This document shows positions 1 to 64,000 of a DNA stretch of 64,000 nucleotides, in pieces. The stretch comes from a virus. The DNA is taken from IMG/VR virus record IMGVR_UViG_3300020186_000013, positions 144,146 through 208,145 of that record; one strand, written 5' to 3'. Under the pieces are notes generated by a model. It made no database searches. It worked only from the letters and a program-made list of their open reading frames with translations, and was not told the origin of the DNA. The position numbers and the translations under genes were made by a program. Position 1 is the first letter of the stretch, and the number at the start of each line of letters is the position of its first letter.

Positions 1-1627
1 CTGCGTTCGTAAGTGGTAGTGCTTGAGTGAGCATCCGAGACGCCATAGCGACCCGTTGCCCTTTGACCATGCTCTTGAGCGGGACCATGTTGCCCAGGGG
101 CGAGAAGGCATTCTCAAAGTGGGGCAACTCGAATTGGACTTCGTTGCGTGGGACATATGCGATCTTGCCTCCCTTCATGACCGGGATACGTTTCGCGGTC
201 GACGCCAGTCCGCCGGGGAACGCGATCGCCGCCTCGGCCAGGTCCTGGGGGCTCTTCCAACCAAGCCTACCCGTCCTAACGTCCCGGAACTCGGAGTACA
301 TGCGACCGTCGCCGCCTTTTCGTGCCCCCCGAGCCATGTTCAGGTCGATGCCAACGCGGAAACTCTCGGGCGTCCGCAAGGGGTCCATGAACCCCATATG
401 ACCGGGCTGCACGCTCCGGGCGTCGTCGGGAACCGACTCCATCGACGGGATGCCGCCTTCACCCAGGCGGGTGATCCGGCTCTGCTTGTCGAACACCTCG
501 GCAGGGTTGATCTCTTCGATCGCCTGGCCCAGGCCAGAGCCCAGGAGCGTCTGCTCGATTTGCCGGGTCAGTGCCCCTGACGGCATGTCTTTCAGGTGTC
601 CCTTCATGCTCATCTTGTGAAACAGCATCTTCTGGACGCGACCGTGGTCGCGGGCCACCCGCTCGGAGATCAGGTCCTCGGGACCCAGCACGGTCTGGAA
701 GTGCGGGGCGTCCCGGTCGTCGACTTCGTCCTCGCCCCGACTGACGGCCAAGAGCTTCTTGGTTGCCGCCAGGATGGTGTCCTTATTCATCCGGGTGTGG
801 GGGTGTTTGAGCGTGTACTTGGTGACCTCGGGGTCGACCTCCATGTCCTCGAACTTCTTGACCAGGGCCAGGCGACGGTGCTGCTCGTCTGGGTTGTCCC
901 GGTCGACCTTACTCAGAATCTTGTTCTGGAGCTTGGTCAGTACCCCGCCCTCAGACTTGAGCATATTGCTCTGGTACAGCTCGGACCCCCAGTGCTCATA
1001 CAGCTCTCGGTCGGTCGTACCCATCGCCTTCAGGAGCGGCAGCAACGGCATCTCAGCTTGGCCGATCTTGATCTTGAACACGCCCTTGGCCGGATCGAGC
1101 AGGTAACGGTGGGAGACGCCCTTGCCGGGCAGGATGTTGGCGTGGGACTCCAGCTCACCGTTGTCCTTGCGACGGGTGAAGACACCGGGCATGAGCCGCT
1201 GCTGGTGGTTCAAAGTGTAATCGTTACCGCCGTGGACAAACGTGCCCATGTTCGTCAAGTGAGGGACGCGGGCGATAACCTGCTCACGGCGATCGACGAG
1301 AGCACCCGTGGCGTTGTCGGTCAACTCCCACGTGCCCTTCATGCGGCGGGCCAGGGTGCCGCCAGTCAGGAGGGCTTGCTTCCGTTGGTCGATACTGAAG
1401 TGGTCAGGGTCGATGTACTCCGGACTGTGGAGCCGGAGAGTGTGCCGGACGTTGGAAACCGGCTGAATGCCCTGAGCCGCCTTCAGGACGTTGCCGTAGA
1501 TGTTCTGCCGCGTCTTGACGTGGTCGCCAAAGTCGCGGATGTGGGACTCCGGAAGCACGGGCGGCGGTGGCGGCGTGCTGCCGGGCAGGAGGGACGGACC
1601 CTTATCGGGGATGAGACTGTCAGGCAT
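1..1627 (-). CDS. DNA-directed RNA polymerase beta subunit-like protein, N-terminal part (cut by left edge)
   Basis: The reading frame is open from ATG 1627 to the left edge, giving 542 residues without a stop. Residues 121-150 (VPHLTNMGTF, then LMPGVF) match the beta segment around 'GTFIINGTERVIV...SPGVF'. Residues 373-421 (INPAEVFDKQSRITRLGEGG, then SVQPGHMGFMDPLRTPES) match '[20 protein letters not shown]...THYGRVCPIETPEG'. Residues 527-539 (MASRMLTQALPL) match the 'GANMQRQAVP' segment. In E. coli beta (1342 aa) the last two lie near 530-570 and 680, so about the first half is present and the catalytic C-terminal half would lie to the left. The N-terminus is Pro-rich and shorter than in bacteria. 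A phage multisubunit RNAP of the kind seen in jumbo phages is the natural reading; whether the subunit is split is unknown. Confidence 0.85.
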   Translation of the reverse strand, partial: MPDSLIPDKGPSLLPGSTPPPPPVLPESHIRDFGDHVKTRQNIYGNVLKAAQGIQPVSNVRHTLRLHSPEYIDPDHFSIDQRKQALLTGGTLARRMKGTWELTDNATGALVDRREQVIARVPHLTNMGTFVHGGNDYTLNHQQRLMPGVFTRRKDNGELESHANILPGKGVSHRYLLDPAKGVFKIKIGQAEMPLLPLLKAMGTTDRELYEHWGSELYQSNMLKSEGGVLTKLQNKILSKVDRDNPDEQHRRLALVKKFEDMEVDPEVTKYTLKHPHTRMNKDTILAATKKLLAVSRGEDEVDDRDAPHFQTVLGPEDLISERVARDHGRVQKMLFHKMSMKGHLKDMPSGALTRQIEQTLLGSGLGQAIEEINPAEVFDKQSRITRLGEGGIPSMESVPDDARSVQPGHMGFMDPLRTPESFRVGIDLNMARGARKGGDGRMYSEFRDVRTGRLGWKSPQDLAEAAIAFPGGLASTAKRIPVMKGGKIAYVPRNEVQFELPHFENAFSPLGNMVPLKSMVKGQRVAMASRMLTQALPLTNA

Positions 1628-1645
1628 TCCGTTGCCCCTAACGAG

Positions 1646-2743
1646 TTACGCGACCGGCTGTTGGTCCGCCGACGAGTGGGCGATCGGCTCCGGTGTGGCG
1701 AAGATCTCGGTCGGGGATTGGTTGAACTTGCGACGGTCGCGACGCTGGAGGGCCTTCTGCAAGACAGCCGAACGGCTTCGCTTCCGCATCTTGTCGTACA
1801 CGACGGCCCCAGTCAGCAGGCTCGACAGACCGGCGTACATGCCGTACCCGCCCATGGCCTGGCCGAGGACGTTAGAACTTCCCTGGCCGAGATAGTCGGA
1901 TAGAGCAGCCTGTTTCTCGACGAAAGCGTCATACAGCCGATCAAGGGCCTCGTCGAGGGCCTTCTTCTCGCCCCACTTGTGACCGCAAGAGTTGCACGCC
2001 CCGCTGTACGGGTCACCCTCCATGCTCGCACCGCATTTCGGGCAGTCCTCGCCCTTGAACGTGTGGTCGCCGGCAGACTTGGCCACGGCCTTGGGCTTGT
2101 CGTACTGCGATAGCAGAGCGTCGTGGAACTCCTGGCGGGCCGAATCGAGGGCCTGCTCGCGTTCCGTCTTGCGACGACTTTCCATCACCGCGTCGACGCC
2201 CTTCCAGCCGAGGCCCAGACCGCCAAGACCGCCGGCCAGCATCGACAGACCGTACCACGGGATGCCGCCCTTGGTCGTCGCGTCACCGCCGAGTAACCAC
2301 GGGACCGGGGTGGCCTCCTTGTCCATGGCTGCCTTCCTCTTCGGCACGTCCTCGTCTTCTTCCTCGGCCGGGATCGGCAGGGGCAGCATCGCCGACCCCG
2401 CCGTACTCCGTGCCCCGGCCATGTTCTGGCGAAGCATGTGGTGCAAGCCGACCGCCCCTCGGGCACCGGCCCCGACGCCGAGGCCGATCCCGAGGATCTT
2501 GCCGACGTCGCCCATCGCGGACTCCCGCAACGCCGTGTTCTTGGCCTCGCTTATGGCCTGGCTGATCACGAGCTGCTGGGGGGTCGGGGCCGAGCCAGTG
2601 AGCGAGTCCAAGGCCCCACGGCCCAGGTCGACGACGGGCTTGGCGGCGGCTCCGATGGCGTCGCCCACGGCCCCGAGGAAGCCCTCTTTTTGCATCTCCT
2701 CGCGGACCTTACTGAGCACCGACTGGCAGGTTAGGCTGTCCAT
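1646..2743 (-). CDS. Hypothetical Gly/Ala-rich protein with zinc ribbon
   Basis: 365 aa, not recognised. GGAG lies 8 nt before ATG 2743, supporting this start even though it overlaps the upstream gene by 35 nt. The N-terminal MQKEGFLGAVGDAIGAA resembles a short 'xKxxxFGAVxxA' motif in other proteins here (3120-3512 and 41657-46924). Two Gly/Ala-rich hydrophobic stretches (about residues 70-100 and 165-185) could insert in or associate with membranes. A C-x2-C...C-x2-C zinc ribbon (CPKC then CNSC) lies near residues 235-255, followed by another small-residue hydrophobic region and a basic C-terminus. It abuts the RNAP beta gene. A virion or ejected protein is possible but is inference. Confidence 0.7.
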   Translation of the reverse strand: MDSLTCQSVLSKVREEMQKEGFLGAVGDAIGAAAKPVVDLGRGALDSLTGSAPTPQQLVISQAISEAKNTALRESAMGDVGKILGIGLGVGAGARGAVGLHHMLRQNMAGARSTAGSAMLPLPIPAEEEDEDVPKRKAAMDKEATPVPWLLGGDATTKGGIPWYGLSMLAGGLGGLGLGWKGVDAVMESRRKTEREQALDSARQEFHDALLSQYDKPKAVAKSAGDHTFKGEDCPKCGASMEGDPYSGACNSCGHKWGEKKALDEALDRLYDAFVEKQAALSDYLGQGSSNVLGQAMGGYGMYAGLSSLLTGAVVYDKMRKRSRSAVLQKALQRRDRRKFNQSPTEIFATPEPIAHSSADQQPVA

Positions 2744-3110
2744 TGACCAACTCCATTTGTCCGGCCGTCATGAACGGTGCCCGGTTACCGTCTTCCATGA
2801 AGTATTCGACCCACTCGACGTAGACCATTATCTGGGCGGCGTCGTACTGCCGCTTAATGTGGATGCACTGGAACCACCCGTTGGCGATCCCGTCGAGTAC
2901 CTCCAAATACTTCTTATTCTGGTCCGGGTCGGTCGTGTCGAAGTGACCGTTGTGAGGGTCGGCCACCTTGACGGTCTTGTCTTCCCACTCGTCTGAAGTA
3001 TACATCGGGGACGATTGGCCGCGAAACGGCATGCCGTCCTCGGTCGCCCGCCCCCAGTGCACCTTCTGGCCGTTGTGCTCCGTTCGGTTGCTGAACTTGA
3101 TCAGGCTCAT
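2709..3110 (-). CDS. Hypothetical protein
   Basis: 133 aa, no family recognised. It is soluble-looking, mixed-charge and aromatic-rich in its second half (GWFQCIHIKRQY, VYVEWVEYFM), with no membrane segment. Its 3' end overlaps the next gene by 35 nt and it follows the 3120-3512 gene by 9 nt, so it is translated within the same operon. Codon use is like its neighbours. Confidence 0.7.
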   Translation of the reverse strand: MSLIKFSNRTEHNGQKVHWGRATEDGMPFRGQSSPMYTSDEWEDKTVKVADPHNGHFDTTDPDQNKKYLEVLDGIANGWFQCIHIKRQYDAAQIMVYVEWVEYFMEDGNRAPFMTAGQMELVNGQPNLPVGAQ

Positions 3111-3119
3111 CTGACGTCC

Positions 3120-3512
3120 TTACAGGAACATCCGCCCGCCACGACTCTGCTTAGCCTGCTGCAACCGCCGAATCGCCTGCTGCCGGCGGACCTTGGCAGC
3201 TTCGGTACGGTAGGTGTCGATGACCTCGCGGTCCTTGATGTCGGCGACGTCCTTGTCGGTCACGTCCGTGGCCTTGGCCAAACCGGCCCCGGCGATGCCG
3301 CCCAGGATCGGCGGGGCGGCAAGGGCCAGAGGCACCCCGACGCTGCCGACGAGCTGCGTCAACGCCGTGGCGGCGTCACCGACGGCCCCGAACAACGCGA
3401 GCTTGTCCATCGCGGCCTTGACCGCCCCCGCCATTTGTTGGGCGGTCATCCCGTGCTCGACGCACCGGGCCACGAACCCGACCTTGAATGCTTCCCGTGC
3501 AGTCAGTGGCAT
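3120..3512 (-). CDS. Hypothetical protein with shared N-terminal virion-type motif
   Basis: 130 aa. The N-terminus (TAREAFKVGFVARCVEHGMT, then AQQMAGAV and MDKLALFGAVGDA) matches the start of each module of the giant 41657-46924 protein (e.g. FAEAFFARCRDKGLTPQQI, then EKEAVFGALGRG). It therefore probably belongs to the same structural or ejected protein set. Residues about 60-85 form a Gly/Ala/Pro-rich hydrophobic segment, followed by a charged helical tail rich in Arg and Gln. Function is unknown; membership of a shared family is the main information. Confidence 0.75.
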   Translation of the reverse strand: MPLTAREAFKVGFVARCVEHGMTAQQMAGAVKAAMDKLALFGAVGDAATALTQLVGSVGVPLALAAPPILGGIAGAGLAKATDVTDKDVADIKDREVIDTYRTEAAKVRRQQAIRRLQQAKQSRGGRMFL

Positions 3513-3560
3513 TTGGCCGTCCTCCTTGACAGCTAAGAAAAGGATCTCACCCCTGAATAG

Positions 3561-3758
3561 CTACCGGACCATCACGGGGCCGGCAGACACCGCACCGAAC
3601 AACACCAATCCCAGGATTAGCACGCAGAACCACGGGATCAGACAATAGACGCCAAAGTTCAGTCCGTTGAATGCGGCCCCTCGTGGTTCACGAAGCCTGC
3701 ACCCAGCAGGCAGCCAGAACATCATCAGTACGACCCAAATGATGACCCAAATCGTCAT
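3561..3758 (-). CDS. Small membrane protein
   Basis: 65 aa from ATG 3758, chosen because GAAGGAA lies about 8 nt upstream; a start at 3785 is possible but has a weaker site. There are two hydrophobic segments: residues 2-17 (TIWVIIWVVLMMFW) and about 36-58 (VYCLIPWFCVLILGLVLFGA), separated by a short basic loop. This is a typical small phage inner-membrane protein. Holin-like topology is possible but nothing identifies it. Confidence 0.6.
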   Translation of the reverse strand: MTIWVIIWVVLMMFWLPAGCRLREPRGAAFNGLNFGVYCLIPWFCVLILGLVLFGAVSAGPVMVR

Positions 3759-3781
3759 AGCGTTCCTTCGGAGCGGTAAGG

Positions 3782-4174
3782 TCACATGATCCCGTTTCCG
3801 CCGGAAACGCAGACCGTCGTCGGCTGCCGGCGACGGAGGTCGCGGCAGGCCGAAGCGTCGTCCGGCATGCCCTGCTCCTGGGCCTTCCGAGCGATGTACG
3901 CCGCTTTGTCGGTAATGTTCTGCATGTAGCTCTTGAGATCGGCGTCGGCACCACGACCGGGCGTGTCCGCCGAGTTACCAAGCATCTGGCTCAAGGCCAG
4001 CGTGTGCCGCAAGAACTCGCGAACGGACAGCGTCTCGTACGAGTTGTCGAGGGAGTCTTCGCAATGGATCAAGCCCCGGTCCGCCCAGAAGCGAACCGAG
4101 CGGTTGATGCCTTCCTTGGTCTTGCCCTGAATGATCAAGACGTCGTGACCGAAGGTGCCAATCTCGATGGTCAT
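3782..4174 (-). CDS. Hypothetical protein
   Basis: 130 aa, not recognised. It begins MTIEIGTFGHDVLIIQG and carries a charged, helical second half. GGAG stands a few bases before ATG 4174, directly after a 16-bp near-palindrome (4185-4200) that recurs elsewhere in the window. No membrane segment or motif is visible. Confidence 0.65.
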   Translation of the reverse strand: MTIEIGTFGHDVLIIQGKTKEGINRSVRFWADRGLIHCEDSLDNSYETLSVREFLRHTLALSQMLGNSADTPGRGADADLKSYMQNITDKAAYIARKAQEQGMPDDASACRDLRRRQPTTVCVSGGNGIM

Positions 4175-4184
4175 CCCTGACTCC

Positions 4185-4200
4185 TAGAAACCAGAATCTA
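4185..4200. repeat. 16-bp near-palindrome, copy A
   Basis: TAGAAACCAGAATCTA. It lies just upstream of the Shine-Dalgarno and ATG of the 3782-4174 gene. Near-identical copies are at 14752-14767, 37734-37748 and 54376-54391, all intergenic or at gene ends. Confidence 0.5.
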
Positions 4201-4202
4201 AC

Positions 4203-4301
4203 TCAGAACTCGCCCAGCAGGATCTTGCGACGGACGACCGGGTCGAGCGGCAGGAGTGCCAGACCGAACCCGGTGTCGATGATCTCGTAGTCCGCACCCC
4301 T
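4203..4301 (-). other. Open in-frame extension after the UGA stop of 4302-4727
   Basis: Directly after the UGA at 4302, the same frame stays open for 32 codons to another UGA at 4203. The peptide (DYEIIDTGFGLALLPLDPVV, then RRKILLGEF) looks protein-like in composition. There is no ATG or GTG in frame. It could be a readthrough extension, the remnant of a lost C-terminus, or chance in GC-rich DNA. Confidence 0.25.
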
Positions 4302-4727
4302 TCAGTAGGGTGTGAACGTCGGCGTCGCGTCCGCCGTCGCGGACGGCTTGGCGACCAGCATGCCGGTCAGTGCATCATAAGCCTGGCCGATGATTGCCGG
4401 AAGGGCACGCTCGATGGCAGGCCCGATGAACGTGTTGAAGATGAACGGGTGGCCGATCGCCGTCGCCAGGTAGCTCTGGATCGACTGCTTGTAAAACGCC
4501 ATCGTTGCGTCGATGACGATTTGCCTTCGGTCCTCGGGCGACGCACCGACAACCTGCCCAGCCAAGTTGGTAACGGAACCGATGAACTTCGTCAGGATGC
4601 CGACCCAGTCGACAGCCGGAAGGACCGTCCCCGGTTCCGTCACGAACATGGGCACGGTGGAACCGTAGTGAATCAGAGCCTTGTCGATCTCGGGTTGCAA
4701 CTGCGTGTACAGCGGGGTCACCATCAT
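4302..4727 (-). CDS. Hypothetical protein
   Basis: 141 aa from ATG 4727, chosen because AGGAG lies 5 nt upstream (the next in-frame ATG is 4724). Not recognised. Residues 15-60 are a mixed hydrophobic region (VDWVGILTKFIGSVTNLAGQ) and 80-125 a hydrophobic, Ala/Ile-rich region (FIFNTFIGPAIERALPAIIG). The protein may be membrane-associated or a helical virion component. It starts 8 nt after the stop of the 4736-5875 gene. Confidence 0.65.
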   Translation of the reverse strand: MMVTPLYTQLQPEIDKALIHYGSTVPMFVTEPGTVLPAVDWVGILTKFIGSVTNLAGQVVGASPEDRRQIVIDATMAFYKQSIQSYLATAIGHPFIFNTFIGPAIERALPAIIGQAYDALTGMLVAKPSATADATPTFTPY

Positions 4728-4735
4728 GGGATCTC

Positions 4736-5875
4736 CTAGTGAAACAGTTTCGGCACAACTGACCCGATGAGGCCGAGAGCGGCGACACCCTTGCCGATTT
4801 GGCTGAAGGTGTAGGGCGTGCCGACCACCTGGTTTAGCACCGCTCCGACCCAAGCCCCAGTAAGGTAATCTTTCCCCGCGTTCATTGCTAGTTGACCTAG
4901 CTGCCCGCCCGTGACGTGTCCGGGACTGCTCCGCTCGTCAGGCAGTTGCTGGGCCGCGTACATGGCCCCCATCGTCGTCGCGGCGAGGTCCGGTGACGCC
5001 CCCGACTCCCACAGCGTCTGACCGAGGGCGTTGATGTTGACGTCGTACGGCGTGCGGTGCCGATGGTCGCCGCCGCCGAACATGTCCCCGAACGCCCGCT
5101 TTACAAACGAGTCGCAAGCACCCTTGTAAGCATCGCCCACCTGTGGGGCGAGCAGGTGCTTGTTCGAGAACTCTTGGCTGTACTCTTCGGTCTGTGGGCG
5201 GCTGGTGCCGGCGAGTCGGCTTTCCAGGAGACTCGGCCGATCGAACTTAGGCGAGTCCGACAGCTGCTCGATCGGTGGGGTATCCAGCGGGTGCGGGTCG
5301 AGGAGGGAGTGGCCGGTCGCATGATTGGCGTACGCCCAGGCAGCACCGGGAGCCGCACCCGCCAGAGCACCGAGAATGGCTCCCGTCCGCTTCAATTTCT
5401 TGCCGTACTTGTGCGGCATTAACGCTTCAGCCAGAGAGCCAACACCATAACCAAGACCACCGCCCACCAATCCGGTCGTAAGCATCGCAGCCAAAGGACT
5501 CGGGGCGTTAGGGATTCCACCGGGGTAGGTTCCTGGGAAGAAGTTGAGGAGTTCACCGGCCCGCCGCAGCGTCTCGCTGTAGGCGACCTTGACCCAATCG
5601 CCACCCGTGGCCTCATCCCGAGTCAGGTAAGTCTCCCGCACGTGATCGGCACCGACCGCCCGCTCGGCGGCACGCTTACACCGCAGGGCATCAGGCCGAT
5701 GGAAGTCGATAGACGTACGCGGGAACAGGGCGACCTGATCGCGGTCCGGGCTATAGAAGTAATCGACGGGGTACTTGGTGAAGATCGACGCTGCCGCCTG
5801 CTTCACGTCCCAGCACGGTGCCGCCGTCTTCACGACCCAGGCATCCAGGCGGGGGATCACGTCTTCCCAATCCAT
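4736..5875 (-). CDS. Hypothetical protein with glycine-zipper segments
   Basis: 379 aa, no family recognised. Residues 1-110 look globular. About 125-190 is a pair of Gly/Ala-rich hydrophobic segments (TTGLVGGGLGYGVGSLAEAL and GAILGALAGAAPGAAWAYA) of glycine-zipper type, followed by a Pro-rich linker and a C-terminal Gly-rich region. The pattern recurs in the giant presumed virion proteins of this window. A role in the virion or in membrane passage during DNA entry is plausible, but only by composition. Confidence 0.7.
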   Translation of the reverse strand: MDWEDVIPRLDAWVVKTAAPCWDVKQAAASIFTKYPVDYFYSPDRDQVALFPRTSIDFHRPDALRCKRAAERAVGADHVRETYLTRDEATGGDWVKVAYSETLRRAGELLNFFPGTYPGGIPNAPSPLAAMLTTGLVGGGLGYGVGSLAEALMPHKYGKKLKRTGAILGALAGAAPGAAWAYANHATGHSLLDPHPLDTPPIEQLSDSPKFDRPSLLESRLAGTSRPQTEEYSQEFSNKHLLAPQVGDAYKGACDSFVKRAFGDMFGGGDHRHRTPYDVNINALGQTLWESGASPDLAATTMGAMYAAQQLPDERSSPGHVTGGQLGQLAMNAGKDYLTGAWVGAVLNQVVGTPYTFSQIGKGVAALGLIGSVVPKLFH

Positions 5876-5893
5876 GGGCAGGGCTCCAATGCG

Positions 5894-5922
5894 AAGAGGT
5901 CGGGGTTGACCCCCGACCTCTT
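5894..5922 (-). terminator. Terminator-like hairpin after nrdJ
   Basis: AAGAGGTCGGGG pairs perfectly with CCCCGACCTCTT (12 bp, 5-nt loop), 37 nt after the nrdJ stop. The T-run on the minus strand is short, so it may act as a terminator, a processing site or a block to 3' degradation. Confidence 0.55.
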
Positions 5923-5958
5923 ATCATACTCGGTTTCCGTCTGCGGGCTCAACCGGTA

Positions 5959-8286
5959 CTACAGCTCACACTTGTCCCCGCTGCACGCATACGTCCGAGA
6001 ACCCGTGGTGGTGTCGACCTCCTCGTACCGTGGCAGCTTCGCCCAGTCGATGACCGGGAACTTCGCAGCCAGCTCGTTGTACTGCTCCTCGGTGACCACC
6101 TCGTTGGGAGCCGCCTTGTAGCTGCCGTTGTCCCACGGCAGGAAGGAGATGCCCGTAATCTCGTCGAAGTGCTCCCACACCCACGTGCCAACCGCAGGCC
6201 ACTCATGGTCCTTGACGTAGATCGTCACCGAGCAAGAGTGATCCGCCCAGTGCCGTTTCCACAGCAACCAGTTCTCCAGCTGCTGCATGGCCGTCACGTC
6301 TTCGCGGAGGGTGCAGCCCTCGGGGTTCTTCTTGATCCACGAGAACGCGACCAGGGACGGGTCTTCGGGGGCCACCTCCCACGGCACGCCCGACTCCTTG
6401 AGGAACTTGCACATCGGGGTGTGCATCGACTCGCGGGTCCGACGGATCTGGTGGCGACCGAACCGTGGCGACAGACCCGAGCCGCAGTCGAAGAACACGG
6501 CCGAGTCGCCGCTGGGCTTCACGGTGGTGTCGGCTGCCGACCGGTTGATGCCGAACCGTTTGGCCAGCATCTCGTTCGTCTCGGTCACGATCTGCTTGAG
6601 GGCCGTCAGCAGTTCCTCGCGACCGGGAGCACCCGGCTGGAGCAGCGGACAGTCCGCGTGGCCGGTGATGTCGACGCCGAGCAGCCGCTCCTCGTCGCAG
6701 TTCTTCTTCCAGTCCTTGCGGATGTACTGGAAGTTGGTGCAGCACGACTGGAGGGTGCCGAAGTAGGTCGCCGCCCGCACCTTCTCCATCAGCGTTTCCT
6801 TCGTGTCCTCCCGGCGGGCAACGGCGATCGAGAGGTTGCAGAACTGGAACGGCCGGAGCACGATTTCCGCACACGGGTTGCATCCGAACTTCCAGTTCTT
6901 GCGGCGGGCCGGGCGGTGTTTGCGGCACGCCTCGCGGTTGAAGATGCCCCGCTCCCCGGACTTCGACTTCACGAGGGCCAGCCACTCGTCCATGAAGTCC
7001 TCGACCGGGGGCTTCTCGTTGTACGCGGCCGAGTTGTTGGCCATCGACAGGAAATCCCGATCACGCCACCACTCGCCATGCTTGGCGTGCCGCATGTTGC
7101 GGCTGTTCAGGTCGGAGATGGAGATGCAGGACGCACGCCGTACGCCGCCCACCTGGACGATCTTGCCGATCATGCAGCAGATGCAGTGGACATCGTAATC
7201 CGACAGGCGGCGACCCTGAGCCGCCAAGATGACGCCACGCACGAACGTCAGGAGCTGGACGAGGGATTCCGGACCTGACGCCCGCCCACCCTTGGTAATC
7301 AGGCGTGTGCCCGCCTTCCGCACGTCGTTCGTGTCGAACTCCACGTCCTCGCCCGAGAACCACTTTGTGATCCCGAACAGCAAGGCGTCGCACCACCCCT
7401 CGGTGGAATCCTTGACCTTGTACTTGTACTTCTTGGCGTGCTTGCCCTTCCCCTGCCGCTTGACGCGGGGGAGATCGTCAACGTAGTCGGTCTCGACCGA
7501 GAAGCCGCCGCCGGTGCCCTGCATGAGGATGTAGAGCAACTCGGCAAACGAGAAGAGATCCTTGATCGGGTGGTAGGCACAGTTGTAGGCACCGACGTGG
7601 CACCGTTCGAGGGCAGGACCGGCCATCTGCACGACACGCATCGCGGGGCTGGACTTCAGCTCGAACATCATCTTGCGGAGCCAGACGACCTCCTCGGACT
7701 TGAGGTGGCCGAACTGCGGGATGGTGCCGAACCAGTCGAAGACGCGGTTGTTGCACTCTTGCCACGTCTCGCGGCGGTTGTCCTTCTCACGCCACCGGGA
7801 GAACTTGGAAAGGAACTGGTAATACTGGAGCGGGCTGGGGAAGTGCTGGGCGTCTTCGGTGATCGCCTCAGTAACGTGGGCCGGGATCGGCCGTTCCTCG
7901 CGAGTCTTACGACGCTCCTCGCGGTAAAGCGTGTAGTGCTCGGCAGCTTCGGCCAAGCCGTCCGCCCACAACTGAGTAATGACGGCCCGCTGCACCTCTT
8001 CGATCGTCATCGCCGACACGCTCTGGGCGGCGAAGTAATTCACGACTCTGACGGTGACGGCCTCGACCGTGTCGTGCGAGTCGTCAGGCGTGACGTTGAG
8101 TCCGTTTTGAAAGCAGCGGGTGACGGCGTGGCGAATCTTGGTACAGTCGAACGGCTCGGTGCGGCCGTCGCGTTTGGTGACCTTCCAGTCCTGGGACAAA
8201 ACTTCCGGGGTGAGCGTCTTGCCGTTAGCGTCCTGACGGCTCTGGTAATTACGACGCGACGACGCACTTGCAACGCCATGACTCAT
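5959..8286 (-). CDS. nrdJ: Adenosylcobalamin-dependent ribonucleoside-triphosphate reductase (class II)
   Basis: Converts NTPs to dNTPs with coenzyme B12, independent of oxygen and of a small subunit. 775 aa from ATG 8286, chosen because GGAGGA stands 7 nt upstream (a TTG at 8304 is less likely); the Lactobacillus leichmannii monomeric enzyme is 739 aa. Residues about 34-125 form an ATP-cone-like domain (WKVTKRDGRTEPFDCTKIRH). C236 in YNCAYHPIKDL is the likely first active-site Cys. NPCAE at 470-474 carries the radical Cys and Glu. The C-terminal ACSGDKCEL supplies the shuttle cysteines C768 and C773. All key residues are present, so it should be active. Phages often carry a reductase to feed replication. 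It is followed by a strong hairpin. Confidence 0.95.
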   Translation of the reverse strand: MSHGVASASSRRNYQSRQDANGKTLTPEVLSQDWKVTKRDGRTEPFDCTKIRHAVTRCFQNGLNVTPDDSHDTVEAVTVRVVNYFAAQSVSAMTIEEVQRAVITQLWADGLAEAAEHYTLYREERRKTREERPIPAHVTEAITEDAQHFPSPLQYYQFLSKFSRWREKDNRRETWQECNNRVFDWFGTIPQFGHLKSEEVVWLRKMMFELKSSPAMRVVQMAGPALERCHVGAYNCAYHPIKDLFSFAELLYILMQGTGGGFSVETDYVDDLPRVKRQGKGKHAKKYKYKVKDSTEGWCDALLFGITKWFSGEDVEFDTNDVRKAGTRLITKGGRASGPESLVQLLTFVRGVILAAQGRRLSDYDVHCICCMIGKIVQVGGVRRASCISISDLNSRNMRHAKHGEWWRDRDFLSMANNSAAYNEKPPVEDFMDEWLALVKSKSGERGIFNREACRKHRPARRKNWKFGCNPCAEIVLRPFQFCNLSIAVARREDTKETLMEKVRAATYFGTLQSCCTNFQYIRKDWKKNCDEERLLGVDITGHADCPLLQPGAPGREELLTALKQIVTETNEMLAKRFGINRSAADTTVKPSGDSAVFFDCGSGLSPRFGRHQIRRTRESMHTPMCKFLKESGVPWEVAPEDPSLVAFSWIKKNPEGCTLREDVTAMQQLENWLLWKRHWADHSCSVTIYVKDHEWPAVGTWVWEHFDEITGISFLPWDNGSYKAAPNEVVTEEQYNELAAKFPVIDWAKLPRYEEVDTTTGSRTYACSGDKCEL

Positions 8287-8385
8287 GGCATCTTCCTCCG
8301 ACAAATTGGGGATGGGAACAAAACACCAGTGCCGACCTGTCCCGCGATTCCTTCCGGACAGACCTACCGCACCCGCATCCTCGAC

Positions 8386-8838
8386 CTACTTCAGCCAGAC
8401 CGTACCCCGCACGGGGTCGACGGCGTATGACGCAGGTTCGTCGGGTGGCGGCAGGTTGAACACACGCAACAGAACGTGGTTCCCGGCGAACGACCCTTGG
8501 ATCAAGACCTCGGGACCGTCCATATCACCATTGTAGAGAGTGGGTGCAGACCAACCCACTTTCTCGACCACCGACATCGCCGACAAAATGCGGGTCACAT
8601 CGAGGCAAAAGCCGGACACGCAGCGGTGCCCGTCGTTGGCCCCGCCCCGCCATTCGTTGGGCGTGGGGAACACGGAAACCATCCAACCAGGAAACGAGTT
8701 ATGAGGGTTGGTCGGCTCCCACAGACGATACCCCAAGGGGCCGATAAAGCCCAGAGGGGTCATGGCTGAGAGGACGGTCTCGACCAGGGCGTCCACCCAC
8801 TTGGGGGGCTCGCAGGTGTGGATCTCGAACACACTCAC
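8386..8838 (-). CDS. Hypothetical protein
   Basis: 150 aa, GTG start at 8838, 13 nt after the stop of the Nudix-kinase-HAD gene. Not recognised. Composition is that of a soluble mixed alpha/beta protein (e.g. MTPLGFIGPLGYRLWEP, HRCVSGFCLDVTRIL). No membrane segment. The 99 nt between it and nrdJ (8287-8385) hold only a weak inverted repeat (CTGTCC/GGACAG) and no cobalamin riboswitch that I can recognise. Confidence 0.65.
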   Translation of the reverse strand: MSVFEIHTCEPPKWVDALVETVLSAMTPLGFIGPLGYRLWEPTNPHNSFPGWMVSVFPTPNEWRGGANDGHRCVSGFCLDVTRILSAMSVVEKVGWSAPTLYNGDMDGPEVLIQGSFAGNHVLLRVFNLPPPDEPASYAVDPVRGTVWLK

Positions 8839-8851
8839 GGCGTACTCACGG

Positions 8852-10372
8852 TTACTCGGAGCTTCCCTGCCCCTGGACTTTTTGTTTCTTGTGCCTACGG
8901 GCCGTACTCAAAATCGACGGACCGAACTCACCAAGTCGGACACCGTTGAACGCCCGGTTGTCCCAGTACACATCGGCCATGACCTTGCCGCTGGAACCAG
9001 GAGGCTGGTCGGGGTTCTCGTTGATGTGGTCAAAGGGGATGCCATGCTCCTCCATCCACGTCTCGATCAACTTCGGGTTGTTGCGAACCGTGAAGATGAT
9101 AATCCGAACGCCCGCTTCGTGTAAGAGCTTCATCCACTTCTTCGCCCCGCGACGGGGCAGACCGATGAAGTCCGGGTCATGCGGCTGCTTCTCCTCGGCC
9201 AGCGTCCCGTCGAGGTCAACGGCCACCGAGAACCGGCGTTCCTTGTAGTCGGCAGCCGTCTTGTCGGCGTAGTGGTTGATGACCTTGACGGACGGATCAG
9301 ACCGCCACCGGGGAAGGTACGCCTTGTAGATCTGAGTGCCGACCTTGGCCTTGGCCACCCGCTGCTTCCGCCACTCAAGCTCGTCGAGGCCCATGGCCTT
9401 CGGGTTGTACTTGCTACTCGACCGGTCGCGGGTCAATCGCTGCTCGACGAGGCGATCAAGCGGCGTGTCGATGAGGTGCCGCTCGTGGGCCTTGCGCAAC
9501 TCAGGATCACCGTGCATGAGCTGCACGCCCTCAATGATCGACGGCACCTTGGCCTTCCGGATCGCATCCTCAACGAGCTTGCGGTTGTTCAAGCGACGCA
9601 TGGCGTTCTTCTCTTCGGGGTCGAGGTGAGACACCTCCATGCCCTTCCACTGCTTCCACAACGGGTGGGCGTCGAGTGATACATGAGGCATCTTGTTTTC
9701 GCCCGACAACTTCTTGGCGTAGGTCGTCTTGCCTGCCCCCGAGAAACCTGTGACGAGGATGTGCTTCAAAGCTGGCGGCAGCCCCTTCAGGTGCTTGAGC
9801 ACCTCCATACGCTTCGCGTTCGCTGCCACCAGCGTCGGACTCAGGCCGTCCTGCTTCGACATGGCCATGGCTTCGTCAATGTCGTAAAGTCCCACGCCCT
9901 TGCGGGACACCGGCTCAACCAGCTTGTTACCGTGGGGCTCGCCCAGATCGCCGACGAAGTAGTGCGTCCGGGAACCCCGGTAGGTCTTGGCCCGCTCGGC
10001 CTGCTTTTTTCCGCTGTAGGGCGGCGACCAGTCCAACTCGTGCGGGTCGAATGGAAGAGGTCGGGGGTTGTGGACGTGGTATCCGCTTTCTTCCGCGAAC
10101 TCGCGGACCGCAGCCGTCGCCGGGTCTTCACCAGGGTCGATGCCGCCACCGAACGTCAGGAAGTTGCCAGCGTCAGCGAGACCCCCGAAGATTTTGCCGT
10201 CCTTCATGGCAAACATCTCGGCACGATCGCGGTACGGCTTCGGGTTGCTTTCTTGCGTGACGCCAGGCAGACTGGTACTCAGAGCCGCCAACGCAGCCTT
10301 CGTCAGGCTGAGGCGGTCTTCCGGGACCCGTGGGGCCAGAATCCGCAAGATCGGATCTTCGGACTCAAACAT
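8852..10372 (-). CDS. Fused Nudix hydrolase / P-loop kinase / HAD phosphatase
   Basis: 506 aa with three catalytic modules. Residues about 50-190 are a Nudix domain with a perfect Nudix box (G-x5-E-x7-REFAEESGY at 76-98), expected to cleave nucleoside diphosphate-X compounds. Residues about 203-360 are a P-loop kinase (VTGFSGAGKTTYAKKL, 207-222) of the AAA_33/polynucleotide-kinase type. Residues about 380-490 are a HAD-type phosphatase (VAVDLDGTLAEE, with motif I DLDGT at 386-390). Kinase plus HAD is the layout of T4 Pnkp, which heals 5'-OH/3'-phosphate RNA ends; the Nudix head is extra. Substrates are unknown. The start is divergent from csrA across 71 bp. Confidence 0.85.
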   Translation of the reverse strand: MFESEDPILRILAPRVPEDRLSLTKAALAALSTSLPGVTQESNPKPYRDRAEMFAMKDGKIFGGLADAGNFLTFGGGIDPGEDPATAAVREFAEESGYHVHNPRPLPFDPHELDWSPPYSGKKQAERAKTYRGSRTHYFVGDLGEPHGNKLVEPVSRKGVGLYDIDEAMAMSKQDGLSPTLVAANAKRMEVLKHLKGLPPALKHILVTGFSGAGKTTYAKKLSGENKMPHVSLDAHPLWKQWKGMEVSHLDPEEKNAMRRLNNRKLVEDAIRKAKVPSIIEGVQLMHGDPELRKAHERHLIDTPLDRLVEQRLTRDRSSSKYNPKAMGLDELEWRKQRVAKAKVGTQIYKAYLPRWRSDPSVKVINHYADKTAADYKERRFSVAVDLDGTLAEEKQPHDPDFIGLPRRGAKKWMKLLHEAGVRIIIFTVRNNPKLIETWMEEHGIPFDHINENPDQPPGSSGKVMADVYWDNRAFNGVRLGEFGPSILSTARRHKKQKVQGQGSSE

Positions 10373-10399
10373 TGACTTGTCCCCTTTTGGGGTGATAAG
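10372..10399 (+). promoter_or_regulatory. Candidate sigma70-type promoter for csrA
   Basis: TTGACT (10372-10377), a 16-bp spacer, then GATAAG (10394-10399), about 45 nt upstream of the csrA ATG. The spacer contains the palindrome CCCCTTTTGGGG (10381-10392), a possible operator. The -35 overlaps the start codon of the divergent gene. Confidence 0.45.
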
Positions 10400-10443
10400 C
10401 TAACCACGCCTCGGAAACGCTGACAACTCGAAAGGAGTCGATC

Positions 10444-10638
10444 ATGCTCGTACTTTCACGCAAGGCCGGCGAGAAGATCCACATTGGCGACAACATCGTG
10501 TTGACCATCGTCGAGGTTCGCGGCAACAAGGTTCGCCTCGGCCTCGTGGCCCCGGCCGACGTTGCCGTGCACCGCGAAGAGGTCTTCGAGGCGATCAAGG
10601 CGTCGCAGGCGAACGCAGAGGTCGCGGCCCGGAGCTAG
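10444..10638 (+). CDS. csrA: CsrA-type translational regulator
   Basis: 64 aa, close to the usual CsrA length (about 61). It starts MLVLSRKAGEKIHIGDNIVL, with the RNA-binding strand beginning LVLSRK and the C-terminal RLGLVAPADVAVHREEVFEA, including the VHREEV segment around the key Arg. CsrA dimers bind ANGGA motifs near start codons and block or remodel translation. AAAGGAG lies 6 nt before ATG, and the leader has two GGA motifs (cGGAaa and aaGGAg), so autoregulation is possible. It is the only clear plus-strand gene in the window. Its TAG overlaps the TAG of the convergent 10635-11186 gene within AGCTAG. Confidence 0.95.
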   Translation: MLVLSRKAGEKIHIGDNIVLTIVEVRGNKVRLGLVAPADVAVHREEVFEAIKASQANAEVAARS

Positions 10639-11186
10639 TCCGAGTCCGCCTTGCGGGTGCCGTTGCGACCGAGAACGCCGCGACGGCGAACCGCACACGT
10701 GATGTGGAAGTCGTACTCGCCCCCTTTGGGGCGAGACGACAGCCCGTAAGACCGCCGCAGCTTCTGAAGTTCCGGTGAGTGGATCGTTGTAAACCACACC
10801 TTCTCCACGCCCGGCCACCCGTCAGGCTCCACTTCCTTCAGCCTCCCCAGCGTGTACGTGAACTGCTTGCCACGCTCCGTGATCTTGTCGACGCCGCCGA
10901 TCTCCTCGACCTCTTCCTTGCGGATGACCGAGATGTGAGCGTTGAACGGCTGGTCGCCGTGGCCCGGCGGCAACTCGACGCCCGGCTCCCTCATAGACTT
11001 GAAGATGCCTCGCACCATGGCGTTGGGCACGGTGAGCATGATCCAGCCGCCGGGCGTCGCGTAGAGCGTCCCCGCCAGGTTGTACACCGGGACAGGGACA
11101 CCAGCCTCCTTGACAAACCGCTGGCCCAGGATGAAAGCAACCCGCTGGTGCACAGCGGGGCCGTTCGACACAGATAGCAGCGACAC
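10635..11186 (-). CDS. 2H phosphoesterase-like protein
   Basis: 183 aa. Two H-x-S/T motifs, FNAHISVI (around residue 103) and YDFHITCAV (around residue 160), each on a predicted beta strand, are the hallmark of the 2H phosphoesterase (LigT-like) superfamily. Members hydrolyse 2',3'-cyclic phosphates or 2',5'-linked nucleotides. Overall identity to known members looks low, so the substrate is open. It sits beside CsrA and near the Nudix-kinase-HAD protein, which fits RNA-end processing or removal of cyclic-nucleotide defence signals (inference). Start GTG/ATG near 11186; 9 nt separate it from the preceding gene. Confidence 0.6.
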   Translation of the reverse strand: MSLLSVSNGPAVHQRVAFILGQRFVKEAGVPVPVYNLAGTLYATPGGWIMLTVPNAMVRGIFKSMREPGVELPPGHGDQPFNAHISVIRKEEVEEIGGVDKITERGKQFTYTLGRLKEVEPDGWPGVEKVWFTTIHSPELQKLRRSYGLSSRPKGGEYDFHITCAVRRRGVLGRNGTRKADSD

Positions 11187-11195
11187 GGTAGCCTC

Positions 11196-11636
11196 CTACT
11201 TAACGGTCGGCACGACGGTGAAGTACAACGTGAGGGCGGCGATGACGGCGGTGACGATCATACCGAGTACGCCCGCGACGATCTGCCCCCGTGACACGAT
11301 CTTGGCCGTGTTCATGCCGTTGAAGTGTTTGTTGAGCTGGGTGATTCCGGTGGCAAGGTTGGCCAGGCTGTGCTGGATGAGGATGTGCTCAGTCTCAAGG
11401 TGGGACATCCGCTGCATGAGGGACGGCTGGCCGTTGCCGTCGCGGACGATTACCAACAGACTGGCGATGCTGTCATTAAGGGTGATCTGACTCTGTTGCA
11501 TCTGACCCACGCACGCCGCCATCTTCACCTCGGCCGAGTGTGCGTCACGAAGGTCCTCCCGGAGTTGATCGACCGAGACCGTGAGCGTCTCCATGCCGGC
11601 GGTCAGTTTGATGATGGACTGTTCGGTAGCGTTCAT
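11196..11636 (-). CDS. Coiled-coil protein with C-terminal membrane anchor
   Basis: 146 aa from ATG 11636 (GGAG 7 nt upstream). Residues 1-110 are predicted amphipathic helix or coiled coil (IIKLTAGMETLTVSVDQLRE). The last 30 residues form a transmembrane segment (IVAGVLGMIVTAVIAALTLY) followed by a short tail. The layout resembles phage haemolysin XhlA/holin-associated proteins or SNARE-like tail-anchored proteins, but no family motif decides it. Confidence 0.65.
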   Translation of the reverse strand: MNATEQSIIKLTAGMETLTVSVDQLREDLRDAHSAEVKMAACVGQMQQSQITLNDSIASLLVIVRDGNGQPSLMQRMSHLETEHILIQHSLANLATGITQLNKHFNGMNTAKIVSRGQIVAGVLGMIVTAVIAALTLYFTVVPTVK

Positions 11637-11807
11637 CTGCAACTCCGTTTGCAGTTCGGGGCGAAGAGAGTGTCGTCGGCCGTGCTTGCCTCCCAGGATC
11701 GCCCACTCTGGGTCCAACGCCTCACCTCTTGCGAGGCTGGGCAACACGGTGGCTTAGCGGCGTTCCACCGATACCTCCAGGCACCCGGCCTTTCCGCCAC
11801 GGTGCCC

Positions 11808-11894
11808 TTACCTCGGGTTTACGGCAGTCCCTGCCAACCCACGCTTACCTGCCGACGCCAGCAGCAAGGCAAGCACGACCGACGACACCCGCAT
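11808..11894 (-). CDS. Possible very small secreted peptide
   Basis: 28 aa in an otherwise gene-free stretch (11637-11918). The sequence (RVSSVVLALLLASAGKRG) resembles a signal peptide: one Arg, a hydrophobic core, then small residues. No good ribosome binding site is visible. The rest of the stretch has small inverted repeats (GGCACC/GGTGCC, GGTGG/CCACC) and nothing else I can name. Confidence 0.25.
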   Translation of the reverse strand: MRVSSVVLALLLASAGKRGLAGTAVNPR

Positions 11895-11922
11895 TATCAA
11901 GGCAATCGTGCTTCAAAATCAA
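11893..11922 (-). promoter_or_regulatory. Weak candidate promoter
   Basis: On the minus strand TTGATT (11917-11922), an 18-bp spacer and GATAAT (11893-11898), just after the 11919-12203 gene and before the gene-free stretch. Only a consensus resemblance. Confidence 0.2.
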
Positions 11923-12203
11923 GCCGGAGGAGCTTTGCGGGCAGGCACAGACACTCGGTGACCGGTGAACTCGCGGGCCTTGTGATATTTCCGGCCACAC
12001 TCGCAGCGGGCACTGAGTGTCGCCAGGGCACGATCGACACTCTGCTGCGTGTGGCTCCAAACGGGGCCTACGACCGTTTCCGCCCACTGACACTGCACGT
12101 ACACGCAGATTTGTTTGACCTTCTTCTCGTTTAGAGCTGACGCGAAGTGCACCGAAGCGGGGGCGACGAACTTGGACTTCTTCCGTGGTCGAAGGGGTGG
12201 CAT
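11919..12203 (-). CDS. Small Cys-containing hypothetical protein
   Basis: 94 aa, with GGAGGAAA well placed before ATG 12203. A basic N-terminus (MPPLRPRKKSKF) is followed by a region with C-x1-C and other Cys and His residues (LSARCECGRKYHKAREFTGH) that could bind zinc. Not recognised. A nucleic-acid-binding role would fit the charge but is unproven. Confidence 0.65.
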   Translation of the reverse strand: MPPLRPRKKSKFVAPASVHFASALNEKKVKQICVYVQCQWAETVVGPVWSHTQQSVDRALATLSARCECGRKYHKAREFTGHRVSVPARKAPPA

Positions 12204-12216
12204 TATTTCCTCCGTG

Positions 12217-12426
12217 TTAGCCGTTAATGTCGTCGAGCGGCTTACCCTCTATGGCTCGGTTGTAGCCCCGACGCCACGCTCCGCGACGTTGCCGTTGTAC
12301 GCCCTGGCCGATCTTGTACGGTTGATCGTTACGACCGGCCAGGGCGTCTTCGTACCCTCGACGGTAGCACGAGAAGAGATGCTTCTGCCAGCGAAACTTG
12401 GCGTCGCGTGGGTGTACCTTGGACAT
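12217..12426 (-). CDS. RMF-like small protein (possible ribosome modulation factor)
   Basis: 69 aa. Residues about 21-60 contain two similar blocks, YRRGYEDALAGR and WRRGYNRAIEGK, separated by a Pro-Tyr-containing linker. This matches the layout of ribosome modulation factor (55 aa; GYQAGIAGR...CPY...WLGGWREA). RMF binds the 30S subunit and dimerises 70S ribosomes into an inactive 100S form. The basic charge and size agree. The N-terminal 20 residues are extra. The similarity is by eye only; the fold is short and chance resemblance is possible. It starts 16 nt after a strong terminator and precedes the 94-aa gene by 13 nt. Confidence 0.5.
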   Translation of the reverse strand: MSKVHPRDAKFRWQKHLFSCYRRGYEDALAGRNDQPYKIGQGVQRQRRGAWRRGYNRAIEGKPLDDING

Positions 12427-12439
12427 TGGCGGTGCCTAT

Positions 12440-12479
12440 GAAAATTGACCGGCCGGGTAGTCATTACCCGGCCGGTCAA
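12440..12479 (-). terminator. Strong intrinsic terminator
   Basis: TTGACCGGCCGGGTA pairs perfectly with its complement (15 bp) around a 5-nt loop, followed on the minus strand by TTTTC. It lies after the 12522-12830 gene and insulates the RMF-like gene. Confidence 0.75.
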
Positions 12480-12521
12480 CCTGGTGTCCTCCGTCCCCGG
12501 AGGACTTGATCGGACGGGGAT

Positions 12522-12830
12522 TTACTTCGCCTTCTTGGCCTTCTTCCCCTCGTCCGTGATCTGATAGATCTTGTGGATGCTACTGGTCTCCGGATCGCTG
12601 CTCTCACCCGTCACGGACAACCACCCCTTCTTCGTGCAAGACTCGACCGTCTCGCGGTCGGCCTTGGCACCAGCGACGGCCGTTCCCTTCGCCGTCTCAA
12701 CCGTGGTAGCCGACTTGGGCTTACCGTCCTTGGTCACAGTCCGAACACTGATCCGTCGTCCGCCGGCAATCACGTCCAAGATCGCCTTCTGCTTTGGTGT
12801 CGGTTTGGACACCTTCACTGTCGTCGCCAC
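12522..12830 (-). CDS. Winged-helix-like hypothetical protein
   Basis: 102 aa from GTG 12830, chosen because GGAGG lies 5 nt upstream. Longer starts at 12842 or 12908 have no ribosome binding site and would put a perfect hairpin (12861-12881) inside the gene. The pattern PTPKQKAILDVIAGG, a 'tvesctkkGWL' helix, then YQITDEGKKAKKAK resembles a winged-helix DNA-binding fold with a Lys-rich tail. Function is unknown. A strong terminator follows it. Confidence 0.55.
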   Translation of the reverse strand: MATTVKVSKPTPKQKAILDVIAGGRRISVRTVTKDGKPKSATTVETAKGTAVAGAKADRETVESCTKKGWLSVTGESSDPETSSIHKIYQITDEGKKAKKAK

Positions 12831-12860
12831 GCTATCCTCCATCAGTTGTAACACGTCGCA

Positions 12861-12881
12861 GCGGACACGCCAAGTGTCCGC
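12861..12881 (-). terminator. Perfect hairpin between genes
   Basis: GCGGACAC pairs with GTGTCCGC around a 5-nt loop, 50 nt after the 12931-14721 gene. No T-run follows, so it may be a processing or regulatory hairpin rather than a terminator. Confidence 0.4.
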
Positions 12882-12930
12882 GTAAACAAAGCGAGGGCGA
12901 TCGTACACCGCCCCGCCGATCCGTTGAAGC

Positions 12931-14721
12931 TCAGTCGTCTTCTTTTTTCAGTTTGATGATCTTACGCGGCAGTCGCTCCATCTTCTTGTGGAACGCCTCA
13001 CGGGCCTTTTCCTTCCGCTCTTCGATCGCCTTCTTGTGGGCCTTATCGCTCATCGCCTCCTTGAGTGACTCCGACAACGGGGCCGCGACCGGGGTGACGC
13101 TGCTGCCGCCGACGTACTGCTGGGGCGTGGCCACGTGGGTGACCTTGATGGGGGTCGTCGAGAAGACCACATTCGCCAGGAAGGACGTCAGCAGGACAGA
13201 CGAGTGCTCGCTCAGTGGGGCCTTCTCGTCGAGGAAGTCCCGGAAGTTCTTGCCGATCTCCTCGACGACCTGTTCCGCTTCGTAGTGGGTCTTGCCCGGC
13301 ACCACGCAGCACCGCGTCAACTGAGCCAGGTACGCAAAGTTCTTCTTGAGCAGCGGCAGCAGGAAGGCCACCTGAGCCCGGATCTTGTCGTAAGTGTCGA
13401 GCTGCTCGGCCACCTTCTTCGCTGCCTCAATGATCTTGGCAGGGTCCTCAGACGGCGGCGGACCCTTGGGCAGCGTCCGCGTCTCGGGCACCCCCGCGAA
13501 CAGGAACGCCATCAGATCGTCCGGCATGTCGGCCTTGTCGATCAGCTTCTCGGCAAAGCGCTTCTTAATCCACGGCGACACGATGAACTTCTCCGGCGGC
13601 TTGACCGTGGTCATCGTCACCGGCTTGGCGGGCGGGTTCTTCAACTCCTCCGTGCTCTTGGCGTGCGTCTTCGACATCGTCAGAGCCTCGGTCAGCGTGA
13701 CGCCCATGGTCGAGCAAATGGCACTGAGGTGCTTCTTCTCTTCATCGGTCAACGCGGCAATGGTCGCCGCGACGAGTCCGCCCATGTCCGCAGGCACGTG
13801 GTACGAGGACGGGATCACAGGCCCCAGTGCGATCTCGGGCTCCTCGGTGCTCGGGGGCAGCTTCAGCTTGTTCTTCTCGGCCCACTTCTGGACCTCGGTG
13901 CTAAACTTGACGGGCGTGACCTGGTTGTGGGCACCCGGCACCAGCCGCATCAGCTGGTCGGTCATGATGACCAGGTTGTACTCCAGGGACTGCTTCTCCT
14001 TGGGCGTCTCGGCCTTGTCGCGTGCCGAGTACAGCTTGGCGATGCCGTCTTGCAGATACTTCTGCTTCTTGGCCCGAGCTTCGAGGGACATGTCGACGAC
14101 GGCTTGCGGCTCCTTGCCAGCCTTGCGACTGGTCAGCTCGACCGTGAACGCCGCTGCCCACTCCTGGTTGACGCGACAGCCGCACGGGTTGAGAGTGTAC
14201 GTAAGAACCGGAATCTGCTCGATCATCGGCGACCCGGAGTCGATGTCGATCTGCCCGTTGGGCAGGGGGTACGCCTCCTTGCCGCCGTCGAGACAGCGGA
14301 CACGCTGGCAGCAACTCGGGCAAGTAATGTGGGGCTTCTGGGCCAACGCCTTCTCGTCGGCGATCGAATCAAACAGCATGTGGTCTGGCCTCTTCCCGCC
14401 GACGTACCTCTTTTTGACCCCGCCCTCCCTGTGTGGGTCATTCCCAGGTCCCGACCGGCCGGAGTAGATGTCTTCGCGGTCGTCCAGCCCGCCGGTCGCT
14501 TTGGCCCCGTAGCCAACGTCCTGCTTCATGGCGGTGGGCGATTCACTAGGTACTATTGTAAGTTCGTGACTTGCTTTCTGGCACTCCATGCCCCCGGCGA
14601 CGGCGAGGAGGTAGGAGTCGTAGGCGTCATCGGCGGGCTTCCTGCCCTCGGTCACCGTCGCGATCTTGGCGAGCATGGACGCCCGGAGATTCTGGAACTT
14701 GGCGGCGGACTGTGAAAGCAT
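12931..14721 (-). CDS. Large hypothetical protein with Cys cluster
   Basis: 596 aa from ATG 14721, chosen for the AAAGGGAGG just upstream (in the loop of a hairpin at 14722-14748). Not recognised. Residues about 125-195 hold Cys clusters (CPSCCQRVRC and NPCGCR) that could bind zinc. The middle is helical and charged (KEKQSLEYNLVIMTDQLMRL). The C-terminus is strongly basic and Lys-rich (LPRKIIKLKKEDD). No enzyme motif is visible. It could be a structural or DNA-binding protein. Confidence 0.7.
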   Translation of the reverse strand: MLSQSAAKFQNLRASMLAKIATVTEGRKPADDAYDSYLLAVAGGMECQKASHELTIVPSESPTAMKQDVGYGAKATGGLDDREDIYSGRSGPGNDPHREGGVKKRYVGGKRPDHMLFDSIADEKALAQKPHITCPSCCQRVRCLDGGKEAYPLPNGQIDIDSGSPMIEQIPVLTYTLNPCGCRVNQEWAAAFTVELTSRKAGKEPQAVVDMSLEARAKKQKYLQDGIAKLYSARDKAETPKEKQSLEYNLVIMTDQLMRLVPGAHNQVTPVKFSTEVQKWAEKNKLKLPPSTEEPEIALGPVIPSSYHVPADMGGLVAATIAALTDEEKKHLSAICSTMGVTLTEALTMSKTHAKSTEELKNPPAKPVTMTTVKPPEKFIVSPWIKKRFAEKLIDKADMPDDLMAFLFAGVPETRTLPKGPPPSEDPAKIIEAAKKVAEQLDTYDKIRAQVAFLLPLLKKNFAYLAQLTRCCVVPGKTHYEAEQVVEEIGKNFRDFLDEKAPLSEHSSVLLTSFLANVVFSTTPIKVTHVATPQQYVGGSSVTPVAAPLSESLKEAMSDKAHKKAIEERKEKAREAFHKKMERLPRKIIKLKKEDD

Positions 14722-14748
14722 GAGGGGCCTCCCTTTCGGTGGCCCCTC
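14722..14748 (-). promoter_or_regulatory. Start-codon hairpin that carries the Shine-Dalgarno
   Basis: GAGGGGCC (14741-14748 on the minus strand) pairs with GGCCCCTC (14722-14729), and the ATG of the next gene follows with no spacer. The Shine-Dalgarno AAAGGGAGG spans the loop and the 3' stem. The loop offers an AGGGA (ANGGA) motif, the type CsrA binds. Confidence 0.5.
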
Positions 14749-14751
14749 AGT

Positions 14752-14767
14752 TAGAAACCAGCTTCTA
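14752..14767. repeat. 16-bp near-palindrome, copy B
   Basis: TAGAAACCAGCTTCTA, between the stop of 14777-15157 and the hairpin before 12931-14721. Related to copies at 4185, 37734 and 54376. Confidence 0.5.
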
Positions 14768-14776
14768 GGAGCCGCG

Positions 14777-15157
14777 TCACTCCACCTTATCGTCTTCGTC
14801 ATCCTGCGTCAGGGCCAACATGGGGATGATCGCCATCGCGAGCTGGAAGAAGATCTTGATGATCGCCATGATCCCGTCCTTGTGGGCAGCCCACCACGTG
14901 GCCAGACGACCCTTGCCGGTCGGAGGCGGGGGCACCTCCTCCAGCATCTTGAGCAGCTGTGGCTGCTTGGCGATCTCCGCGTTGGCCGCTTCGTCCGTCG
15001 CCTGGGCCACGGCCCGCCGAGCCTGCCGTCGGGAGATCTGCTCTTTCTCGACGAGGTCATTGACGGCCCCACGTCGACCCATCAGCATCAGAATGCCGCG
15101 AGCCGGGGCACCGGGTACGTCCAGGAGGTTCAGGGCCATCGGGTCTGCTTCTTCCAC
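14777..15157 (-). CDS. Hypothetical protein with C-terminal membrane segment
   Basis: 126 aa. GTG 15157 is chosen because AAGGAG stands 5 nt upstream; it overlaps the preceding stop region. The N-terminal half is charged and helical (EKEQISRRQARRAVAQATDE). A C-terminal hydrophobic segment (IMAIIKIFFQLAMAIIPMLA) is followed by an acidic tail. Not recognised; a membrane-associated phage protein. Confidence 0.6.
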   Translation of the reverse strand: MEEADPMALNLLDVPGAPARGILMLMGRRGAVNDLVEKEQISRRQARRAVAQATDEAANAEIAKQPQLLKMLEEVPPPPTGKGRLATWWAAHKDGIMAIIKIFFQLAMAIIPMLALTQDDEDDKVE

Positions 15158-15159
15158 GA

Positions 15160-15648
15160 TCACTCCTTGGTTGCGGTAAAGTGCTCTTCGAGTGCAGCCT
15201 TAGCGGCTGCCTCCTGCTGATCGACCTCGGCGAGGGCGGCGACGAACCGCTCCTCGTACTGTTCCTGACGGACGATCTTAGTGTCGACCATGAGTTTGAC
15301 GAGGGCAAGGATGTTGGCGGACGTCGACCGGTAGTGGTCCTTGAGCCGCTTGACCTCGTCGCGGGTCAGGGCCTGTTCGTCGGCAACCGGCTCGTCGGTC
15401 TTGCCCACAGGGACGTTGGCGGCTTGCAAGAGTCGGAGGGCGTCAGCGACGTACGAGTAGCAGCCGATCATCTTGACGACGCCGGTCTTGGCGTCCTTGA
15501 GCGGATAGGACGCAGCCAGACACGGGTAGTGCTGTGGGCCGTTGCCCCAGCCCACCGCGTGGGGGTCGACGCCGACGCCCGAGGCCAACGTCTTGCGGTA
15601 GTTGTCCCAGTCGTCGGCGTTGTTCAGGAGCGTCCAGTTCGTCGCCAT
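15160..15648 (-). CDS. Hypothetical protein
   Basis: 162 aa, not recognised. The N-terminal part has scattered aromatic residues (NADDWDNYRKTL, QHYPCLAASYPL). The C-terminal 70 residues are a long charged helix (RDEVKRLKDHYRSTSANIL, then QEQYEERFVAAL). It follows the LuxR-type gene without a gap and overlaps the next gene's leader, so it is part of the same transcript. Confidence 0.65.
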   Translation of the reverse strand: MATNWTLLNNADDWDNYRKTLASGVGVDPHAVGWGNGPQHYPCLAASYPLKDAKTGVVKMIGCYSYVADALRLLQAANVPVGKTDEPVADEQALTRDEVKRLKDHYRSTSANILALVKLMVDTKIVRQEQYEERFVAALAEVDQQEAAAKAALEEHFTATKE

Positions 15649-15649
15649 C

Positions 15650-15877
15650 TCATACCTTCTGGTTTCGCACAGCCCACGCGGCGATGCCCGCCTTGGTGAG
15701 GCTCAGCTTCTTGCGGACGCGGGCGGCGTACGTGCGGACAGTTTCGTACCCAAGGTCCAGCTCGTCAGCGATGTGCTGGTAAGTCTTCCCTTCGGCGATC
15801 CCTCGCACCACGGCCAGCTCGCGATCCGACAGTTCCTTGTCGGAAGCCACATCGTTCTCCAATAGAGCTGCCATCAT
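15650..15877 (-). CDS. LuxR/GerE-type helix-turn-helix protein
   Basis: 75 aa from ATG 15877, overlapping the upstream glycosyltransferase stop (ATGATGG). Residues 17-72 match the GerE/LuxR DNA-binding domain: LSDRELAVVRGIAEGKTYQH, then IADELDLGYETVRTYAARV with the usual TVRTYaaRVRKKL recognition helix. There is no sensor domain, so it is a stand-alone HTH like GerE. It may regulate phage or host promoters; its target is unknown. Confidence 0.8.
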   Translation of the reverse strand: MMAALLENDVASDKELSDRELAVVRGIAEGKTYQHIADELDLGYETVRTYAARVRKKLSLTKAGIAAWAVRNQKV

Positions 15878-16761
15878 TGGGAAAGTAACTCCGTAACCCG
15901 CTCCACCTTGTCGTTCGGCTCGCCGACCGGGTAAAGGTCGTCGGGCCACGGCCGGTTCGGGGACGCCTCGTAGGCGATGGCGTCGGAACCGCTGATGGTG
16001 AGTGTGGGTGCATCCCAACGGTAATGAAATGCGAGGAGTTCGTCAATCTTGGCCTTACGGTCTGAGGCCATGATCCAGTCCCGCTTCCGGGCGTTGGGGG
16101 CAGCCGTTGCGATCTGCCGGTGCTGCTCATACCCGCGACCGTTGTCGCCCCGGACGCCGACGATGTGGTGGAACGGCAAACCAGGCACCGTCGCCAGGCG
16201 GACCCGGCTTTCGCCCAGCTTCCGCACCAGGTCGACCAGAGGCTGCTCGCGGTTGCTGTACGAGACCTCGGGCCACAGTTCCCTGCGGCCCATGAGCGTC
16301 GAGATGGCCCCCCGCTCCTCGGGGTGACCGGTGGGGTTCTGGTAGTTGACGAAGAACAGCTCGTGCGAGTCATAGAAGTAGTAGAGGCTGTCCTCCAACA
16401 TCGTCATCGCCTCGGGTACGGTCAGCTGCCGCTTCATCTGGTCCCGGAGACGGTACTCGTGGTTCTGGTTGTCGTCGTCCCAGATCGCCAGGTACTCGCC
16501 GTAGGACATCGCCATCGCGTGCACGACGCCCTCGCACCCGACTCGGACCGATCGCTTATAGACACGGATCTTCACGTCGTGGGGGAGGTTCATGTACATC
16601 CACGACCGAATACCGTCCACGTAGGAGGCGTCGTTGGCGACGATCACCAACTCCTTGTTGGCATAGGACTGACCCTGGAAGTTCAGGATCGCCCGCTGGA
16701 GCAAGCCCCAGCGGTCGGGCTTGCTGACGCACATGCAGCTCACAAGAGGCTCGTCGGACAT
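15874..16761 (-). CDS. Family 2-like (GT-A) glycosyltransferase
   Basis: 295 aa from ATG 16761 (GGGAG upstream; GTG 16767 possible). It begins with a GT-A strand (LVSCMCVSKPDRWGLLQRAI, then FQGQSYANKELVIVANDAS). The metal-binding DxD-type segment is IWDDDNQNHEYRL near residue 97. Related in layout to the 18890-20050 protein (NWEDDENSHPMRL), so the two are probably paralogues. It would transfer a sugar from a nucleotide sugar; acceptor unknown. It is the first of a run of glycan genes. Confidence 0.75.
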   Translation of the reverse strand: MSDEPLVSCMCVSKPDRWGLLQRAILNFQGQSYANKELVIVANDASYVDGIRSWMYMNLPHDVKIRVYKRSVRVGCEGVVHAMAMSYGEYLAIWDDDNQNHEYRLRDQMKRQLTVPEAMTMLEDSLYYFYDSHELFFVNYQNPTGHPEERGAISTLMGRRELWPEVSYSNREQPLVDLVRKLGESRVRLATVPGLPFHHIVGVRGDNGRGYEQHRQIATAAPNARKRDWIMASDRKAKIDELLAFHYRWDAPTLTISGSDAIAYEASPNRPWPDDLYPVGEPNDKVERVTELLSQ

Positions 16762-16770
16762 GTCCACTCC

Positions 16771-17355
16771 CTATGCGACCCCGCTGACGACCAGCGAGTC
16801 GGCCATGTGTTTCGTCTCTTCACTCTCCCGGAGGTCCAGGGCTTCGATGGAGTTGACCCGAACCATGCGGGAATTGCGAGAGCACTTTGTCCAGTTCGCC
16901 GTCCGGTGAGCAATGATCCCGTCGACCCGAACGTCCACGTCACAAAGGTCGAACTTGCTGACCCCCATGTCGACGTACGCCTGCTTACGGAGCGTGGTAA
17001 CGGCGAGGTCCACCTTGGTGTGCTTCAAGTGCTCCAGACACTCCTCGGCCCGGATCAGGTCCATGAACGGCGTGCAGGCGTTGATGAGGACGGCCGATGC
17101 GTGCTTGCCTTGGCGGGCATGGCCGGCCAAGATCTCGTCCCACTTCGAGTCGTCCTTCTCAGGGAGGGAGACGAACAGGTTGGCGTCGAGGAGTTCCTGG
17201 CACTGGGGGAGGTACTTCTCGAACGTCACGCAGGCGACGCGGCCAACGCCACGGACCTCGGAGATCTTCTTGAAAACTCTCTCCACGACAGGGAGGGAGC
17301 CGAGCCAGGTGAAGACGACGGGGTCAAGGGCAAGGACGCAGGCGAGGGTCGACAT
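16771..17355 (-). CDS. Nucleotide-sugar synthetase-like (cytidylyltransferase-type) protein
   Basis: 194 aa. The pattern LPVVERVFKKISEV..VACVT, then AVLINACTPFMDLIRAEECL and VDLAVTTL, resembles the 'GkPLIewvi...LLQPTSPLRtaedI...ADSVVSV' layout of CMP-NeuAc/KDO synthetases. The N-terminal nucleotide-binding 'PARxGSKxxxxKN' signature is missing, so it may be inactive, have other chemistry, or be a different GT-A protein. It lies 9 nt upstream of a glycosyltransferase and 3 nt after an anchored protein gene. Confidence 0.45.
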   Translation of the reverse strand: MSTLACVLALDPVVFTWLGSLPVVERVFKKISEVRGVGRVACVTFEKYLPQCQELLDANLFVSLPEKDDSKWDEILAGHARQGKHASAVLINACTPFMDLIRAEECLEHLKHTKVDLAVTTLRKQAYVDMGVSKFDLCDVDVRVDGIIAHRTANWTKCSRNSRMVRVNSIEALDLRESEETKHMADSLVVSGVA

Positions 17356-17357
17356 TA

Positions 17358-18014
17358 TTACTCCATTGATTTCGGGGGAGGTGGTCGCGGTCGGGGCGGC
17401 TTACTTTCTTTAGGCCGATCCCGTTCGCGTCGCTCGATTTTGCCGTTCACGTGGTAGACGGTCGAGGCCCCGTCTTCGTTCAACACAACAAGTCTGTCTG
17501 CGGCGGTGAAGGTGATGACCAGGCCCTTGGGAATGTCTACAACGCCGTCGTCGAGTACCACCAGTTGGCCCAGCCCCTCCTTCTGCGTGACGACCGGCGT
17601 CGACGAGCGTCGCAACCGCTCCCCGATCCGTTTGTTCAGTTCTCTCTCGTCGGGCAAGGCGGCTTGCGTGCGGTCAACCAACTCCTGTCGGCCGTCGGGG
17701 CCGTCGAGGTAACTGGTCCCATCGGGGTTGACGACAACGGAGTAGCCCGGTGCCCCCGCGATCAGGGTGCGGCGAGGCTGAGGTTTCAAATCGTCCCGGA
17801 CTTCCCGTGGCATTGACGCCACGGGCAAGGACAGGGCGAAGGGTGCGGTGGTTCGAGGCTCGGGAATCCGTTCCCTCGGTGGCTGTCGCGGCTCGGGCGT
17901 CCGTTCGGCGTCGGGCAACCCCACGACCAGTAGGGTGACCATCCCGCCGAGACCGCCCGAGATCAGCACGCCGCAGAAAAGAACGGTCCAGAGGTTGGAC
18001 CGTTTACGCCTCAT
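17358..18014 (-). CDS. Membrane-anchored hypothetical protein
   Basis: 218 aa. A basic N-terminus (MRRKRSN), then one transmembrane segment (WTVLFCGVLISGGLGGMVTL, residues 9-32), then a Pro/Arg-rich linker and a globular part with short beta strands (LVVLDDGVVDIPKGLVITF). It ends in a Pro-rich basic tail. It is probably an envelope-anchored protein facing the periplasm. Its ATG overlaps the sulfotransferase stop (TAATG). Confidence 0.65.
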   Translation of the reverse strand: MRRKRSNLWTVLFCGVLISGGLGGMVTLLVVGLPDAERTPEPRQPPRERIPEPRTTAPFALSLPVASMPREVRDDLKPQPRRTLIAGAPGYSVVVNPDGTSYLDGPDGRQELVDRTQAALPDERELNKRIGERLRRSSTPVVTQKEGLGQLVVLDDGVVDIPKGLVITFTAADRLVVLNEDGASTVYHVNGKIERRERDRPKESKPPRPRPPPPKSME

Positions 18015-18823
18015 TAGAAGAGATCCTCCGCAGCGAGGTGCTGCCGAACGATGCTGGGGCCGGACTTGAGCAGCTCATCGTAGTTGATGATCCGCTCCTG
18101 CATGGAGCGGTTCCGCAAGCGGCGGATGTTGGGACGCGGGATGCGACGCGGTGACAGGTCGAGGAACTCGAACACCCGCTGCATCTCACTCTCGAAGTGC
18201 AGAGTCAGATCCTTGTACCGGACGAGGAGCTGGTCCTCGCTGCTGGCCTGGACCTTGGCCCGTGTCGACTCCCAGTCCCACACGAAGGCCGTCAGCTCAG
18301 CCGAGTCAAGGCGAATCGCTGAAGGGCGGACGTGGGACAGAGGTTCGCCGCCGCCGACGAACCACCGCTGGGTCTTCTCGGCCTGCTTCTTCGACACGAA
18401 ACAAGCAATCGGGTTACGGAGGACGTGGACGACACAGAAGTCGCCCTCGTGCGTCCGCTGCTTGAACAGGTCGTACAGCTCGTACTGTCGCACCGCCGCG
18501 TACGGGGTACGGACGCCGATCACCCGTTCGTCGTGGAGCGGGTTGTCGAACACCTGGTTGGCCAGGTAGCGGTTAGGATTGGTCTCGGGCGTGAACCACT
18601 CGGGCAGCCGAGCGGGGTCCCGCGTCGGGCCGAAGTATTCCTCGTGGGACGCCCGACGGATCGCCTCACTCGGGTTGAACAGGTTAAGGTGGCAAACCGC
18701 CTCCCCAAGCTGATTGATGACGCCCTGAACAACCGCCGCACCGCTCCGCACCTCGCCGACCAGGGCGAAGTTGAGGACAGTCGCCGGTCGTTTGGACGAA
18801 GACGCTGACATGGCACTTAACAT
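18014..18823 (-). CDS. Sulfotransferase-like protein
   Basis: 269 aa. Residues about 19-40 (FALVGEVRSGAAVVQGVINQ) match the 5'-phosphosulfate loop of PAPS-dependent sulfotransferases (usually 'vGxpRSGTTll'), with A-A-V in place of T-T. Residues about 128-146 (CVVHVLRNPIACFVSKKQAE) match the 3'-phosphate-binding 'RdPrdv..S' segment. The C-terminal half has the usual 'Yedl...e..l..if.FLdl' stretch (VRYKDLTLHFESEMQRVFEF). It would sulfate a sugar or peptide; acceptor unknown. The altered loop lowers certainty of activity. Confidence 0.7.
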   Translation of the reverse strand: MLSAMSASSSKRPATVLNFALVGEVRSGAAVVQGVINQLGEAVCHLNLFNPSEAIRRASHEEYFGPTRDPARLPEWFTPETNPNRYLANQVFDNPLHDERVIGVRTPYAAVRQYELYDLFKQRTHEGDFCVVHVLRNPIACFVSKKQAEKTQRWFVGGGEPLSHVRPSAIRLDSAELTAFVWDWESTRAKVQASSEDQLLVRYKDLTLHFESEMQRVFEFLDLSPRRIPRPNIRRLRNRSMQERIINYDELLKSGPSIVRQHLAAEDLF

Positions 18824-18889
18824 CCTTCAAATCTCCGTGAAGGTAGTGGACTCGCCCTGGCATACTAGCCGTGGCAGTTGATACAAAAC

Positions 18890-20050
18890 TCAGACGACAG
18901 GTGCAGTCCTTACACCCGTCACGAGATCCGTCTCGTCCACAACCCTCTTGGTCGCCTTCAACCCCAATCCGTAGGTGTCGCACAACGCGGTCAGGTACGC
19001 CACGTCCGCGTCCCCGAACCCGCAGTAACCCTTGTACTCGGGACCGCCGAAGGCCCCCATGAACTCCTCCTGGGGCCGTCGGTTGCGGTCGTAGTAGAAC
19101 CCGACCGACAGCATGTGGGCCGGCAGCACGTCGCCGACGAGCACGCCCACGGCCGGGACCGGTGCGTTGTCGATGACGACCCGCTTGTGAGCGGAGTGCT
19201 TCTTCCAGAACTCGGTCAGCTCGTCGTCGGCGTCCTCGTCGTACCGCTGGTGACTCCGCACGTGGAGCATCGTCGTGCTAATCCCGTTTTCGTCCTCGTG
19301 CAGGAAGATCGTCGACGTCTTGATGTTGATGCGGACCTGCCGCTTGAGCATCGTCGTCAGCGAGTCCGTGCGGAGGGCCATCTGGTACATGAGCCGCATC
19401 GGGTGCGAGTTCTCATCGTCCTCCCAGTTGGCGATGTAGTCCCCCGTGGCGATCTTGAGCCCCTCGTTTCGCATCGCCCCGTAGCCCATGAGTGGCACAC
19501 GGTGCTCGGTAATCTCGGGGTGGTCCCACGGCACCACGATCGTCGGCAGGGACACCTCCTTCGTGACGCCGTTTGCGTCCGTGGTGGTGACGACCTCGGG
19601 CACCGGGTCGATGCCGTTGATAATGATGAGTTGCTTGCGGGGGTAGACCTGCTTGAGGAAGCAGGTGACGGCCTGCCGGGCGTGGTTCACCCGACGCGGG
19701 TCCTTGATGACCATCAGGGCCGTGACCATCGGCTGCCGCACCGACGGGGGCGGCAGGTTCGCCCGAGGTGAGGCAGCCACCGTTGGAACTGGCCGCTCGG
19801 TGAGGGCAGCCACACGCGGGACCACGGCGGACTCTTCGGGCAGCGACTCGACCTGGGTGACCCGTCGCTCAGACTTCGGGGCATCCGGTATTGACGATGA
19901 GGCCATGATCGTGCCGGGCTTGATGGCCGGGACGACCCCCAGTCTCTCCTGCTCCTTCTTCTTCTCCAGCATCGCCGCGAGTTGTTCAGAACTCATGGCC
20001 TGCAAAAAGGCTTCCATGGGCAGACGTGCGGTCGCTTGAGACGTAGACAT
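18890..20050 (-). CDS. Family 2-like (GT-A) glycosyltransferase with N-terminal extension
   Basis: 386 aa. The first 105 residues are a Lys/Glu and Pro-rich extension. The catalytic domain begins MVTALMVIKDPRRVNHARQA, then YPRKQLIIINGID, with the acidic metal site NWEDDENSHPMRL near residue 240. It resembles the 15874-16761 protein. GGAG lies 6 nt before ATG 20050. It probably uses a nucleotide sugar to modify a surface or virion acceptor. Confidence 0.75.
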   Translation of the reverse strand: MSTSQATARLPMEAFLQAMSSEQLAAMLEKKKEQERLGVVPAIKPGTIMASSSIPDAPKSERRVTQVESLPEESAVVPRVAALTERPVPTVAASPRANLPPPSVRQPMVTALMVIKDPRRVNHARQAVTCFLKQVYPRKQLIIINGIDPVPEVVTTTDANGVTKEVSLPTIVVPWDHPEITEHRVPLMGYGAMRNEGLKIATGDYIANWEDDENSHPMRLMYQMALRTDSLTTMLKRQVRINIKTSTIFLHEDENGISTTMLHVRSHQRYDEDADDELTEFWKKHSAHKRVVIDNAPVPAVGVLVGDVLPAHMLSVGFYYDRNRRPQEEFMGAFGGPEYKGYCGFGDADVAYLTALCDTYGLGLKATKRVVDETDLVTGVRTAPVV

Positions 20051-20141
20051 CTTGTCTCCGACAGGGATGACTCACCAAACAGTTGATTGGGCAACATTAC
20101 CCGAAAAGGGGACACCCGGCAAGCGAAGTTGGCCTGATAAG

Positions 20142-20185
20142 TGCGTTAAGCCCTCATTTGAGAGCTCAACCAACGGCTTAACGCA
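20142..20185 (-). other. Extended RNA hairpin between genes
   Basis: TGCGTTAAGCC (20142-20152) pairs with GGCTTAACGCA (20175-20185), with an inner TTGAG/CTCAA stem. It lies in the 150-nt gap between 20201-20878 and 18890-20050. There is no T-run on the minus strand, so it is not a plain terminator. Confidence 0.5.
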
Positions 20186-20200
20186 AAAACGCACGAGAGC

Positions 20201-20878
20201 TTACGCCTCGGCGGATTTCGGCATTTCCACTGGGAACTCACAAAAACCAGGCGAAACGCGAGGCTCACGAGGCACACCCTCCTCATCGGCGTACACGGCC
20301 TTGGCAGCGTCCACGTCGAGTTGAGCACTGTACTTCTCCCAAGCGAGAACCTTGGCCTCCATTTCGGGTGACAACATGGTCTCACCGGGTTCGACGGCGA
20401 TGTCAACCTGCGGCAGCTTCTGCTTACACTGACGCACAGCGTAAACGTCATGTCCGGAGACGAGGGGCTCGGGGTGGTGGGTAGTGTCGACCGTGATGTC
20501 GCCGCCCATCGCTTTTTCGAGCCTGGTCACGGGCCGAGCGTGGATGCTCGCGTCACCATCGTCTTTCTTGTAGGACACGACCATCGGCCCCACTTCCACG
20601 CCGTGAACGAGTGTGGAACTGTGTCCCGCGTCAGCCTGCTTGACGGCGTACTGCATCGCCTGCTGGAGGCCGAAGTGCGGGTTGTGGATGGTCGCAATGC
20701 CGTCCCGCACCATGGGCTTAGGCTCGGCCTCTTCGAGGTCGTGCGGCAGTTGCACTGGCACCCGCTCGACAGTCGGCAACTCGGGCACGCGGAGCAGCCC
20801 CAACGTGCGGTAGACCGCCAGCACGCACAGCACCGCCAAGCACAGCAAGATCCCGGTAAGGATCACGGTAACGTCCAT
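20201..20878 (-). CDS. Hypothetical protein with N-terminal membrane anchor
   Basis: 225 aa from ATG 20878 (GGAG 6 nt upstream; the longer frame would need a TTG). Residues 3-22 are a transmembrane segment (VTVILTGILLCLAVLCVLAV). The rest is soluble and acidic, with His-rich and Asp-rich patches (HNPHFGLQQAMQYAVKQADA, DTTHHPEPLV). No family recognised. It sits alone between a terminator and a structured gap. Confidence 0.65.
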   Translation of the reverse strand: MDVTVILTGILLCLAVLCVLAVYRTLGLLRVPELPTVERVPVQLPHDLEEAEPKPMVRDGIATIHNPHFGLQQAMQYAVKQADAGHSSTLVHGVEVGPMVVSYKKDDGDASIHARPVTRLEKAMGGDITVDTTHHPEPLVSGHDVYAVRQCKQKLPQVDIAVEPGETMLSPEMEAKVLAWEKYSAQLDVDAAKAVYADEEGVPREPRVSPGFCEFPVEMPKSAEA

Positions 20879-20899
20879 ATGCGACTCCAATGGGTAAAA

Positions 20900-20931
20900 G
20901 AAAGAACGGCCCCAGCTTAGCTGGAGCCGTT
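20900..20931 (-). terminator. Intrinsic terminator
   Basis: On the minus strand AACGGCtCCAGC pairs with GCTGGgGCCGTT around a 3-nt loop (one mismatch), followed by CTTTCTTTTA. It lies 12 nt downstream of the folded element at 20943-21040. Confidence 0.65.
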
Positions 20932-20942
20932 CGTGTGGTCGA

Positions 20943-21040
20943 GTCAGGTGAGGACAAAAGACAACGAGTCTATCTCGGCCGTCATTCCCAGTGGTGTAAC
21001 TTAGGGTTTTCGTGACAGTAACCGAGAATCCTCACCTGAC
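20943..21040 (-). ncRNA. Candidate structured RNA
   Basis: A nested set of pairings over 98 nt: GTCAGGTGAGGA (20943-20954) with TCCTCACCTGAC (21029-21040), then TCTCGG (20973-20978) with CCGAGA (21022-21027), then GTCA (20981-20984) with TGAC (21013-21016). It lies between the stop of the 290-aa gene and a terminator, so it could be a 3'-UTR-derived RNA. No known RNA family recognised. Confidence 0.4.
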
Positions 21041-21050
21041 CCTTATCGGG

Positions 21051-21923
21051 TCACACCTTTACGGTGCGGGCGATGGCTTGTCGCGTCTCGGACAGGCCGT
21101 TCTTCGCCGCCGGTGTGTTGGTGAGGCACTCCAAGATCTGCCACTCCTCGGGGGTCGGTGGCGGGTCGAACGTGCGGAGGTGAGTGGTCACCTGGTCCCA
21201 AACCTTCCATTGGCCCTGGAGGTCGGCGATCGGGATCGTGCACTTGGACGTCGGTCCGAAGGCCACGTCGGACTCGACGATGCGGATACGAGGGGGCTCG
21301 GCCATGACTGCCTTCCATTCTTGGGTGTTGGGGTTGCACCCGTTCGCCACGTAGTCCTTCACCGCCCGGATCTGGTTCTCCCAGTAGGCGATGAACTCGG
21401 CTGCGGCCTCGGGTGTGGCGGACGCCATGCGGCGGCTGGCAGGGGTGTCGTCGGAGCAGCCGCCGTACGGCGACCGGAGGAAGAAGATGGTCTCCTGGGT
21501 CTTGTCGGGCCAGCACTCGGTGTCGAAGCCGACTTCCCGGAACGTGTCCTTGACGATCTTCTTACCGGGGCAGCCCTCGACCGCGATGCTCGTTATCTCG
21601 TCCGGCACAGTGGTAGTCTCCAGGCACTTTTGGTGGGCGAACTCTTCGCCGTAGTTGAACACGAACACGCCCTTAGCCTGATACGATCCTCGGCAAACCC
21701 GACAGACGTTGAGGAGCTGAGCCTCCTTGACGCTGAGTGTGCCGGTCATCCTCGCCAGGCACGCGGCACGAAGCTCTTTCATCTTCGCACGCATGTGGGC
21801 CAGCTGGTCCTCGTGCGTGTGGTACGCCGCACGAAGCCACTTCAGGGCTTCCTTGTCGCCGTACTTGAGCACTCGCTCGATCTGCTCGTTGGCCTGCTTG
21901 ATCTCTTCGTCTGTGCGTGGCAT
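21051..21923 (-). CDS. Hypothetical protein with Cys cluster
   Basis: 290 aa, not recognised. The N-terminal 60 residues are a charged helix (DEEIKQANEQIERVLKYGDK). A Cys/His cluster follows (CRVCRGSYQAKGVF, then FAHQKC around residues 75-100) that looks like a zinc site. The remainder is mixed, with no enzyme motif. Start ATG 21923, just downstream of the tRNA-Arg gene. Confidence 0.7.
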   Translation of the reverse strand: MPRTDEEIKQANEQIERVLKYGDKEALKWLRAAYHTHEDQLAHMRAKMKELRAACLARMTGTLSVKEAQLLNVCRVCRGSYQAKGVFVFNYGEEFAHQKCLETTTVPDEITSIAVEGCPGKKIVKDTFREVGFDTECWPDKTQETIFFLRSPYGGCSDDTPASRRMASATPEAAAEFIAYWENQIRAVKDYVANGCNPNTQEWKAVMAEPPRIRIVESDVAFGPTSKCTIPIADLQGQWKVWDQVTTHLRTFDPPPTPEEWQILECLTNTPAAKNGLSETRQAIARTVKV

Positions 21924-21931
21924 GGAGTTGA

Positions 21932-22005
21932 ACCCACCGGCGGGACTCGAACCCGCATAATCCCGCTTAGAAGGCGGTCGCTCTACGCGATTGAGCTACG
22001 GGAGG
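21932..22005 (-). tRNA. tRNA-Arg (TCT)
   Basis: Cloverleaf read on the minus strand: acceptor CCTCCCG/CGGTGGG (one mismatch), D-arm GCTC/GAGC, anticodon loop CTTCTAA (anticodon TCT), T-arm GCGGG-TTCGAGT-CCCGC. No encoded CCA. It decodes AGA, a codon rare in GC-rich genomes. Confidence 0.85.
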
Positions 22006-22009
22006 ATAG

Positions 22010-22081
22010 TCGGGGTGGCAGGACTCGAACCTGCGACTTCATGGTTATGAGCCATGCGAGCTGCCTCTGCTCTACACCCCA
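22010..22081 (-). tRNA. tRNA-Met (CAT)
   Basis: Cloverleaf on the minus strand: acceptor TGGGGTG/CACCCCG with a U1-G72 wobble, D-arm GAGC/GCTC, anticodon arm CATGG-CTCATAA-CCATG (anticodon CAT), T-arm GCAGG-TTCGAGT-CCTGC. No CCA. It could also be a tRNA-Ile2 whose CAT is modified to lysidine; the anticodon stem lacks the GGG/CCC of initiators. Confidence 0.85.
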
Positions 22082-22087
22082 ATAGTA

Positions 22088-22207
22088 CGTCTGCTGCATC
22101 CAAGGACTACAGCAGACGCCCTGTGGCCACGCTGGCGATCCTTCGCCACCGCGACAGCGGAGAATCTACCCAAGGCGGTAGACCCGCACAAGTCCAAAAG
22201 CCAGTTT
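22088..22207 (-). other. Leader region with three hairpins upstream of the tRNAs
   Basis: On the minus strand this gap carries TCTACC/GGTAGA, then TGGCGA/TCGCCA (4-nt loop), then CGTCTGCTG/CAGCAGACG (22088-22118, 9 bp) directly before tRNA-Met. It may be a processing region of the tRNA transcript. No gene seen. Confidence 0.4.
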
Positions 22208-22441
22208 CTACACCTTCATCGCGACCTTCTTCGCTTCCTTGATCATCGCGTCGATGACGGTGTCTAGCCGCTTGTGCAAGTTGCACCGCAGACGCGGGTG
22301 GTCGATCACGGTCGGCGTCATCGACATCACCTGGGACGACTCGACGTCGGAGCACTTCTCAGCCCGCCCGTCGAACGTGACCACGTACACCTCGCACTTG
22401 ACTAGGACCGTTGCCATTTTGATTTCGTCGGCGTTGAGCAT
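22208..22441 (-). CDS. Small hypothetical protein
   Basis: 77 aa from ATG 22441, 5 nt after the preceding stop; the ribosome binding site is weak. MLNADEIKMATVLVKCEVYV, then a conserved-looking strand/helix pattern and a Lys-rich end (AMIKEAKKVAMKV). Not recognised. Its stop TAG is the first codon of a partial copy of the 16-bp repeat. Confidence 0.55.
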   Translation of the reverse strand: MLNADEIKMATVLVKCEVYVVTFDGRAEKCSDVESSQVMSMTPTVIDHPRLRCNLHKRLDTVIDAMIKEAKKVAMKV

Positions 22442-22446
22442 GGTGA

Positions 22447-23232
22447 CTACTTCTCTGGTGTGATCGACTCCTTTGCTAATGTAGGCCCGCTGACGTGTTC
22501 CAACCACACCTGATACACCGCCAAGACGGTTGCCAGCCGAACGCCGGGCCGATTGTTGAAGTACGTGTAGTCGTCGTGGTGGGCCGGGTTCCACCGGCTG
22601 TTCTGCAACGCCCCGCCGTCCTGGGTGCCGTGGCCGATGTGGTGTACGACGCTGCCGCAGTCCGTAGTCTCGTCCGTAAATAGCTGCATGTCCCGAAACA
22701 GCGACGACAGGAAGTAGGCAGCGAAGTAGTTGCCGTCGGTGACGTTACGGACGTGCTCGGTCTCACGGAACACGGACCGGAAGAACTCGGGCGTCACCCG
22801 CAGCCAGTCGAGGTCGACGACGCCAAAGTTGAACCAGTTGGGCCAGTAGTCATCACCGCCGTGGTTGCCCATCCACGTGCCCGCGTGCTTGCCCCTGTTG
22901 CTTAACTCGGACACGAACCGACACACTTCTCGCTTATCGAGCAAGACCATGTCGTCGTGCATGAGTAAGGCGTACCTGGCATCGCTCTTGATGGCCGCTG
23001 CGAGGCCCAGCAGGTTGCCCATGACGTGGTGCAGGTTGACCTGCGTCCACAGGTGGGTGTTAAGGCTGTCCGCTTCCTTGGTCGGCGGGCCGTTGGACCC
23101 GAGCGGGTCGTTGTCGACCACGATCGTCTGCATCGACCCGCACGTGGACTTGAGGGCCAGGTCCAGGTACTTGCGGCCAGGCTTGTACTCCCCGGCCGCG
23201 ACGATCACTACTGCCATCTCATCCCACGTCAT
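22447..23232 (-). CDS. GT-A glycosyltransferase-like protein
   Basis: 261 aa (ATG 23232; ATG 23217 is an alternative overlapping the upstream stop). The layout starts MAVVIVAAGEYKPGRKYLDL, then MQTIVVDNDP, and has an acidic site MHDDMVLLDKREV near residue 93, as in family 2 glycosyltransferases. The region GTWMGNHGGDDYWPNWFNFG is aromatic-rich. His-rich stretches late in the sequence (GSVVHHIGHGTQDGG) may form part of the acceptor site. It overlaps the GT-D gene upstream, suggesting joint translation. Confidence 0.65.
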   Translation of the reverse strand: MTWDEMAVVIVAAGEYKPGRKYLDLALKSTCGSMQTIVVDNDPLGSNGPPTKEADSLNTHLWTQVNLHHVMGNLLGLAAAIKSDARYALLMHDDMVLLDKREVCRFVSELSNRGKHAGTWMGNHGGDDYWPNWFNFGVVDLDWLRVTPEFFRSVFRETEHVRNVTDGNYFAAYFLSSLFRDMQLFTDETTDCGSVVHHIGHGTQDGGALQNSRWNPAHHDDYTYFNNRPGVRLATVLAVYQVWLEHVSGPTLAKESITPEK

Positions 23233-23914
23233 CCGGCACCTCGACGGTCATGTCACGCATGTACTTCCGACTCTTGACCCCGGCATAGGGGTCCCACACA
23301 GAGCCGAAGTCGATCAAGGACAGCCGCTGCCCCGCCCAGGCGTGCATCTCATGGATCAGGAGCTTGGCGGGCATGCCTGCCGAGAACGACACCACGCTCC
23401 CCACGGGTAGCGACTCGGTCGCCGCCTTGACCTCACGCAGCAGGTGGTCGCGGGAGATGTAGCTGTTCTTCGGGGGGACGGTGATGAACTCCCGGTAGCC
23501 CAGGAACTTCTTCAGGCGGGAGAGGTGCGGAGGACCAACCATCACCAGGGGCACGGACCGCAGGGCTTCGAGCATCGGGCCGAACGTCCTCGCCTGGGAG
23601 GCGTTGTGGAACACGTCGGCGTCGATCCAGTCGAGCACGTTCAGGTAGTTCTGGTCGATCCAGGATTCGATGCGGCCGTCGAACACGCGGCGGGCAAGGC
23701 CCTGGAGGCCGAGCACATAGGGCGGCTTGGCCAGCAGGACGTTCTTCAGTTCGGCACCCATCTGCGGGAAGTACCGGTGGCCGTCGCAGTTCTGGCCACG
23801 GTCCCGGCCGAAGACGGAGTACCATTCTCCGTCGCCCCACCGGCTGAAGGTCACCGGCTGCCGTGCTACAACCTTCGCCACAAACTCTTCCAGCGGTCGT
23901 TCCTTGACCTGCAT
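23219..23914 (-). CDS. GT-D fold (DUF1792-like) glycosyltransferase
   Basis: 231 aa from ATG 23914, directly after the OPRT stop; a longer start at 23968 would overlap that gene. Residues about 22-33 (FSRWGDGEWYSVFG) match the 'RxGDGE' signature of GT-D/DUF1792 proteins such as the streptococcal enzyme that extends O-glycans on Ser-rich adhesins. VPLVMVGPPHLSRL and SVVSFSAGMPAKLLIHEM follow in the expected Rossmann-like order. It lies between OPRT and a GT-A gene. Confidence 0.75.
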   Translation of the reverse strand: MQVKERPLEEFVAKVVARQPVTFSRWGDGEWYSVFGRDRGQNCDGHRYFPQMGAELKNVLLAKPPYVLGLQGLARRVFDGRIESWIDQNYLNVLDWIDADVFHNASQARTFGPMLEALRSVPLVMVGPPHLSRLKKFLGYREFITVPPKNSYISRDHLLREVKAATESLPVGSVVSFSAGMPAKLLIHEMHAWAGQRLSLIDFGSVWDPYAGVKSRKYMRDMTVEVPDDVG

Positions 23915-23919
23915 GAGTA

Positions 23920-24621
23920 TCACCTGATGAGGGGCCACTGGGGGCTTGACGGCCTGAGCCGCATCCATTGCCCCATTTTACCCCACTCCGGCATCTGGTG
24001 CAGAGCAGGAGCCTGTCGCACCCGCGTGATCCGGGTCAGCGTCCGCACGATCAGGTGCGGATATGCGGCCTTGATGACGTCGATCCCGCCCTGCTCCCGG
24101 TCGAGGACCGCGATCACCGCCGACGGGAAGACACGCTCGCTCCGCTCCAGCTTCTGGAGGGCCTGGATCGTCGAGCCGCCCGTGGTGATCACGTCCTCCA
24201 GGAGGACGCAGGCGTTGGTCCGCTTGTTCTCCGTCTTGAACTCCACGCCCGAGTACGCCGACCCGCGAACGAGTGCGTCCTCGCCGTCCACCGAGCGAGC
24301 CGTGCCGTGAGCCTTGGCCTCCATGCGAACGATGAGGGCGGGCAGCAACTGCCCGTACTCCCACGCCACCTGTGACACGCCCGACGCCAAGGGCACCGCC
24401 CCGACGGCCACACCGGCGAAGCAGTCGATGTCGTGCACGCCCGCCAGGGCCTCGCGGCACGTCGCCACCATCAAAGCTCGACCGGCACACGGGTGCAGCA
24501 ACGCCGTCTTGACGTCGATGTACTCGGTCGACTTCAGGCCCGACGCCAGGGTGAAGTCGCCCGTCTTATAGGAGTAGTGCTTCAACAGGGCGTCGATGAG
24601 GGTGCGTTCGTCTTCCGTCAT
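23920..24621 (-). CDS. pyrE: Orotate phosphoribosyltransferase
   Basis: 233 aa from ATG 24621 (GGAG 6 nt upstream). Forms OMP from orotate and PRPP in UMP synthesis. FTLASGLKSTEYIDVK (23-38) is the substrate-binding segment, and ACVLLEDVITTGGST (137-151) is the PRPP-binding motif with the acidic pair E142/D143. Length is normal for PyrE. The C-terminal 35 residues are basic and extra. It is rare in phages and could feed pyrimidine pools for DNA or for UDP/CMP sugars used by the neighbouring glycan genes. Confidence 0.9.
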   Translation of the reverse strand: MTEDERTLIDALLKHYSYKTGDFTLASGLKSTEYIDVKTALLHPCAGRALMVATCREALAGVHDIDCFAGVAVGAVPLASGVSQVAWEYGQLLPALIVRMEAKAHGTARSVDGEDALVRGSAYSGVEFKTENKRTNACVLLEDVITTGGSTIQALQKLERSERVFPSAVIAVLDREQGGIDVIKAAYPHLIVRTLTRITRVRQAPALHQMPEWGKMGQWMRLRPSSPQWPLIR

Positions 24622-24650
24622 GGCGTCTCCACAGTGAGTAAGTGGGTGAT

Positions 24651-25043
24651 TCATTGCGGGATGGGGAGGTGGGCGTAGGCAAACCCCTTGACACCGGCCT
24701 CGGCCAGCACCCGCTGGGTCTGCTCGGTTTCCGCCCACTCCTTGGGTGGGTCGGAGACACCGGCGTCCACGTCCTGCCGCGTTATCACGTTCGCGGCCAG
24801 TTCGAGGCTACGCCGGAACCTGGCGACCAGCTCGTCAATGGTGCCGATCCACACGTCGTGTAGGACGTTGATCGTCTTCTCGCAGGCATCGGTGTCGGTG
24901 TCCTTCAGCGAGCAGAGCTTGACCTCCACCTTCCGACTGCACGACTGCGTAATCAGGATCTTGTCCTTCAGCGGGAACAGACTGGCACCGCCCCCCATGC
25001 AGAACCGGGTGGTGTCGATGTTTGGTTTCTTCGCGGGCTCCAC
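24651..25043 (-). CDS. Hypothetical protein
   Basis: 130 aa, GTG start at 25043 with AGGAG 6 nt upstream. Not recognised. The N-terminal region has Cys and Lys residues (RFCMGGGASLFPLKDKILIT, CSRKVEVKLC). The middle is helical (VWIGTIDELVARFRRSLELA). It ends 29 nt before the OPRT start. Confidence 0.6.
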   Translation of the reverse strand: MEPAKKPNIDTTRFCMGGGASLFPLKDKILITQSCSRKVEVKLCSLKDTDTDACEKTINVLHDVWIGTIDELVARFRRSLELAANVITRQDVDAGVSDPPKEWAETEQTQRVLAEAGVKGFAYAHLPIPQ

Positions 25044-25051
25044 GGGAACTC

Positions 25052-25282
25052 CTACTCGGCTCGGGTAATGATGACGTCGCAGTCGTCGGCCTCGATCAAG
25101 ACGTCATTCACGGGGATAAGAAGTCCGAGGTGGGCTTGCACGCCGAAGGCCGTCGCCTCGAACTTCACGGACTGGATCGGATGGGCGATGGGGACGCCGT
25201 TGAGTTCGATCGTCGCCTTGCCGTCCTTGATGACGAGCTTGAACGAGTCTGCCACGGCGTCTCTCCAGGGGGTGTCAGTCAT
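25052..25282 (-). CDS. Small hypothetical beta-rich protein
   Basis: 76 aa from ATG 25282, overlapping the groES stop by a few bases. Alternating polar/hydrophobic strands (SFKLVIKDGKATIELNGVPI, then SVKFEATAFGVQAHLGLLIP). No family recognised. Coupled translation with GroES is likely. Confidence 0.6.
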   Translation of the reverse strand: MTDTPWRDAVADSFKLVIKDGKATIELNGVPIAHPIQSVKFEATAFGVQAHLGLLIPVNDVLIEADDCDVIITRAE

Positions 25283-25652
25283 TGCTGCGTTCAACGTAGA
25301 CGGCGAGGATGTCGTCCTCGCGGACGATGATGGTGTTCTCGCAGCCGGGGACTTCCACGCCCGCGTACCGGGTGTACAGGACGTGCTGGCCGGTCTTCAC
25401 CGCGATCGGCTTGACCGTCCCATCGGCCAGCGTGCGGCCGGGGCCAATCACGAGGACAGTGCCCATCGACGGCTTGTCCCGAGCCCGATCCGGCAGCAGG
25501 ATGCCGCCGGGCGTCTTCGTGACGGCCTCATCGGTCAGGATAACCACGCGATCGTCCAGCGGGTCCACGAACGGTTCCTTCTTCTTGACCGGAGAGTCGG
25601 CCGTCTTGGGCGTCTTTTCCAACTCGTGTTTAAGATCGAACGTCTTGGCCAT
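25275..25652 (-). CDS. groES: GroES/Cpn10 co-chaperonin-like protein
   Basis: 125 aa. Residues about 31-122 match Cpn10: PLDDRVVILTDEAVTKTPGG, then ILLPDRARDKPSMGTVLVIG (mobile-loop region with GGILLP) and YTRYAGVEVP, REDDILAVYV. A 30-residue Lys-rich N-terminal extension is unusual. Phage GroES substitutes (T4 gp31) adapt host GroEL to fold the capsid protein; no GroEL is seen in this window, so it probably works with the host's. The leader (25653-25753) holds an 8-bp hairpin. Confidence 0.9.
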   Translation of the reverse strand: MAKTFDLKHELEKTPKTADSPVKKKEPFVDPLDDRVVILTDEAVTKTPGGILLPDRARDKPSMGTVLVIGPGRTLADGTVKPIAVKTGQHVLYTRYAGVEVPGCENTIIVREDDILAVYVERSND

Positions 25653-25694
25653 GTTGCACCCGAGGTTGGTTGGTGCGTCCCTGCGAAACGAAGT

Positions 25695-25732
25695 CGGCTA
25701 CCGTGCCTTCCAGTGTCGGAGCATGGTAGCCG
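25695..25732 (-). other. Hairpin in groES leader
   Basis: CGGCTACC pairs with GGTAGCCG across 22 nt, with inner TGC/GCA and TCC/GGA pairs. It lies between the 25754-26353 stop and groES; a terminator without a T-run, or a leader element. Confidence 0.4.
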
Positions 25733-25753
25733 GTGATATTCATAACGGCCAGA

Positions 25754-26353
25754 TCACTTGTCCTTCATGTCCATGGTCAGCTCGATCTCCTTCTCAACCG
25801 TCATCTTCTCTTGGAGCTTTGCCTGCTCCTCCCTCATCAGCTTGCGTTCGACCTCGTAGTCGAGCGGCTCCATCGTCGCGACGGCCGCGTTGCGTGCGTC
25901 CCAGCCCCTCTTCATCCCCCGGTACTCGGTGTTAAGTGCCTCCCAGTTCTTTCGGAGAGCGTCAAGGTCCGCCGATGTGCCCGTGAACAACTGGGGCGGC
26001 GTCACGATCAAGGTCAGCATCCGGTTGGTCTCTTCGACCAGCGGGACGAGGTCGTCCGGCGTCTCCAGCCACTTCTTGTGGTCCGCGACGAACACGGCCA
26101 GCATCTCGGTGTTCTTGTTCACCGCAGCCACCAACTCGTCTTCTTCCTCGTCCTCGACAGCCGGAGGCGTTTCCACGACCGGCCAGCCCCAGAACAAGGC
26201 CGTCACGCTGTCGGTCAGCAGCCGCAGCAGGCTGTGGACGAAGATGCACCCGAGGATCGTGAGCACGAAGCCCGCGACGATGACGATGCAACTGAACAAC
26301 ATCTGCGTCGAGGCGTTCCACTTGGAGAACGCCTCCATCCATTGGTCCTGCAT
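25754..26353 (-). CDS. Membrane protein with coiled-coil tail
   Basis: 199 aa from ATG 26353 (GGAG 6 nt upstream). Residues about 18-47 form one long hydrophobic segment (MLFSCIVIVAGFVLTILGCI). An acidic linker follows (VEDEEEDELVAAV), then a long charged helix (KLMREEQAKLQEKMTVEKEI) suited to coiled-coil formation. It is likely an inner-membrane protein with a cytoplasmic coiled coil. Function unknown. Confidence 0.65.
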   Translation of the reverse strand: MQDQWMEAFSKWNASTQMLFSCIVIVAGFVLTILGCIFVHSLLRLLTDSVTALFWGWPVVETPPAVEDEEEDELVAAVNKNTEMLAVFVADHKKWLETPDDLVPLVEETNRMLTLIVTPPQLFTGTSADLDALRKNWEALNTEYRGMKRGWDARNAAVATMEPLDYEVERKLMREEQAKLQEKMTVEKEIELTMDMKDK

Positions 26354-26418
26354 TACGCTCTCCGGGGGTTCAAAGGCGGTCCACAATCTTGACGGGTTTG
26401 TCGGTGTCGACGGCACGG

Positions 26419-26904
26419 TCAAAACATCACGCGGTAGCGGGGACCACGGAGGATGTAGAGGTTCTGGGGCAACGTCGCGAACGGCATGCTGATGCTGACG
26501 ACGTCGATCGTGTATCGCTTCTGCAACCACCACTGGAACCCGCGACGGAGGATCTCGTGGGCGACGGTACGCTTGGCCCGGTCCAGAGCCGACTCCCTGG
26601 CCACGAAGGAGCCGCCCGTCATCTGCGTGCGAATCGCGTCCCTGAACGTCTCCCGCAGCAAGTCCTTGTCGCCCACCAGCCGCAGGGCCGCAGCTACCTT
26701 CGGCTCTTCCCACTCGTCGAACCGGTCGGCAAGCACCATCGCCGAGAACTCCAGCTTGCCGTCCCACAGCTTAGCCAGCTCCTCGCCCACCCACGGGTCG
26801 TCGGCCCACATCGGGGCAATCGGCTGGTCGAGTACGTACCCCGCGAGAGCTGCATCAAGTGTGCGTTGCACGGCCGCGACCGTAGTCTCCACTTCGGTGC
26901 TCAT
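26419..26904 (-). CDS. Hypothetical protein
   Basis: 161 aa from ATG 26904 (GGAG upstream, overlapping the HNH stop). Not recognised. Mostly helical with Trp-rich patches (PIAPMWADDPWVGEELAKLW, FDEWEEPKVAAALRLVGDKD). The second half resembles a folded alpha/beta domain (AKRTVAHEILRRGFQWWLQK). Coupled to the HNH gene. Confidence 0.65.
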   Translation of the reverse strand: MSTEVETTVAAVQRTLDAALAGYVLDQPIAPMWADDPWVGEELAKLWDGKLEFSAMVLADRFDEWEEPKVAAALRLVGDKDLLRETFRDAIRTQMTGGSFVARESALDRAKRTVAHEILRRGFQWWLQKRYTIDVVSISMPFATLPQNLYILRGPRYRVMF

Positions 26905-26906
26905 GG

Positions 26907-27269
26907 TCACTCCGGCTTCTTCGTGGGGTGGGGGTACGTCCGGGCGTGGATCTTGTCGGCCCAGTCGGCCGCATCCTTGCGGACATCGGGGTTGCGAGAC
27001 TTCCAGTCGCCTAGGTGCCCAATCCACAGGTGGTGAGTCGGGCACAGGGTGACGAAGTTGTCGCGTTCGAGTTCCTTGCTCGGGTCCCAGCTGACGGGCA
27101 TGACGTGGTGAACTTCGACGTTCTCGCGGTTGCCGCAGGCGGCACACCTCGGGTTGTCCTTCAACCAAGCCGCCCGGTACGACGGCCACTTGCCCGACCG
27201 GGCGACCAGCAACTCGATCTGGGGCCGCGTTGGTCCCAGGCCGACGACACGCAAGAGAAGTCCGATCAT
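26907..27269 (-). CDS. HNH endonuclease
   Basis: 120 aa. The core is C42-x2-C45 (CAACGNRENVEVHHVMPVS) with the catalytic HH at 54-55, then N71 and C76-x2-HH (NFVTLCPTHH), a complete zinc-stabilised HNH domain. Free-standing HNH nucleases in phages act as homing enzymes or, next to terminase, in DNA packaging. No terminase is seen nearby, so homing is more likely. Start ATG 27269. Confidence 0.9.
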   Translation of the reverse strand: MIGLLLRVVGLGPTRPQIELLVARSGKWPSYRAAWLKDNPRCAACGNRENVEVHHVMPVSWDPSKELERDNFVTLCPTHHLWIGHLGDWKSRNPDVRKDAADWADKIHARTYPHPTKKPE

Positions 27270-27295
27270 GGTAACCTTCCGTGGTTATCGCCCAC

Positions 27296-27667
27296 TCACC
27301 GCACGAAGATGTGCATGTAGCGGCGTCCGTCCCGTCCCAAGGCCCAGGCCGCTCCCGCAAAGCGGTAGCGGTCGTAGGTACAGCAGGCACCCCAGCCGAG
27401 GTGCGGTGGCCATGCGGCACAACCAGCGGCGGACGCCGATGTGCTGACAGGCAAGGCCGTGAAATCGTTGGCGGTGTGGCCCTGGATCAGTCGGGCGGCT
27501 CGGAAGTCGGCGATGTTCTTGGCCCCCGCCGTCAGGTTGGGGTCCTCGATAAACGGCGGGAGGCCACGTGCGGCCCGTGCGGCGTTGACCTCTGCAAGGG
27601 CGTCGTCGGCGGCGAGGCTGATCGACGCGGTCACCACGCACACGATGAGGGTAGCGATCCAACGCAT
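27296..27667 (-). CDS. Secreted CAP/SCP-like protein
   Basis: 123 aa from ATG 27667 (AGGAG 7 nt upstream). Residues 1-19 are a signal peptide (MRWIATLIVCVVTASISLAA). ALAEVNAARAARGLPPF, then LTAGAKNIADFRAARLIQGH, matches the first half of CAP/SCP domains. The second half is shortened and Cys-containing. It is probably exported. A second, fuller CAP protein is at 35957-36529. CAP proteins are common in planctomycetes; a phage role is unclear. Confidence 0.6.
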   Translation of the reverse strand: MRWIATLIVCVVTASISLAADDALAEVNAARAARGLPPFIEDPNLTAGAKNIADFRAARLIQGHTANDFTALPVSTSASAAGCAAWPPHLGWGACCTYDRYRFAGAAWALGRDGRRYMHIFVR

Positions 27668-27680
27668 TCTTCGTCTCCTG

Positions 27681-28853
27681 TCACTCGGGAACAGGTGGCC
27701 TCGGCCGAGGGAACACGTCGTTCTTCTCATGCGGCATCGGGGCCACCTCCACTTGCCTGAACTCAGCCTTCTTACCGGGGATGAGTCCACGCTTAATGGC
27801 TTCTTCCTCGCTGATCCGTTCGAGGCCACGCTTCTTCAGCTCCTCGTCGGACAGCTTCTCCAGCTCCTTCGGGTCGAGGGAGTTGGCGAGCGGCATCCGC
27901 ATTGCCTTCAGCATCCACTCCGCTTCACTCACCTTCTTGGTAGTGCCGTCGAGCAAGAATAGCAAGAACTGCCCGTCCCGCAAGGGCACGGCCAACCTCA
28001 CCTGGTGGAGGTCCTGGGCCTTGTATACCACACCGCCGTCAGACGCCCGACGGATACATATCGGCTCGCCCGTGGGATCGAAGCCCGAAGCGTTCATGAA
28101 CACGACCAGGGGGAAGTCGGTGTCCTTAATCAGGGCCTTGTACGGGGCAAGACGATCGGGCTGCTGAGCGTTGTCCTCGGCCGTGATGTAGGCGGCGGCG
28201 AGACCGTCGGCCGGGACCTCGGTGCCGTTGACGTAGGTGTACCGCACCAGGCCGTGCCGCTGGTCGAAGTCGACCGTGATCTTAGGCTCCTCCTCGAATG
28301 GCTGCACCTTCCAGGTGGCCATCGACGTCTGGCCGGAGATCTTGTCGTACAGCGGGGAGCCGAGACGTTTGTCCCGGAAGAAGAACGCCAGCAGGATAAT
28401 GACGGGCACGGACAACAACCACCGCAGCCAACGCGGCCACTTCTTGGGCTCGGGCAGGCCGAGTTCCTTGACCACTTCCTTCGCGGCCCCCGCGACCTCT
28501 TCGGGAGTCTTGGGGTTGTAATAGTTGGGCTTCTTCTTGTCGTCAGGCACGTCCGTGTCCTCCTCAAAGCTGGTTTCTACATCCCTGTACCGGCTCGCAA
28601 GCACCGAGACCACGCGGTCCGACCGGCCGAGGGCGATCACGACATCGTTGTACCCGAGAGCCCCCTGCACGGTCCCGATCTGGGCGTGGATCAGGTCCAG
28701 TTCAGCGTCCGACGGCGGCGGGTCGAGGAACGTCAACGCTGGACCGATCGACGGCCAGTCCTCGCGGCCCAACTCGAAAATGTCATACGGCAGACCGTTG
28801 ACGACTACCGAATAGCAGGTGATGACGATACGCCCGGCGATGCTGTCGTGCAT
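27681..28853 (-). CDS. Hypothetical protein with central transmembrane segment
   Basis: 390 aa. ATG 28853 has AGGAG upstream, although it overlaps the dehydrogenase gene by 49 nt. The first 140 residues are soluble. A single membrane segment lies near residue 150 (WLRWLLSVPVIILLAFFFRD). The C-terminal half is soluble and charged, with a helical repeat-like region (KELEKLSDEELKKRGLERIS, EEEAIKRGLIPGK). Not recognised. Confidence 0.65.
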   Translation of the reverse strand: MHDSIAGRIVITCYSVVVNGLPYDIFELGREDWPSIGPALTFLDPPPSDAELDLIHAQIGTVQGALGYNDVVIALGRSDRVVSVLASRYRDVETSFEEDTDVPDDKKKPNYYNPKTPEEVAGAAKEVVKELGLPEPKKWPRWLRWLLSVPVIILLAFFFRDKRLGSPLYDKISGQTSMATWKVQPFEEEPKITVDFDQRHGLVRYTYVNGTEVPADGLAAAYITAEDNAQQPDRLAPYKALIKDTDFPLVVFMNASGFDPTGEPICIRRASDGGVVYKAQDLHQVRLAVPLRDGQFLLFLLDGTTKKVSEAEWMLKAMRMPLANSLDPKELEKLSDEELKKRGLERISEEEAIKRGLIPGKKAEFRQVEVAPMPHEKNDVFPRPRPPVPE

Positions 28854-29743
28854 TCGGCTAACTCCTTGCCGAGGGTCTCGCGAACTTCAATGTTCTTGGC
28901 CCACGCCGCCAGCAGGATGCGGGGATCGACCCCGAGCTTCCTCGCCTCGTGGATCAGGCTGTTGATGTCCTTGGGCAGACACGCACCGCCGAAGCCGAGT
29001 TCGCCGTCGTGGCCCGGCACGTCCCAGTGGGTGTCGCCCATCCGACTGTCAAGACACGCCACACTGATCGTCCGGGCGTAGTTGATCTGCGTCGCATCAC
29101 AGATCTGGCGGATCTCGTTGGCGAAGGCGACCTTGGTAGCGAAGAAGGCGTTGGTCGCCATCTTCACCATCTCCATGACCTTGGCCTCGTCGACGCAGAT
29201 GGCGGCAAACGGGAACGCCTTGGAGTAGATGGTCTTGGCCGTCCTCATTCCCTCATCGAGCATGCCGCCCAGAAGAACGTGCTTCTGGTCGAGGAACTCC
29301 TTGACAGCAGTCTTGGCCGAGGAAAACTCAGGGTTGAACACCACGTCCAAGTTGCGGTACTTGGCGTTCAGGGCGTCCGTCGTGCCCGGCGGCACGGTCG
29401 ACTTCAGGAGAACAGTGCGTCGTGCGGTCGGCAGGCTGTGGGCGTTCAACTGGGCACAGACCTTGTGCACGATCGACGTGTCACAGCTGCCGTCCGGGTT
29501 CATGGACGTCGGGACGCACACGAAGACCGGGCCGTGCCGCAGAACGGCCATCATGTCCCCGACCGACGGGAACTCAGACTTCGTGGGGTCGGTGTCGTAC
29601 CGATACAGGCGGTAGTGGCCGTAAAACCCCGCCGCCACCGCGTACCCAATGATGCCGTACCCAACGATACCGAGCATGGTGTGCCGCCGCTGAATCTCAT
29701 AAGTCGCGGAGAAGTCCTTCGTCCAGCCGGGGAAACTGTCCAC
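28805..29743 (-). CDS. UDP-glucose/GDP-mannose dehydrogenase-like protein, truncated
   Basis: 312 aa (GTG 29743 with AGGAG 6 nt upstream). NAD-binding GIVGYGIIGYAVA (about 25-37), VPTSMNPDGSCD, LLKSTVPPGTTD and NPEF follow family order. The catalytic Cys is C255 in GFGGACLPKD. The family is usually 390-450 aa; the C-terminal UDP-binding domain is missing. Such enzymes oxidise UDP-glucose to UDP-glucuronate or GDP-mannose similarly. With that domain absent it may be altered or dependent on another subunit. It fits the surrounding glycan genes. Confidence 0.8.
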   Translation of the reverse strand: MDSFPGWTKDFSATYEIQRRHTMLGIVGYGIIGYAVAAGFYGHYRLYRYDTDPTKSEFPSVGDMMAVLRHGPVFVCVPTSMNPDGSCDTSIVHKVCAQLNAHSLPTARRTVLLKSTVPPGTTDALNAKYRNLDVVFNPEFSSAKTAVKEFLDQKHVLLGGMLDEGMRTAKTIYSKAFPFAAICVDEAKVMEMVKMATNAFFATKVAFANEIRQICDATQINYARTISVACLDSRMGDTHWDVPGHDGELGFGGACLPKDINSLIHEARKLGVDPRILLAAWAKNIEVRETLGKELAECTTASPGVSSSPAIR

Positions 29744-29752
29744 GATGATCTC

Positions 29753-30157
29753 CTAGCTATCCGCCCGCAAGACGTTGAGGGCGTCTTCAATGTGAAACGC
29801 CGCCTGTTTCGACTTGGCGTCGGTCTGCTCCCGCGACCGTGTACGGTCGAGCAGGATGGCTAACAGGGCCTCGTCGGTGAGGCCGTGGGTGCCCTCAGAC
29901 CGGAACTCCAGCACCGTCTGGGACAGCGATTCATCCGAGCTCAAGTGGGACGGCTGGGCACACGGCTTGGGTGGGGTGTCAGGGCCGCTTGGCGGGGCGT
30001 CCGGGTTGCCCGGCTTGTCGTCGGTGCTGAGCCTGGGCACCGACACGCGATACGTGCCAGGCTGTAACGCCTCGACCGTGACGTGCTCGTTGTCACCGCG
30101 ACCAACGCGGTGAGTAGTGATCTCGCGGGCGAGCCAGCAGGCTTCGGGAGCGACCAT
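29753..30157 (-). CDS. Hypothetical protein
   Basis: 134 aa, ATG 30157 with GGAGG upstream. The N-terminus has short strands (HVTVEALQPGTYRVSVPR), then a Pro/Asp-rich linker, then a helical C-terminus (LTDEALLAILLDRTRSREQT). Not recognised. Confidence 0.6.
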   Translation of the reverse strand: MVAPEACWLAREITTHRVGRGDNEHVTVEALQPGTYRVSVPRLSTDDKPGNPDAPPSGPDTPPKPCAQPSHLSSDESLSQTVLEFRSEGTHGLTDEALLAILLDRTRSREQTDAKSKQAAFHIEDALNVLRADS

Positions 30158-30208
30158 GTTGTTCCTCCAGGGGTGACAGGTGGGCAGAGAAAAGGATACT
30201 CAACCCGG

Positions 30209-31012
30209 TCACGAACCGCCAGCCGGACGCTGCTGCGGCTGTCCCGGCTCTCCAGGGGCGTGGCAGTGGACAACGTCACCGGGCTTGAACAATTGCCAGA
30301 CGTAGCAGGGCCGCAGGCTGCCCACAAGGTACTGCTTGTACCAATCCCGCCAATGGATGCAATCGCCCTCGTGACCGGGGTACTGCAACATCGCCTCTCC
30401 CCCATTCTTCACCTTACGCTCGAACTGGGCATAGCTGCGGAGCGGGTAGTGGTGCATCTCCAATGCCGGACTCGTGACGACGTCGCCGGTAAGCCCCTCG
30501 ACGGCGTGCAACCCCTGGGCCACGTGGACGAACATCGACGGCCGGTGGATCACACGCGGGTGGTTGTCCTGGAGCACGCAGAACGGGAAGTCCTTCGGGT
30601 CGAACGGACCAACTCGGTCGGGCTCACCCTGCACGGGCTTGTGAATCCACGTCCGACCCCGGTCGAGGAAGACCGTAGACACGTTCGCGGGCACGGTCTC
30701 CAGGTAGGAGAGGTGCCCCCAGAACTCGTCGGCGTCCAGGTGCATGACCCAGTCGGGCTTGTACCTCTGGGCGATGTACTTCGCCAGCCCCGTGATCCAC
30801 TTCGACTGCTCGTAGGTGTGGTTGGGTTGATCGAACACGTCGAGGACATGGGGCCACTTCCACTGCAACTCGTCGAGCAACTCCCTGGTCCCGTCCGTGC
30901 TGCCGTTGTCCATGATGACGAAGCCGTCCACCCCGCGTTCGTGGTGGTGGCGGATATTGGCCTCGACGATCTCGACCTCGTCCCGGACGAGGAGGGTGGC
31001 GACGATCTTCAT
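30209..31012 (-). CDS. Family 2/92-like glycosyltransferase
   Basis: 267 aa from ATG 31012 (ATGA overlap with the previous gene). KIVATLLVRDEVEIVEANIR, then VDGFVIMDNGSTDGTRELL, is the 'aRNExxylxEWixyhlxxGvdxfyiydnxSxD' pattern; the metal site is MHLDADEFW near residue 105. It should transfer a sugar from a nucleotide donor. The Trp/His-rich C-terminus (HWRDWYKQYLVGSLRPCYVW) may contact the acceptor. Confidence 0.75.
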   Translation of the reverse strand: MKIVATLLVRDEVEIVEANIRHHHERGVDGFVIMDNGSTDGTRELLDELQWKWPHVLDVFDQPNHTYEQSKWITGLAKYIAQRYKPDWVMHLDADEFWGHLSYLETVPANVSTVFLDRGRTWIHKPVQGEPDRVGPFDPKDFPFCVLQDNHPRVIHRPSMFVHVAQGLHAVEGLTGDVVTSPALEMHHYPLRSYAQFERKVKNGGEAMLQYPGHEGDCIHWRDWYKQYLVGSLRPCYVWQLFKPGDVVHCHAPGEPGQPQQRPAGGS

Positions 31013-31341
31013 TGGTTCAGCTTGCCTTCTGGGCCGGGAGGCTTGTTGCAGTTTTCGAGTGCCGCCTTCAAAAAGTCGGCCGACGTCTTCTCGTTGTCGA
31101 CGATGCGGAACTGCTTCTTCACCTCGCAGAAGAACGCTTCGGCACTGGCCGTGTCGGACGCACCCAGGTGCATCCACTTCGCCTGCCACACCTTCCAGTC
31201 CAGAAAGAACGTGTGGATGAGAGCATGGGCCTCGAATGACGCCAATGTGAACTGCTGGTCGTGGTCGGCGTGCTTCGCCTTCGGGGGCATGTCCTTACCG
31301 GCGACCGGCGGGTACAAAGCGTACGGGTTCGTCGAACTCAC
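31009..31341 (-). CDS. Hypothetical protein
   Basis: 110 aa, GTG 31341 with AAGGAG 6 nt upstream. Trp/Phe-rich middle (IHTFFLDWKVWQAKWMHLGA), otherwise soluble. Not recognised. Sandwiched between two glycosyltransferase genes with overlapping ends. Confidence 0.6.
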   Translation of the reverse strand: MSSTNPYALYPPVAGKDMPPKAKHADHDQQFTLASFEAHALIHTFFLDWKVWQAKWMHLGASDTASAEAFFCEVKKQFRIVDNEKTSADFLKAALENCNKPPGPEGKLNQ

Positions 31342-32243
31342 GTCGACTCCTTCGCAAGGCGTGCGACGCGGTCCCGCAGGTACTCGACCGAGTCGTGGAC
31401 GGTGAGGGTCTCCCAGCCCGGACAGCCAGGGCCGACGATCGCGGTCACCAGGAACGGATCAGACGTCATGCAGGCTCGTAGCATGAGCCGCTGCCACGGC
31501 CGGTCGTGGCTATCGAGGACGAGCTTCAGCTTGTAGTCCGGCACGGCCAGTCGCTTCTCGGCAGCACGAGCTTCGATCGCGACCTGTCGCAGGCCCTTCT
31601 TGTGCAGCTCCTTCATCCGCTCGAACGACTGCTGTTGCCGATTGGCGGGCAGACCGACGCCGAACCAGTTCTGCCGCACCTCGCCGAAGTGCGTCACGCG
31701 GAAACCGAGATCGACCCAACGGGCCTTGGGCCACTTCTCCAGGAACTCCACGTCGTAGTTGCCGGCGTGGGAGTGCCACGTGTCGAACATCGGCCAGCAC
31801 TGGCACGCCGGATCATTGGCGTTCCACATCTGGAAATACCCGTACGGCCACGGGTCGTGGTCGACAATCAGCTTGCCCTTCTCGTCATACCGGCGGGCAC
31901 CGGCGATCGTGCCGGGCTTGAAGTTCTTCTCGGCGATCTTCCGCCAGTTGGTCTGAGGCATGATGTCGGAGTCGAAGTGCAGGACGTGGGCGTGGGGGTC
32001 CATCGCGGCGTAGGCGACGTTAAGGGCGGCACCCTTGTTGAATGCGGCACCGAACTTGCCGAAGACGTCCGTGGTCACCACCCGGATTCGACGGTACTTA
32101 TTGCACACGTCGATGACGGTCTTATCCTCGGGCTTGGTCACCACCGTTAGGCTGTCGAGGGTGTCCATCCAGATCGGGAGGGACTGCCGCAGGTAGTTGG
32201 CGTAGACGGGGCCGACGCAACACGTGAAGGCATCAATTTCCAT
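31338..32243 (-). CDS. GT-A glycosyltransferase
   Basis: 301 aa from ATG 32243 (AGGAA upstream). IDAFTCCVGPVYANYLRQSL, then LTVVTKP and VVTTDVFGKFGAAFNKGAAL, lead to the DxD site LHFDSDIMP near residue 90. WHSHAGNYDVEFLEKWPKAR holds a Trp/His pattern seen in GT-A acceptor regions. Probably family 2-like; sugar and acceptor unknown. Confidence 0.7.
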   Translation of the reverse strand: MEIDAFTCCVGPVYANYLRQSLPIWMDTLDSLTVVTKPEDKTVIDVCNKYRRIRVVTTDVFGKFGAAFNKGAALNVAYAAMDPHAHVLHFDSDIMPQTNWRKIAEKNFKPGTIAGARRYDEKGKLIVDHDPWPYGYFQMWNANDPACQCWPMFDTWHSHAGNYDVEFLEKWPKARWVDLGFRVTHFGEVRQNWFGVGLPANRQQQSFERMKELHKKGLRQVAIEARAAEKRLAVPDYKLKLVLDSHDRPWQRLMLRACMTSDPFLVTAIVGPGCPGWETLTVHDSVEYLRDRVARLAKEST

Positions 32244-32925
32244 TGGGCTTCCTGGCAACGCAGTACAAGAAGTTTTCGTGCTCGACGACCTTCTTCATAA
32301 CGATCTTGACGTCCTCAAACCCCAACCGCGTCAGCACGTAGCGGAGGGAGTCGGCGGTGTAGAACCACAGGTGGTCGGGGTTCGTCAAGTCCGTATCGTC
32401 GGGCACGATAAGATACAGCGGACGGCCCGGTGCGAGCAACCGGTACATCTCTCGCAGGGCTCCCGGCGAGTCCGGCATATGCTCGGCGGCGTGAGCACAC
32501 AGCACCAACTGGGCCTGCCCGGTGGCTGCCGCCTCCAACTCCTCGAAGCACCGGTTCTCCATGTGCACGTGGTGGTTGTCCCGCATCCACTGAGCCGCCC
32601 ACGGGTCGGGCTCGAAGCCGACGTAGCTGTAGCCAAGCGACTTCAGGTGACTCACGTACGGGCTAACCCCCGTGCCGATCTCAACGGCCATGCCGCCGCC
32701 CGGCGGGGCGGGCGGCAGCTTACCGAGGGCACCCGTCAACTCTTCAAGGTACTTGCCCGGACAGAACGTCCCGTTGACCAGCGAACCCAAGCTCTCGTAA
32801 TACACCTGTCCCCCCGACGGGTGGTCCCGCCGGTACTGAACATGGTGGGCACACTTCTTCACCGACTTGGTCGCGTACCAAGTCGGGTCGGGAGTAGTGA
32901 CGCAGCCGCAGGGGTGCTTGGTCAT
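32233..32925 (-). CDS. SAM-dependent methyltransferase
   Basis: 230 aa from ATG 32925 (ATGA overlap with the radical-SAM gene). An N-terminal Cys-rich segment (KHPCGCVTT...KKCAHHVQY) precedes a class I methyltransferase core: AVEIGTGVSPYVSHL (80-94) is the SAM-binding loop, YSYVGFEPD motif II, LVLCAHAAEHMPD motif IV and MYRLLAPGRPLYLIVPD the later strand. The Cys-rich front may bind zinc or a Fe-S centre. It is translated with the radical-SAM protein, suggesting joint action. Confidence 0.8.
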   Translation of the reverse strand: MTKHPCGCVTTPDPTWYATKSVKKCAHHVQYRRDHPSGGQVYYESLGSLVNGTFCPGKYLEELTGALGKLPPAPPGGGMAVEIGTGVSPYVSHLKSLGYSYVGFEPDPWAAQWMRDNHHVHMENRCFEELEAAATGQAQLVLCAHAAEHMPDSPGALREMYRLLAPGRPLYLIVPDDTDLTNPDHLWFYTADSLRYVLTRLGFEDVKIVMKKVVEHENFLYCVARKPNGN

Positions 32926-33866
32926 TTGATTGCCGAGTTCTCGATGTAGTTCGTGACCAACTTCAACGTCTTCGCGGCCGGTGCCGTGTCGAGGGTGATG
33001 AGTTCCACCCGGCGGTTCTTGTCCTTGGGCTTGTAGATGCCCGCGTGGGTCTGGCTGACCTCCTCGAACTCGCCGTCGCAGGCCAGTTGCCCGAACCGTC
33101 GCAGAGGAACACCGCACCGGTGACAGTGAAACTTCACCTGCTTGGCAAACGCCTCGATGCTGGAACGCCACCACCCCTCCACGATCGGCACGCCCAGGTC
33201 GGGCCACTCAGGGTCATCGGCGTGCAACATCGCCTGGGCACCCATGATCTCGCACAGGTAACCCCGCAGGCCCCGGCCCGGCACGGCACAGATCATGGCC
33301 GACCAGTTCTGGTTGACGTCGCAGTTGGCGATCATCTCCCACCGCTTGCCCTCGTCGGGCTCGACGTCCATCATCGCCACGAACGGCGGCGAGTGCCGGG
33401 AGTCCGTGTCGTGGCCCTTGAGCTGCTTGCGACACTCCGGCCAGTCCCGGTAGAACTCGTCGTACGCAACCTGGTCCATGTGGACGTTCAGGTTGCTGAC
33501 CTCGGGGTTGAACGTGATGCGGGCAGCCTTGCCCTTCCCGAACAGCTTGTTGCACCACAGCCCGCACTGCTCCTGGGGGATGTGCTTGCGGAGGATGGTG
33601 CACAGCTCCTCGAACTTCGGGTGCATCGCCGGGTTGCCGCCGAAGATGCCCACGACCCCGAAGTAGTCCTTGAGGCTGACCACGGCCTGCTCGAACTCCT
33701 CGGTGGTGATGTAGACGTTCTTGCCGCCGAGGTTGCTCCCCTGCGTACAGCCGAAGCACTGCTTGTCGCAGGCACGGGTGATGTGGATCTGGAGGATGCC
33801 GTTACGCCAGCACTTCCGCTTCATGCTGGGCGTCACCATCTTCGCCAAGGCTTCCTGCTCGGTCAT
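32922..33866 (-). CDS. Radical SAM protein
   Basis: 314 aa. RACDKQCFGCTQ gives the C33-x3-C37-x2-C40 cluster for the [4Fe-4S] site. VGIFGGNPAMHPKFEEL is the 'GGEP'-like SAM motif. Cys-rich segments further on (CGLWCNKLFGKG, CHRCGVPLRRFG) may hold a second cluster, as in SPASM/twitch proteins. The product is unknown. Overlap with a methyltransferase and location among glycan genes suggest sugar or peptide modification. GGAG precedes ATG 33866. Confidence 0.85.
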   Translation of the reverse strand: MTEQEALAKMVTPSMKRKCWRNGILQIHITRACDKQCFGCTQGSNLGGKNVYITTEEFEQAVVSLKDYFGVVGIFGGNPAMHPKFEELCTILRKHIPQEQCGLWCNKLFGKGKAARITFNPEVSNLNVHMDQVAYDEFYRDWPECRKQLKGHDTDSRHSPPFVAMMDVEPDEGKRWEMIANCDVNQNWSAMICAVPGRGLRGYLCEIMGAQAMLHADDPEWPDLGVPIVEGWWRSSIEAFAKQVKFHCHRCGVPLRRFGQLACDGEFEEVSQTHAGIYKPKDKNRRVELITLDTAPAAKTLKLVTNYIENSAIK

Positions 33867-33885
33867 GTCTCACTCCGTTGAGGGT

Positions 33886-34500
33886 TCAGTAATCCGCCGT
33901 CGGTCGAACGTACGACGGCGGCGGGTCGGCGGACTTTGGGTAGAACAGCTTATCCTGTTCGTGCATGACCCGGAAGACCGCTCGGATGGCGTCGACCGGG
34001 ACGCCGTCGTACACCATCACGATCGCCACCCGTCGGGACACCCGGCGGTACTCGGCGTACGACCGCGTGTCGTTGTACAGCACGCACGTCAGCGGCACGT
34101 GCTTCCAGTACCGGGTCTGCTCCAGGTAAGGCTTGAACGTCGCCGAGGCCCACCGGAACACGAAGGTCGACTTCTCGTCGTAGCACTTCTTCTCGACGTT
34201 GTACCACAGGGCGTCGATGTAGGGGAAGTCCGCGAACTCCGCGTCGACCAGGGCCTCGGCCGTCAGCCACCGCCTCCCGTTGAGCCGGTTGATGACGCAG
34301 ACCGCCCGCATCCGCACCTCGGCGTCCTCGCTAGTCGCCGCCGCGTGCTTGAGCTTGGCGACCACCGCCTCGCCCCGGTACATCAGGTCGGCCGTCGCCC
34401 GCTCGCGGACGCGGTACTCCTTGTCGCCCAGTTCGACAATCAGGCGGTCGACAGGGTCTACGTGGATGGCCAGCACTACGGCCAAGATGAAACCGATCAT
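33886..34500 (-). CDS. Exported protein with planctomycete-type HEAT repeat
   Basis: 204 aa from ATG 34500 (GGAGG 7 nt upstream). Residues 1-13 are a signal-like segment (MIGFILAVVLAIHV). Residues about 17-72 (VDRLIVELGDKEYRVRERAT, then LMYRGEAVVAKLKHA and EDAEVRMRAVCVINRL) resemble the HEAT-like repeat common in planctomycete secreted proteins. The rest is unrecognised and Tyr-rich. Likely periplasmic. Confidence 0.65.
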   Translation of the reverse strand: MIGFILAVVLAIHVDPVDRLIVELGDKEYRVRERATADLMYRGEAVVAKLKHAAATSEDAEVRMRAVCVINRLNGRRWLTAEALVDAEFADFPYIDALWYNVEKKCYDEKSTFVFRWASATFKPYLEQTRYWKHVPLTCVLYNDTRSYAEYRRVSRRVAIVMVYDGVPVDAIRAVFRVMHEQDKLFYPKSADPPPSYVRPTADY

Positions 34501-34513
34501 TGGCGGTCCTCCG

Positions 34514-34981
34514 TTACACACCTTTCACTCCCCGAGGATGCAGTATGCGGTGCACCCGCTTGAGCTGTTTAACCATCTTCGGGATCTCGTGTTGCTCTAG
34601 GGTGACCCGTCCTTGCGTCACACTACTGGTGTAAGTCACAGCCCAATCAGCCCGTGGCATACTCTTGTTCGGGACCGTACCGTCGTACAGCGTTGCCAGC
34701 AGCTTGTCGATGAACGCGGCGATGGCTTGACCACTACCGTCACCCACAGTGAAGCGGACCCACGCAGAATCGCGTTCTCGGTCCCAACCAGGAAACCTCT
34801 CGCCTTTCTTCGGTCTGAGCATTTCCGCCATGGTCGGTGTTCGCGTGCCCTGACAGGAGTAGAGAGTGGCGACCTCTGGGAACAACAACAGAGCTTTAAC
34901 CAGAGGGGCAATCAACACGTCGACAGGGGATCGTACGGTGACCAGGATAGTCGGGTGTTCTTTCTTCACAACGACTCGCAT
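34514..34981 (-). CDS. Hypothetical protein
   Basis: 155 aa, not recognised. Begins MRVVVKKEHPTILVTVRSPV, then ATLYSCQGTRTPT, and ends in a Lys/Arg-rich tail. Mixed alpha/beta composition without membrane segments. It lies between a glycosyltransferase and the HEAT-repeat gene. Confidence 0.6.
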   Translation of the reverse strand: MRVVVKKEHPTILVTVRSPVDVLIAPLVKALLLFPEVATLYSCQGTRTPTMAEMLRPKKGERFPGWDRERDSAWVRFTVGDGSGQAIAAFIDKLLATLYDGTVPNKSMPRADWAVTYTSSVTQGRVTLEQHEIPKMVKQLKRVHRILHPRGVKGV

Positions 34982-34990
34982 GGTGTGGTC

Positions 34991-35782
34991 TCAGGAGATT
35001 GGTCCGCCGTTGCGGACGATGATCTTCGGGTCTGCCTTCGTCTGCTCCAGGAGCTTCCTGTTCTGGGGGATGCGATTGATCTGCATCTGGCACTTCGGGT
35101 GGTCCATGTGGTAGACCGTCGGGTCGGTGAGCACCCGGTAGCGGACGCCCGCCCGGAAGCACCGCAGGCCGAACTCCTGGTCCTCGGCACCCGAGCCAAG
35201 CATCTCCTCCCACATGCCGCCGACGGACTTGGCGATTGCAGTGGGTAAACCCAGGTGGCACGTCCACAGGTAGCCCTGGATCTCCCACTTGTTATCCCGC
35301 ACCAGCTCGGCCATCCGCCGCTGGTGCTTGGCCTCGTGCCGCTGCTCGGGCCGAGCCGGGACCAACCGCTTGATGTCGGCCAGGTGCCGGTCGGTGAGCT
35401 GCTTGACAACTTCGAGGGCCACGAACCGACGGAAGCCAATGACGCCACCGTTGCCCCCGACGGTCGCGTGGCGGGCCACCAGGTCAGCCGGGCACAGGCA
35501 ATCGTCGTCGACGATAAGCAGGCGAGGTGCCTCGGAGTGCTTGATGCCGACATTGCGGGTCGCGGCGGCTCCGCACGGCTGGTGGCCGGGCTCGCGAGTC
35601 CAGTGGTGCTGGATGCGGAGCCGGTTCTTGAAGCGTTCGACGAGTTCAATCGTACTTGTGTCGCCGCCGTCGTTTACCACATGAACCTGGAAGTCCTTCT
35701 CCGACTGGAGGGCTAGGCTCTTGAGAGTCTTCTCCAGATAGAAGTTCTTCTTGTGCGTCGCGATGACCACGGAGACCTTCAT
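34991..35782 (-). CDS. Family 2 glycosyltransferase
   Basis: 263 aa. MKVSVVIATHKKNFYLEKTL, then QVHVVNDGGDTSTIELVE and GAAATRNVGIKH, is classic GT2; the metal site is LIVDDDCLCPADL near residue 92. SGAEDQEFGLRCFRAGVRYR (around 210) is the catalytic 'xEDxdlxxRlxxaG' segment. Domain order and length are normal. ATG 35782 lies inside the 3' end of the preceding gene. Confidence 0.85.
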   Translation of the reverse strand: MKVSVVIATHKKNFYLEKTLKSLALQSEKDFQVHVVNDGGDTSTIELVERFKNRLRIQHHWTREPGHQPCGAAATRNVGIKHSEAPRLLIVDDDCLCPADLVARHATVGGNGGVIGFRRFVALEVVKQLTDRHLADIKRLVPARPEQRHEAKHQRRMAELVRDNKWEIQGYLWTCHLGLPTAIAKSVGGMWEEMLGSGAEDQEFGLRCFRAGVRYRVLTDPTVYHMDHPKCQMQINRIPQNRKLLEQTKADPKIIVRNGGPIS

Positions 35783-35957
35783 AGCCGACCTTCTTGTAGC
35801 CCAACGCCTTGGCGACGTTGAGGACGTCGATGAACGACGGGAACCGCACCTTCTTCTCGACCATGAAGCGTCGCACCGCCTGCATGAACTCGATCTCGTC
35901 GGGCGTGTACTCCGAGCCGACGGAGGTCTTGCTCAGCCCGTGGTTGGCGTCCGCCAT
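35646..35957 (-). CDS. Small protein with planctomycete-type domain
   Basis: 103 aa from ATG 35957 (TGATG overlap with the CAP stop). Residues about 16-55 (YTPDEIEFMQAVRRFMVEKK, then FPSFIDVLNVAKALGYKKV) resemble a short domain I associate with planctomycetes, which normally ends at that LGYrKv. The remaining 50 residues overlap the glycosyltransferase gene by 137 nt and are basic and unlike the domain, so the original stop may have been lost. Confidence 0.55.
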   Translation of the reverse strand: MADANHGLSKTSVGSEYTPDEIEFMQAVRRFMVEKKVRFPSFIDVLNVAKALGYKKVGYEGLRGHRDAQEELLSGEDSQEPSPPVGEGLPGSCGKRRRRHKYD

Positions 35958-36529
35958 CACGCCCTCCAGCGAGTGACCCCGCCAGCCGTGTGCGTGAACG
36001 TCGAGGTGACCCCGCTGGCCAACTGCATCGACGACGGCGGCTGCCCAAAGACGACGCACCAGTAGATCCACCCCTTGGCCGACACGGCAACCCCAAATCC
36101 AACATTCCAGTAGGCGGGGTTGAGAATGTTGTTGCGGTGCGGCGGTGAACCGATCCAGTCCCGGAACACGGACGCGGGCGTCGTCTGCCCGGCGGCGATG
36201 TTCTCGCCGCACGAGCGGTACAGGTAGCCCGCCGTTGCAATGCGGTCGCTGACCACCGGCTCGCCCGGCAACTGGTGCGACATGCGGTCGGCCTTGGCCA
36301 TCGCGTCAGCGTGGACCTGGGCTGCCGTGCACAGCTTGCCGTTGAGCAACAGGATCGAGACGCGGCGTTCCGCCCGGTAGTCGTTGTGGAGAATGAGCAG
36401 CTTCGCCGCCGTCTCGTTGGCCGAGGGCGGTTGAGTCGGCCACGGGTTGGTGTTGGGAGGCAGTGGCTCGGGTCGCTTGCCGAAGAGAACCCAGGCAAAC
36501 CACTCACGCCACGTCATGCTGTTGTCCAC
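35957..36529 (-). CDS. CAP/SCP-domain protein
   Basis: 190 aa, GTG 36529 with GGAGG 6 nt upstream. Residues about 40-180 are a full CAP domain: LILHNDYRAERRV, HADAMAKADRMSHQ, CGENIAAGQTTPASVFRDWI, SPPHRNNILNPAYWNVGFGV. GENIA and the HRNNIL region are family hallmarks. No clear signal peptide, though residues 6-15 are aromatic (WREWFAWVLF). Enzymatic role unknown; CAP proteins often act outside the cell. Confidence 0.8.
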   Translation of the reverse strand: MDNSMTWREWFAWVLFGKRPEPLPPNTNPWPTQPPSANETAAKLLILHNDYRAERRVSILLLNGKLCTAAQVHADAMAKADRMSHQLPGEPVVSDRIATAGYLYRSCGENIAAGQTTPASVFRDWIGSPPHRNNILNPAYWNVGFGVAVSAKGWIYWCVVFGQPPSSMQLASGVTSTFTHTAGGVTRWRA

Positions 36530-36551
36530 GTTCGCCTCCTTGCGAGTTAGA

Positions 36552-36902
36552 TCAGCAACTCTTGAACTCTCCGTCGACGAGGTGCCCGTGCCAGCCGCAG
36601 CAGCCTTTGCACAGGATCGACGGAGACAGCGTTAGCGTGGAAGGATCTTCCAGTGACCCCTTCACGGCGTCCCAGCTCGGCGGGGGCTCGGGCTTGGGGT
36701 GCCCGACAATAATCCCGCCCACGTCGCCGCACCCAGGACAGGCGAAGGTGAGGAAGCCCCCACGACCCTGGTCGGGGTGACCCTCGCACGACCCCGGCTC
36801 GGCGTACCGCTGAGCCATCAGATCCTTCTCGGGATCGTCGTCGGGTGACTTGACGACGATCGCCCTGACAGTTCGTTTCACGTCGACGAGCGGACGTTCC
36901 AT
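36552..36902 (-). CDS. DUF6527-like zinc-binding protein
   Basis: 116 aa. FLTFACPGCGDVGGIIVGHP, then SWDAVKGSLEDPSTLTLSPSI and CKGCCGWHGHLVDGEFKSC, match the 'C.gC...W...p.tLsPSI...CgwHg.l.dG.f..C' pattern of DUF6527-type phage proteins. The Cys/His residues probably hold zinc. Function not established for the family. Confidence 0.6.
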   Translation of the reverse strand: MERPLVDVKRTVRAIVVKSPDDDPEKDLMAQRYAEPGSCEGHPDQGRGGFLTFACPGCGDVGGIIVGHPKPEPPPSWDAVKGSLEDPSTLTLSPSILCKGCCGWHGHLVDGEFKSC

Positions 36903-36940
36903 GTCAACTCCTTATGGGAACCAGAGTCACGGCCAGCTCC

Positions 36941-37720
36941 TTATAGGCCGGTCACCCACTTCAGCCAGAACTTGCACTGGCTAAAGTGTAGGACGATCGT
37001 CTCGGGCTCGCGGGCGTGCCACTTAGCCACCTCCGTGTCGAGCCAGGTGTGCATGTCGGTGGAGGCCGGGTCGTCCGTCCCGACGATCCGGTTCCACCCC
37101 GGACGGTCAAGGACGCGGTGGCCGTAGTCCCGCTTCCGCAGTGCCCAGATCAACGCCCCTTCGTCCTGCCACGTCACCAGCTGCCTCGCCCGGCCGACCG
37201 TGCCCTCGTGGCACATCCGCGTCCACTGCATGAGGAGGTCGGCGTCACGATCAGGGTCGAGACCAACCACGCCGTTGTTGGGCGGGTAGGGGATCTCGTG
37301 CAGGACGGGGAACAGCTCGTACAGTGAGGGGTCATTAGGTAGCGGGTAGGCCGTGTCGTACGTGTGACGCACCGCAAACGACCCGTTAGCCGCCAATTCA
37401 TCCAGGATCGCGTCTAAGGGCCTCAAAATGACGCAATCGGCATCCAGCCACAAACACTGGTCGAGGCCGCTGTAGGCCATCCAGACGGGCTTGTTCCAGA
37501 TCTGCCACAATTCATGCCCCACAGGAACCGCCAGGAGGCAGTCGTGGGGCTTGGGCTTCACGGTCACGCCACGGCGTCGCAGCCACTCTCCCTGGGTATC
37601 CGTCAGGCCGAGGTCGGTTACAACGACCGAGGTTGCAGGCGAGTTACCCGCAAGGGAGGTGACCAGGCACTGGAGCGGCCGGAAGTATTCCGAGTCGGCC
37701 GCTGTCACGACACCACGCAT
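36941..37720 (-). CDS. Family 8-like glycosyltransferase
   Basis: 259 aa. MRGVVTAADSEYFRPLQCLV, then SVVVTDLGLTDTQGEWL, is the start of GT8-type galactosyl/glucosyltransferases. CLWLDADCVILRPLDAIL carries the DxD site near residue 93. PNNGVVGLDPDRDADLL and TWQDEGALIWALRKRDYGHR follow as in the family. A sugar-transfer role on lipopolysaccharide or protein is likely. Copy C of the 16-bp repeat stands just upstream of its start. Confidence 0.75.
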   Translation of the reverse strand: MRGVVTAADSEYFRPLQCLVTSLAGNSPATSVVVTDLGLTDTQGEWLRRRGVTVKPKPHDCLLAVPVGHELWQIWNKPVWMAYSGLDQCLWLDADCVILRPLDAILDELAANGSFAVRHTYDTAYPLPNDPSLYELFPVLHEIPYPPNNGVVGLDPDRDADLLMQWTRMCHEGTVGRARQLVTWQDEGALIWALRKRDYGHRVLDRPGWNRIVGTDDPASTDMHTWLDTEVAKWHAREPETIVLHFSQCKFWLKWVTGL

Positions 37721-37733
37721 GGGTACTCACTCC

Positions 37734-37748
37734 TAAAACCGGAATCTA
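37734..37748. repeat. 16-bp near-palindrome, copy C (one base shorter)
   Basis: TAAAACCGGAATCTA. It contains the stop codon of 37746-38306 and lies 14 nt before ATG 37720, next to AGGAG, as in copy A. Confidence 0.45.
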
Positions 37749-38306
37749 GATGTCGACGACCCAGCACGACCCCTTGACCGTCCGGTTGGGGAGCAGCTCG
37801 TCGACGGCCTTGATCACGCCGGGGTCCTCGGGCCGGTAGTCGTGGCCGCACAGCCAACCGCCGGACTTGACCTTGGGCATCCACGCCAGGATGTCGGCCT
37901 TGACGAAATCGTAGGTGTGGTCGCCGTCGATGAACACAACATCCTGGGAGCCGTCCGCGAATGTCGCTGCGGCTTGCACGCTAGAGAGCTGCATGGGGTG
38001 CACGTGCGAGCCGACGCCACCCTTAATCATGTTGTTGATAAACGCCGGGCACATGTCGCCGGGGATGTCGATCCCCCACGGGGCACTGTTGGTGGCCATG
38101 ATCCCGGTCCACGTGTCCACAGCGTAGATGGTGGGCTGCTTGCCGAGGTTGATGATCTCGACGGCCAAGAAGGCGGCACTGCGGCCGAGCCACGAGCCGA
38201 CCTCGACGACGCTGCCGTTGGCGGGCACCCGCCGGGCGATCTCCCGGTAGAGGTCGAACAGCGGGCCGTCCGAGAAACCCGGAATGGTCTCGAAGAAATG
38301 GTTCAT
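37746..38306 (-). CDS. Class I SAM-dependent methyltransferase
   Basis: 186 aa from ATG 38306 (TAATG overlap with the tail gene). NGSVVEVGSWLGRSAAFLA (30-48) is the SAM loop, TIYAVDTWTG motif II, DVVFIDGDHTYDFVKADIL (about 122-140) the acidic strand and GGWLCGHDY the next. This is the Methyltransf_24 layout, often linked to sugar or cephalosporin-type O-methylation. Beside glycosyltransferases and tail genes it may cap a glycan. Confidence 0.8.
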   Translation of the reverse strand: MNHFFETIPGFSDGPLFDLYREIARRVPANGSVVEVGSWLGRSAAFLAVEIINLGKQPTIYAVDTWTGIMATNSAPWGIDIPGDMCPAFINNMIKGGVGSHVHPMQLSSVQAAATFADGSQDVVFIDGDHTYDFVKADILAWMPKVKSGGWLCGHDYRPEDPGVIKAVDELLPNRTVKGSCWVVDI

Positions 38307-39424
38307 TAGTTTGAGATCCCCTCGAAAGTAACACACGCCTTCTCGCCGCCCAGCGGGATGTGGTGCTTCAACCAAATGCGGAGTTCGAGACCGATCGCAG
38401 AGTCCAGTTCCATGACCGACGTCGTCTGCCCGTACGAGAACCGGAACTGCATGCGTTGCTGCGTGATCCCCCGGCCGTTCGCCCCGACGATCACCGGGCA
38501 CAAGGGGAACGACCCCTGCGTGTAGTTGATCAGGTCGTCCGCATTCTTGAAATACTGCCGCGTCCCCGGCACTTCGAGCTTCGGCCCGGCAGGCTGCCCC
38601 AGTGCCTGCGGGTAGATGAACGCGGCCGTGATGATCGAGTCGTCGAACGACAGGTCCACGGAGATGTTCATCTCGAACGCCGTCAGCGTGAGCACCTTAC
38701 CGGCAGCCGGGGCGGCGATGAACGTGCTGCCGGAGTCCGCCGGGCTGTAGTGGTAGTCGCACGCGATCGCCAAGCCGTTCGCCGGGGCGGTGAAGAACGT
38801 GATGGTCCCGGCCGCGTAGTCGATCGTGTAGTCGCCGCCCGTGGCCATGCCGTACTCGCGTTCCGTCTTGACCACGCCGTCGACTCGGACCACGGGGACG
38901 TACGAGCCGTCGTCCGGGGTGAAGATGTAGTCCTCGTCCGAGATCTTGCCATGGCTCAGGTCGATGACGAACGGGTGATCCAGGTTGAACGTGACCGTGG
39001 AACCGTCTCCGGTTCCAACGGCCTCACCGCTGACCTCGACAGACTCCGTGAACCACGTCGTCTTGTCCGTGAAGTCCTGGGAGAAGACCATCGCCCGCGT
39101 GCCCACCGATACGGGCTTCTGCCAGACGAACTGCGGCGTCTCGAACGAGACCGACTGGATGTCGCCGGGCGTGGGCGTGTTGTCGTGGGCCGCGATCAAG
39201 CCGCCCTTGGGGTGCCCGGCTACGTCGTTATCGAGGATCGTCTTGTCGCCAGACGGGAGGGCATCCCTGAACAGCACAAGTACGTCGTCGCCACTCGTCC
39301 CGACGCTGTCGAGGGCGATGGAGATGGCCGATGCCCGGATCTCGGCGTCGAACTTCGACGGGTTGATCGCCCCGTCGGGGAAGTCATCGGCGATCGAGTA
39401 CGTGTACGTGGTTGGCGTGGGCAT
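38306..39424 (-). CDS. Putative tail/adsorption protein
   Basis: 372 aa, beta-rich with low charge (GDGSTVTFNLDHPFVIDLSH, DYTIDYAAGTITFFTAPANG). The latter is the 'Y.iDya.GtItF..aP..G..i...Y.y' pattern found in phage tail-fibre and baseplate proteins. Its neighbours are clear tail-fibre genes. Exact role (fibre, adaptor or receptor-binding) cannot be read from the sequence. Confidence 0.65.
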   Translation of the reverse strand: MPTPTTYTYSIADDFPDGAINPSKFDAEIRASAISIALDSVGTSGDDVLVLFRDALPSGDKTILDNDVAGHPKGGLIAAHDNTPTPGDIQSVSFETPQFVWQKPVSVGTRAMVFSQDFTDKTTWFTESVEVSGEAVGTGDGSTVTFNLDHPFVIDLSHGKISDEDYIFTPDDGSYVPVVRVDGVVKTEREYGMATGGDYTIDYAAGTITFFTAPANGLAIACDYHYSPADSGSTFIAAPAAGKVLTLTAFEMNISVDLSFDDSIITAAFIYPQALGQPAGPKLEVPGTRQYFKNADDLINYTQGSFPLCPVIVGANGRGITQQRMQFRFSYGQTTSVMELDSAIGLELRIWLKHHIPLGGEKACVTFEGISN

Positions 39425-39978
39425 TAGTTAGTGACCTCCTGAACCAGCAAGGCTGCGTGCTCCTCAAGCGGTGCACCCGTGACCGGTCGAATCTGTCCGG
39501 TGTTCGCAGACACCTTCCACTGGATCTTGACGGTGTGACTACCGGCCGAGACGCTTGGGATGCGAAGCACCATGGCCCCGGAATCGGCGATGCTCGCCCC
39601 AGGCGGGCGGACCATGGCCCCCATGTACGACGTGCCGTCAAACAGGACACTGAAGCTGATCGCCCGGTTAGCACTTGAGTTGCTGGCACTGAACGTGAAC
39701 CAGATCAACAGGTCGCAGGCACCTGTGGTGAGCGTAAGGGTCACGCCGGTCAGGTCCGTGAACGTCGTCGACGTCGTCGTGGTGTCTGACGTTATCCGAA
39801 CGAACGCGGTCTGTATCGCGAGACTGAGGTTGCCGCCGTACTGCTGCCACTTGGAGTTGACGGCGTCGTAAACGTACGTCTTCCCGGTAGCCGAGTCGTG
39901 GTACGTCTGGCCCCCGACCGGTGAACCGGGGGCAGACGTACGCGACACCTCGTTGGTCGTACCGAGTTGCTTCGGCAT
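39424..39978 (-). CDS. Tail-fibre-associated protein
   Basis: 184 aa. Residues 16-49 (APGSPVGGQTYHDSATGKTY, then KWQQYGG) match a module repeated at the start of the adjacent fibre (APGSPVVGQIYYDTVLGYF). The rest is a beta-sandwich-like domain (SVLFDGTSYMGAMV, SAGSHTVKIQWKVSA), typical of receptor-binding or jelly-roll heads. Likely a short fibre or fibre tip. Confidence 0.7.
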   Translation of the reverse strand: MPKQLGTTNEVSRTSAPGSPVGGQTYHDSATGKTYVYDAVNSKWQQYGGNLSLAIQTAFVRITSDTTTTSTTFTDLTGVTLTLTTGACDLLIWFTFSASNSSANRAISFSVLFDGTSYMGAMVRPPGASIADSGAMVLRIPSVSAGSHTVKIQWKVSANTGQIRPVTGAPLEEHAALLVQEVTN

Positions 39979-39991
39979 CTCTCACCCCCGG

Positions 39992-41269
39992 TTAGCCGAT
40001 CACAACAACGCGGTACTGGTTGGTCGTCGGTGCCACGGCGAACGTGACGTCGACGTTGTTGGCGTCCGTCACGACCCAGTCGGTGATCACGCCCGCACCG
40101 CCCGACACCGTGAACACCTGCACGATCACGTCCGTGGTGCCCAGTGCGTGGTTGACGGTGATCGTCGTGAGTGAGCCGTTGCCCACGCTGGCGGCGAACT
40201 TACCCGTGGCACCGAGGTTCGTGCGGGCACCGGCAGCCGTACCCGAGCCCGTGCCACCCCGAGTAACAGCGAGGTTGGCCTCACTCGACAGCGTGCCCGA
40301 GCCGTTGTTGATGACGACGTGGTCGGCCGTACCGTTGGCGATCTTGGTCCGAGCGATGGCTGCGGCCGTGGCGACCTCGGCGTTGGTCACGCCGAGGGCC
40401 TTGATGGAGAACGTGTTGCCCGTCAGCGTCAGCGAGACCTCGTCCGCGACGTAGGACGTGCCGGACGAGAACGTGATGAAGGTCAGCCCGTCCGTGCCCA
40501 CCACCGCCGAGCCGGTGTCGTTGGTGCAGACGAACGCCTTGTCGGCGTTGACCGTGCCCTTCTGGACCCAGAACGCGACCGACGCGGCGTCCGAGCCCGT
40601 GGGGAGGTCCGTCGCACGGGTCCAGGCACCCGCAGCGGCGACGTAGACGCCATCCTGCGACCCGGTCGACTGGCCGGTCGCCGCAACCCGCTCACCCGCC
40701 GAGACCGTGTAGCCGTCGATCGTGAGCAGGCCCGTGAGGGCGATGTTGGTCGTGGCGATGACGACGACGGGCTGGAGCCACTTGGTGCCGTTGATCAGGT
40801 TGTCGACATAGCTCTTGGTGACCGCGTCCGTGGCGTTGGTCACCGTGCCCGAGAGCGTCACACCCGACGAGCTGCCCGAGCCCGCGAAGGTGCCAATGCC
40901 CGCCGCGAAGTTGCCCGAACCGTCCCGGAGCACGATCGTCGAGGCCGTGTTCAAGGCGGTGGCGGCTGCGAGCTTGGTGAAGTCCGAGGACGACATGTAG
41001 CCGTTCTGGGAACCACTCGAAGCCTGCACCGTCAGGATCGGGGCGAGTGACGTGCCCGAGTTGGTGATCGGGGCCGTGACCGAGGTGCCCGTCGCCCAGA
41101 TGTCGTCGAGGCGGACCCAGCGGGAGCTGTTCCACAGGCGGAAGTAGCCGAGCACTGTGTCGTAGTAGATCTGGCCGACCACCGGCGAGCCGGGGGCCGA
41201 GGCCAGGTTCTGGACGCGAGCGTTTTGCAGCTCGTTCTGGTTCAGGTTGATGTTGTTGAGGAACAGCAT
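39992..41269 (-). CDS. Tail fibre protein
   Basis: 425 aa. INLNQNELQNARVQNLASAP opens an attachment-type N-terminus, followed by the APGSPVVGQIYYD module. The body is Ser/Thr/Gly/Ala-rich (SGTSLAPILTVQASSGSQNG, TRGGTGSGTAAGARTNLGAT). The end is a tip-like domain (ITVNHALGTTDVIVQVFTVS) close to the widespread fibre C-terminus that binds host surfaces. Probably trimeric, and the main adsorption fibre seen in this window. Confidence 0.85.
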   Translation of the reverse strand: MLFLNNINLNQNELQNARVQNLASAPGSPVVGQIYYDTVLGYFRLWNSSRWVRLDDIWATGTSVTAPITNSGTSLAPILTVQASSGSQNGYMSSSDFTKLAAATALNTASTIVLRDGSGNFAAGIGTFAGSGSSSGVTLSGTVTNATDAVTKSYVDNLINGTKWLQPVVVIATTNIALTGLLTIDGYTVSAGERVAATGQSTGSQDGVYVAAAGAWTRATDLPTGSDAASVAFWVQKGTVNADKAFVCTNDTGSAVVGTDGLTFITFSSGTSYVADEVSLTLTGNTFSIKALGVTNAEVATAAAIARTKIANGTADHVVINNGSGTLSSEANLAVTRGGTGSGTAAGARTNLGATGKFAASVGNGSLTTITVNHALGTTDVIVQVFTVSGGAGVITDWVVTDANNVDVTFAVAPTTNQYRVVVIG

Positions 41270-41296
41270 GCGAAAAGCCTCCGTGCTTTCGAGAAG

Positions 41297-41644
41297 TTAG
41301 TTGATGTAAGCCTTACCACCGAACGCCGCCGAGAACGTCACCGTGAGCTGGGCGTTGCTCACGTACCGCACCTCCCCGAAGACGAGCGTCCCGGCACTGT
41401 CGACGACGGAGACGGATGGGAATCTACCCAAATTGTGGTTCACGGTCCATACCGCCGCCGGGACGGCCTGCGTGTGGATGTACGAGACGTTGCCCCCGCC
41501 GCCACTCGCAACCAACGCGATCAGGTTGGCCAGGTTGAGCTGCGACGCATCGCCGTCGCCGGGCCTGTCCGTAGCGATGGAGACCTGCGTCGTATCGACG
41601 GTGTTGACATCGGGTAGGTCGCGGATTCGCGTCGCCTTGGCCAT
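41297..41644 (-). CDS. Small fibre-tip protein
   Basis: 115 aa. The C-terminal 65 residues (SYIHTQAVPAAVWTVNHNLG, FPSVSVVDSAGTLVFGEVRY) match the 'W.i.HnLgr.P.v.v.ds.G..v.g.v.y' tip domain common in phage fibres. The N-terminus (RIRDLPDVNTVDTTQVSIAT) resembles attachment domains. It may be a minor fibre or a cap of the neighbouring one. Confidence 0.7.
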   Translation of the reverse strand: MAKATRIRDLPDVNTVDTTQVSIATDRPGDGDASQLNLANLIALVASGGGGNVSYIHTQAVPAAVWTVNHNLGRFPSVSVVDSAGTLVFGEVRYVSNAQLTVTFSAAFGGKAYIN

Positions 41645-41656
41645 TTCGTCCCTCGG

Positions 41657-44600
41657 TTAGGAGTGGCCCTCGCCCGTCAGACCCTGAGCGGCTTGACGGG
41701 CTTTGTTAGTCTGGTGATGGAGTTCATCGCGTGCGGGTGCTTGACCGCCAGTGAGCTTGTTCCAAGCGTCGGAGATGGCTCCGGGGTTCTGCTGGATGCG
41801 GGGATAAGCCGCCAAGCCCGCACCACCCGCCATTATCAGCGGGTTACCAGTCAGCATCCCGAGCCCGCCGAGACCCATACCGCCCAACGCCATTCCCCGC
41901 TGCCCGCCCGTCATGTTCTCGGTGTCGTACCCCAGAGCTTTCAAGAACGGGTTACCGACGTTACCCACCCGCTGGCCGATCTGGTACCGGATCTCCTGGG
42001 TCGGGTCGAACTGGCCCTCCTCGTTGAGGAAGCCACGCTCGTGCATGTACTTGTCCGCGTCCCGTGCTATGTTCGCCTGCAACGTCGGGTAGTCCTGCTC
42101 GATGAAGGTCTTCTTCAGGTCGTTGATCTTGTTGTCGACGTCGCCGGCGACCTGGTCATGCAGAGAACCATAGGCCGTTCCGCCCAAAGCAGCAGCCCCC
42201 GTCCCGAGCGTCAACCCCTGCCCCGCCCGGAAGCCGAGCTTCCTGGCCCCGGACAAACCGGCGGCACCGCTCTGGTATGCACCTTTGCCCCACAGGAAGT
42301 GCCCGGCACGACTAAACGGGTCCATGACGCCCTGACCCATCCGCGTCATCGCGTTCGACGGAGCCTCCAGGGCGGTCGTGACACCCCGACTCAGCATGCT
42401 AGGTTCCACGGGCGTCGTCCCCGCCGCTCGTGCCGCTGCGTTCGTCCGAACCAAAGACGAGTTGCGTGCAGCAGCGACGTTGCCCCCCAGGCCAGTCATC
42501 AAACCGGCTCGACTCAGGCGACGGCTCCACTTCTCAGGGTCGTTCGGGTCACCGTTACCTGTCATGTCGCCGAGCTGGTCCATGCCGAACCCGATATTGG
42601 TCCCGGCAAACGACTGAGCCAACGGACGCCACAGCGTCTGACCCGTCGCCGAGTTGCGGAATCCTCGGTTGCCCATCAACGCACCGCCGGCAATGCCCAG
42701 CGGATTGATCCTCCAACTTCGCCAGCCGCCCTCGGGTTGGCCAGTGGCCGGGTCAATCCCCGGACTACCAAGGGTGAAACTACCCTCCCCGCCGCCCATC
42801 GCGTTGGCCGTCATGTTGCCTTGCAAGCCACCGAAGGTCATCTGCATGCCACTACCGGACATGTTCGCCCGCGTTCGACCGGCGGCAGTCGCCGCACGGG
42901 GGAGCGTGGCAGCCTCGGTGATGTTGAGACCCGAGTTGTCTTTACCGTGTGTTGCCGGACGCGGAGACACGATCTTCGGACCCATACCCGGCGTCGGAGC
43001 ACCCCGTGTGCCGGTCCGCATCAAGGGCTTGGTCGACGACGCACCAGGACGGACCAGTCCGCCCAGCCACTTCGCACCCGACACCAGGGTCTCCTTGCTG
43101 GGCCAGACGGCGTCCTTCTCGAACGCCTGCTTCTGCCCGAACATGCTGCCTAGGCCCTGGGCCATCTGCTGCCCGCCCATCATCGACCAACCCGACGGGG
43201 CGTACTGCGACGCCAGCTGCTGAGCCGACCCGGCAGCCTGCTCATTGGCCACCTCGGACGTTGCCTTCATCGACTTCGGACCGGTGATGGACATCGGCGG
43301 CGGGGCCAGCGACGCCGCCCCGGTATTCTTGTTGACGCTGACCTCACCCATCCCCTGCGGGTGTGTCGCCTGAGCCACCTGGGTCTTCTGACTCACCTGA
43401 TTCTTGCCCGTCGGCAGCGTACCGGGGGACGGAGCGGTCGGTGCGGTCTTGGGCTTCTCCTGCTTGCCGCCCACCATCTTGTCGAAGCTGTCGAGGAACG
43501 CGAGCTTCTTGAGGCCGGCAGCAAGCTCAGCGTGCACCTGAAGGCCGTAGTTGGTCCCGACCCGGTCCACGGCGGACTTGATCTGCGACAGACCGAGGCC
43601 CTTCTGACGACAGTGGTCAAAGAACGACTCGGCGAACGGCGTCATGTCCATGCCGCCTTTGTCGAACCCAGGTAGTCGCGGCCCGGTGTACGGGACCGGA
43701 GGAACAGGTTGTTGCTGCCCGAAGTTGGCAGGCAGACGCGACCCGGTGTACGGGACCGGAGGAACAGGTTGTTGCTGCCCGAAGTTGGCAGGCAGACGCG
43801 ACCCGGTATACGCCGGCACAACGTGCTGTGGCACCGGCTTAGCCTGGGGCATCGGCTGGGCCTGCGGTTGTGGCTGGGCCTGCGGTTGTGGCTGCTGGGC
43901 GGCGTTGGTGACCGGTGCCGCTAACTGCGGAGCAATGTTGCCGACGACGCCAGCCGTTTCAGATGGAGGGGCTTGCGTGGGATCGGCCAGAGCGTTCTGA
44001 ATTTGGCTAGAAAGTTGCCCGCCCAGGGTGAACTTGTTGACGTATCCGAGCCCACGGTATAAGGGGTACTTCTCTTCGTTCTGCTGAGCGTTGTACGCGG
44101 CATTGCCGATCGCGTACGGCAATTTGTTGCTCACATCATCAATGTTGGTCGGGTTCGACTTCGCCAGGGCCATCGCCCCACCAGCCCCCAAAAGTCCAGC
44201 ACCGGTAACACCCGCAGCCTGGGTCACTCCACCCATGGTCTTGTCGAAGCCCTTGAGACCATACCCGACAGCCTGTTGCCCTCGACCGAGAACGGCCCGC
44301 CCGCCACCCTGAGCCACGTTCGCGGCACCACGGGTAAGCATGCTGTTCTGGATCGGCTGAGTGAACGGCCGAGTCAGGGGCGTCGACAGGGTGTTCTTTA
44401 CGGTCTTGACGGCCTGCACAAGCGGGTGAGCCAAGCGGTTGGTGTCGAGAGCGTGGACGCCTCGGCTCAACATCGACACACCAGGGACGCCATCCATCAT
44501 GCCCGGCAACTGGTGGGTCTGGGCCAACTGCTCCTTGGTCGCCCCCGCCGCAACCCGAGACTGCATATCGGCCCGGTTCATGAGAGGCTTGACAGTCCGG

Positions 44601-46924
44601 GAGTCGAACAGCTTGGTGCCTTGGAGCTTGCCGCCCTGGCCGTAGCCGCCCATGGTCTTGGCAAACCCGGCTGCCCCGCGTCCCATTAAGCCGCCAACAC
44701 CACGAACAAGGGCACCAAAGTACGCTCGTTTCTCAAGGTCCTTCCGCTGACAGTGGTCGAAGAACGCTTTAGCGGCTGGAGTCATATCACTTCCCCCCTT
44801 GGCGAGTCCCGGCACTGTCGGCACGTGTGGTCGGATGAACCCAGGAACTTCCTGTCGGGCCGCGTCCTGTTGCTGTTGAAGCCGCTGCACCGCCCCTTGG
44901 CGAGCGTCGTCGATCGCCTTGTTGCCTGCTTGCTGCACGGAGTCGGCAGTCTCGTTGCCTACCTGTCGAGCGGAATTGGCCCACGCCTGCCCGCTCGTCG
45001 TGCGACCTAGCATTTGGTTGATGATCACCTGCTTGGCCACGGACTGCTTGGCCGCTTCTTGTTGCTGCCGAATACGCTGCATCGCTTCCTGCCGAGCAGT
45101 GTCGAGAGCCTCGCCACCCGCCTGCTGTGCGGACGAGGCCAGCGTCTGTACGCTCTTCTGAGCTATCCTCCCCTGTTCCTGGGCCATCAGCCGAGACGCC
45201 TCCTGGGCCGACATCCCTCCGCTCACCCTCTGAGCCCACGCCTTCGCAGCCGGGTGCGACATAGCCCCAGCAGCTTCCGGCGACTCGGCCACAGCCTTGA
45301 GGTTGAATTTCGGCTGAGCCGCAGCCAAACGAGGGTACAGGTTGGCTGCGGCGGTCATCTTGGCCGCGTCTTGCGGCGACTTCCAGGTCGACCAATTCAG
45401 CATGTCGGACACGGCGGGCACGTCGAGGGCACCCTGCACCCTGTTGCTTTTCATCGCAGCAGCCACCAGCGGCTCAGCCCTGGCGGCGTTGTTGTCCCCG
45501 ATCGCGTTGCCGAGGTGCGTGCGAACCGAGCGGTTCTGGAGCTCCTGCAACGCCTCGGGCGGGTAGTATTCGTGGCCGGTCCTCGTCGGCAGGCCGTGCT
45601 CATGGAACTGATTCTTCGAGAACGTCTGCGATCGGGCGATCGGGCTAACAGCCCGGAGCAGCCGCTGGCCCGTCGGGCTGTTGACGTTGGCCTCATAGTT
45701 CTGCTGGAGGGCTGGCAGCCGCTTGCGGACTTCCTCCTCCATGATCTGCTCGGTCGGGGCCGGCGTATAGTCGGCAAGGTTGCGGATCACCCCCTGCATG
45801 ATGTTGCCGCCCGCCGTGAAGTTGCCGATCCGCTTCATCACGTTGTTGACCGGGTTCTCGTTCGCCTGCACCATGCTGTTGTGGGCGGCGTTGCCGACGG
45901 TATACGGGAAGTTCCGCTTCCCCGCAGCCCGACCAACCTCGGCAATGTCGGACTTGTCCGTCAAGCTGTCCCATATCGCGGGGAGCGGATTGTCCCGTAA
46001 CTTGGCAATCTCGCCGTTCGGGTCCACCGTGTTGTACGGGTCAACGGCTCTCGTGAACCTCTGGAGGTTGTTAGCCGGGGCGTGCCACAAGGCATTCACC
46101 CCGCTGCCGAGGGCCACGCCCGCACCACCGAAGCCGACGATCTTGGTCGCAGCCCCGAGAGCCTTGTCGGCCCCCATGAGACCGTACCCGCCCGCCTGCT
46201 GTGCCCGACCCAGGATCGCCTTGCCTCCACCCTGGGCCACGTTCGTAGCACCACGGGCGAGCAGATTGTTCTGGATCGGGGTCGTGAGTGGGCGAGTTAA
46301 GGGCGTACCCAGCAGGTTCTTGGTCACGTTGGCCGCGTGCATGAACGGGTGCGTGAACCGGTTGCGGTCGAGGTAATTGAGAGCCTTGTTGGTCACCCCA
46401 ACACCAGGGATGCGGGACCAATTGCCTGGTAGCTCATGGGTCGCAGCGAGTTGCTCGCGAGTCTGCCCCGCCGCCAAGCGGGCGTTCATCCCCGGTCGAC
46501 GCAGGAACGGCTTCACCGTCGTCGAGTTGAACATGGTCTCGCCACGGAGGTTGCCCCCCTGACCAAAACCAGCGAGGTCCCGCACGTACGCCTTGCCGCC
46601 GTGGACCTGGGCGTCGCCCACGGCCTTCGCACCCGACCGGGCCACCTGGTTGACCTTGTCCGCCGCCTGGAAGGGTGCCTTCACCACGGCCTTGGTGCCC
46701 TGCCCGAACATCCGGGCCGCAGGACGGCCAATGCCGTTGAACAGGCCCACAGCACCACGGCCAAGGGCACCGAAGACGGCCTCCTTCTCCAGCCCCTCAT
46801 TCAGCTCGGCGTACACCTGCTCGCCGAAACGAAGGCCCACGCCGTCAACAGCCTCTTTGATCTGTTGCGGCGTGAGTCCCTTGTCACGGCAGCGGGCGAA
46901 GAATGCCTCGGCAAACGGCGTCAT
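41657..46924 (-). CDS. Giant three-module presumed virion protein
   Basis: 1755 aa from ATG 46924 (TGAGGA 6 nt upstream). Three modules each begin DMTPxAxxFFxxC: about residues 1-713, 714-1093 and 1094-1755. Modules 1 and 2 are clear duplicates (e.g. NVAQGGGKAILGRAQQAGGY and NVAQGGGRAVLGRGQQAVGY; TPLTRPLTTPIQNNLLARGA and TPLTRPFTQPIQNSMLTRGA), joined by PGLAKGGSDMTP and PGFDKGGMDMTP linkers. Gly/Ala-rich hydrophobic stretches, Gln/Ala-rich helices and a tandem Pro-rich segment (43681-43810) fill the rest. Size, composition and place near tail and portal genes suggest an inner-virion or ejected protein. SD-like AGGGGGGAA before the module-2 ATG (44785) hints at an internal start. Confidence 0.75.
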   Translation of the reverse strand: MTPFAEAFFARCRDKGLTPQQIKEAVDGVGLRFGEQVYAELNEGLEKEAVFGALGRGAVGLFNGIGRPAARMFGQGTKAVVKAPFQAADKVNQVARSGAKAVGDAQVHGGKAYVRDLAGFGQGGNLRGETMFNSTTVKPFLRRPGMNARLAAGQTREQLAATHELPGNWSRIPGVGVTNKALNYLDRNRFTHPFMHAANVTKNLLGTPLTRPLTTPIQNNLLARGATNVAQGGGKAILGRAQQAGGYGLMGADKALGAATKIVGFGGAGVALGSGVNALWHAPANNLQRFTRAVDPYNTVDPNGEIAKLRDNPLPAIWDSLTDKSDIAEVGRAAGKRNFPYTVGNAAHNSMVQANENPVNNVMKRIGNFTAGGNIMQGVIRNLADYTPAPTEQIMEEEVRKRLPALQQNYEANVNSPTGQRLLRAVSPIARSQTFSKNQFHEHGLPTRTGHEYYPPEALQELQNRSVRTHLGNAIGDNNAARAEPLVAAAMKSNRVQGALDVPAVSDMLNWSTWKSPQDAAKMTAAANLYPRLAAAQPKFNLKAVAESPEAAGAMSHPAAKAWAQRVSGGMSAQEASRLMAQEQGRIAQKSVQTLASSAQQAGGEALDTARQEAMQRIRQQQEAAKQSVAKQVIINQMLGRTTSGQAWANSARQVGNETADSVQQAGNKAIDDARQGAVQRLQQQQDAARQEVPGFIRPHVPTVPGLAKGGSDMTPAAKAFFDHCQRKDLEKRAYFGALVRGVGGLMGRGAAGFAKTMGGYGQGGKLQGTKLFDSRTVKPLMNRADMQSRVAAGATKEQLAQTHQLPGMMDGVPGVSMLSRGVHALDTNRLAHPLVQAVKTVKNTLSTPLTRPFTQPIQNSMLTRGAANVAQGGGRAVLGRGQQAVGYGLKGFDKTMGGVTQAAGVTGAGLLGAGGAMALAKSNPTNIDDVSNKLPYAIGNAAYNAQQNEEKYPLYRGLGYVNKFTLGGQLSSQIQNALADPTQAPPSETAGVVGNIAPQLAAPVTNAAQQPQPQAQPQPQAQPMPQAKPVPQHVVPAYTGSRLPANFGQQQPVPPVPYTGSRLPANFGQQQPVPPVPYTGPRLPGFDKGGMDMTPFAESFFDHCRQKGLGLSQIKSAVDRVGTNYGLQVHAELAAGLKKLAFLDSFDKMVGGKQEKPKTAPTAPSPGTLPTGKNQVSQKTQVAQATHPQGMGEVSVNKNTGAASLAPPPMSITGPKSMKATSEVANEQAAGSAQQLASQYAPSGWSMMGGQQMAQGLGSMFGQKQAFEKDAVWPSKETLVSGAKWLGGLVRPGASSTKPLMRTGTRGAPTPGMGPKIVSPRPATHGKDNSGLNITEAATLPRAATAAGRTRANMSGSGMQMTFGGLQGNMTANAMGGGEGSFTLGSPGIDPATGQPEGGWRSWRINPLGIAGGALMGNRGFRNSATGQTLWRPLAQSFAGTNIGFGMDQLGDMTGNGDPNDPEKWSRRLSRAGLMTGLGGNVAAARNSSLVRTNAAARAAGTTPVEPSMLSRGVTTALEAPSNAMTRMGQGVMDPFSRAGHFLWGKGAYQSGAAGLSGARKLGFRAGQGLTLGTGAAALGGTAYGSLHDQVAGDVDNKINDLKKTFIEQDYPTLQANIARDADKYMHERGFLNEEGQFDPTQEIRYQIGQRVGNVGNPFLKALGYDTENMTGGQRGMALGGMGLGGLGMLTGNPLIMAGGAGLAAYPRIQQNPGAISDAWNKLTGGQAPARDELHHQTNKARQAAQGLTGEGHS
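43681..43810. repeat. 60-bp tandem repeat in giant gene
   Basis: Two near-identical 60-bp units (43681-43740, 43741-43800) and a partial third encode PYTGSRLPANFGQQQPVPPV units. Identity at the DNA level suggests recent expansion. Confidence 0.8.
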
Positions 46925-46932
46925 GTCCGTCC

Positions 46933-49122
46933 TCACGCAAGTCGACTGAGTATCGCACCCTCGGCGATGAAGTTGGCGATGTCGAGGTCAACGGCGTCCT
47001 TCTCGGCCACGGGAGGGTCGTACGCGGCCTCGTCGGCACGGCGTCGCTTGGCGTCTATGGTCTTCTTGAACAGGCCCTCGTCGCCGCCGCAGGCGTACCA
47101 GTCGTCCATCCCCTCCTTGGAATGGAGGCCGTGCATCCCGCCCGCCATGATCCCGGCGGCACCCATGGTCGTGTCACGGTTGAGATCGTTGTTCACCACA
47201 GAGTCTGCGAGGTAGTCGTGCCTGTTGGCCCCCTTGGGAGACCGCCGCATGATCTCCTCCAGGTCCTCGTTGTTGGCCTTGCGGCTCAGGTACGCCAACG
47301 CACCCGTGATGCCCGCACCACCGAGACCGCCGATGGCTGCTCCCGTGCCGCCGCCAAGGTGAGCACCCAGGGCCGCACCGCCGAGACCGCCGAGGATGCC
47401 GGCACCAACGCCCTGCTTGGCCGGGGAGGCCATCATCTCGGGAATGGGCGTGGCATAGCTCTGGAAGATCTTGGGCAGCAGCCGGGACTTACCCTGGTCG
47501 ATCTGAGCCGTCTCGTCGGCGTCGAACTCCCGTGCGGACTTGTGCCGGCCCTTGAACGGGTTCGGCTCCTCCTTGGGCTTCTTCTTCAGGTAGTCGCCCA
47601 CTGAGGCCCACGCCTCCTGGCCCTGCATGTAGTGGTCGGGCTTGTGCTGGTACGACAGGTGCGTCCCCTCGCCCGTCGCCGTCACGGCCTTGCCCTTGTT
47701 GTCTTGGGCTGCGGACTTGAGCAGGAGCACGATCGCCCGGATGTCGAAGCTCCGCTTGTTAATCTCGTTGGCAGCGACGTCCTTGACGCCGGCCTGCTTG
47801 AGGATACCGGCCTCCTTGAGCAGCTGCCGGATCACGGTCACCCGGTCGGACGCCTGCTTCTTCTTGGCCAGGTGCTCTTCGACCTCACGGTCAGACTTCT
47901 CATCGGCCGACTCCATCTTGTCGCCAATGACAGGAGTCGCAGCGTGGTAACCCGCCACACCGCCGAGCCCGCCACCGGCAAGGCTGCCGAGGAACGTCGC
48001 AAGCGGCCCGCCACCCATGTGGTGCGACAGCAGGGCACCCGACGCTGAACCAAGACCAACACCGGCACCCGTGGAGATGCCACGGGCAGCACCGCGTGCG
48101 GCACCCATCGCCATCCGGCCCTTGGCGTGGCCGTAGCCTGCCCCGGCCACGCCACCGATACCGGCACCCTGCAATGCACCGCTGATGCCCGATCCCGCCG
48201 CGTAGCCGAGGGCCGCACCCAGGGGCATCTCGGCCTGCTTGTCTAGAATCTGGCTTTTAGATCCGCCGTCGGACGCCTCGGCCATCATGCCCATTCCCAT
48301 GCTGTCGTTCTTCAGGTCCTCCCGAGCGGCAGCCTGACCGACCGGACGACGGTTCTTCATGTTGAGCAGCCGCATCACGCCGTGGCGGATGTTCTGGCGG
48401 CGGTGCACCGGCGGCGGTGGCGGCGGGTCCTGCGGCGAGGTGCCAGGAACCGGCTGTCCGGGAGGCGGCTGGCCCGGTGCCACCGGCTGTCCGGGCATCG
48501 GGGGAGGCGGCATCGGTGGTTGGCCGGGGGGAGCACCCGGAGGGGGAGCCATGCCCGGAGGAGCACCCGGAGGGGGAGCCATGCCCGGAGGAGCACCCGG
48601 AGGGGGAGCCATGCCCGGAGGAGCACCAGGCGGCGGACCGGCCATCGGAGGACCAGCTGGAGGCGGTGCCAGGCCCGCAGCCTTTTTACTAAAAGCGGAT
48701 TTCTCGGCGAAAAGGGGTCGCCCGGTGTCGAGGGCCGTCCCAGGGTTCGTCGCCGTGGGTGGGTTAGGTCGGAGCGTGCGTACATTCCGGCTCTTGGCCT
48801 TGGAAGAACGCACCGGTCCCCCGTTGGGAACCGACTGAGCGGCCTTCATCTGACCCACAATCCGGGCCACCGCATCCCGAATGCCCTTTCCTGCCGCCCC
48901 GCTCGCCTGCTTCTGGGCCTGCTGGGCCGCAGCCTGAATGCCGCCGACCGTTGCGTTCGGTTGGGGGCGTGCGGCGATAGACTTGATGGGGTTGTTCTGG
49001 GCAGGCTTGCCCGCACCGGAGAGCATCTTGCTCAGGCCCATGCCCGGAAGACCGCCCATTCCCGACTGCTGCCCGCCGAGGACGATAGGACTCGGCTGAG
49101 CACCAAGAGCTTGCTTGTTCAC
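46933..49122 (-). CDS. Large Pro-rich and glycine-zipper presumed virion protein
   Basis: 729 aa, GTG 49122 with GGAGG 7 nt upstream. About residues 155-235 are Pro-rich with PPGAPPGMAP repeats. Two regions (about 305-400 and 570-620) are Gly/Ala-rich hydrophobic zippers (GALQGAGIGGVAGAGYGHAK, GGLGGAALGAHLGGGTGAAI). Lys-rich stretches lie between. It ends 8 nt before the giant protein's ATG. Composition resembles ejected or membrane-penetrating virion proteins; no family recognised. Confidence 0.7.
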   Translation of the reverse strand: MNKQALGAQPSPIVLGGQQSGMGGLPGMGLSKMLSGAGKPAQNNPIKSIAARPQPNATVGGIQAAAQQAQKQASGAAGKGIRDAVARIVGQMKAAQSVPNGGPVRSSKAKSRNVRTLRPNPPTATNPGTALDTGRPLFAEKSAFSKKAAGLAPPPAGPPMAGPPPGAPPGMAPPPGAPPGMAPPPGAPPGMAPPPGAPPGQPPMPPPPMPGQPVAPGQPPPGQPVPGTSPQDPPPPPPVHRRQNIRHGVMRLLNMKNRRPVGQAAAREDLKNDSMGMGMMAEASDGGSKSQILDKQAEMPLGAALGYAAGSGISGALQGAGIGGVAGAGYGHAKGRMAMGAARGAARGISTGAGVGLGSASGALLSHHMGGGPLATFLGSLAGGGLGGVAGYHAATPVIGDKMESADEKSDREVEEHLAKKKQASDRVTVIRQLLKEAGILKQAGVKDVAANEINKRSFDIRAIVLLLKSAAQDNKGKAVTATGEGTHLSYQHKPDHYMQGQEAWASVGDYLKKKPKEEPNPFKGRHKSAREFDADETAQIDQGKSRLLPKIFQSYATPIPEMMASPAKQGVGAGILGGLGGAALGAHLGGGTGAAIGGLGGAGITGALAYLSRKANNEDLEEIMRRSPKGANRHDYLADSVVNNDLNRDTTMGAAGIMAGGMHGLHSKEGMDDWYACGGDEGLFKKTIDAKRRRADEAAYDPPVAEKDAVDLDIANFIAEGAILSRLA
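48530..48630. repeat. 30-bp tandem repeat in Pro-rich gene
   Basis: Three 30-bp units (48541-48570, 48571-48600, 48601-48630, the last with one change) plus a partial one encode the PPGAPPGMAP repeats. Confidence 0.8.
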
Positions 49123-49155
49123 TGTTCGCCCTCCGTGGCGTGGTCTTTTTCTTAG

Positions 49156-49186
49156 CCGTCAGGCACAGGTGGATTGTACCTGACGG
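49156..49186 (-). other. Hairpin between genes
   Basis: CCGTCAGGCAC (49156-49166) pairs with GTACCTGACGG (49176-49186), 11 bp with one wobble, between 49208-49531 and the Pro-rich gene. The minus strand continues in A, not T, so terminator function is doubtful. Confidence 0.45.
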
Positions 49187-49207
49187 TGGTTTGGTGTGAC
49201 AGAGGGA

Positions 49208-49531
49208 TCATCCGTGTGCGAACAGGTGCCCGCCAAGGAACGCCATGAACAGCACCAGCCCCCAGTACGTCCGTATCAGCCAGCAGATACCTAGGGTGGC
49301 GAACACTCCACCCACAACCAGTGCCGGTTGCTCCTCCGTGGCCGTCCACACCTGCCGACTGATCGTGGGCTGGTTGAGAGCCCACACCAGGTAGATGTCG
49401 TAGAGGATCGCCAGCACGGTAATGAGGAGCGTGATACCGGCGAGCAGGGGCTGGTTACGCAGCACCCAATCACTGGTGCATCGGTAGCGGCCACGTGGCT
49501 TGTCGGTGCGGGTGCAGTATTCGGGCGTCAT
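49208..49531 (-). CDS. Small multi-span membrane protein
   Basis: 107 aa from ATG 49531 (AAGGAGG upstream). An N-terminal soluble part with Cys residues (MTPEYCTRTDKPRGRYRC) is followed by about three membrane segments (LLAGITLLITVLAILYDIYL, ALVVGGVFATLGICWLI, WGLVLFMAFLGGHLF). Holin-like size and topology, but no motif proves it. Confidence 0.65.
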   Translation of the reverse strand: MTPEYCTRTDKPRGRYRCTSDWVLRNQPLLAGITLLITVLAILYDIYLVWALNQPTISRQVWTATEEQPALVVGGVFATLGICWLIRTYWGLVLFMAFLGGHLFAHG

Positions 49532-49589
49532 ACGACCTCCTTGTCGTTGTGATGTGTACGCCCCGACTATACCACGCACACTGAAGCGA

Positions 49590-50168
49590 CTACGACTTCT
49601 TCTTCTTGTAGTACGACTTGCGTGGCGGCAAAGGTTTCGGCGGCGACCTACCCGCAAACCGATTTTTCTTCGCAATCGCGGCTTCGCCCTGACGTTCCGC
49701 CTGGGCCACCGCACGTGCAACGGCCTGGGCCACCGCACGTGCAACGGTCTGGGACACTTCTCGATTAAGCTCGGCACGACACCGATAACAACGCTTCGAG
49801 AAGGTCTCATCCAATCCCGCCAGTGACACGCCGGGATGTTGTCTGAAAAACTCCTCGGCACACCCAGCAGCACTCGCGTCGGTGAAAACAGGCTTATTGC
49901 ACTTTACGCACTTACGGGGGAGCAGGTGCAGTACCGCGTGGTGCGTCGGGCACACGACAATGAGTTCATGGTCACGCTCATCCCCTATATGGGCGTACGT
50001 CAAGTGGTGCACCTGCAAGCACCGCGTGGTCCGACAACGTCCGATCCCGACAAGATAAGAGTCGTACTGACACCGGTTCCTCGCACGAAACAAGGCGGCT
50101 TTCTTCTTCTTGGCCCACGCATCACTCAGCAAGTAGGCCGGGTAGTCGAACTTGGTTTTTACGGTCAC
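49590..50168 (-). CDS. HNH endonuclease-like protein with repeat tail
   Basis: 192 aa, GTG 50168 with GGAG 8 nt upstream. RCQYDSYLVGIGRCRTTRC, then LQVHHLTYAHIGDERDHEL and VCPTHHAVLHL, form an HNH core with Cys and His ligands. A second Cys set follows (RKCVKCNKPVF, RCYRCRAEL). The tail contains AVAQAVARAVAQA, coded by an exact 24-bp duplication (49701-49748), and a Lys-rich end. Likely a mobile nuclease or DNA-binding protein. Confidence 0.75.
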   Translation of the reverse strand: MTVKTKFDYPAYLLSDAWAKKKKAALFRARNRCQYDSYLVGIGRCRTTRCLQVHHLTYAHIGDERDHELIVVCPTHHAVLHLLPRKCVKCNKPVFTDASAAGCAEEFFRQHPGVSLAGLDETFSKRCYRCRAELNREVSQTVARAVAQAVARAVAQAERQGEAAIAKKNRFAGRSPPKPLPPRKSYYKKKKS

Positions 50169-50221
50169 GGGCAAGACTCCAAGTAAGGGTCTAGCCGTCC
50201 TTAGCGAAACGTGACGTCCTG

Positions 50222-50713
50222 TCAGACAGTACACGGCGTCGTCGAAGCACACCGGTTGGCACCGTGCTCGTGTGCGTCCACGCCGCCCTGCATCTTCATC
50301 TCGCACCTCTGGCTCCCGCAGGACGGGAAGTACACGCGGTTCAAGTACAGCTTGGTCATGTCCTTGCCGCACACGAAGCACGCACGGGGCTTGGGCTGGT
50401 GCAGTGCGTAGGGCGGGTCGCACGGCCTGGCCGTCCAGAAGTGCTCCCTAAGCGTCTCGTAGGGGAGCACCACGATGTCAGAGTCCGTACGCCTGTCGAA
50501 CTCCCGAGCAAAGTGCGTCATCACCACCACACACGGGAACACCGCGTGCTCGGGGTCGGCCGGGCAGTGACGGGTGACGTGGGTGTGGTTGGGGGGCGTG
50601 CCGTCGGGGAACACGTCCAGTGCTGCGAGCAACTCCTTTGAGGTGTTGCAGACGATGATCTTGCGGGAAACGACGTGCATCCTGTCCTCCGTGTCGATGT
50701 CGGGCATGGTCAT
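50222..50713 (-). CDS. Hypothetical protein with Cys motifs
   Basis: 163 aa, ATG overlapping the previous stop (ATGA). The C-terminal part has CFVCGKDMTKLYLNRVYF and CGSQRCEMKM, a likely zinc-ribbon (C-x2-C...C-x4-C). The N-terminal half is unrecognised. Coupled to the next small gene upstream. Confidence 0.6.
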   Translation of the reverse strand: MTMPDIDTEDRMHVVSRKIIVCNTSKELLAALDVFPDGTPPNHTHVTRHCPADPEHAVFPCVVVMTHFAREFDRRTDSDIVVLPYETLREHFWTARPCDPPYALHQPKPRACFVCGKDMTKLYLNRVYFPSCGSQRCEMKMQGGVDAHEHGANRCASTTPCTV

Positions 50714-50913
50714 TTCTTGTTGGCTAACAGTGGGATGTCGGTGACTAGCTTCTTACCGCAGAACATGCAGTACCTGACGGGGATGGACTTCTCCTGCCCC
50801 ATGTGCCACCCTGGCGTCTTCACGTCCTTGTCATTCCGGCACGGGACCAACCAGATGATGTGGTGCTTGACGTCGGGGCAGCAGGTCGGGTGGTCGAATC
50901 GGTCGGGGGTCAT
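50710..50913 (-). CDS. Small zinc-ribbon-like protein
   Basis: 67 aa from ATG 50913, sharing its A with the TAA of the gene before (TAATG). MTPDRFDHPTCCPDVKHHII, then YCMFCGKKLVTDIP: two Cys pairs able to hold zinc. Function unknown. Confidence 0.6.
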   Translation of the reverse strand: MTPDRFDHPTCCPDVKHHIIWLVPCRNDKDVKTPGWHMGQEKSIPVRYCMFCGKKLVTDIPLLANKK

Positions 50914-51002
50914 TACTTGCGGTCCTCCTCGTTGAGAATGGCGAAGCCGACTGTCTCGTACGCAAAGATCGACAGCGGGAAGTGCTCCCGCTTCACGTAC
51001 AT
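50913..51002 (-). CDS. Very small protein (29 aa)
   Basis: ATG 51002 with GGAG 7 nt upstream, TAA at 50913-50915 overlapping the next ATG. MYVKREHFPLSIFAYETVGF then AILNEEDRK. The ribosome site and coupled stop argue it is translated. Not recognised. Confidence 0.5.
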   Translation of the reverse strand: MYVKREHFPLSIFAYETVGFAILNEEDRK

Positions 51003-51029
51003 GGTAGTCTCCGTGAGCGTGGTGACCGG

Positions 51030-51098
51030 TCACGGGGACAAGTCCAGCTCGTCGATCGGGTGCGTGTCGTGCATCGCCTGCGAATAGTTGTAGTTCAC
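51030..51098 (-). CDS. Possible very small protein (22 aa)
   Basis: GTG 51098 overlaps the preceding stop (GTGA), TGA at 51030. NYNYSQAMHDTHPIDELDLSP. Only the overlap supports it; the ribosome site is weak. Confidence 0.35.
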   Translation of the reverse strand: MNYNYSQAMHDTHPIDELDLSP

Positions 51099-51316
51099 TC
51101 TTTGCGGTACTCCTCGGTCTTGCCCGCCGCCATGCAGTCGAAGTACCGGGAGCAATTACCCAGGAACTTCTCCTTGGGTAGCAGCTTGGGGTCGTACGGG
51201 ATGCCTAAGAGTACACCGATCTCGCGGTACACGTCCAGCCAGCAGACGTCGTCGAACTCCTGGGCCAGCATCTTGCGGCACGCGGCCTCAAGGGCTTGGT
51301 GGTCAACAGTCATCAT
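51095..51316 (-). CDS. Small hypothetical protein
   Basis: 73 aa, two adjacent ATGs (51316, 51313); AAGGAG is better spaced for 51313. Helical with Cys residues (ALEAACRKMLAQEFDDVCWL, LGNCSRYFDC). Not recognised. Confidence 0.6.
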   Translation of the reverse strand: MMTVDHQALEAACRKMLAQEFDDVCWLDVYREIGVLLGIPYDPKLLPKEKFLGNCSRYFDCMAAGKTEEYRKE

Positions 51317-51326
51317 GGACTCCTTG

Positions 51327-52355
51327 TTAGCCGAGTCGCTTGGTGGGCGACTCCTCTTTGATGATTAACGTCATCTCCCGCACGGATAAGAGCATCGACA
51401 CGCCACACTCGACCCTGGTTACAACCTGAGTAATGATAGGGTGCCGTCGACTCACGTCGTCGAACAGGTCTTCCAGCACGCCCATCGCCACGGTGCCGTA
51501 CAGGCTCTTGTTGGCACACCTGACGGCCGCGTTGACGCAAGTCGGAATGACGGCGTCCCGCTCGTACCCCCAACCGTACTCCGACGTGAACGGGGTCAGG
51601 GTGACACGGGCTCGCGTCAGCTCGTCGATGCCGGCCAGGTGCAGGGCGAACTCTTCAGCCGTCGTTAGCGTGTCCTTGATCAACCCCGCTGAGTGTGCAA
51701 AGGTCTGACTGAACACCGCATCGACCAGCTCGTGAACGATATCTCGGGGCGGCAACCGGTCACTACTGATGCAGTCTTGAAACTGCTTACGCTGCTCCGG
51801 CGACAACTTGATAACGTCCGGCAGCCTGTTCATGATCGTTATCGCCGAGCGGACCAAGCTGGCCAAAAACTGCGGACTACGGATGGTGATGAGCCGGCGA
51901 GTAGGCAGAGCGGACTTGTACCTCTCCGGGTCGTATACCCAACTCAGCCTCCGGACCATCTCGATGACGAACAGCCGCTTGACCCACTCGGGTTTAACGT
52001 CCGCCAGCTCGTTGTCGATGATCTGGAGAGGATCATCGAGGTCGTTCAGCTCGGCACCGGTGCTACGACGTTGCTCGGAGTCCATGACCCATTCCCGCAC
52101 CTCGACGGCCTTGTCCCCGCCGTCGAGGTCCAACGACCGGAGCCGGCGGCGGGCCTTCGCCCACCACCTGACCCGAGCCTCGGCGTGGAACCGGCTCTGT
52201 TCGGCCAGGAGGTCGGCGTACACCAGCAGGGGCGTGTCGTCGTCGGGGCTGTCACGCACGGCCTGCCGCATGCCGATCTCGGTGTCGGTGCGGATGAATC
52301 CGTCGGCCAGCATGCCCTGACGCTTCATGCCGGACTTCTTGTCGTACGTGTTCAT
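51327..52355 (-). CDS. TIGR02996-like domain protein
   Basis: 342 aa. Residues about 24-60 (DTEIGMRQAVRDSPDDDTPL, then LVYADLLAEQSRFHAEARV) match TIGR02996, a short domain ('aFlqAiladPdDDtPRLvYADWLeErGdpraE') common in Gemmata-like planctomycetes and myxobacteria. The remaining 280 residues are unrecognised, helical and without a membrane segment. It strengthens the host guess. A terminator precedes it. Confidence 0.65.
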   Translation of the reverse strand: MNTYDKKSGMKRQGMLADGFIRTDTEIGMRQAVRDSPDDDTPLLVYADLLAEQSRFHAEARVRWWAKARRRLRSLDLDGGDKAVEVREWVMDSEQRRSTGAELNDLDDPLQIIDNELADVKPEWVKRLFVIEMVRRLSWVYDPERYKSALPTRRLITIRSPQFLASLVRSAITIMNRLPDVIKLSPEQRKQFQDCISSDRLPPRDIVHELVDAVFSQTFAHSAGLIKDTLTTAEEFALHLAGIDELTRARVTLTPFTSEYGWGYERDAVIPTCVNAAVRCANKSLYGTVAMGVLEDLFDDVSRRHPIITQVVTRVECGVSMLLSVREMTLIIKEESPTKRLG

Positions 52356-52365
52356 ACGAGTCTCC

Positions 52366-52405
52366 AGAAACGAACAAGCGGAGGGGGTATATTACCCACT
52401 CCGCT
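52366..52405 (-). terminator. Intrinsic terminator
   Basis: AGCGGAG...CTCCGCT (52377-52405) with an inner GGG/CCC and AT-rich loop, followed on the minus strand by TTGTTCGTTTC. It ends the 52434-54293 gene. Confidence 0.65.
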
Positions 52406-52433
52406 CGAAATCAGGCAGTCCACGCAAGTGGTA

Positions 52434-54293
52434 TTACTTGCGGCCGAGCTGACTGCCGCCGAGCCCGCCCATCGCCGCACCACCCGCCCCCAACAAACCC
52501 GGCAGGTAGCCCACGAGCTTACGCAGGAAGCCGGCCCTGCCGCCACCACCACCGCCAAGGTTCAAGGCGGCACGCGGCCCGCCATGCACGCCAGACCCGC
52601 CTCCCATCTTACCGGCAGGGAACGGTTGATTCTTGGTCAACAAGCCTGCCCGCCGGGCCGTCGGGTTGGGCATCGGCTTGGGCGGTGCCATCATGGTCTT
52701 TCCGAGACCATAACCGGCACCGCCGGCAGCGATACTGCCAATCATCGCACCCGGTGCATTCATGTCGTCGCCCATCTTCTGGAACATGTGGCCCGCATCC
52801 TTCATCGGCCCCATCATGCTCGCCGAGCCCTTCGTGTCGCCGCAGTCCTCGTTGGCCCGCTTGTGGGCATAGTTCGTCGCGGCCTTGCACAGCTCGTGGG
52901 CCAGGATGCCCCGTGCCTCGCCGTGCAGGTGAGGGAAGGCGACCTTGATGGCCTTGGTCAGCTGGTTGCCCGACACGATCTCAGCCTGGAGGCGTCGAAC
53001 AGCCCCACGCTTCTCCAGTGGCATGAGACGCACCACCTCATTGAGGTAGCCGTCCATGCAGTCCCGTGCGACCTTGACCTGGTACTTGGCCACCTTAGTG
53101 AGGATGACCCGCTTGACGGCCCGCTGAAGTTGATTGTCCGAGGCTTGCTTCTTCTTCTTGCGACCCTTGACAGCCTTGTACGCACCGTACCCGAGTGCAC
53201 CGGCACCAAGGGCGGCAGCCAGGGGGCCGAGCAGCCCCATGCCGCGACCCGGAGCCGCCTTGGCGGCGGGCACACCCTCACCCGTTGGGGTGGACGTCAG
53301 GCCCTCGGCCGGCTTCGGCACAATACCGCTCTGGCTCTGGCCCGACAGCTTGGCAGTGATGTCGCCAAGCGATTTGGGCAGAAAGCCCGATGCTCCGCTC
53401 AACTCACGCGGAGGAGGGGCCAGTGCGGGCGAGTTGCCGAGGAACCCGTCCACGGGCTCGGGCTTCTGGGGGAGCATTCCGCTGAGCCGGGACAACGCCC
53501 CACGCTGCGGGCCGGCAAGACTCTCGGGCCGACTCGGAATCAGCCCGGTCAGTTCGTCACCGGCCGTCTTGCCCTCTCGCTTCTTGCGGGTCATGCGGTG
53601 GCCGAGGTACGCACCGCCGCCGATCAGACCCGTGGCGAGCAGGGCCTGCATGGCCGGAGACATCCCGCCCCCGCCGCCAGCGGCAGCAGCACCACCAGCG
53701 GCGGGATCACCGGCTGGGTTACCCGCATTGGGCGTGGCCGCATCGGCCGGGTCGGGCTTGGACACGGAGACGTCGGACGGCGGTCCGCCGAGATCCAGGC
53801 CGGCTCCAGGGGCAGGCGTGGCAGCTGGACCGCCCTTACCCTTGAAGGGGACACTCAAGATGCCCGCCCCAGCACCGCCGAGAATCCCTAACGAACCGAG
53901 CCCGACCCCGAGCTTGTTCCTGGCCAACCAGCTGGCCGGCACCGGAGGGGCAGCGAGCTTCACCAGCTCATTGAACGCCTGGGGGTCCGCGTAAGCATTC
54001 TTGCAGAACGCCGCCAAGGGCATCCGGCAGACGCCCGCCAGGTGCTGAATCTCGTCGCGATTGAGGCCGCTGTCGGCGGCGAGCTTGTTGACGTATGGTG
54101 CCTCGGCAGCCGCAGCGGCCAGGGCGGCGATCTTGCTCATCGAAACCTCCGTGTTTGAAGAAGCGGACTTCTCGTCGTTACCGACGCGATCGGGTAGGGC
54201 CTTGATGTTCGGGGTGTGGTCGGCCCACCGCTTGGCCGTTGCCGGCTTTTGCGAAAACATCCAGCGTTGCTGGGCCTTGGACTTGAAAGGCAC
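52434..54293 (-). CDS. Large Gly/Pro-rich presumed virion protein
   Basis: 619 aa from GTG 54293 (GGAGG 7 nt upstream). The N-terminus PFKSKAQQRWMFSQKPATAK, then RWADHTPNIKALPDRV, matches a widespread phage-associated segment of unknown role ('KSKAQqRWMfa..PemAkeWa..TpniKsLPekv'). The centre is Pro/Gly-rich with zipper stretches (LGVGLGSLGILGGAGAGILS, LLGPLAAALGAGALGYGAYK) and a basic patch (KGRKKKKQASD). The end is Gly-rich (LGGGGGGRAGFLRKLVGYL). Resembles the other large presumed virion proteins. Confidence 0.7.
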   Translation of the reverse strand: MPFKSKAQQRWMFSQKPATAKRWADHTPNIKALPDRVGNDEKSASSNTEVSMSKIAALAAAAAEAPYVNKLAADSGLNRDEIQHLAGVCRMPLAAFCKNAYADPQAFNELVKLAAPPVPASWLARNKLGVGLGSLGILGGAGAGILSVPFKGKGGPAATPAPGAGLDLGGPPSDVSVSKPDPADAATPNAGNPAGDPAAGGAAAAGGGGGMSPAMQALLATGLIGGGAYLGHRMTRKKREGKTAGDELTGLIPSRPESLAGPQRGALSRLSGMLPQKPEPVDGFLGNSPALAPPPRELSGASGFLPKSLGDITAKLSGQSQSGIVPKPAEGLTSTPTGEGVPAAKAAPGRGMGLLGPLAAALGAGALGYGAYKAVKGRKKKKQASDNQLQRAVKRVILTKVAKYQVKVARDCMDGYLNEVVRLMPLEKRGAVRRLQAEIVSGNQLTKAIKVAFPHLHGEARGILAHELCKAATNYAHKRANEDCGDTKGSASMMGPMKDAGHMFQKMGDDMNAPGAMIGSIAAGGAGYGLGKTMMAPPKPMPNPTARRAGLLTKNQPFPAGKMGGGSGVHGGPRAALNLGGGGGGRAGFLRKLVGYLPGLLGAGGAAMGGLGGSQLGRK

Positions 54294-54348
54294 GGGCACC
54301 CCTCCATGGATGTCCTTATGTTCGCAACTTCCGGCACCAAACACAAGC

Positions 54349-54372
54349 CGGCGTGGGGACGGCCCCACGCCG
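54349..54372 (-). terminator. Terminator-like hairpin
   Basis: CGGCGTGGGG pairs with CCCCACGCCG (10 bp, 4-nt loop), followed on the minus strand by GCTTGTGTTTGG. It lies just after copy D of the repeat and the 54396-55193 stop. Confidence 0.55.
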
Positions 54373-54375
54373 ATC

Positions 54376-54391
54376 TAGAAACTGGAATCTA
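54376..54391. repeat. 16-bp near-palindrome, copy D
   Basis: TAGAAACTGGAATCTA, between the stop of 54396-55193 and a strong hairpin. Confidence 0.5.
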
Positions 54392-54395
54392 CGTC

Positions 54396-55193
54396 TCAGC
54401 CCGCCGGAGCATCGAACCCACCGACCAGCTCACCCGGCTTAGCTTCCGCCGCCTTCTTGGCCCGCCGCTCGTCGATGAGCTGTTGCACATTGGGCGGGAC
54501 CGGGGGCTTGATGCACGCATGGATCAGTCGCATGTACTTGCCCATGAACGCCTTCATGGGCTCACTGTGGGGATGGCCGTCCTCCCGCCTGCCGGGGATG
54601 ACCTGACGGACGATCCCCTTCATGAGTTCGACGAACGGCCCATCGCCGCCATGGTTGTCCCCGAACTTGGCGTACAGGCCGTCAAGGCCGTCAGTCAGCA
54701 CCATGTTGACGAGCTGCTTCACCTGGTTGGCGAGCAACGTGCACACAATGCCGTCCGTGAAACCCTGACCCTCAACGATCTCGACCGGCGTGTGGATCAT
54801 GACGGGCAGGATCGTGCCGTCGTCCCACTCCAGCATGTATAGGAGCTTGGTCGAGGCCAGTGTTCGCTTGGGCATGGCCCGCGTTGCGGTGACAATGGCG
54901 TTCCACACCGGAGCCAACGCCTGCACGGCACTCGGTGAATGGCTCAGAGCCTCGATGTAGGTGAATACCTCGGGATGCAGCTTCAGCCGGGTCTGCATCT
55001 CGTCGGTGTCGATTGAGACGACATGCCCTTGCAACCACCCCAGGAACGCCTCGGGGTTGATGACGTGCCGGTGGACGTCGGGAACTTCCTCGTCCTTGCA
55101 GTAAGCATCGAAAAAGTGCGTCAACGCCAGGGTCACCTGACGGTCCCGCTCAGGACTCGGCTGACTGAAGTCCATTTCGTCGCTACTCGGCAC
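54396..55193 (-). CDS. Hypothetical protein
   Basis: 265 aa, GTG 55193 (GGAG 7 nt upstream), overlapping the previous gene. Mixed alpha/beta (LLYMLEWDDGTILPVMIHTP, then VCTLLANQVKQLVNMVLTDG). The C-terminus is Lys/Pro-rich. Not recognised. Confidence 0.65.
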   Translation of the reverse strand: MPSSDEMDFSQPSPERDRQVTLALTHFFDAYCKDEEVPDVHRHVINPEAFLGWLQGHVVSIDTDEMQTRLKLHPEVFTYIEALSHSPSAVQALAPVWNAIVTATRAMPKRTLASTKLLYMLEWDDGTILPVMIHTPVEIVEGQGFTDGIVCTLLANQVKQLVNMVLTDGLDGLYAKFGDNHGGDGPFVELMKGIVRQVIPGRREDGHPHSEPMKAFMGKYMRLIHACIKPPVPPNVQQLIDERRAKKAAEAKPGELVGGFDAPAG

Positions 55194-55539
55194 GGTCGCA
55201 CTCCCTCTGGGAAGGCCAATCCGGGTTGCCGGCCTTCTCGTACTTCAGCTCGTTGGGGGTTAAGACACGCATGCCCAACATGCGGGCCAGTTTGTGCAGG
55301 TCCTCGGTCTCGTAGACGGCGTACTGCTGCTTGTGGGCGAACATGCCCTCGCGGCCGAACCGGTCATCCACGAAGAGCTTGCCGTGGTCGTCGCTCTCGG
55401 GCAGGCAGTCCGCTTCGAGCCAGTCCACGCCGCACGGACCGCCGTGCACGAACAGACCGGACGAGTAGCACGGCTTCCACTGGGAGTAGACCGTGCCCTC
55501 GGGCATGCTCATCAGTTCGTCGCGGGAGACGATTCGCAT
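55183..55539 (-). CDS. Hypothetical protein
   Basis: 118 aa from ATG 55539 (TGATG overlap). MRIVSRDELMSMPEGTVYSQ, then GPCGVDWLEADCLPESDDHG; a Cys- and acid-rich small soluble protein of a type often seen in phage genomes. No family assigned. Confidence 0.6.
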   Translation of the reverse strand: MRIVSRDELMSMPEGTVYSQWKPCYSSGLFVHGGPCGVDWLEADCLPESDDHGKLFVDDRFGREGMFAHKQQYAVYETEDLHKLARMLGMRVLTPNELKYEKAGNPDWPSQRECDRAE

Positions 55540-55925
55540 CAGATGATCCGGAGTTCTTCGGACTTCTTGACGCCGTCCATGCCGGGCTGGGATTCGCCGG
55601 TGGTCACGTGCACCGCCCCGGAGTCCTGCATGGTGCCCGCCACCTTGCTGCTCGGGCTGATCGTGCACCGCACGTGGTTAGACAGCTGGAACCCGTGGTT
55701 GCTGTCCACGGGAAAGAACTGCACGGGGCGGTTCTTATCGAGGTACGCCACAGCGAACTTAATGAAGTCGTTCGCGGACGGCGGCTTGGCGTTCTTGTCC
55801 GGCTTGATGCCGTGCTTCATGCGGGCCTCGTCCACGTACGCCTGGAACTCCTTAGTAAGGAGGGCGATGAGGTGGGGTAGGTCCTCGGTGGCCGGGTTTG
55901 TGTGGTAGATCGAGTCGCCAAACAT
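55539..55925 (-). CDS. Hypothetical protein
   Basis: 128 aa from ATG 55925 (AGGGCG upstream). Helical N-terminus (LIALLTKEFQAYVDEARMKH), then a small beta region. Overlaps its neighbours, so it is in the same transcript. Not recognised. Confidence 0.6.
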   Translation of the reverse strand: MFGDSIYHTNPATEDLPHLIALLTKEFQAYVDEARMKHGIKPDKNAKPPSANDFIKFAVAYLDKNRPVQFFPVDSNHGFQLSNHVRCTISPSSKVAGTMQDSGAVHVTTGESQPGMDGVKKSEELRII

Positions 55926-55965
55926 CCTGTTCGCCCTGGTTCGTGGTTGGTAGTGTCTGCGGCCT

Positions 55966-56280
55966 TCAGCCCTTCTTCGGCTTCTTCGGGTGCATCGCCG
56001 GATACGCGAGCGGAACCACCTCGACCTCATCCATCAGTGCCGCGATGGACTTCTCCATGGACGAGAGGGGCGGCGGGTTGTCCTTGATCCGCTTCGACCG
56101 CTGGGCCAGCTTCGCCTGAAGGATGGCGATGTGGCCCTCCATCTCGGACTTCAGGAACGCGACGATCTGTTCGTCGGTCCAGTCGTTGCGGGCGACGTTA
56201 GGGGAGTGCAAGTTACTGCACTCTCCGTCCGCCCAGCTGATGTGCACCATCAGCGAGATCTGACAGAGGTCGGGTTCCAT
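55966..56280 (-). CDS. Hypothetical helical protein
   Basis: 104 aa, ATG sharing bases with the stop of the tubulin-like gene (TAATG), so the two are co-translated. Helix (TDEQIVAFLKSEMEGHIAIL), then a Pro-rich basic end (HPKKPKKG). It could be a partner of the GTPase, but only by position. Confidence 0.6.
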   Translation of the reverse strand: MEPDLCQISLMVHISWADGECSNLHSPNVARNDWTDEQIVAFLKSEMEGHIAILQAKLAQRSKRIKDNPPPLSSMEKSIAALMDEVEVVPLAYPAMHPKKPKKG

Positions 56281-57695
56281 TAGTCCTGTACACCCAAGAA
56301 AGAGGCCACGCCTTTGGGGCTCGACGCGGTGTCGAGCATGCCCTTCTTCCCGAGTTCGGCCAGCCGGTCGAGTGGCGGGTCAAGCTCGGAAATCATCGTG
56401 TAGCACTGTAGCCCAGGCTCGGCACCCAAGTAAAGGCCACGGTGGATGACGGTGGGCACCTTCTTGCTGTACGCCGACCCGATCAAGCGGTCGAGCTGCG
56501 TGAACCCGGCGTCGAAGTAGTCGAGGCTGAGACTGTCAAGCACGTCCTGGCTGCCCACAAACAGGCACGCCGCCTTCTTGCCCCGCTTGAGATCGACCGT
56601 GGCCAGGACGTTGTTGGTCAAGTCCTCGCGGATGCGAGTCGAGATGTCCGCCGGGGTGTTGATCGACTCCACAGGTATGTCGGCCGCACCGAGTACCACC
56701 ACGCCGCCGTCGAGGAGCTGGGCGAACTCCGCACGGTCGAACGTGATGAACTCGCTGTGCACGGCGGCGAGCTGGTTGAACAAGTGGAACAGCTGACTCA
56801 CGGTCTCGTTGGCCGTGGCGTGCAGGCGGGTCATGCCCGGCTTGTACAGCTCATGGATGCGGGCGTTGTCGATGATCAGCATCGGGCTGACCTTCATGTC
56901 CAGGAGGGTCTTGAACGTCTGCACAGCATTCTTCGACACCTGCTGCCCCTCGGTCGTCGGCGGCAACGACACGATACAACCAACCCTCGGGGGCTTGCCC
57001 TTGCTCTCCATGTACTTGCGGGCCAGGTCGACCAGAATCGGCGTCGTGCCGCTGCCAGTCCCACCACCCAGCCCAACACAGATCAGAGCGTAGTCCGGCG
57101 AATTGCCCCACGACCGTGTCATGAGGTCCCACACTTCCTCCTCACGCCCGCGAAGGCTGTTGGCAGCGAAGATGGGGTCCTTGGCGGCACCACCCACGGC
57201 CAGGTTGAGCTTGGGGATGGGCTCGGCGATACCCGCGAAGTCCATATCGGTCGTGTTCATCACCGCCACGCGGCGGTAGCCAAGCTGGTAGAAGGCGTTG
57301 GCGATGCGACTGCCGCCTTGGCCGGTGCCCAGGAACGCCATGTTGAAGGCCACGTCGTAACCGAACTCATCGTTGACCACGACCTGCTTGACGGCCTGCT
57401 GGCGGGACGAGGGGCTCAGCGACTTGGCCACGTTGGTCGGCGTCGGGCTGCCCGCACGCGGCGGAATCATGACCTTGGGGGCGATGGCACCCGTCGCCGG
57501 GGCCATAACCTTCGGGGCGACGCTCCGGGTCACCACCGGCTTGTTGCCCACGGCCTTGCCCGCAGCGGCTGCCTGCTCGGCGACCTTCTGCATTTCCTCT
57601 TCCGTCGGTTTCTCAGCCACCACATCCTCCTTGTTGGCGGGCGATGGAGGACCTTTTGGGAAATCCCGCCAGCCCATCTCGCCGTTCCGCATCAT
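56280..57695 (-). CDS. Tubulin/FtsZ-family GTPase
   Basis: 471 aa (ATG 57695, AGAGGAA upstream). Residues 1-105 are a Lys/Pro/Ala-rich extension. FLGTGQGGSRIANAFYQLGY (121-140) is the first nucleotide loop. GLGGGTGSG (208-216) is the tubulin/FtsZ signature. CIVSLPPTTEG and the helix/strand order that follows agree. FDRAEF at 319-324 occupies the T7 catalytic loop (NxDxxD in FtsZ) as T-x-D-x-x-E. It should bind GTP and may form filaments, as PhuZ does to centre the jumbo-phage nucleus. Too divergent to place it with PhuZ, TubZ or FtsZ. Confidence 0.85.
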   Translation of the reverse strand: MMRNGEMGWRDFPKGPPSPANKEDVVAEKPTEEEMQKVAEQAAAAGKAVGNKPVVTRSVAPKVMAPATGAIAPKVMIPPRAGSPTPTNVAKSLSPSSRQQAVKQVVVNDEFGYDVAFNMAFLGTGQGGSRIANAFYQLGYRRVAVMNTTDMDFAGIAEPIPKLNLAVGGAAKDPIFAANSLRGREEEVWDLMTRSWGNSPDYALICVGLGGGTGSGTTPILVDLARKYMESKGKPPRVGCIVSLPPTTEGQQVSKNAVQTFKTLLDMKVSPMLIIDNARIHELYKPGMTRLHATANETVSQLFHLFNQLAAVHSEFITFDRAEFAQLLDGGVVVLGAADIPVESINTPADISTRIREDLTNNVLATVDLKRGKKAACLFVGSQDVLDSLSLDYFDAGFTQLDRLIGSAYSKKVPTVIHRGLYLGAEPGLQCYTMISELDPPLDRLAELGKKGMLDTASSPKGVASFLGVQD

Positions 57696-57727
57696 GGTGA
57701 TTCGTTCCTCTCCGAAGAGGCAGTAGA

Positions 57728-58792
57728 CTACCCACCCACGCCCCAAATGGTCAACCACAGGTCGGCGAATGCTTTGCGGTTGACAGATAAAGGCCAGTCG
57801 CCCGACTGGAGGCGAAACAACTTGGTCTTGTCCGTCAGGGCGGCGATCGCGGTGGTGAGGAACTGCACGCTGCTGGGTGCGGCCACGGGTGCCTGCATCC
57901 AATTGGCCCCTAACTCGCACGGCACCAAGACGCCGTTGTAGTTGTTGGTGATGAGTTCTGAGAACGGAGCCACGTCGTACGTGATCACGGGCAGACCGCA
58001 GGCGTGTGCCCGCGTCGCGACGAGGCCGAAGTCTGCCCTCACGGACGGGATCAGGCACCAATCGTGCGTCTGCATCACATGCGTCTGCTCAACCATGGAT
58101 GTCGGATAAAGCACCATCAGCCGCCCCTGCCACACAGCCACCAAGCCCTGAATCCGTCCCCGATCTCGCTTCGACCAAGTCTTGGTGCACATAAGCGTCA
58201 CGCGGCTGTGCTCGACCTGTTCGAGGAGCTGATTGACAATCCGCAGTGTCATCAGCCCGCACTCGTCGATACAGTGCGTGTCGCACGCCACCAAGAGCTT
58301 AACCCCGCCGCTGCCACTCAGACCCTCGTGCGGTGTCAACGTAAGACCGGAGTCCCACCGGCCCCACGTCAGTACCTTGTCGTCGGGCACCTTATCCTTG
58401 AAGATGTGTGTCCGCACCAGGTGGTGACACAGCTTGGTCGGGCACACGATAGTGTCGAAGCCACCGGCTACGAACCCCTTGGCGTCAAGTGTCAAATGGT
58501 GCCAGGACGGGACTAAGATGTGCTTGGCCTTGTCCGACACGAGTGTTGCCATGTCGTGGTACTCTTCGTCGCACACGAACCACACACAACGGGAAGCGGT
58601 ACGAACGGCCAAGTACAGGCCGTTGTCCCGGCCGCTGACAACGTGCTTGTCCCAGTACGGGTGAATGCCTTGCTCGTGCACGCCCAAGGCAACGAGCTTA
58701 ACGTCAATGCCGGCGGCGACACCGAGGTCGGCCAGGCGGATCGCCGCCATAGTGACCTCGTTACGACCGTAGGGGGTCAGGATGGTGATCAT
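57728..58792 (-). CDS. Family 4-like (GT-B) glycosyltransferase
   Basis: 354 aa. The N-terminal Rossmann half (MITILTPYGRNEVTMAAIRL, then HILVPSWHHLTLDAKGF) is followed by a second half with ADFGLVATRAHACGLPVITY and DVAPFSELITNNYNGVLVP, the 'EgFGlvxxEAmAxGxPVIaxdxgg.xElv..g.nG.Lv' donor site of GT4. The first acidic residue of that motif is replaced by Asp. Normal length. It overlaps the next gene (ATGA). Confidence 0.8.
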   Translation of the reverse strand: MITILTPYGRNEVTMAAIRLADLGVAAGIDVKLVALGVHEQGIHPYWDKHVVSGRDNGLYLAVRTASRCVWFVCDEEYHDMATLVSDKAKHILVPSWHHLTLDAKGFVAGGFDTIVCPTKLCHHLVRTHIFKDKVPDDKVLTWGRWDSGLTLTPHEGLSGSGGVKLLVACDTHCIDECGLMTLRIVNQLLEQVEHSRVTLMCTKTWSKRDRGRIQGLVAVWQGRLMVLYPTSMVEQTHVMQTHDWCLIPSVRADFGLVATRAHACGLPVITYDVAPFSELITNNYNGVLVPCELGANWMQAPVAAPSSVQFLTTAIAALTDKTKLFRLQSGDWPLSVNRKAFADLWLTIWGVGG

Positions 58793-59466
58793 CGGCCGTC
58801 TCCGTGATTAGTGTGCTTGTGAAACACGAAGTACGGCGAGTTGTCCCGGCAACCCAATAGCTCGCCCCACGGCGTGCCGAACTTCCACGAGGTGTAGGGA
58901 AAGCTGATCTGATCCCGCAGGCTGTGCTTCTGGATCTGATCCCACCAGAACGTGCTGAACTCGACCACGTCGGGATAGTTGTGTCGGACGAGGCAGGCGG
59001 TCTCGGCCAGGCCGTAGGACGGCGGGAACCCGTTGAACTTGTACTCACTGACTTGCTTCTGCATCACCTCGACCGAGTCCTTGCGGAACTTGGTGCACGC
59101 CACGAACTCGGAGTACGCACAGTTGCGATGTGGGTGCTTGAACGTGGCGATCTCACGCGGCCCGGTGATTGAGTCGAGGATAGTCGAGATGGGCGTGCGT
59201 GACTGGAGGCAGGCGTCGATCCAAACCCAGCAGTCGTAGTCCGGGAGCAGCTCGTGCACCATCACCTTATGGTAGCGGGCGGTGCGTCGCGAGCTGCCGG
59301 GGTGCCGCCAAGCTAAGGGGCGGGCTTGCCACGGGGCAGGGAACCCGTGGTCGTGGTCCGTGAACACGAAGTGGTCGACCCCGACCTCTTCACGCCACTC
59401 GTACAGCGGGGACCTGAGCCGATCTGTGATCGAGCCAAACAGTCCCGTGTATACCGCTACACGCAT
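58789..59466 (-). CDS. DUF616/TOD1-like glycosyltransferase
   Basis: 225 aa. MRVAVYTGLFGSITDRLRSP, then VDHFVFTDHD, YHKVMVHELLPDYDCWVWIDA and ATFKHPHRNCAYSEF, NGFPPSYGLAETACLVRHNY, WWDQIQKHSLRDQISFPY reproduce the DUF616 pattern known from plant TOD1/MUCI70-type and bacterial surface-glycan genes. Overlaps the GT4 gene. Confidence 0.75.
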   Translation of the reverse strand: MRVAVYTGLFGSITDRLRSPLYEWREEVGVDHFVFTDHDHGFPAPWQARPLAWRHPGSSRRTARYHKVMVHELLPDYDCWVWIDACLQSRTPISTILDSITGPREIATFKHPHRNCAYSEFVACTKFRKDSVEVMQKQVSEYKFNGFPPSYGLAETACLVRHNYPDVVEFSTFWWDQIQKHSLRDQISFPYTSWKFGTPWGELLGCRDNSPYFVFHKHTNHGDGR

Positions 59467-59496
59467 GGCAGACCTTCTTCCTTGAAGGGGTGTGAA

Positions 59497-60249
59497 TTAG
59501 GGACGTGGCAGCGAGTTGTCCTCTTTCTCGTTGGCGGGGGTAACAAACGACTTCACCATACACAGCACTGTCGGGTTCACGGCACGCAAGCGGCGATACG
59601 CCCCCGCACGCCCGGCCTCGGACATTGTCACCACCTCGGCCGCGATTTCCTTAGCGATCGCCAGGAGGTGCCGGACACCTACTTCCTCCCGGCCGTGGGC
59701 AATCTTGCTCAACCGGTCCAGCAAGTCCTTTCGTACCAGGTTCCAACCTGTCTCCAGGTCGCTAACCTTATCGTCCTTGGCAGGCATACCCAAGTCCAGC
59801 ATCACGGCAACGCCGTCGATCACCATCATGCCCTCGCCGACACACACGGTCTGCGACACCGTGTCGCCCTCAGCAGCGGTGAGCGTCTGGAACCGGGCCT
59901 TGATCGGGGCCTGCTTCGTTTGCTCCCGGATGGCGTCTTCGAGGACCTTTTCATTCCGCTCCCTGTGCCCCATCTTGCGTGGCGGCTCTTCCTTCTTTGT
60001 CGGAGGCTCGGGCAACTTGGCGGGCCGTTCGGGGGCCACGGCGGGCGTCCAGTGCGTCCACCGCATCGTGTCCGGGGCACACATGTCGCCGAACGTGTAG
60101 TTGTACTTGGTCGCGAGCAAGTTGCCGGTCGATGGGTAGTCATGCACGATCGAACGCACGCGGACGAGGTCAATCTCCCCGTGCCGGGAGATCGCCCAGT
60201 AGTACCCCGGATACTTCGGCTCGTCGGTGGACCAGACAGTCGCAGACAT
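59497..60249 (-). CDS. Hypothetical protein
   Basis: 250 aa from ATG 60249 (TGATG overlap with the glycosyltransferase). Not recognised. The N-terminus is aromatic (DEPKYPGYYWAISRHGEIDL); the middle has a Pro/Lys/Glu-rich hinge; the C-terminal 130 residues are helical and acidic. No membrane segment. Confidence 0.65.
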   Translation of the reverse strand: MSATVWSTDEPKYPGYYWAISRHGEIDLVRVRSIVHDYPSTGNLLATKYNYTFGDMCAPDTMRWTHWTPAVAPERPAKLPEPPTKKEEPPRKMGHRERNEKVLEDAIREQTKQAPIKARFQTLTAAEGDTVSQTVCVGEGMMVIDGVAVMLDLGMPAKDDKVSDLETGWNLVRKDLLDRLSKIAHGREEVGVRHLLAIAKEIAAEVVTMSEAGRAGAYRRLRAVNPTVLCMVKSFVTPANEKEDNSLPRP

Positions 60250-61061
60250 CACGTCACCTTTCGGAACCACTTGCCCCGCTTGTACCGCTCTCCTCGGGTA
60301 GCAGCACGGTAGTGAAATACAAACGAGCCGGGCACCACGGCGGTCTTGAGACCCGCCTTGTGCCACCGTCCTTGCAGCTCGTCCTCGTTGAGAGTCATCA
60401 GCGGGGTCGGGTTGGGTCGACCCTTACTGTTCCACGGGTTGGAGGGCTTGAACACGTGCTCCTTGTCGAACGCATTCTGCCACCACACGACCGTCTTGGC
60501 CATCATGCAGAAGCCGTTGACCGACGAGAGCACCACGTTGTTAAAGTGCCTCTTGTAGAGAATCTCCGCGATGCCGTCCAGGTACTCGGGACTGTCGTTG
60601 AGGTGGTAGCCCAGCAGGTACTTGTCGACCTCCTGACGTCCCTCGGCCGTGATACCGGGGGCGTTCGACACGGGGCCGACCAGAGCGTAGCCCTTGTCGA
60701 GCCAGTGGACCAGGGACGTCGTCCACCCCCTAGTGAACAGCACGTCACTGTTCGTGCAGCAGGCGAACTCGAAGTTGAGTAGGCGAGCCGCCCGCAGACC
60801 CTCGTTCCAGGACCGGGTTAGCCCGCCATTGTCGGGAAAGCCGAGGTACATGAAGCGGGTCTGGTACTCCTTGGCGACCTCGGCCAGAAGCGGGTGCGGT
60901 CCGTTCTCGTTGTACTTGTAGCGGTCGAGCATCTCGGGGCTGGCGTCGTCAACGACCATTACGGCGGCGTCGGGCGTCGTCCGGAAGAGGGACTCGCACG
61001 CCGCCGCCGCATAGTCGAACTGCCCGTAGGTCGGGATGATGACCAGGAATCTGGGTTGCAT
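60249..61061 (-). CDS. Family 2 (rhamnosyltransferase-like) glycosyltransferase
   Basis: 270 aa (ATG 61061, TGATG overlap with the portal). PRFLVIIPTYGQFDYAAAAC, then VMVVDDASPE and FPDNGGLTRSWNEGLRAARL, is classic GT2. CCTNSDVLFTRGWTTSLVHW has the 'lNsDv' site in place of DxD. YLLGYHLNDSPEYLDGIAEI and the C-terminal region follow the family. Position directly after the portal gene suggests it belongs to the virion operon. Confidence 0.8.
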   Translation of the reverse strand: MQPRFLVIIPTYGQFDYAAAACESLFRTTPDAAVMVVDDASPEMLDRYKYNENGPHPLLAEVAKEYQTRFMYLGFPDNGGLTRSWNEGLRAARLLNFEFACCTNSDVLFTRGWTTSLVHWLDKGYALVGPVSNAPGITAEGRQEVDKYLLGYHLNDSPEYLDGIAEILYKRHFNNVVLSSVNGFCMMAKTVVWWQNAFDKEHVFKPSNPWNSKGRPNPTPLMTLNEDELQGRWHKAGLKTAVVPGSFVFHYRAATRGERYKRGKWFRKVT

Positions 61062-63010
61062 CACTGACCTCCACCCCCGCCGCCCTGCTGCATCTGGGCC
61101 ATGGCCTGGTTACCCGCCTGGCTCTTTGTGTCCCGACGGATCTGGTCCATGCGGGCGGTGACCAGGCTATGCAGAACCTGGTTACCCTGCTTGAGCTTAC
61201 GAAGCTCAATGTCCTTCTCGCCCTCGGGCCTCCCAAGCAAACCCTGAGCAATCGTGTCTGCCGCCGCCATCATGTCCTGCGGAGTCTGGGGAACATTCGG
61301 CGACAGCTGCTGCATGTACTGCGTGACAGGACCAGCCATGCTTCCTTGCATAGCAGTAGCAGCGTCAGGGGCGGCACCACCAGGAGCACCACCGCCGCCT
61401 CCACCGCCAGCACCGCCGGGAGGAGGACCGCCACCAGCACCAGCAGACCCGCCTCCCTGAGCAGGAGGCTGACCTTTTGCAATTTGTTGTGCAAAGCCCG
61501 CTTGCTCCATTTCTTCCTGAGTGCGGCTCTGGATCTCGGACTGAGTCCGGGACTCCTCGGCCATTTGCTTCTGCTCTTGAATCCAGTCGTACCCCAGGGC
61601 CGACAGGGCACTGGTCCCCGACAGCTGCTGACTCATCATGAGCTGGAGGGCCGACATCTGCTTCTGCATGTCGTCGGCGATGGTGACCCGCTTCAGGATC
61701 GCGTCCACCGTCTCCCACGACAGGATCTGACCGACCTGCTTGACAATCCACTGGAGGGCCGAGTTGCAGTCGTGCACCAGGTGGTGCCACGTGCTCTCGA
61801 ACAGCCGCAGGGCCACCGGGGCCGTCTGAAGCTGGAGGGAGCCCTTGTACAGTTCCACAGGCGTGCCGGCGTCATTGAGCAGGGTCTCCATGCCCTGATC
61901 CATCAGCTCACGCGGGGCGAGCTGGTTGGCCTCGGCCCCGAGCATCTGGTAGTTGACGGGGAACGGCAGCACCTGCCACGACGCAGGATCGCGGCGGCGA
62001 CGCTTGATCATCGACTGGACCTGGCCCCGGAAGTCGCCGCCGTTGTACATCATCAGCGGATCTTGGGCGATGCCACCCGTCGAACTGCTGCCCTGGCGGG
62101 CACCCGGTGTGATGAGGCGGAACGGAATGACGTAGTCGAGGGCAATGGCCTCGTTGAAGCGGTGCAAGACCTGGACGTACCAGATCTGGCGGAAGTTCGA
62201 GATGATCCGGGGGATACCCCAGCCCCGGTTGAGCACGCCCGCGAGGGTCGGCTCTTTCATGTGGTAGATGGTGTCGTCGTTAAATCGGAACAGTTGGTTC
62301 TTGTGAATGGCGTCCAAGACCTGCTTGGGCACCCGTTCAAGATGGAACAGGTTGCCCTGGCGGACGGCTCGCTTGTACTCCTCGGGGATACGCCAGAGGT
62401 AGTGACATTCGTGCGTGTACGGGTCATGGAGGAGTTCGATCTCGTGCGGGTTCCACCGCTTGACCTTGATCTTGGTCTCTTCGTCATCGGCCTTGTCGTC
62501 GATCCGCCACTTGCCCCGGTAGCCGCCGCCCACCTTGCACTGCGGGCACGTGGCCGTGAAGTCCGGCATGTTGAAGGCGAACCCGAACGCGGCGTTCTCC
62601 ATCACCACCTTGAGCGGGTAATGGGCACCGCACTTGGGGCACCCCAGGAACCGCTTGAAAGGCACGATGACCGAGCTGAACGAGTTGCCGTAGCACATCC
62701 GGTCGCGGAGGAGGTTCTGCAACACCGTCATGATGTCGAGGGTGTCGTCGAGGAAGCCATCCCACTTCTTCTTCTCGTCGTCACTGACGTTGCGGATCTC
62801 CACGTCCGTGAGGAAGTAGGAGATGATCCGCTCCATCGCCATCCGGTAGGTGCCGAAGATCGAGTAGATGTACTCGCACCAGTACAGTGCGTTCCGCATC
62901 GTACCGGGGACGGCGAGAGACGAGACGTCGAGGAAGGGATCTGGGAACTGTTCGCCGCCTCCCACGCCGGAGAAGCGAGCGAACTGACCGCGAAGTGTAG
63001 CAGATCCCAT
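61061..63010 (-). CDS. Portal protein with zinc-binding insertion
   Basis: 649 aa. Family-like segments: FPDPFLDVSSLAVPGTMRNA, IFGTYRMAMERIISYFLTDV, LQNLLRDRMCYGNS, EPTLAGVLNRGWGIPRIISN, NEAIALDYVIPFRLITPGAR, LLNDAGTPVELYKGSLQL. These match large-phage portals, the ring through which DNA is packaged. An insertion with C124-x2-C127 and C155-x2-C158 probably binds zinc. The last 120 residues are Gly/Pro/Gln-rich. ATG 63010 has GGAGG 8 nt upstream. Confidence 0.8.
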   Translation of the reverse strand: MGSATLRGQFARFSGVGGGEQFPDPFLDVSSLAVPGTMRNALYWCEYIYSIFGTYRMAMERIISYFLTDVEIRNVSDDEKKKWDGFLDDTLDIMTVLQNLLRDRMCYGNSFSSVIVPFKRFLGCPKCGAHYPLKVVMENAAFGFAFNMPDFTATCPQCKVGGGYRGKWRIDDKADDEETKIKVKRWNPHEIELLHDPYTHECHYLWRIPEEYKRAVRQGNLFHLERVPKQVLDAIHKNQLFRFNDDTIYHMKEPTLAGVLNRGWGIPRIISNFRQIWYVQVLHRFNEAIALDYVIPFRLITPGARQGSSSTGGIAQDPLMMYNGGDFRGQVQSMIKRRRRDPASWQVLPFPVNYQMLGAEANQLAPRELMDQGMETLLNDAGTPVELYKGSLQLQTAPVALRLFESTWHHLVHDCNSALQWIVKQVGQILSWETVDAILKRVTIADDMQKQMSALQLMMSQQLSGTSALSALGYDWIQEQKQMAEESRTQSEIQSRTQEEMEQAGFAQQIAKGQPPAQGGGSAGAGGGPPPGGAGGGGGGGAPGGAAPDAATAMQGSMAGPVTQYMQQLSPNVPQTPQDMMAAADTIAQGLLGRPEGEKDIELRKLKQGNQVLHSLVTARMDQIRRDTKSQAGNQAMAQMQQGGGGGGQ

Positions 63011-63049
63011 TGAAGGACCTCCATGTCCGTGTTGTGATCTGCCCGAGGC

Positions 63050-63220
63050 TTACTGCTTTGGCGTCTCAGCGGCCTTCTCGGCCATCTTGCTCAGCGTGTC
63101 GTGGCCGCACCCCTGGTGCACGTGGCCGCACTTCTGATCCGCCGGCTGGTCGGCAGCCTTCTTCTCGTCGGGCTTGGGTGCTTCGCCCTCGCCCGAGCAA
63201 ACTCCAGTCTTCTCCATCAT
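63050..63220 (-). CDS. Small His/Cys-rich protein (56 aa)
   Basis: ATG 63220 with GGAG 6 nt upstream (a second ATG follows). Lys/Glu-rich with CGHVHQGCGHD, a likely metal site. It lies between the portal and the Pro-rich protein with short gaps. Unrecognised; the ribosome site supports it. Confidence 0.6.
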   Translation of the reverse strand: MMEKTGVCSGEGEAPKPDEKKAADQPADQKCGHVHQGCGHDTLSKMAEKAAETPKQ

Positions 63221-63247
63221 AACCTGCTCCTCTGTGTACGGACTACA

Positions 63248-64000
63248 TCACTTCACGTCTTCGTAGTCCAGGGTCTCGACGTCGTGCTTGACCAACACAA
63301 CGTGGTCGAACACGCCTTGAGGGTACGAGAAACCCATCGAAGACACAACGAAGGTCTTCTTCAGGTGCGGAACGTGCAGCTTGATCTGCTTGATGTCGAG
63401 ATCCGGCGGCTCGTACTGCTGGCCGTCCTCGTACCGCGTGTCGTACACCAGGGCGATGCAGTTCTTGCTCTCGATCACGTCGTGGTAGAACGCCGACTGC
63501 TTGCCCGTCTCGGGAAACTCGAAGAACACCCGGCGGCGGGCCTTGAGACCGATCGGACCGGTGATGTACGGCAGACCGAGAGTCTCGAAGCCGACAATAA
63601 TCCCGTCCCGGTGATCGTCCGCCAGTTCGTCGAGGTGCTGGTCGCGATCGCGGCTGCGGTCATCGTCGTCGCGGCGGTGATCGCGGGCCGCACGGACCGA
63701 GTCCTCAAAAACTGGCTTCTGAGAGTCGGCAGCGTACGGGTTATCATCGCCGACCTTCCTGCGAATGACCGACTTCGCCGGAGCCATACGAGGGCGTGGG
63801 TCAGCCGGACGGGTCGACAGCTCAGGCGACGGGCGGGACTCGTGAGATTGTCGCGGGGCCTGCTCGACGGCCCCGACCCGCTGGTTGAGCGTCTGCATGC
63901 CCTGGGCCAACTGCGACAACAACGCGACCAGGTTGGGGTCGGTTTGTGGCGGCGACGGCGGGGCGTACTGCGGCGGCGGTGCATACTGCGGCGGGGGCGG
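63248..64000 (-). CDS. Pro-rich protein with C-terminal domain (cut by right edge)
   Basis: The frame is open from the stop at 63248 to the right edge (250 codons seen; the start lies beyond). It begins in the window with PPPPQYAPPPQYAPPSPP repeats, then a coiled segment (LVALLSQLAQGMQTLNQRVG), then an Arg/Asp-rich linker, and ends in a globular domain (IIVGFETLGLPYITGPIGLK, VVSSMGFSYPQGVFDHVVLV). Possibly a virion protein near the portal. Not recognised. Confidence 0.65.
   Translation of the reverse strand, partial: PPPPQYAPPPQYAPPSPPQTDPNLVALLSQLAQGMQTLNQRVGAVEQAPRQSHESRPSPELSTRPADPRPRMAPAKSVIRRKVGDDNPYAADSQKPVFEDSVRAARDHRRDDDDRSRDRDQHLDELADDHRDGIIVGFETLGLPYITGPIGLKARRRVFFEFPETGKQSAFYHDVIESKNCIALVYDTRYEDGQQYEPPDLDIKQIKLHVPHLKKTFVVSSMGFSYPQGVFDHVVLVKHDVETLDYEDVK

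Follow-up and report, generated by a model that had tools for sequence, protein, structure and literature searches.

The 471-aa protein encoded on the minus strand of the analysed window (64,000 nucleotides, the final part of a 208,145-base IMG/VR virus contig, G000) is confirmed by its sequence as a member of the tubulin superfamily with intact GTP-binding loops and T7 acidic residues, and tree and fold together place it in a previously unrecognised clade that is sister to the plasmid protein TubZ. Its gene is linked to, and lies downstream of, a portal gene in two phage lineages without a detectable common terminase large subunit (TerL) or RNA polymerase.

An initial annotation of the window had called a tubulin-like GTPase at 56280–57695 without giving the strand; the interval is exact, the frame is real and the Pfam Tubulin model PF00091 matches the protein at 43.6 bits, above the gathering cut-off. 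The nearest solved structure by sequence is the Bacillus cereus TubZ/RepX 4ei7 (E 2e-10), with FtsZ ranking behind. The GGGTGSG loop, described there as intact, was found at residues 210–216, and its glycines belong to a larger set of positions that are invariant in 80 viral members of the family (G123, G125, Q126, G127, G128, N147, T148, D152, K172, the three T4 glycines, G214, G216, L244, P245, E249, G250, N256, D276, N277 and D320). The T7 loop, which had been described as altered (T-D-E), reads T318-F-D320-R-A-E323. It does have Thr in place of the FtsZ Asn, with both acidic residues present, but this is no peculiarity of the protein: across the viral family the Asn is swapped for Ser, Ala or Thr and the acidic pair is retained, and because all 80 members keep D320 and either Asp (69) or Glu (11) at position 323, the supposed alteration is the family norm. 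Two further stretches can be followed through the closest viral relatives (group A, described below), namely the end of the N-terminal extension (NvAxxLxP..QQA..QVVVxD), kept across the group A alignment, and the C-terminal peptide, with a group A consensus of VAxxLGVxD. Another IMG/VR contig, from a different sample (L010, 9.8 kb), carries the locus and its neighbourhood with 100% identity, so the presence of the gene on the contig is no assembly accident.

Features of the tubulin locus (positions in the window) and loci of the cellular relatives
Feature	Position	Strand	Basis
TubZ-like tubulin-superfamily GTPase, 471 aa	56280..57695	-	PF00091 E 5e-11; AlphaFold core pLDDT >90; Foldseek best 4ei7 E 7e-24
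N-terminal extension, residues 1-113, Pro/Ala/Lys-rich, mostly disordered (predicted)	57357..57695	-	group A alignment; pLDDT <50 at 1-27 and 46-83
T4 nucleotide-binding loop GGGTGSG, residues 210-216	57048..57068	-	glycines invariant in 80/80 viral members
T7 catalytic loop T-F-D-R-A-E, residues 318-323	56727..56744	-	F319 and D320 invariant, 323 = D/E, 80/80 viral members
C-terminal peptide SSPKGVASFLGVQD, behind flexible stretch	56283..56324	-	alignment columns
104-aa frame overlapping tubulin stop codon	55966..56280	-	homologue only in same-strain contig L010
g220, 128-aa small protein	55539..55925	-	phmmer homologues downstream of tubulin in L011, L013, L014, L015, L019, L020
g218, 265-aa protein	54396..55193	-	kept downstream of tubulin in most of group A
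g223, glycosyltransferase group 1, first gene upstream of tubulin	57728..58792	-	PF00534 E 4.5e-9
g224, TOD1/MUCI70-like glycosyltransferase	58789..59466	-	PF04765 E 3e-15
g226, glycosyltransferase family 2	60249..61061	-	PF00535 E 3.5e-10
g227, portal protein homologue, 649 aa, upstream of tubulin	61061..63010	-	phmmer to Arash annotated portal, E 1.5e-59
Phycisphaerae MAG tubulins	L121-L123, L139-L172		chromosomal TubZ-like proteins

In the AlphaFold model, 324 residues reach a pLDDT of at least 90 and make up the core; most of the 113-residue N-terminal extension and of the tail is disordered. Structures of the TubZ that partitions Bacillus plasmids (PDB 4ei7, 2xka and 2xkb) are the best fold matches, with B. 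cereus 4ei7 ranked first by Foldseek (TMt 0.78) and CetZ and FtsZ lower. An IQ-TREE phylogeny of 72 sequences joined group A, the more divergent viral group B and proteins from Phycisphaerae genomes into a single clade (support 99/97), which lies outside the clade formed by the TubZ sequences themselves (98/91) and is its sister (98/91). FtsZ, CetZ and Tubulin_2/FtsZl1 belong to the same superfamily but occupy separate branches, FtsZ with an archaeal relative (98/95); weaker matches of the Myxococcota type fall on another branch. PhuZ forms its own clade (100/100), and a tree that forces the family together with PhuZ is disfavoured only marginally (p-AU 0.055), the PhuZ branches being very long. 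Groups A and B as one viral clade were not rejected by the AU test (p 0.449), so the Phycisphaerae proteins may branch either within or beside the viral sequences. Although the phage protein and TubZ have a similar loop set (GGGTGxG, LP, FD..E/D), they are only about 20% identical, and the phage protein differs in the C-terminal peptide conserved in group A and in a gene order tied to the portal. The best viral structural match, A0A6J5RW92 (BFVD, uncultured Caudovirales phage, annotated ‘FtsZ Cell division GTPase’; E 3.5e-31, 25% identity), shows that a structural relative from a virus has already been deposited under the FtsZ name.

That the gene might be a host FtsZ, or some other cellular gene brought in by an assembly or binning error, is exceedingly improbable. 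The FtsZ model TIGR00065 does match the protein weakly, but at 40 bits, far below its cut-off of 295 bits; the gene occurs in 11 related phage contigs within a conserved operon that includes the portal homologue, and a close cellular copy is absent from the collections searched. With the cut-off, the 11 contigs and the portal operon, contamination by host FtsZ was ruled out, and the view of the initial annotation that this is a phage tubulin is borne out by the separate FtsZ branch and by the grouping of the family with TubZ.

Our own gene calling gave 230 genes on the whole contig, with PHROGs matches to terminase, DNA polymerase, helicase, primase, baseplate and tail proteins and the RNA polymerase beta-type subunits of an encoded multisubunit enzyme. 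Salmonella phage Arash and Vibrio phage D69 are nearest to it in RNA polymerase (~32%) and terminase (31–38%), and a tubulin was looked for in both and found in neither. Homologues of the Arash major capsid protein (g134) and portal (g227) are present on this contig of a large uncultured phage. The terminase large subunit gene lies outside the window (G000 44207–47416, plus strand; L004 6207–9416) and carries an insertion at about residues 204–620 that ends in VHN/C, intein-like; the terminase genes of most relatives align without that part. In two group A contigs (G002 and G005) the matches to RNA polymerase subunit genes are broken into several pieces within long open frames, which suggests inteins or other insertions. 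Within the window, short tandem repeats (30-nt units at 48523–48677; 60- and 18-nt units at 43669–43894) lie in large genes near a tail-lysin-like gene, and adjacent tRNA genes for Arg-TCT and Met-CAT are found on the minus strand at 21932–22081.

The tubulins known so far in phages are mostly PhuZ, from nucleus-forming phages, and a phage TubZ of the partition type. The present family is a separate and widespread branch, matched by 188 viral stretches in an IMG/VR scan with our first alignment and by none of 50,697 phage records searched by tblastn; a group B query gave two phage-record matches, at only E 0.02–0.07. For comparison, 80 of the 188 stretches were retrieved. Group A comprises 11 contigs of up to 235 kb with tubulins that are 52–63% identical, and the six members checked all match Tubulin_2. 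The tubulins of group B are ~35–42% identical, ~385 aa long and mostly missing the C-terminal peptide; one contig of this group, the 162-kb G010 (~35% G+C), comes from a tailed phage that encodes a DNA polymerase, a ribonucleotide reductase and a tape measure protein of 2,902 aa. No match was shared between the TerL and RNA polymerase of the two groups at the sensitivity of the search.

The gene order in group A is portal homologue, glycosyltransferases, tubulin, and the homologue of the Arash portal lies 1.8–4.1 kb upstream of the tubulin on the same strand in 11 of 11 contigs. The glycosyltransferase genes between the two (57728–61061 in the window) are kept across the group, with g223 lacking only in L020; downstream, the conserved g218 has no match in Pfam or PHROG. 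The initial annotation had instead proposed the 104-aa helical protein as a possible partner. Other group A contigs have unrelated genes at that position, and it is the portal gene, upstream, that stays near the tubulin throughout. A general partnership was ruled out by this distribution, and an obligate one is unlikely, judging by the same comparisons. In group B the order is TerL (b40), b42, tubulin. With near-identical contigs included in the counts, which are thus not independent events, b42 was found in 62 of 69 loci and lies at most 60 nt upstream of the tubulin in 46, often with overlapping stop and start codons; in the other 23 it does not directly adjoin the tubulin (insertions, gene moves, contig ends). 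The best Foldseek matches of a b42 model with a modest pLDDT of 60 are portal or neck structures, and we assign b42, with modest confidence, as the probable group B portal. Compared as profiles, the portals of the two groups are barely alike (34.6% probability) and would be at most very distantly similar.

We tentatively favour, at somewhat under an even chance, a GTP-driven TubZ-like filament that is made late and acts on capsids or packaging, because in each phage type the tubulin gene comes after that for the portal. The protein would be made together with the late head-assembly genes, hydrolyse GTP and polymerise into dynamic filaments in the infected cell; these would move capsids and packaging complexes or hold them in place, or else unite portals with replicated phage DNA, and the conserved group A C-terminal peptide may be a cargo or anchor site. 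Polymerisation, late expression and a capsid or packaging cargo are what we infer from the retention of the nucleotide-binding and T7 acidic residues in 80 viral members, the TubZ fold, the joint placement of both viral groups and the Phycisphaerae proteins beside TubZ, and a portal linkage that recurs in lineages sharing no detectable TerL or RNA polymerase and with portals hardly alike. Capsid transport by the PhuZ filaments of nucleus-forming phages is a precedent for a tubulin with such a cargo, and the linkage in two phage types suggests that head assembly or packaging may make use of cytoskeletal filaments even where no phage nucleus is formed. Against this, three to four genes, mostly glycosyltransferases, stand between portal and tubulin in group A, so the linkage there is at the operon level only; a third of the group B loci (23 of 69) lack direct adjacency, the b42 model is of modest confidence, and the genes of a late module can keep their order by descent even when their functions are not coupled.

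The main rival, which we consider unlikely, is TubZRC-like partition, in which a DNA-bound adaptor would tie phage genomes to a treadmilling filament and so segregate a plasmid-like or pseudolysogenic genome. Plasmid TubZ is indeed closest by fold and tree, TubZ in a phage partition system has a precedent in literature cited in PMC7824862 and PMC8597652, and the Lys/Arg-rich, histone H1-like N-tails that the Phycisphaerae relatives often have could bind DNA directly. The plasmid TubZ loci examined, however, have a small gene directly upstream, whereas the group A phages do not share any small TubR-like gene for a DNA-binding protein next to the tubulin (a distant adaptor is possible); no tubC- or iteron-like direct repeats were found in 54000–60500; and the gene sits within a block of structural genes, with no integrase or plasmid replication gene noticed among the reported family matches. 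A tubC/TubR cassette beside the tubulin was dismissed after the search of repeats and neighbouring small genes. Still more doubtful is mimicry of, or co-assembly with, a host tubulin, by which the phage would poison or redirect a host division or segregation filament: its closest cellular counterparts are tubulins of the same clade encoded on Phycisphaerae chromosomes, but at only about 29–33% identity, the full catalytic machinery is retained, unlike in a capping fragment, and group A phages are not tied to tubulin-bearing Phycisphaerae hosts.

A spindle of the PhuZ type, centring a phage nucleus as raised in the initial annotation, is a poor prospect. PhuZ of the Chimalliviridae jumbo phages is likewise a phage-encoded tubulin of large phages with a multisubunit RNA polymerase, an enzyme found alongside tubulin in jumbo phages (PMC7824862) but also in phages without nuclei (PMC10299810). 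Its structural match to our protein is weak (E ~1e-9 to 1e-11 vs 3.5e-31 for the best viral match), its branch is long and separate, and the fold is that of TubZ. The shell protein chimallin was missing among the 230 contig proteins by profile HMM and hhalign with five chimallins, a search that recovered a left-out chimallin at E 2e-84 and that, on a linear and possibly incomplete contig, would miss an unrelated shell protein. Nor is the proteome phiKZ-like: phmmer against phiKZ 1–246 kb gave four weak matches (best E 3e-4) and none of its core proteins. A scan of viral contigs with phiKZ PhuZ or chimallin gave almost nothing, a result accounted for by the exact-peptide method rather than by absence.

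When we scanned 84,980 genomes with a broader alignment, close relatives appeared only in Planctomycetota/Phycisphaerae MAGs; the group A alignment gave nothing in the same genomes, which reflects a limit of sensitivity since the broader one found the Phycisphaerae. These proteins reach profile E-values of 1e-114, and differ from the phage ones in the long Lys/Arg-rich N-tails of most copies (up to 40% Lys+Arg) and in a T1 loop, GxGQCGG, that is preceded by AW. Their context is chromosomal in L122 and L123, with gapA, pgk and rpe upstream and accD downstream of the tubulin gene. Profile searches found carriers in 7 of 120 genomes of the class, 19 of 98 of the order and, in a sample drawn from the whole phylum, 4 of 294, all four from the same order, and a search of 241 Verrucomicrobiota genomes at E 1e-20, run without a positive control, found no relative. 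Of 17 Phycisphaerae genomes tested, not one had FtsZ above the cut-off, while 13 of 14 controls did, and in nine carrier genomes the TubZ-like protein alone matched the FtsZ model. The nearest cellular tubulins thus come from an FtsZ-less planctomycete lineage, which gives indirect support to the suggestion that the phage may have a planctomycete host.

Published work describes planctomycetes as lacking FtsZ and asks what drives the binary-fission-like division of the Phycisphaerae (PMC6952346, PMC5147048). Our literature search found no description of the Phycisphaerae TubZ-like group, which offers a concrete candidate gene for the question of FtsZ-free, binary-fission-like division (PMC6952346); because most sampled genomes of the order are without the gene, it is not a general solution to FtsZ-free division. 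One ancient tubulin clade might be common to the FtsZ-less Phycisphaerae, as a DNA-tethered filament with Lys/Arg-rich tails serving segregation or FtsZ-free fission, and to two phage lineages, as a capsid or packaging track encoded in a portal operon, a broader scheme that we think improbable. The N-tails of L122 (7416–9041), L123 (7362–9041), L146 and L169 span 180–230 residues rich in Lys, Arg, Ala and Thr and resemble histone H1. The Phycisphaerae paralogues L147–L150 are without nucleotide-binding loops and retain the T7-like motif FDSMDYLDVLTAGG; from sequence, they are possible non-GTP-binding filament caps or partners. Tandem tubulin gene pairs occur in the Phycisphaerae genomes of L145/L146 (G129) and L172 (G014), with a long N-terminal region in only one gene of each pair, and could possibly encode a two-subunit filament.
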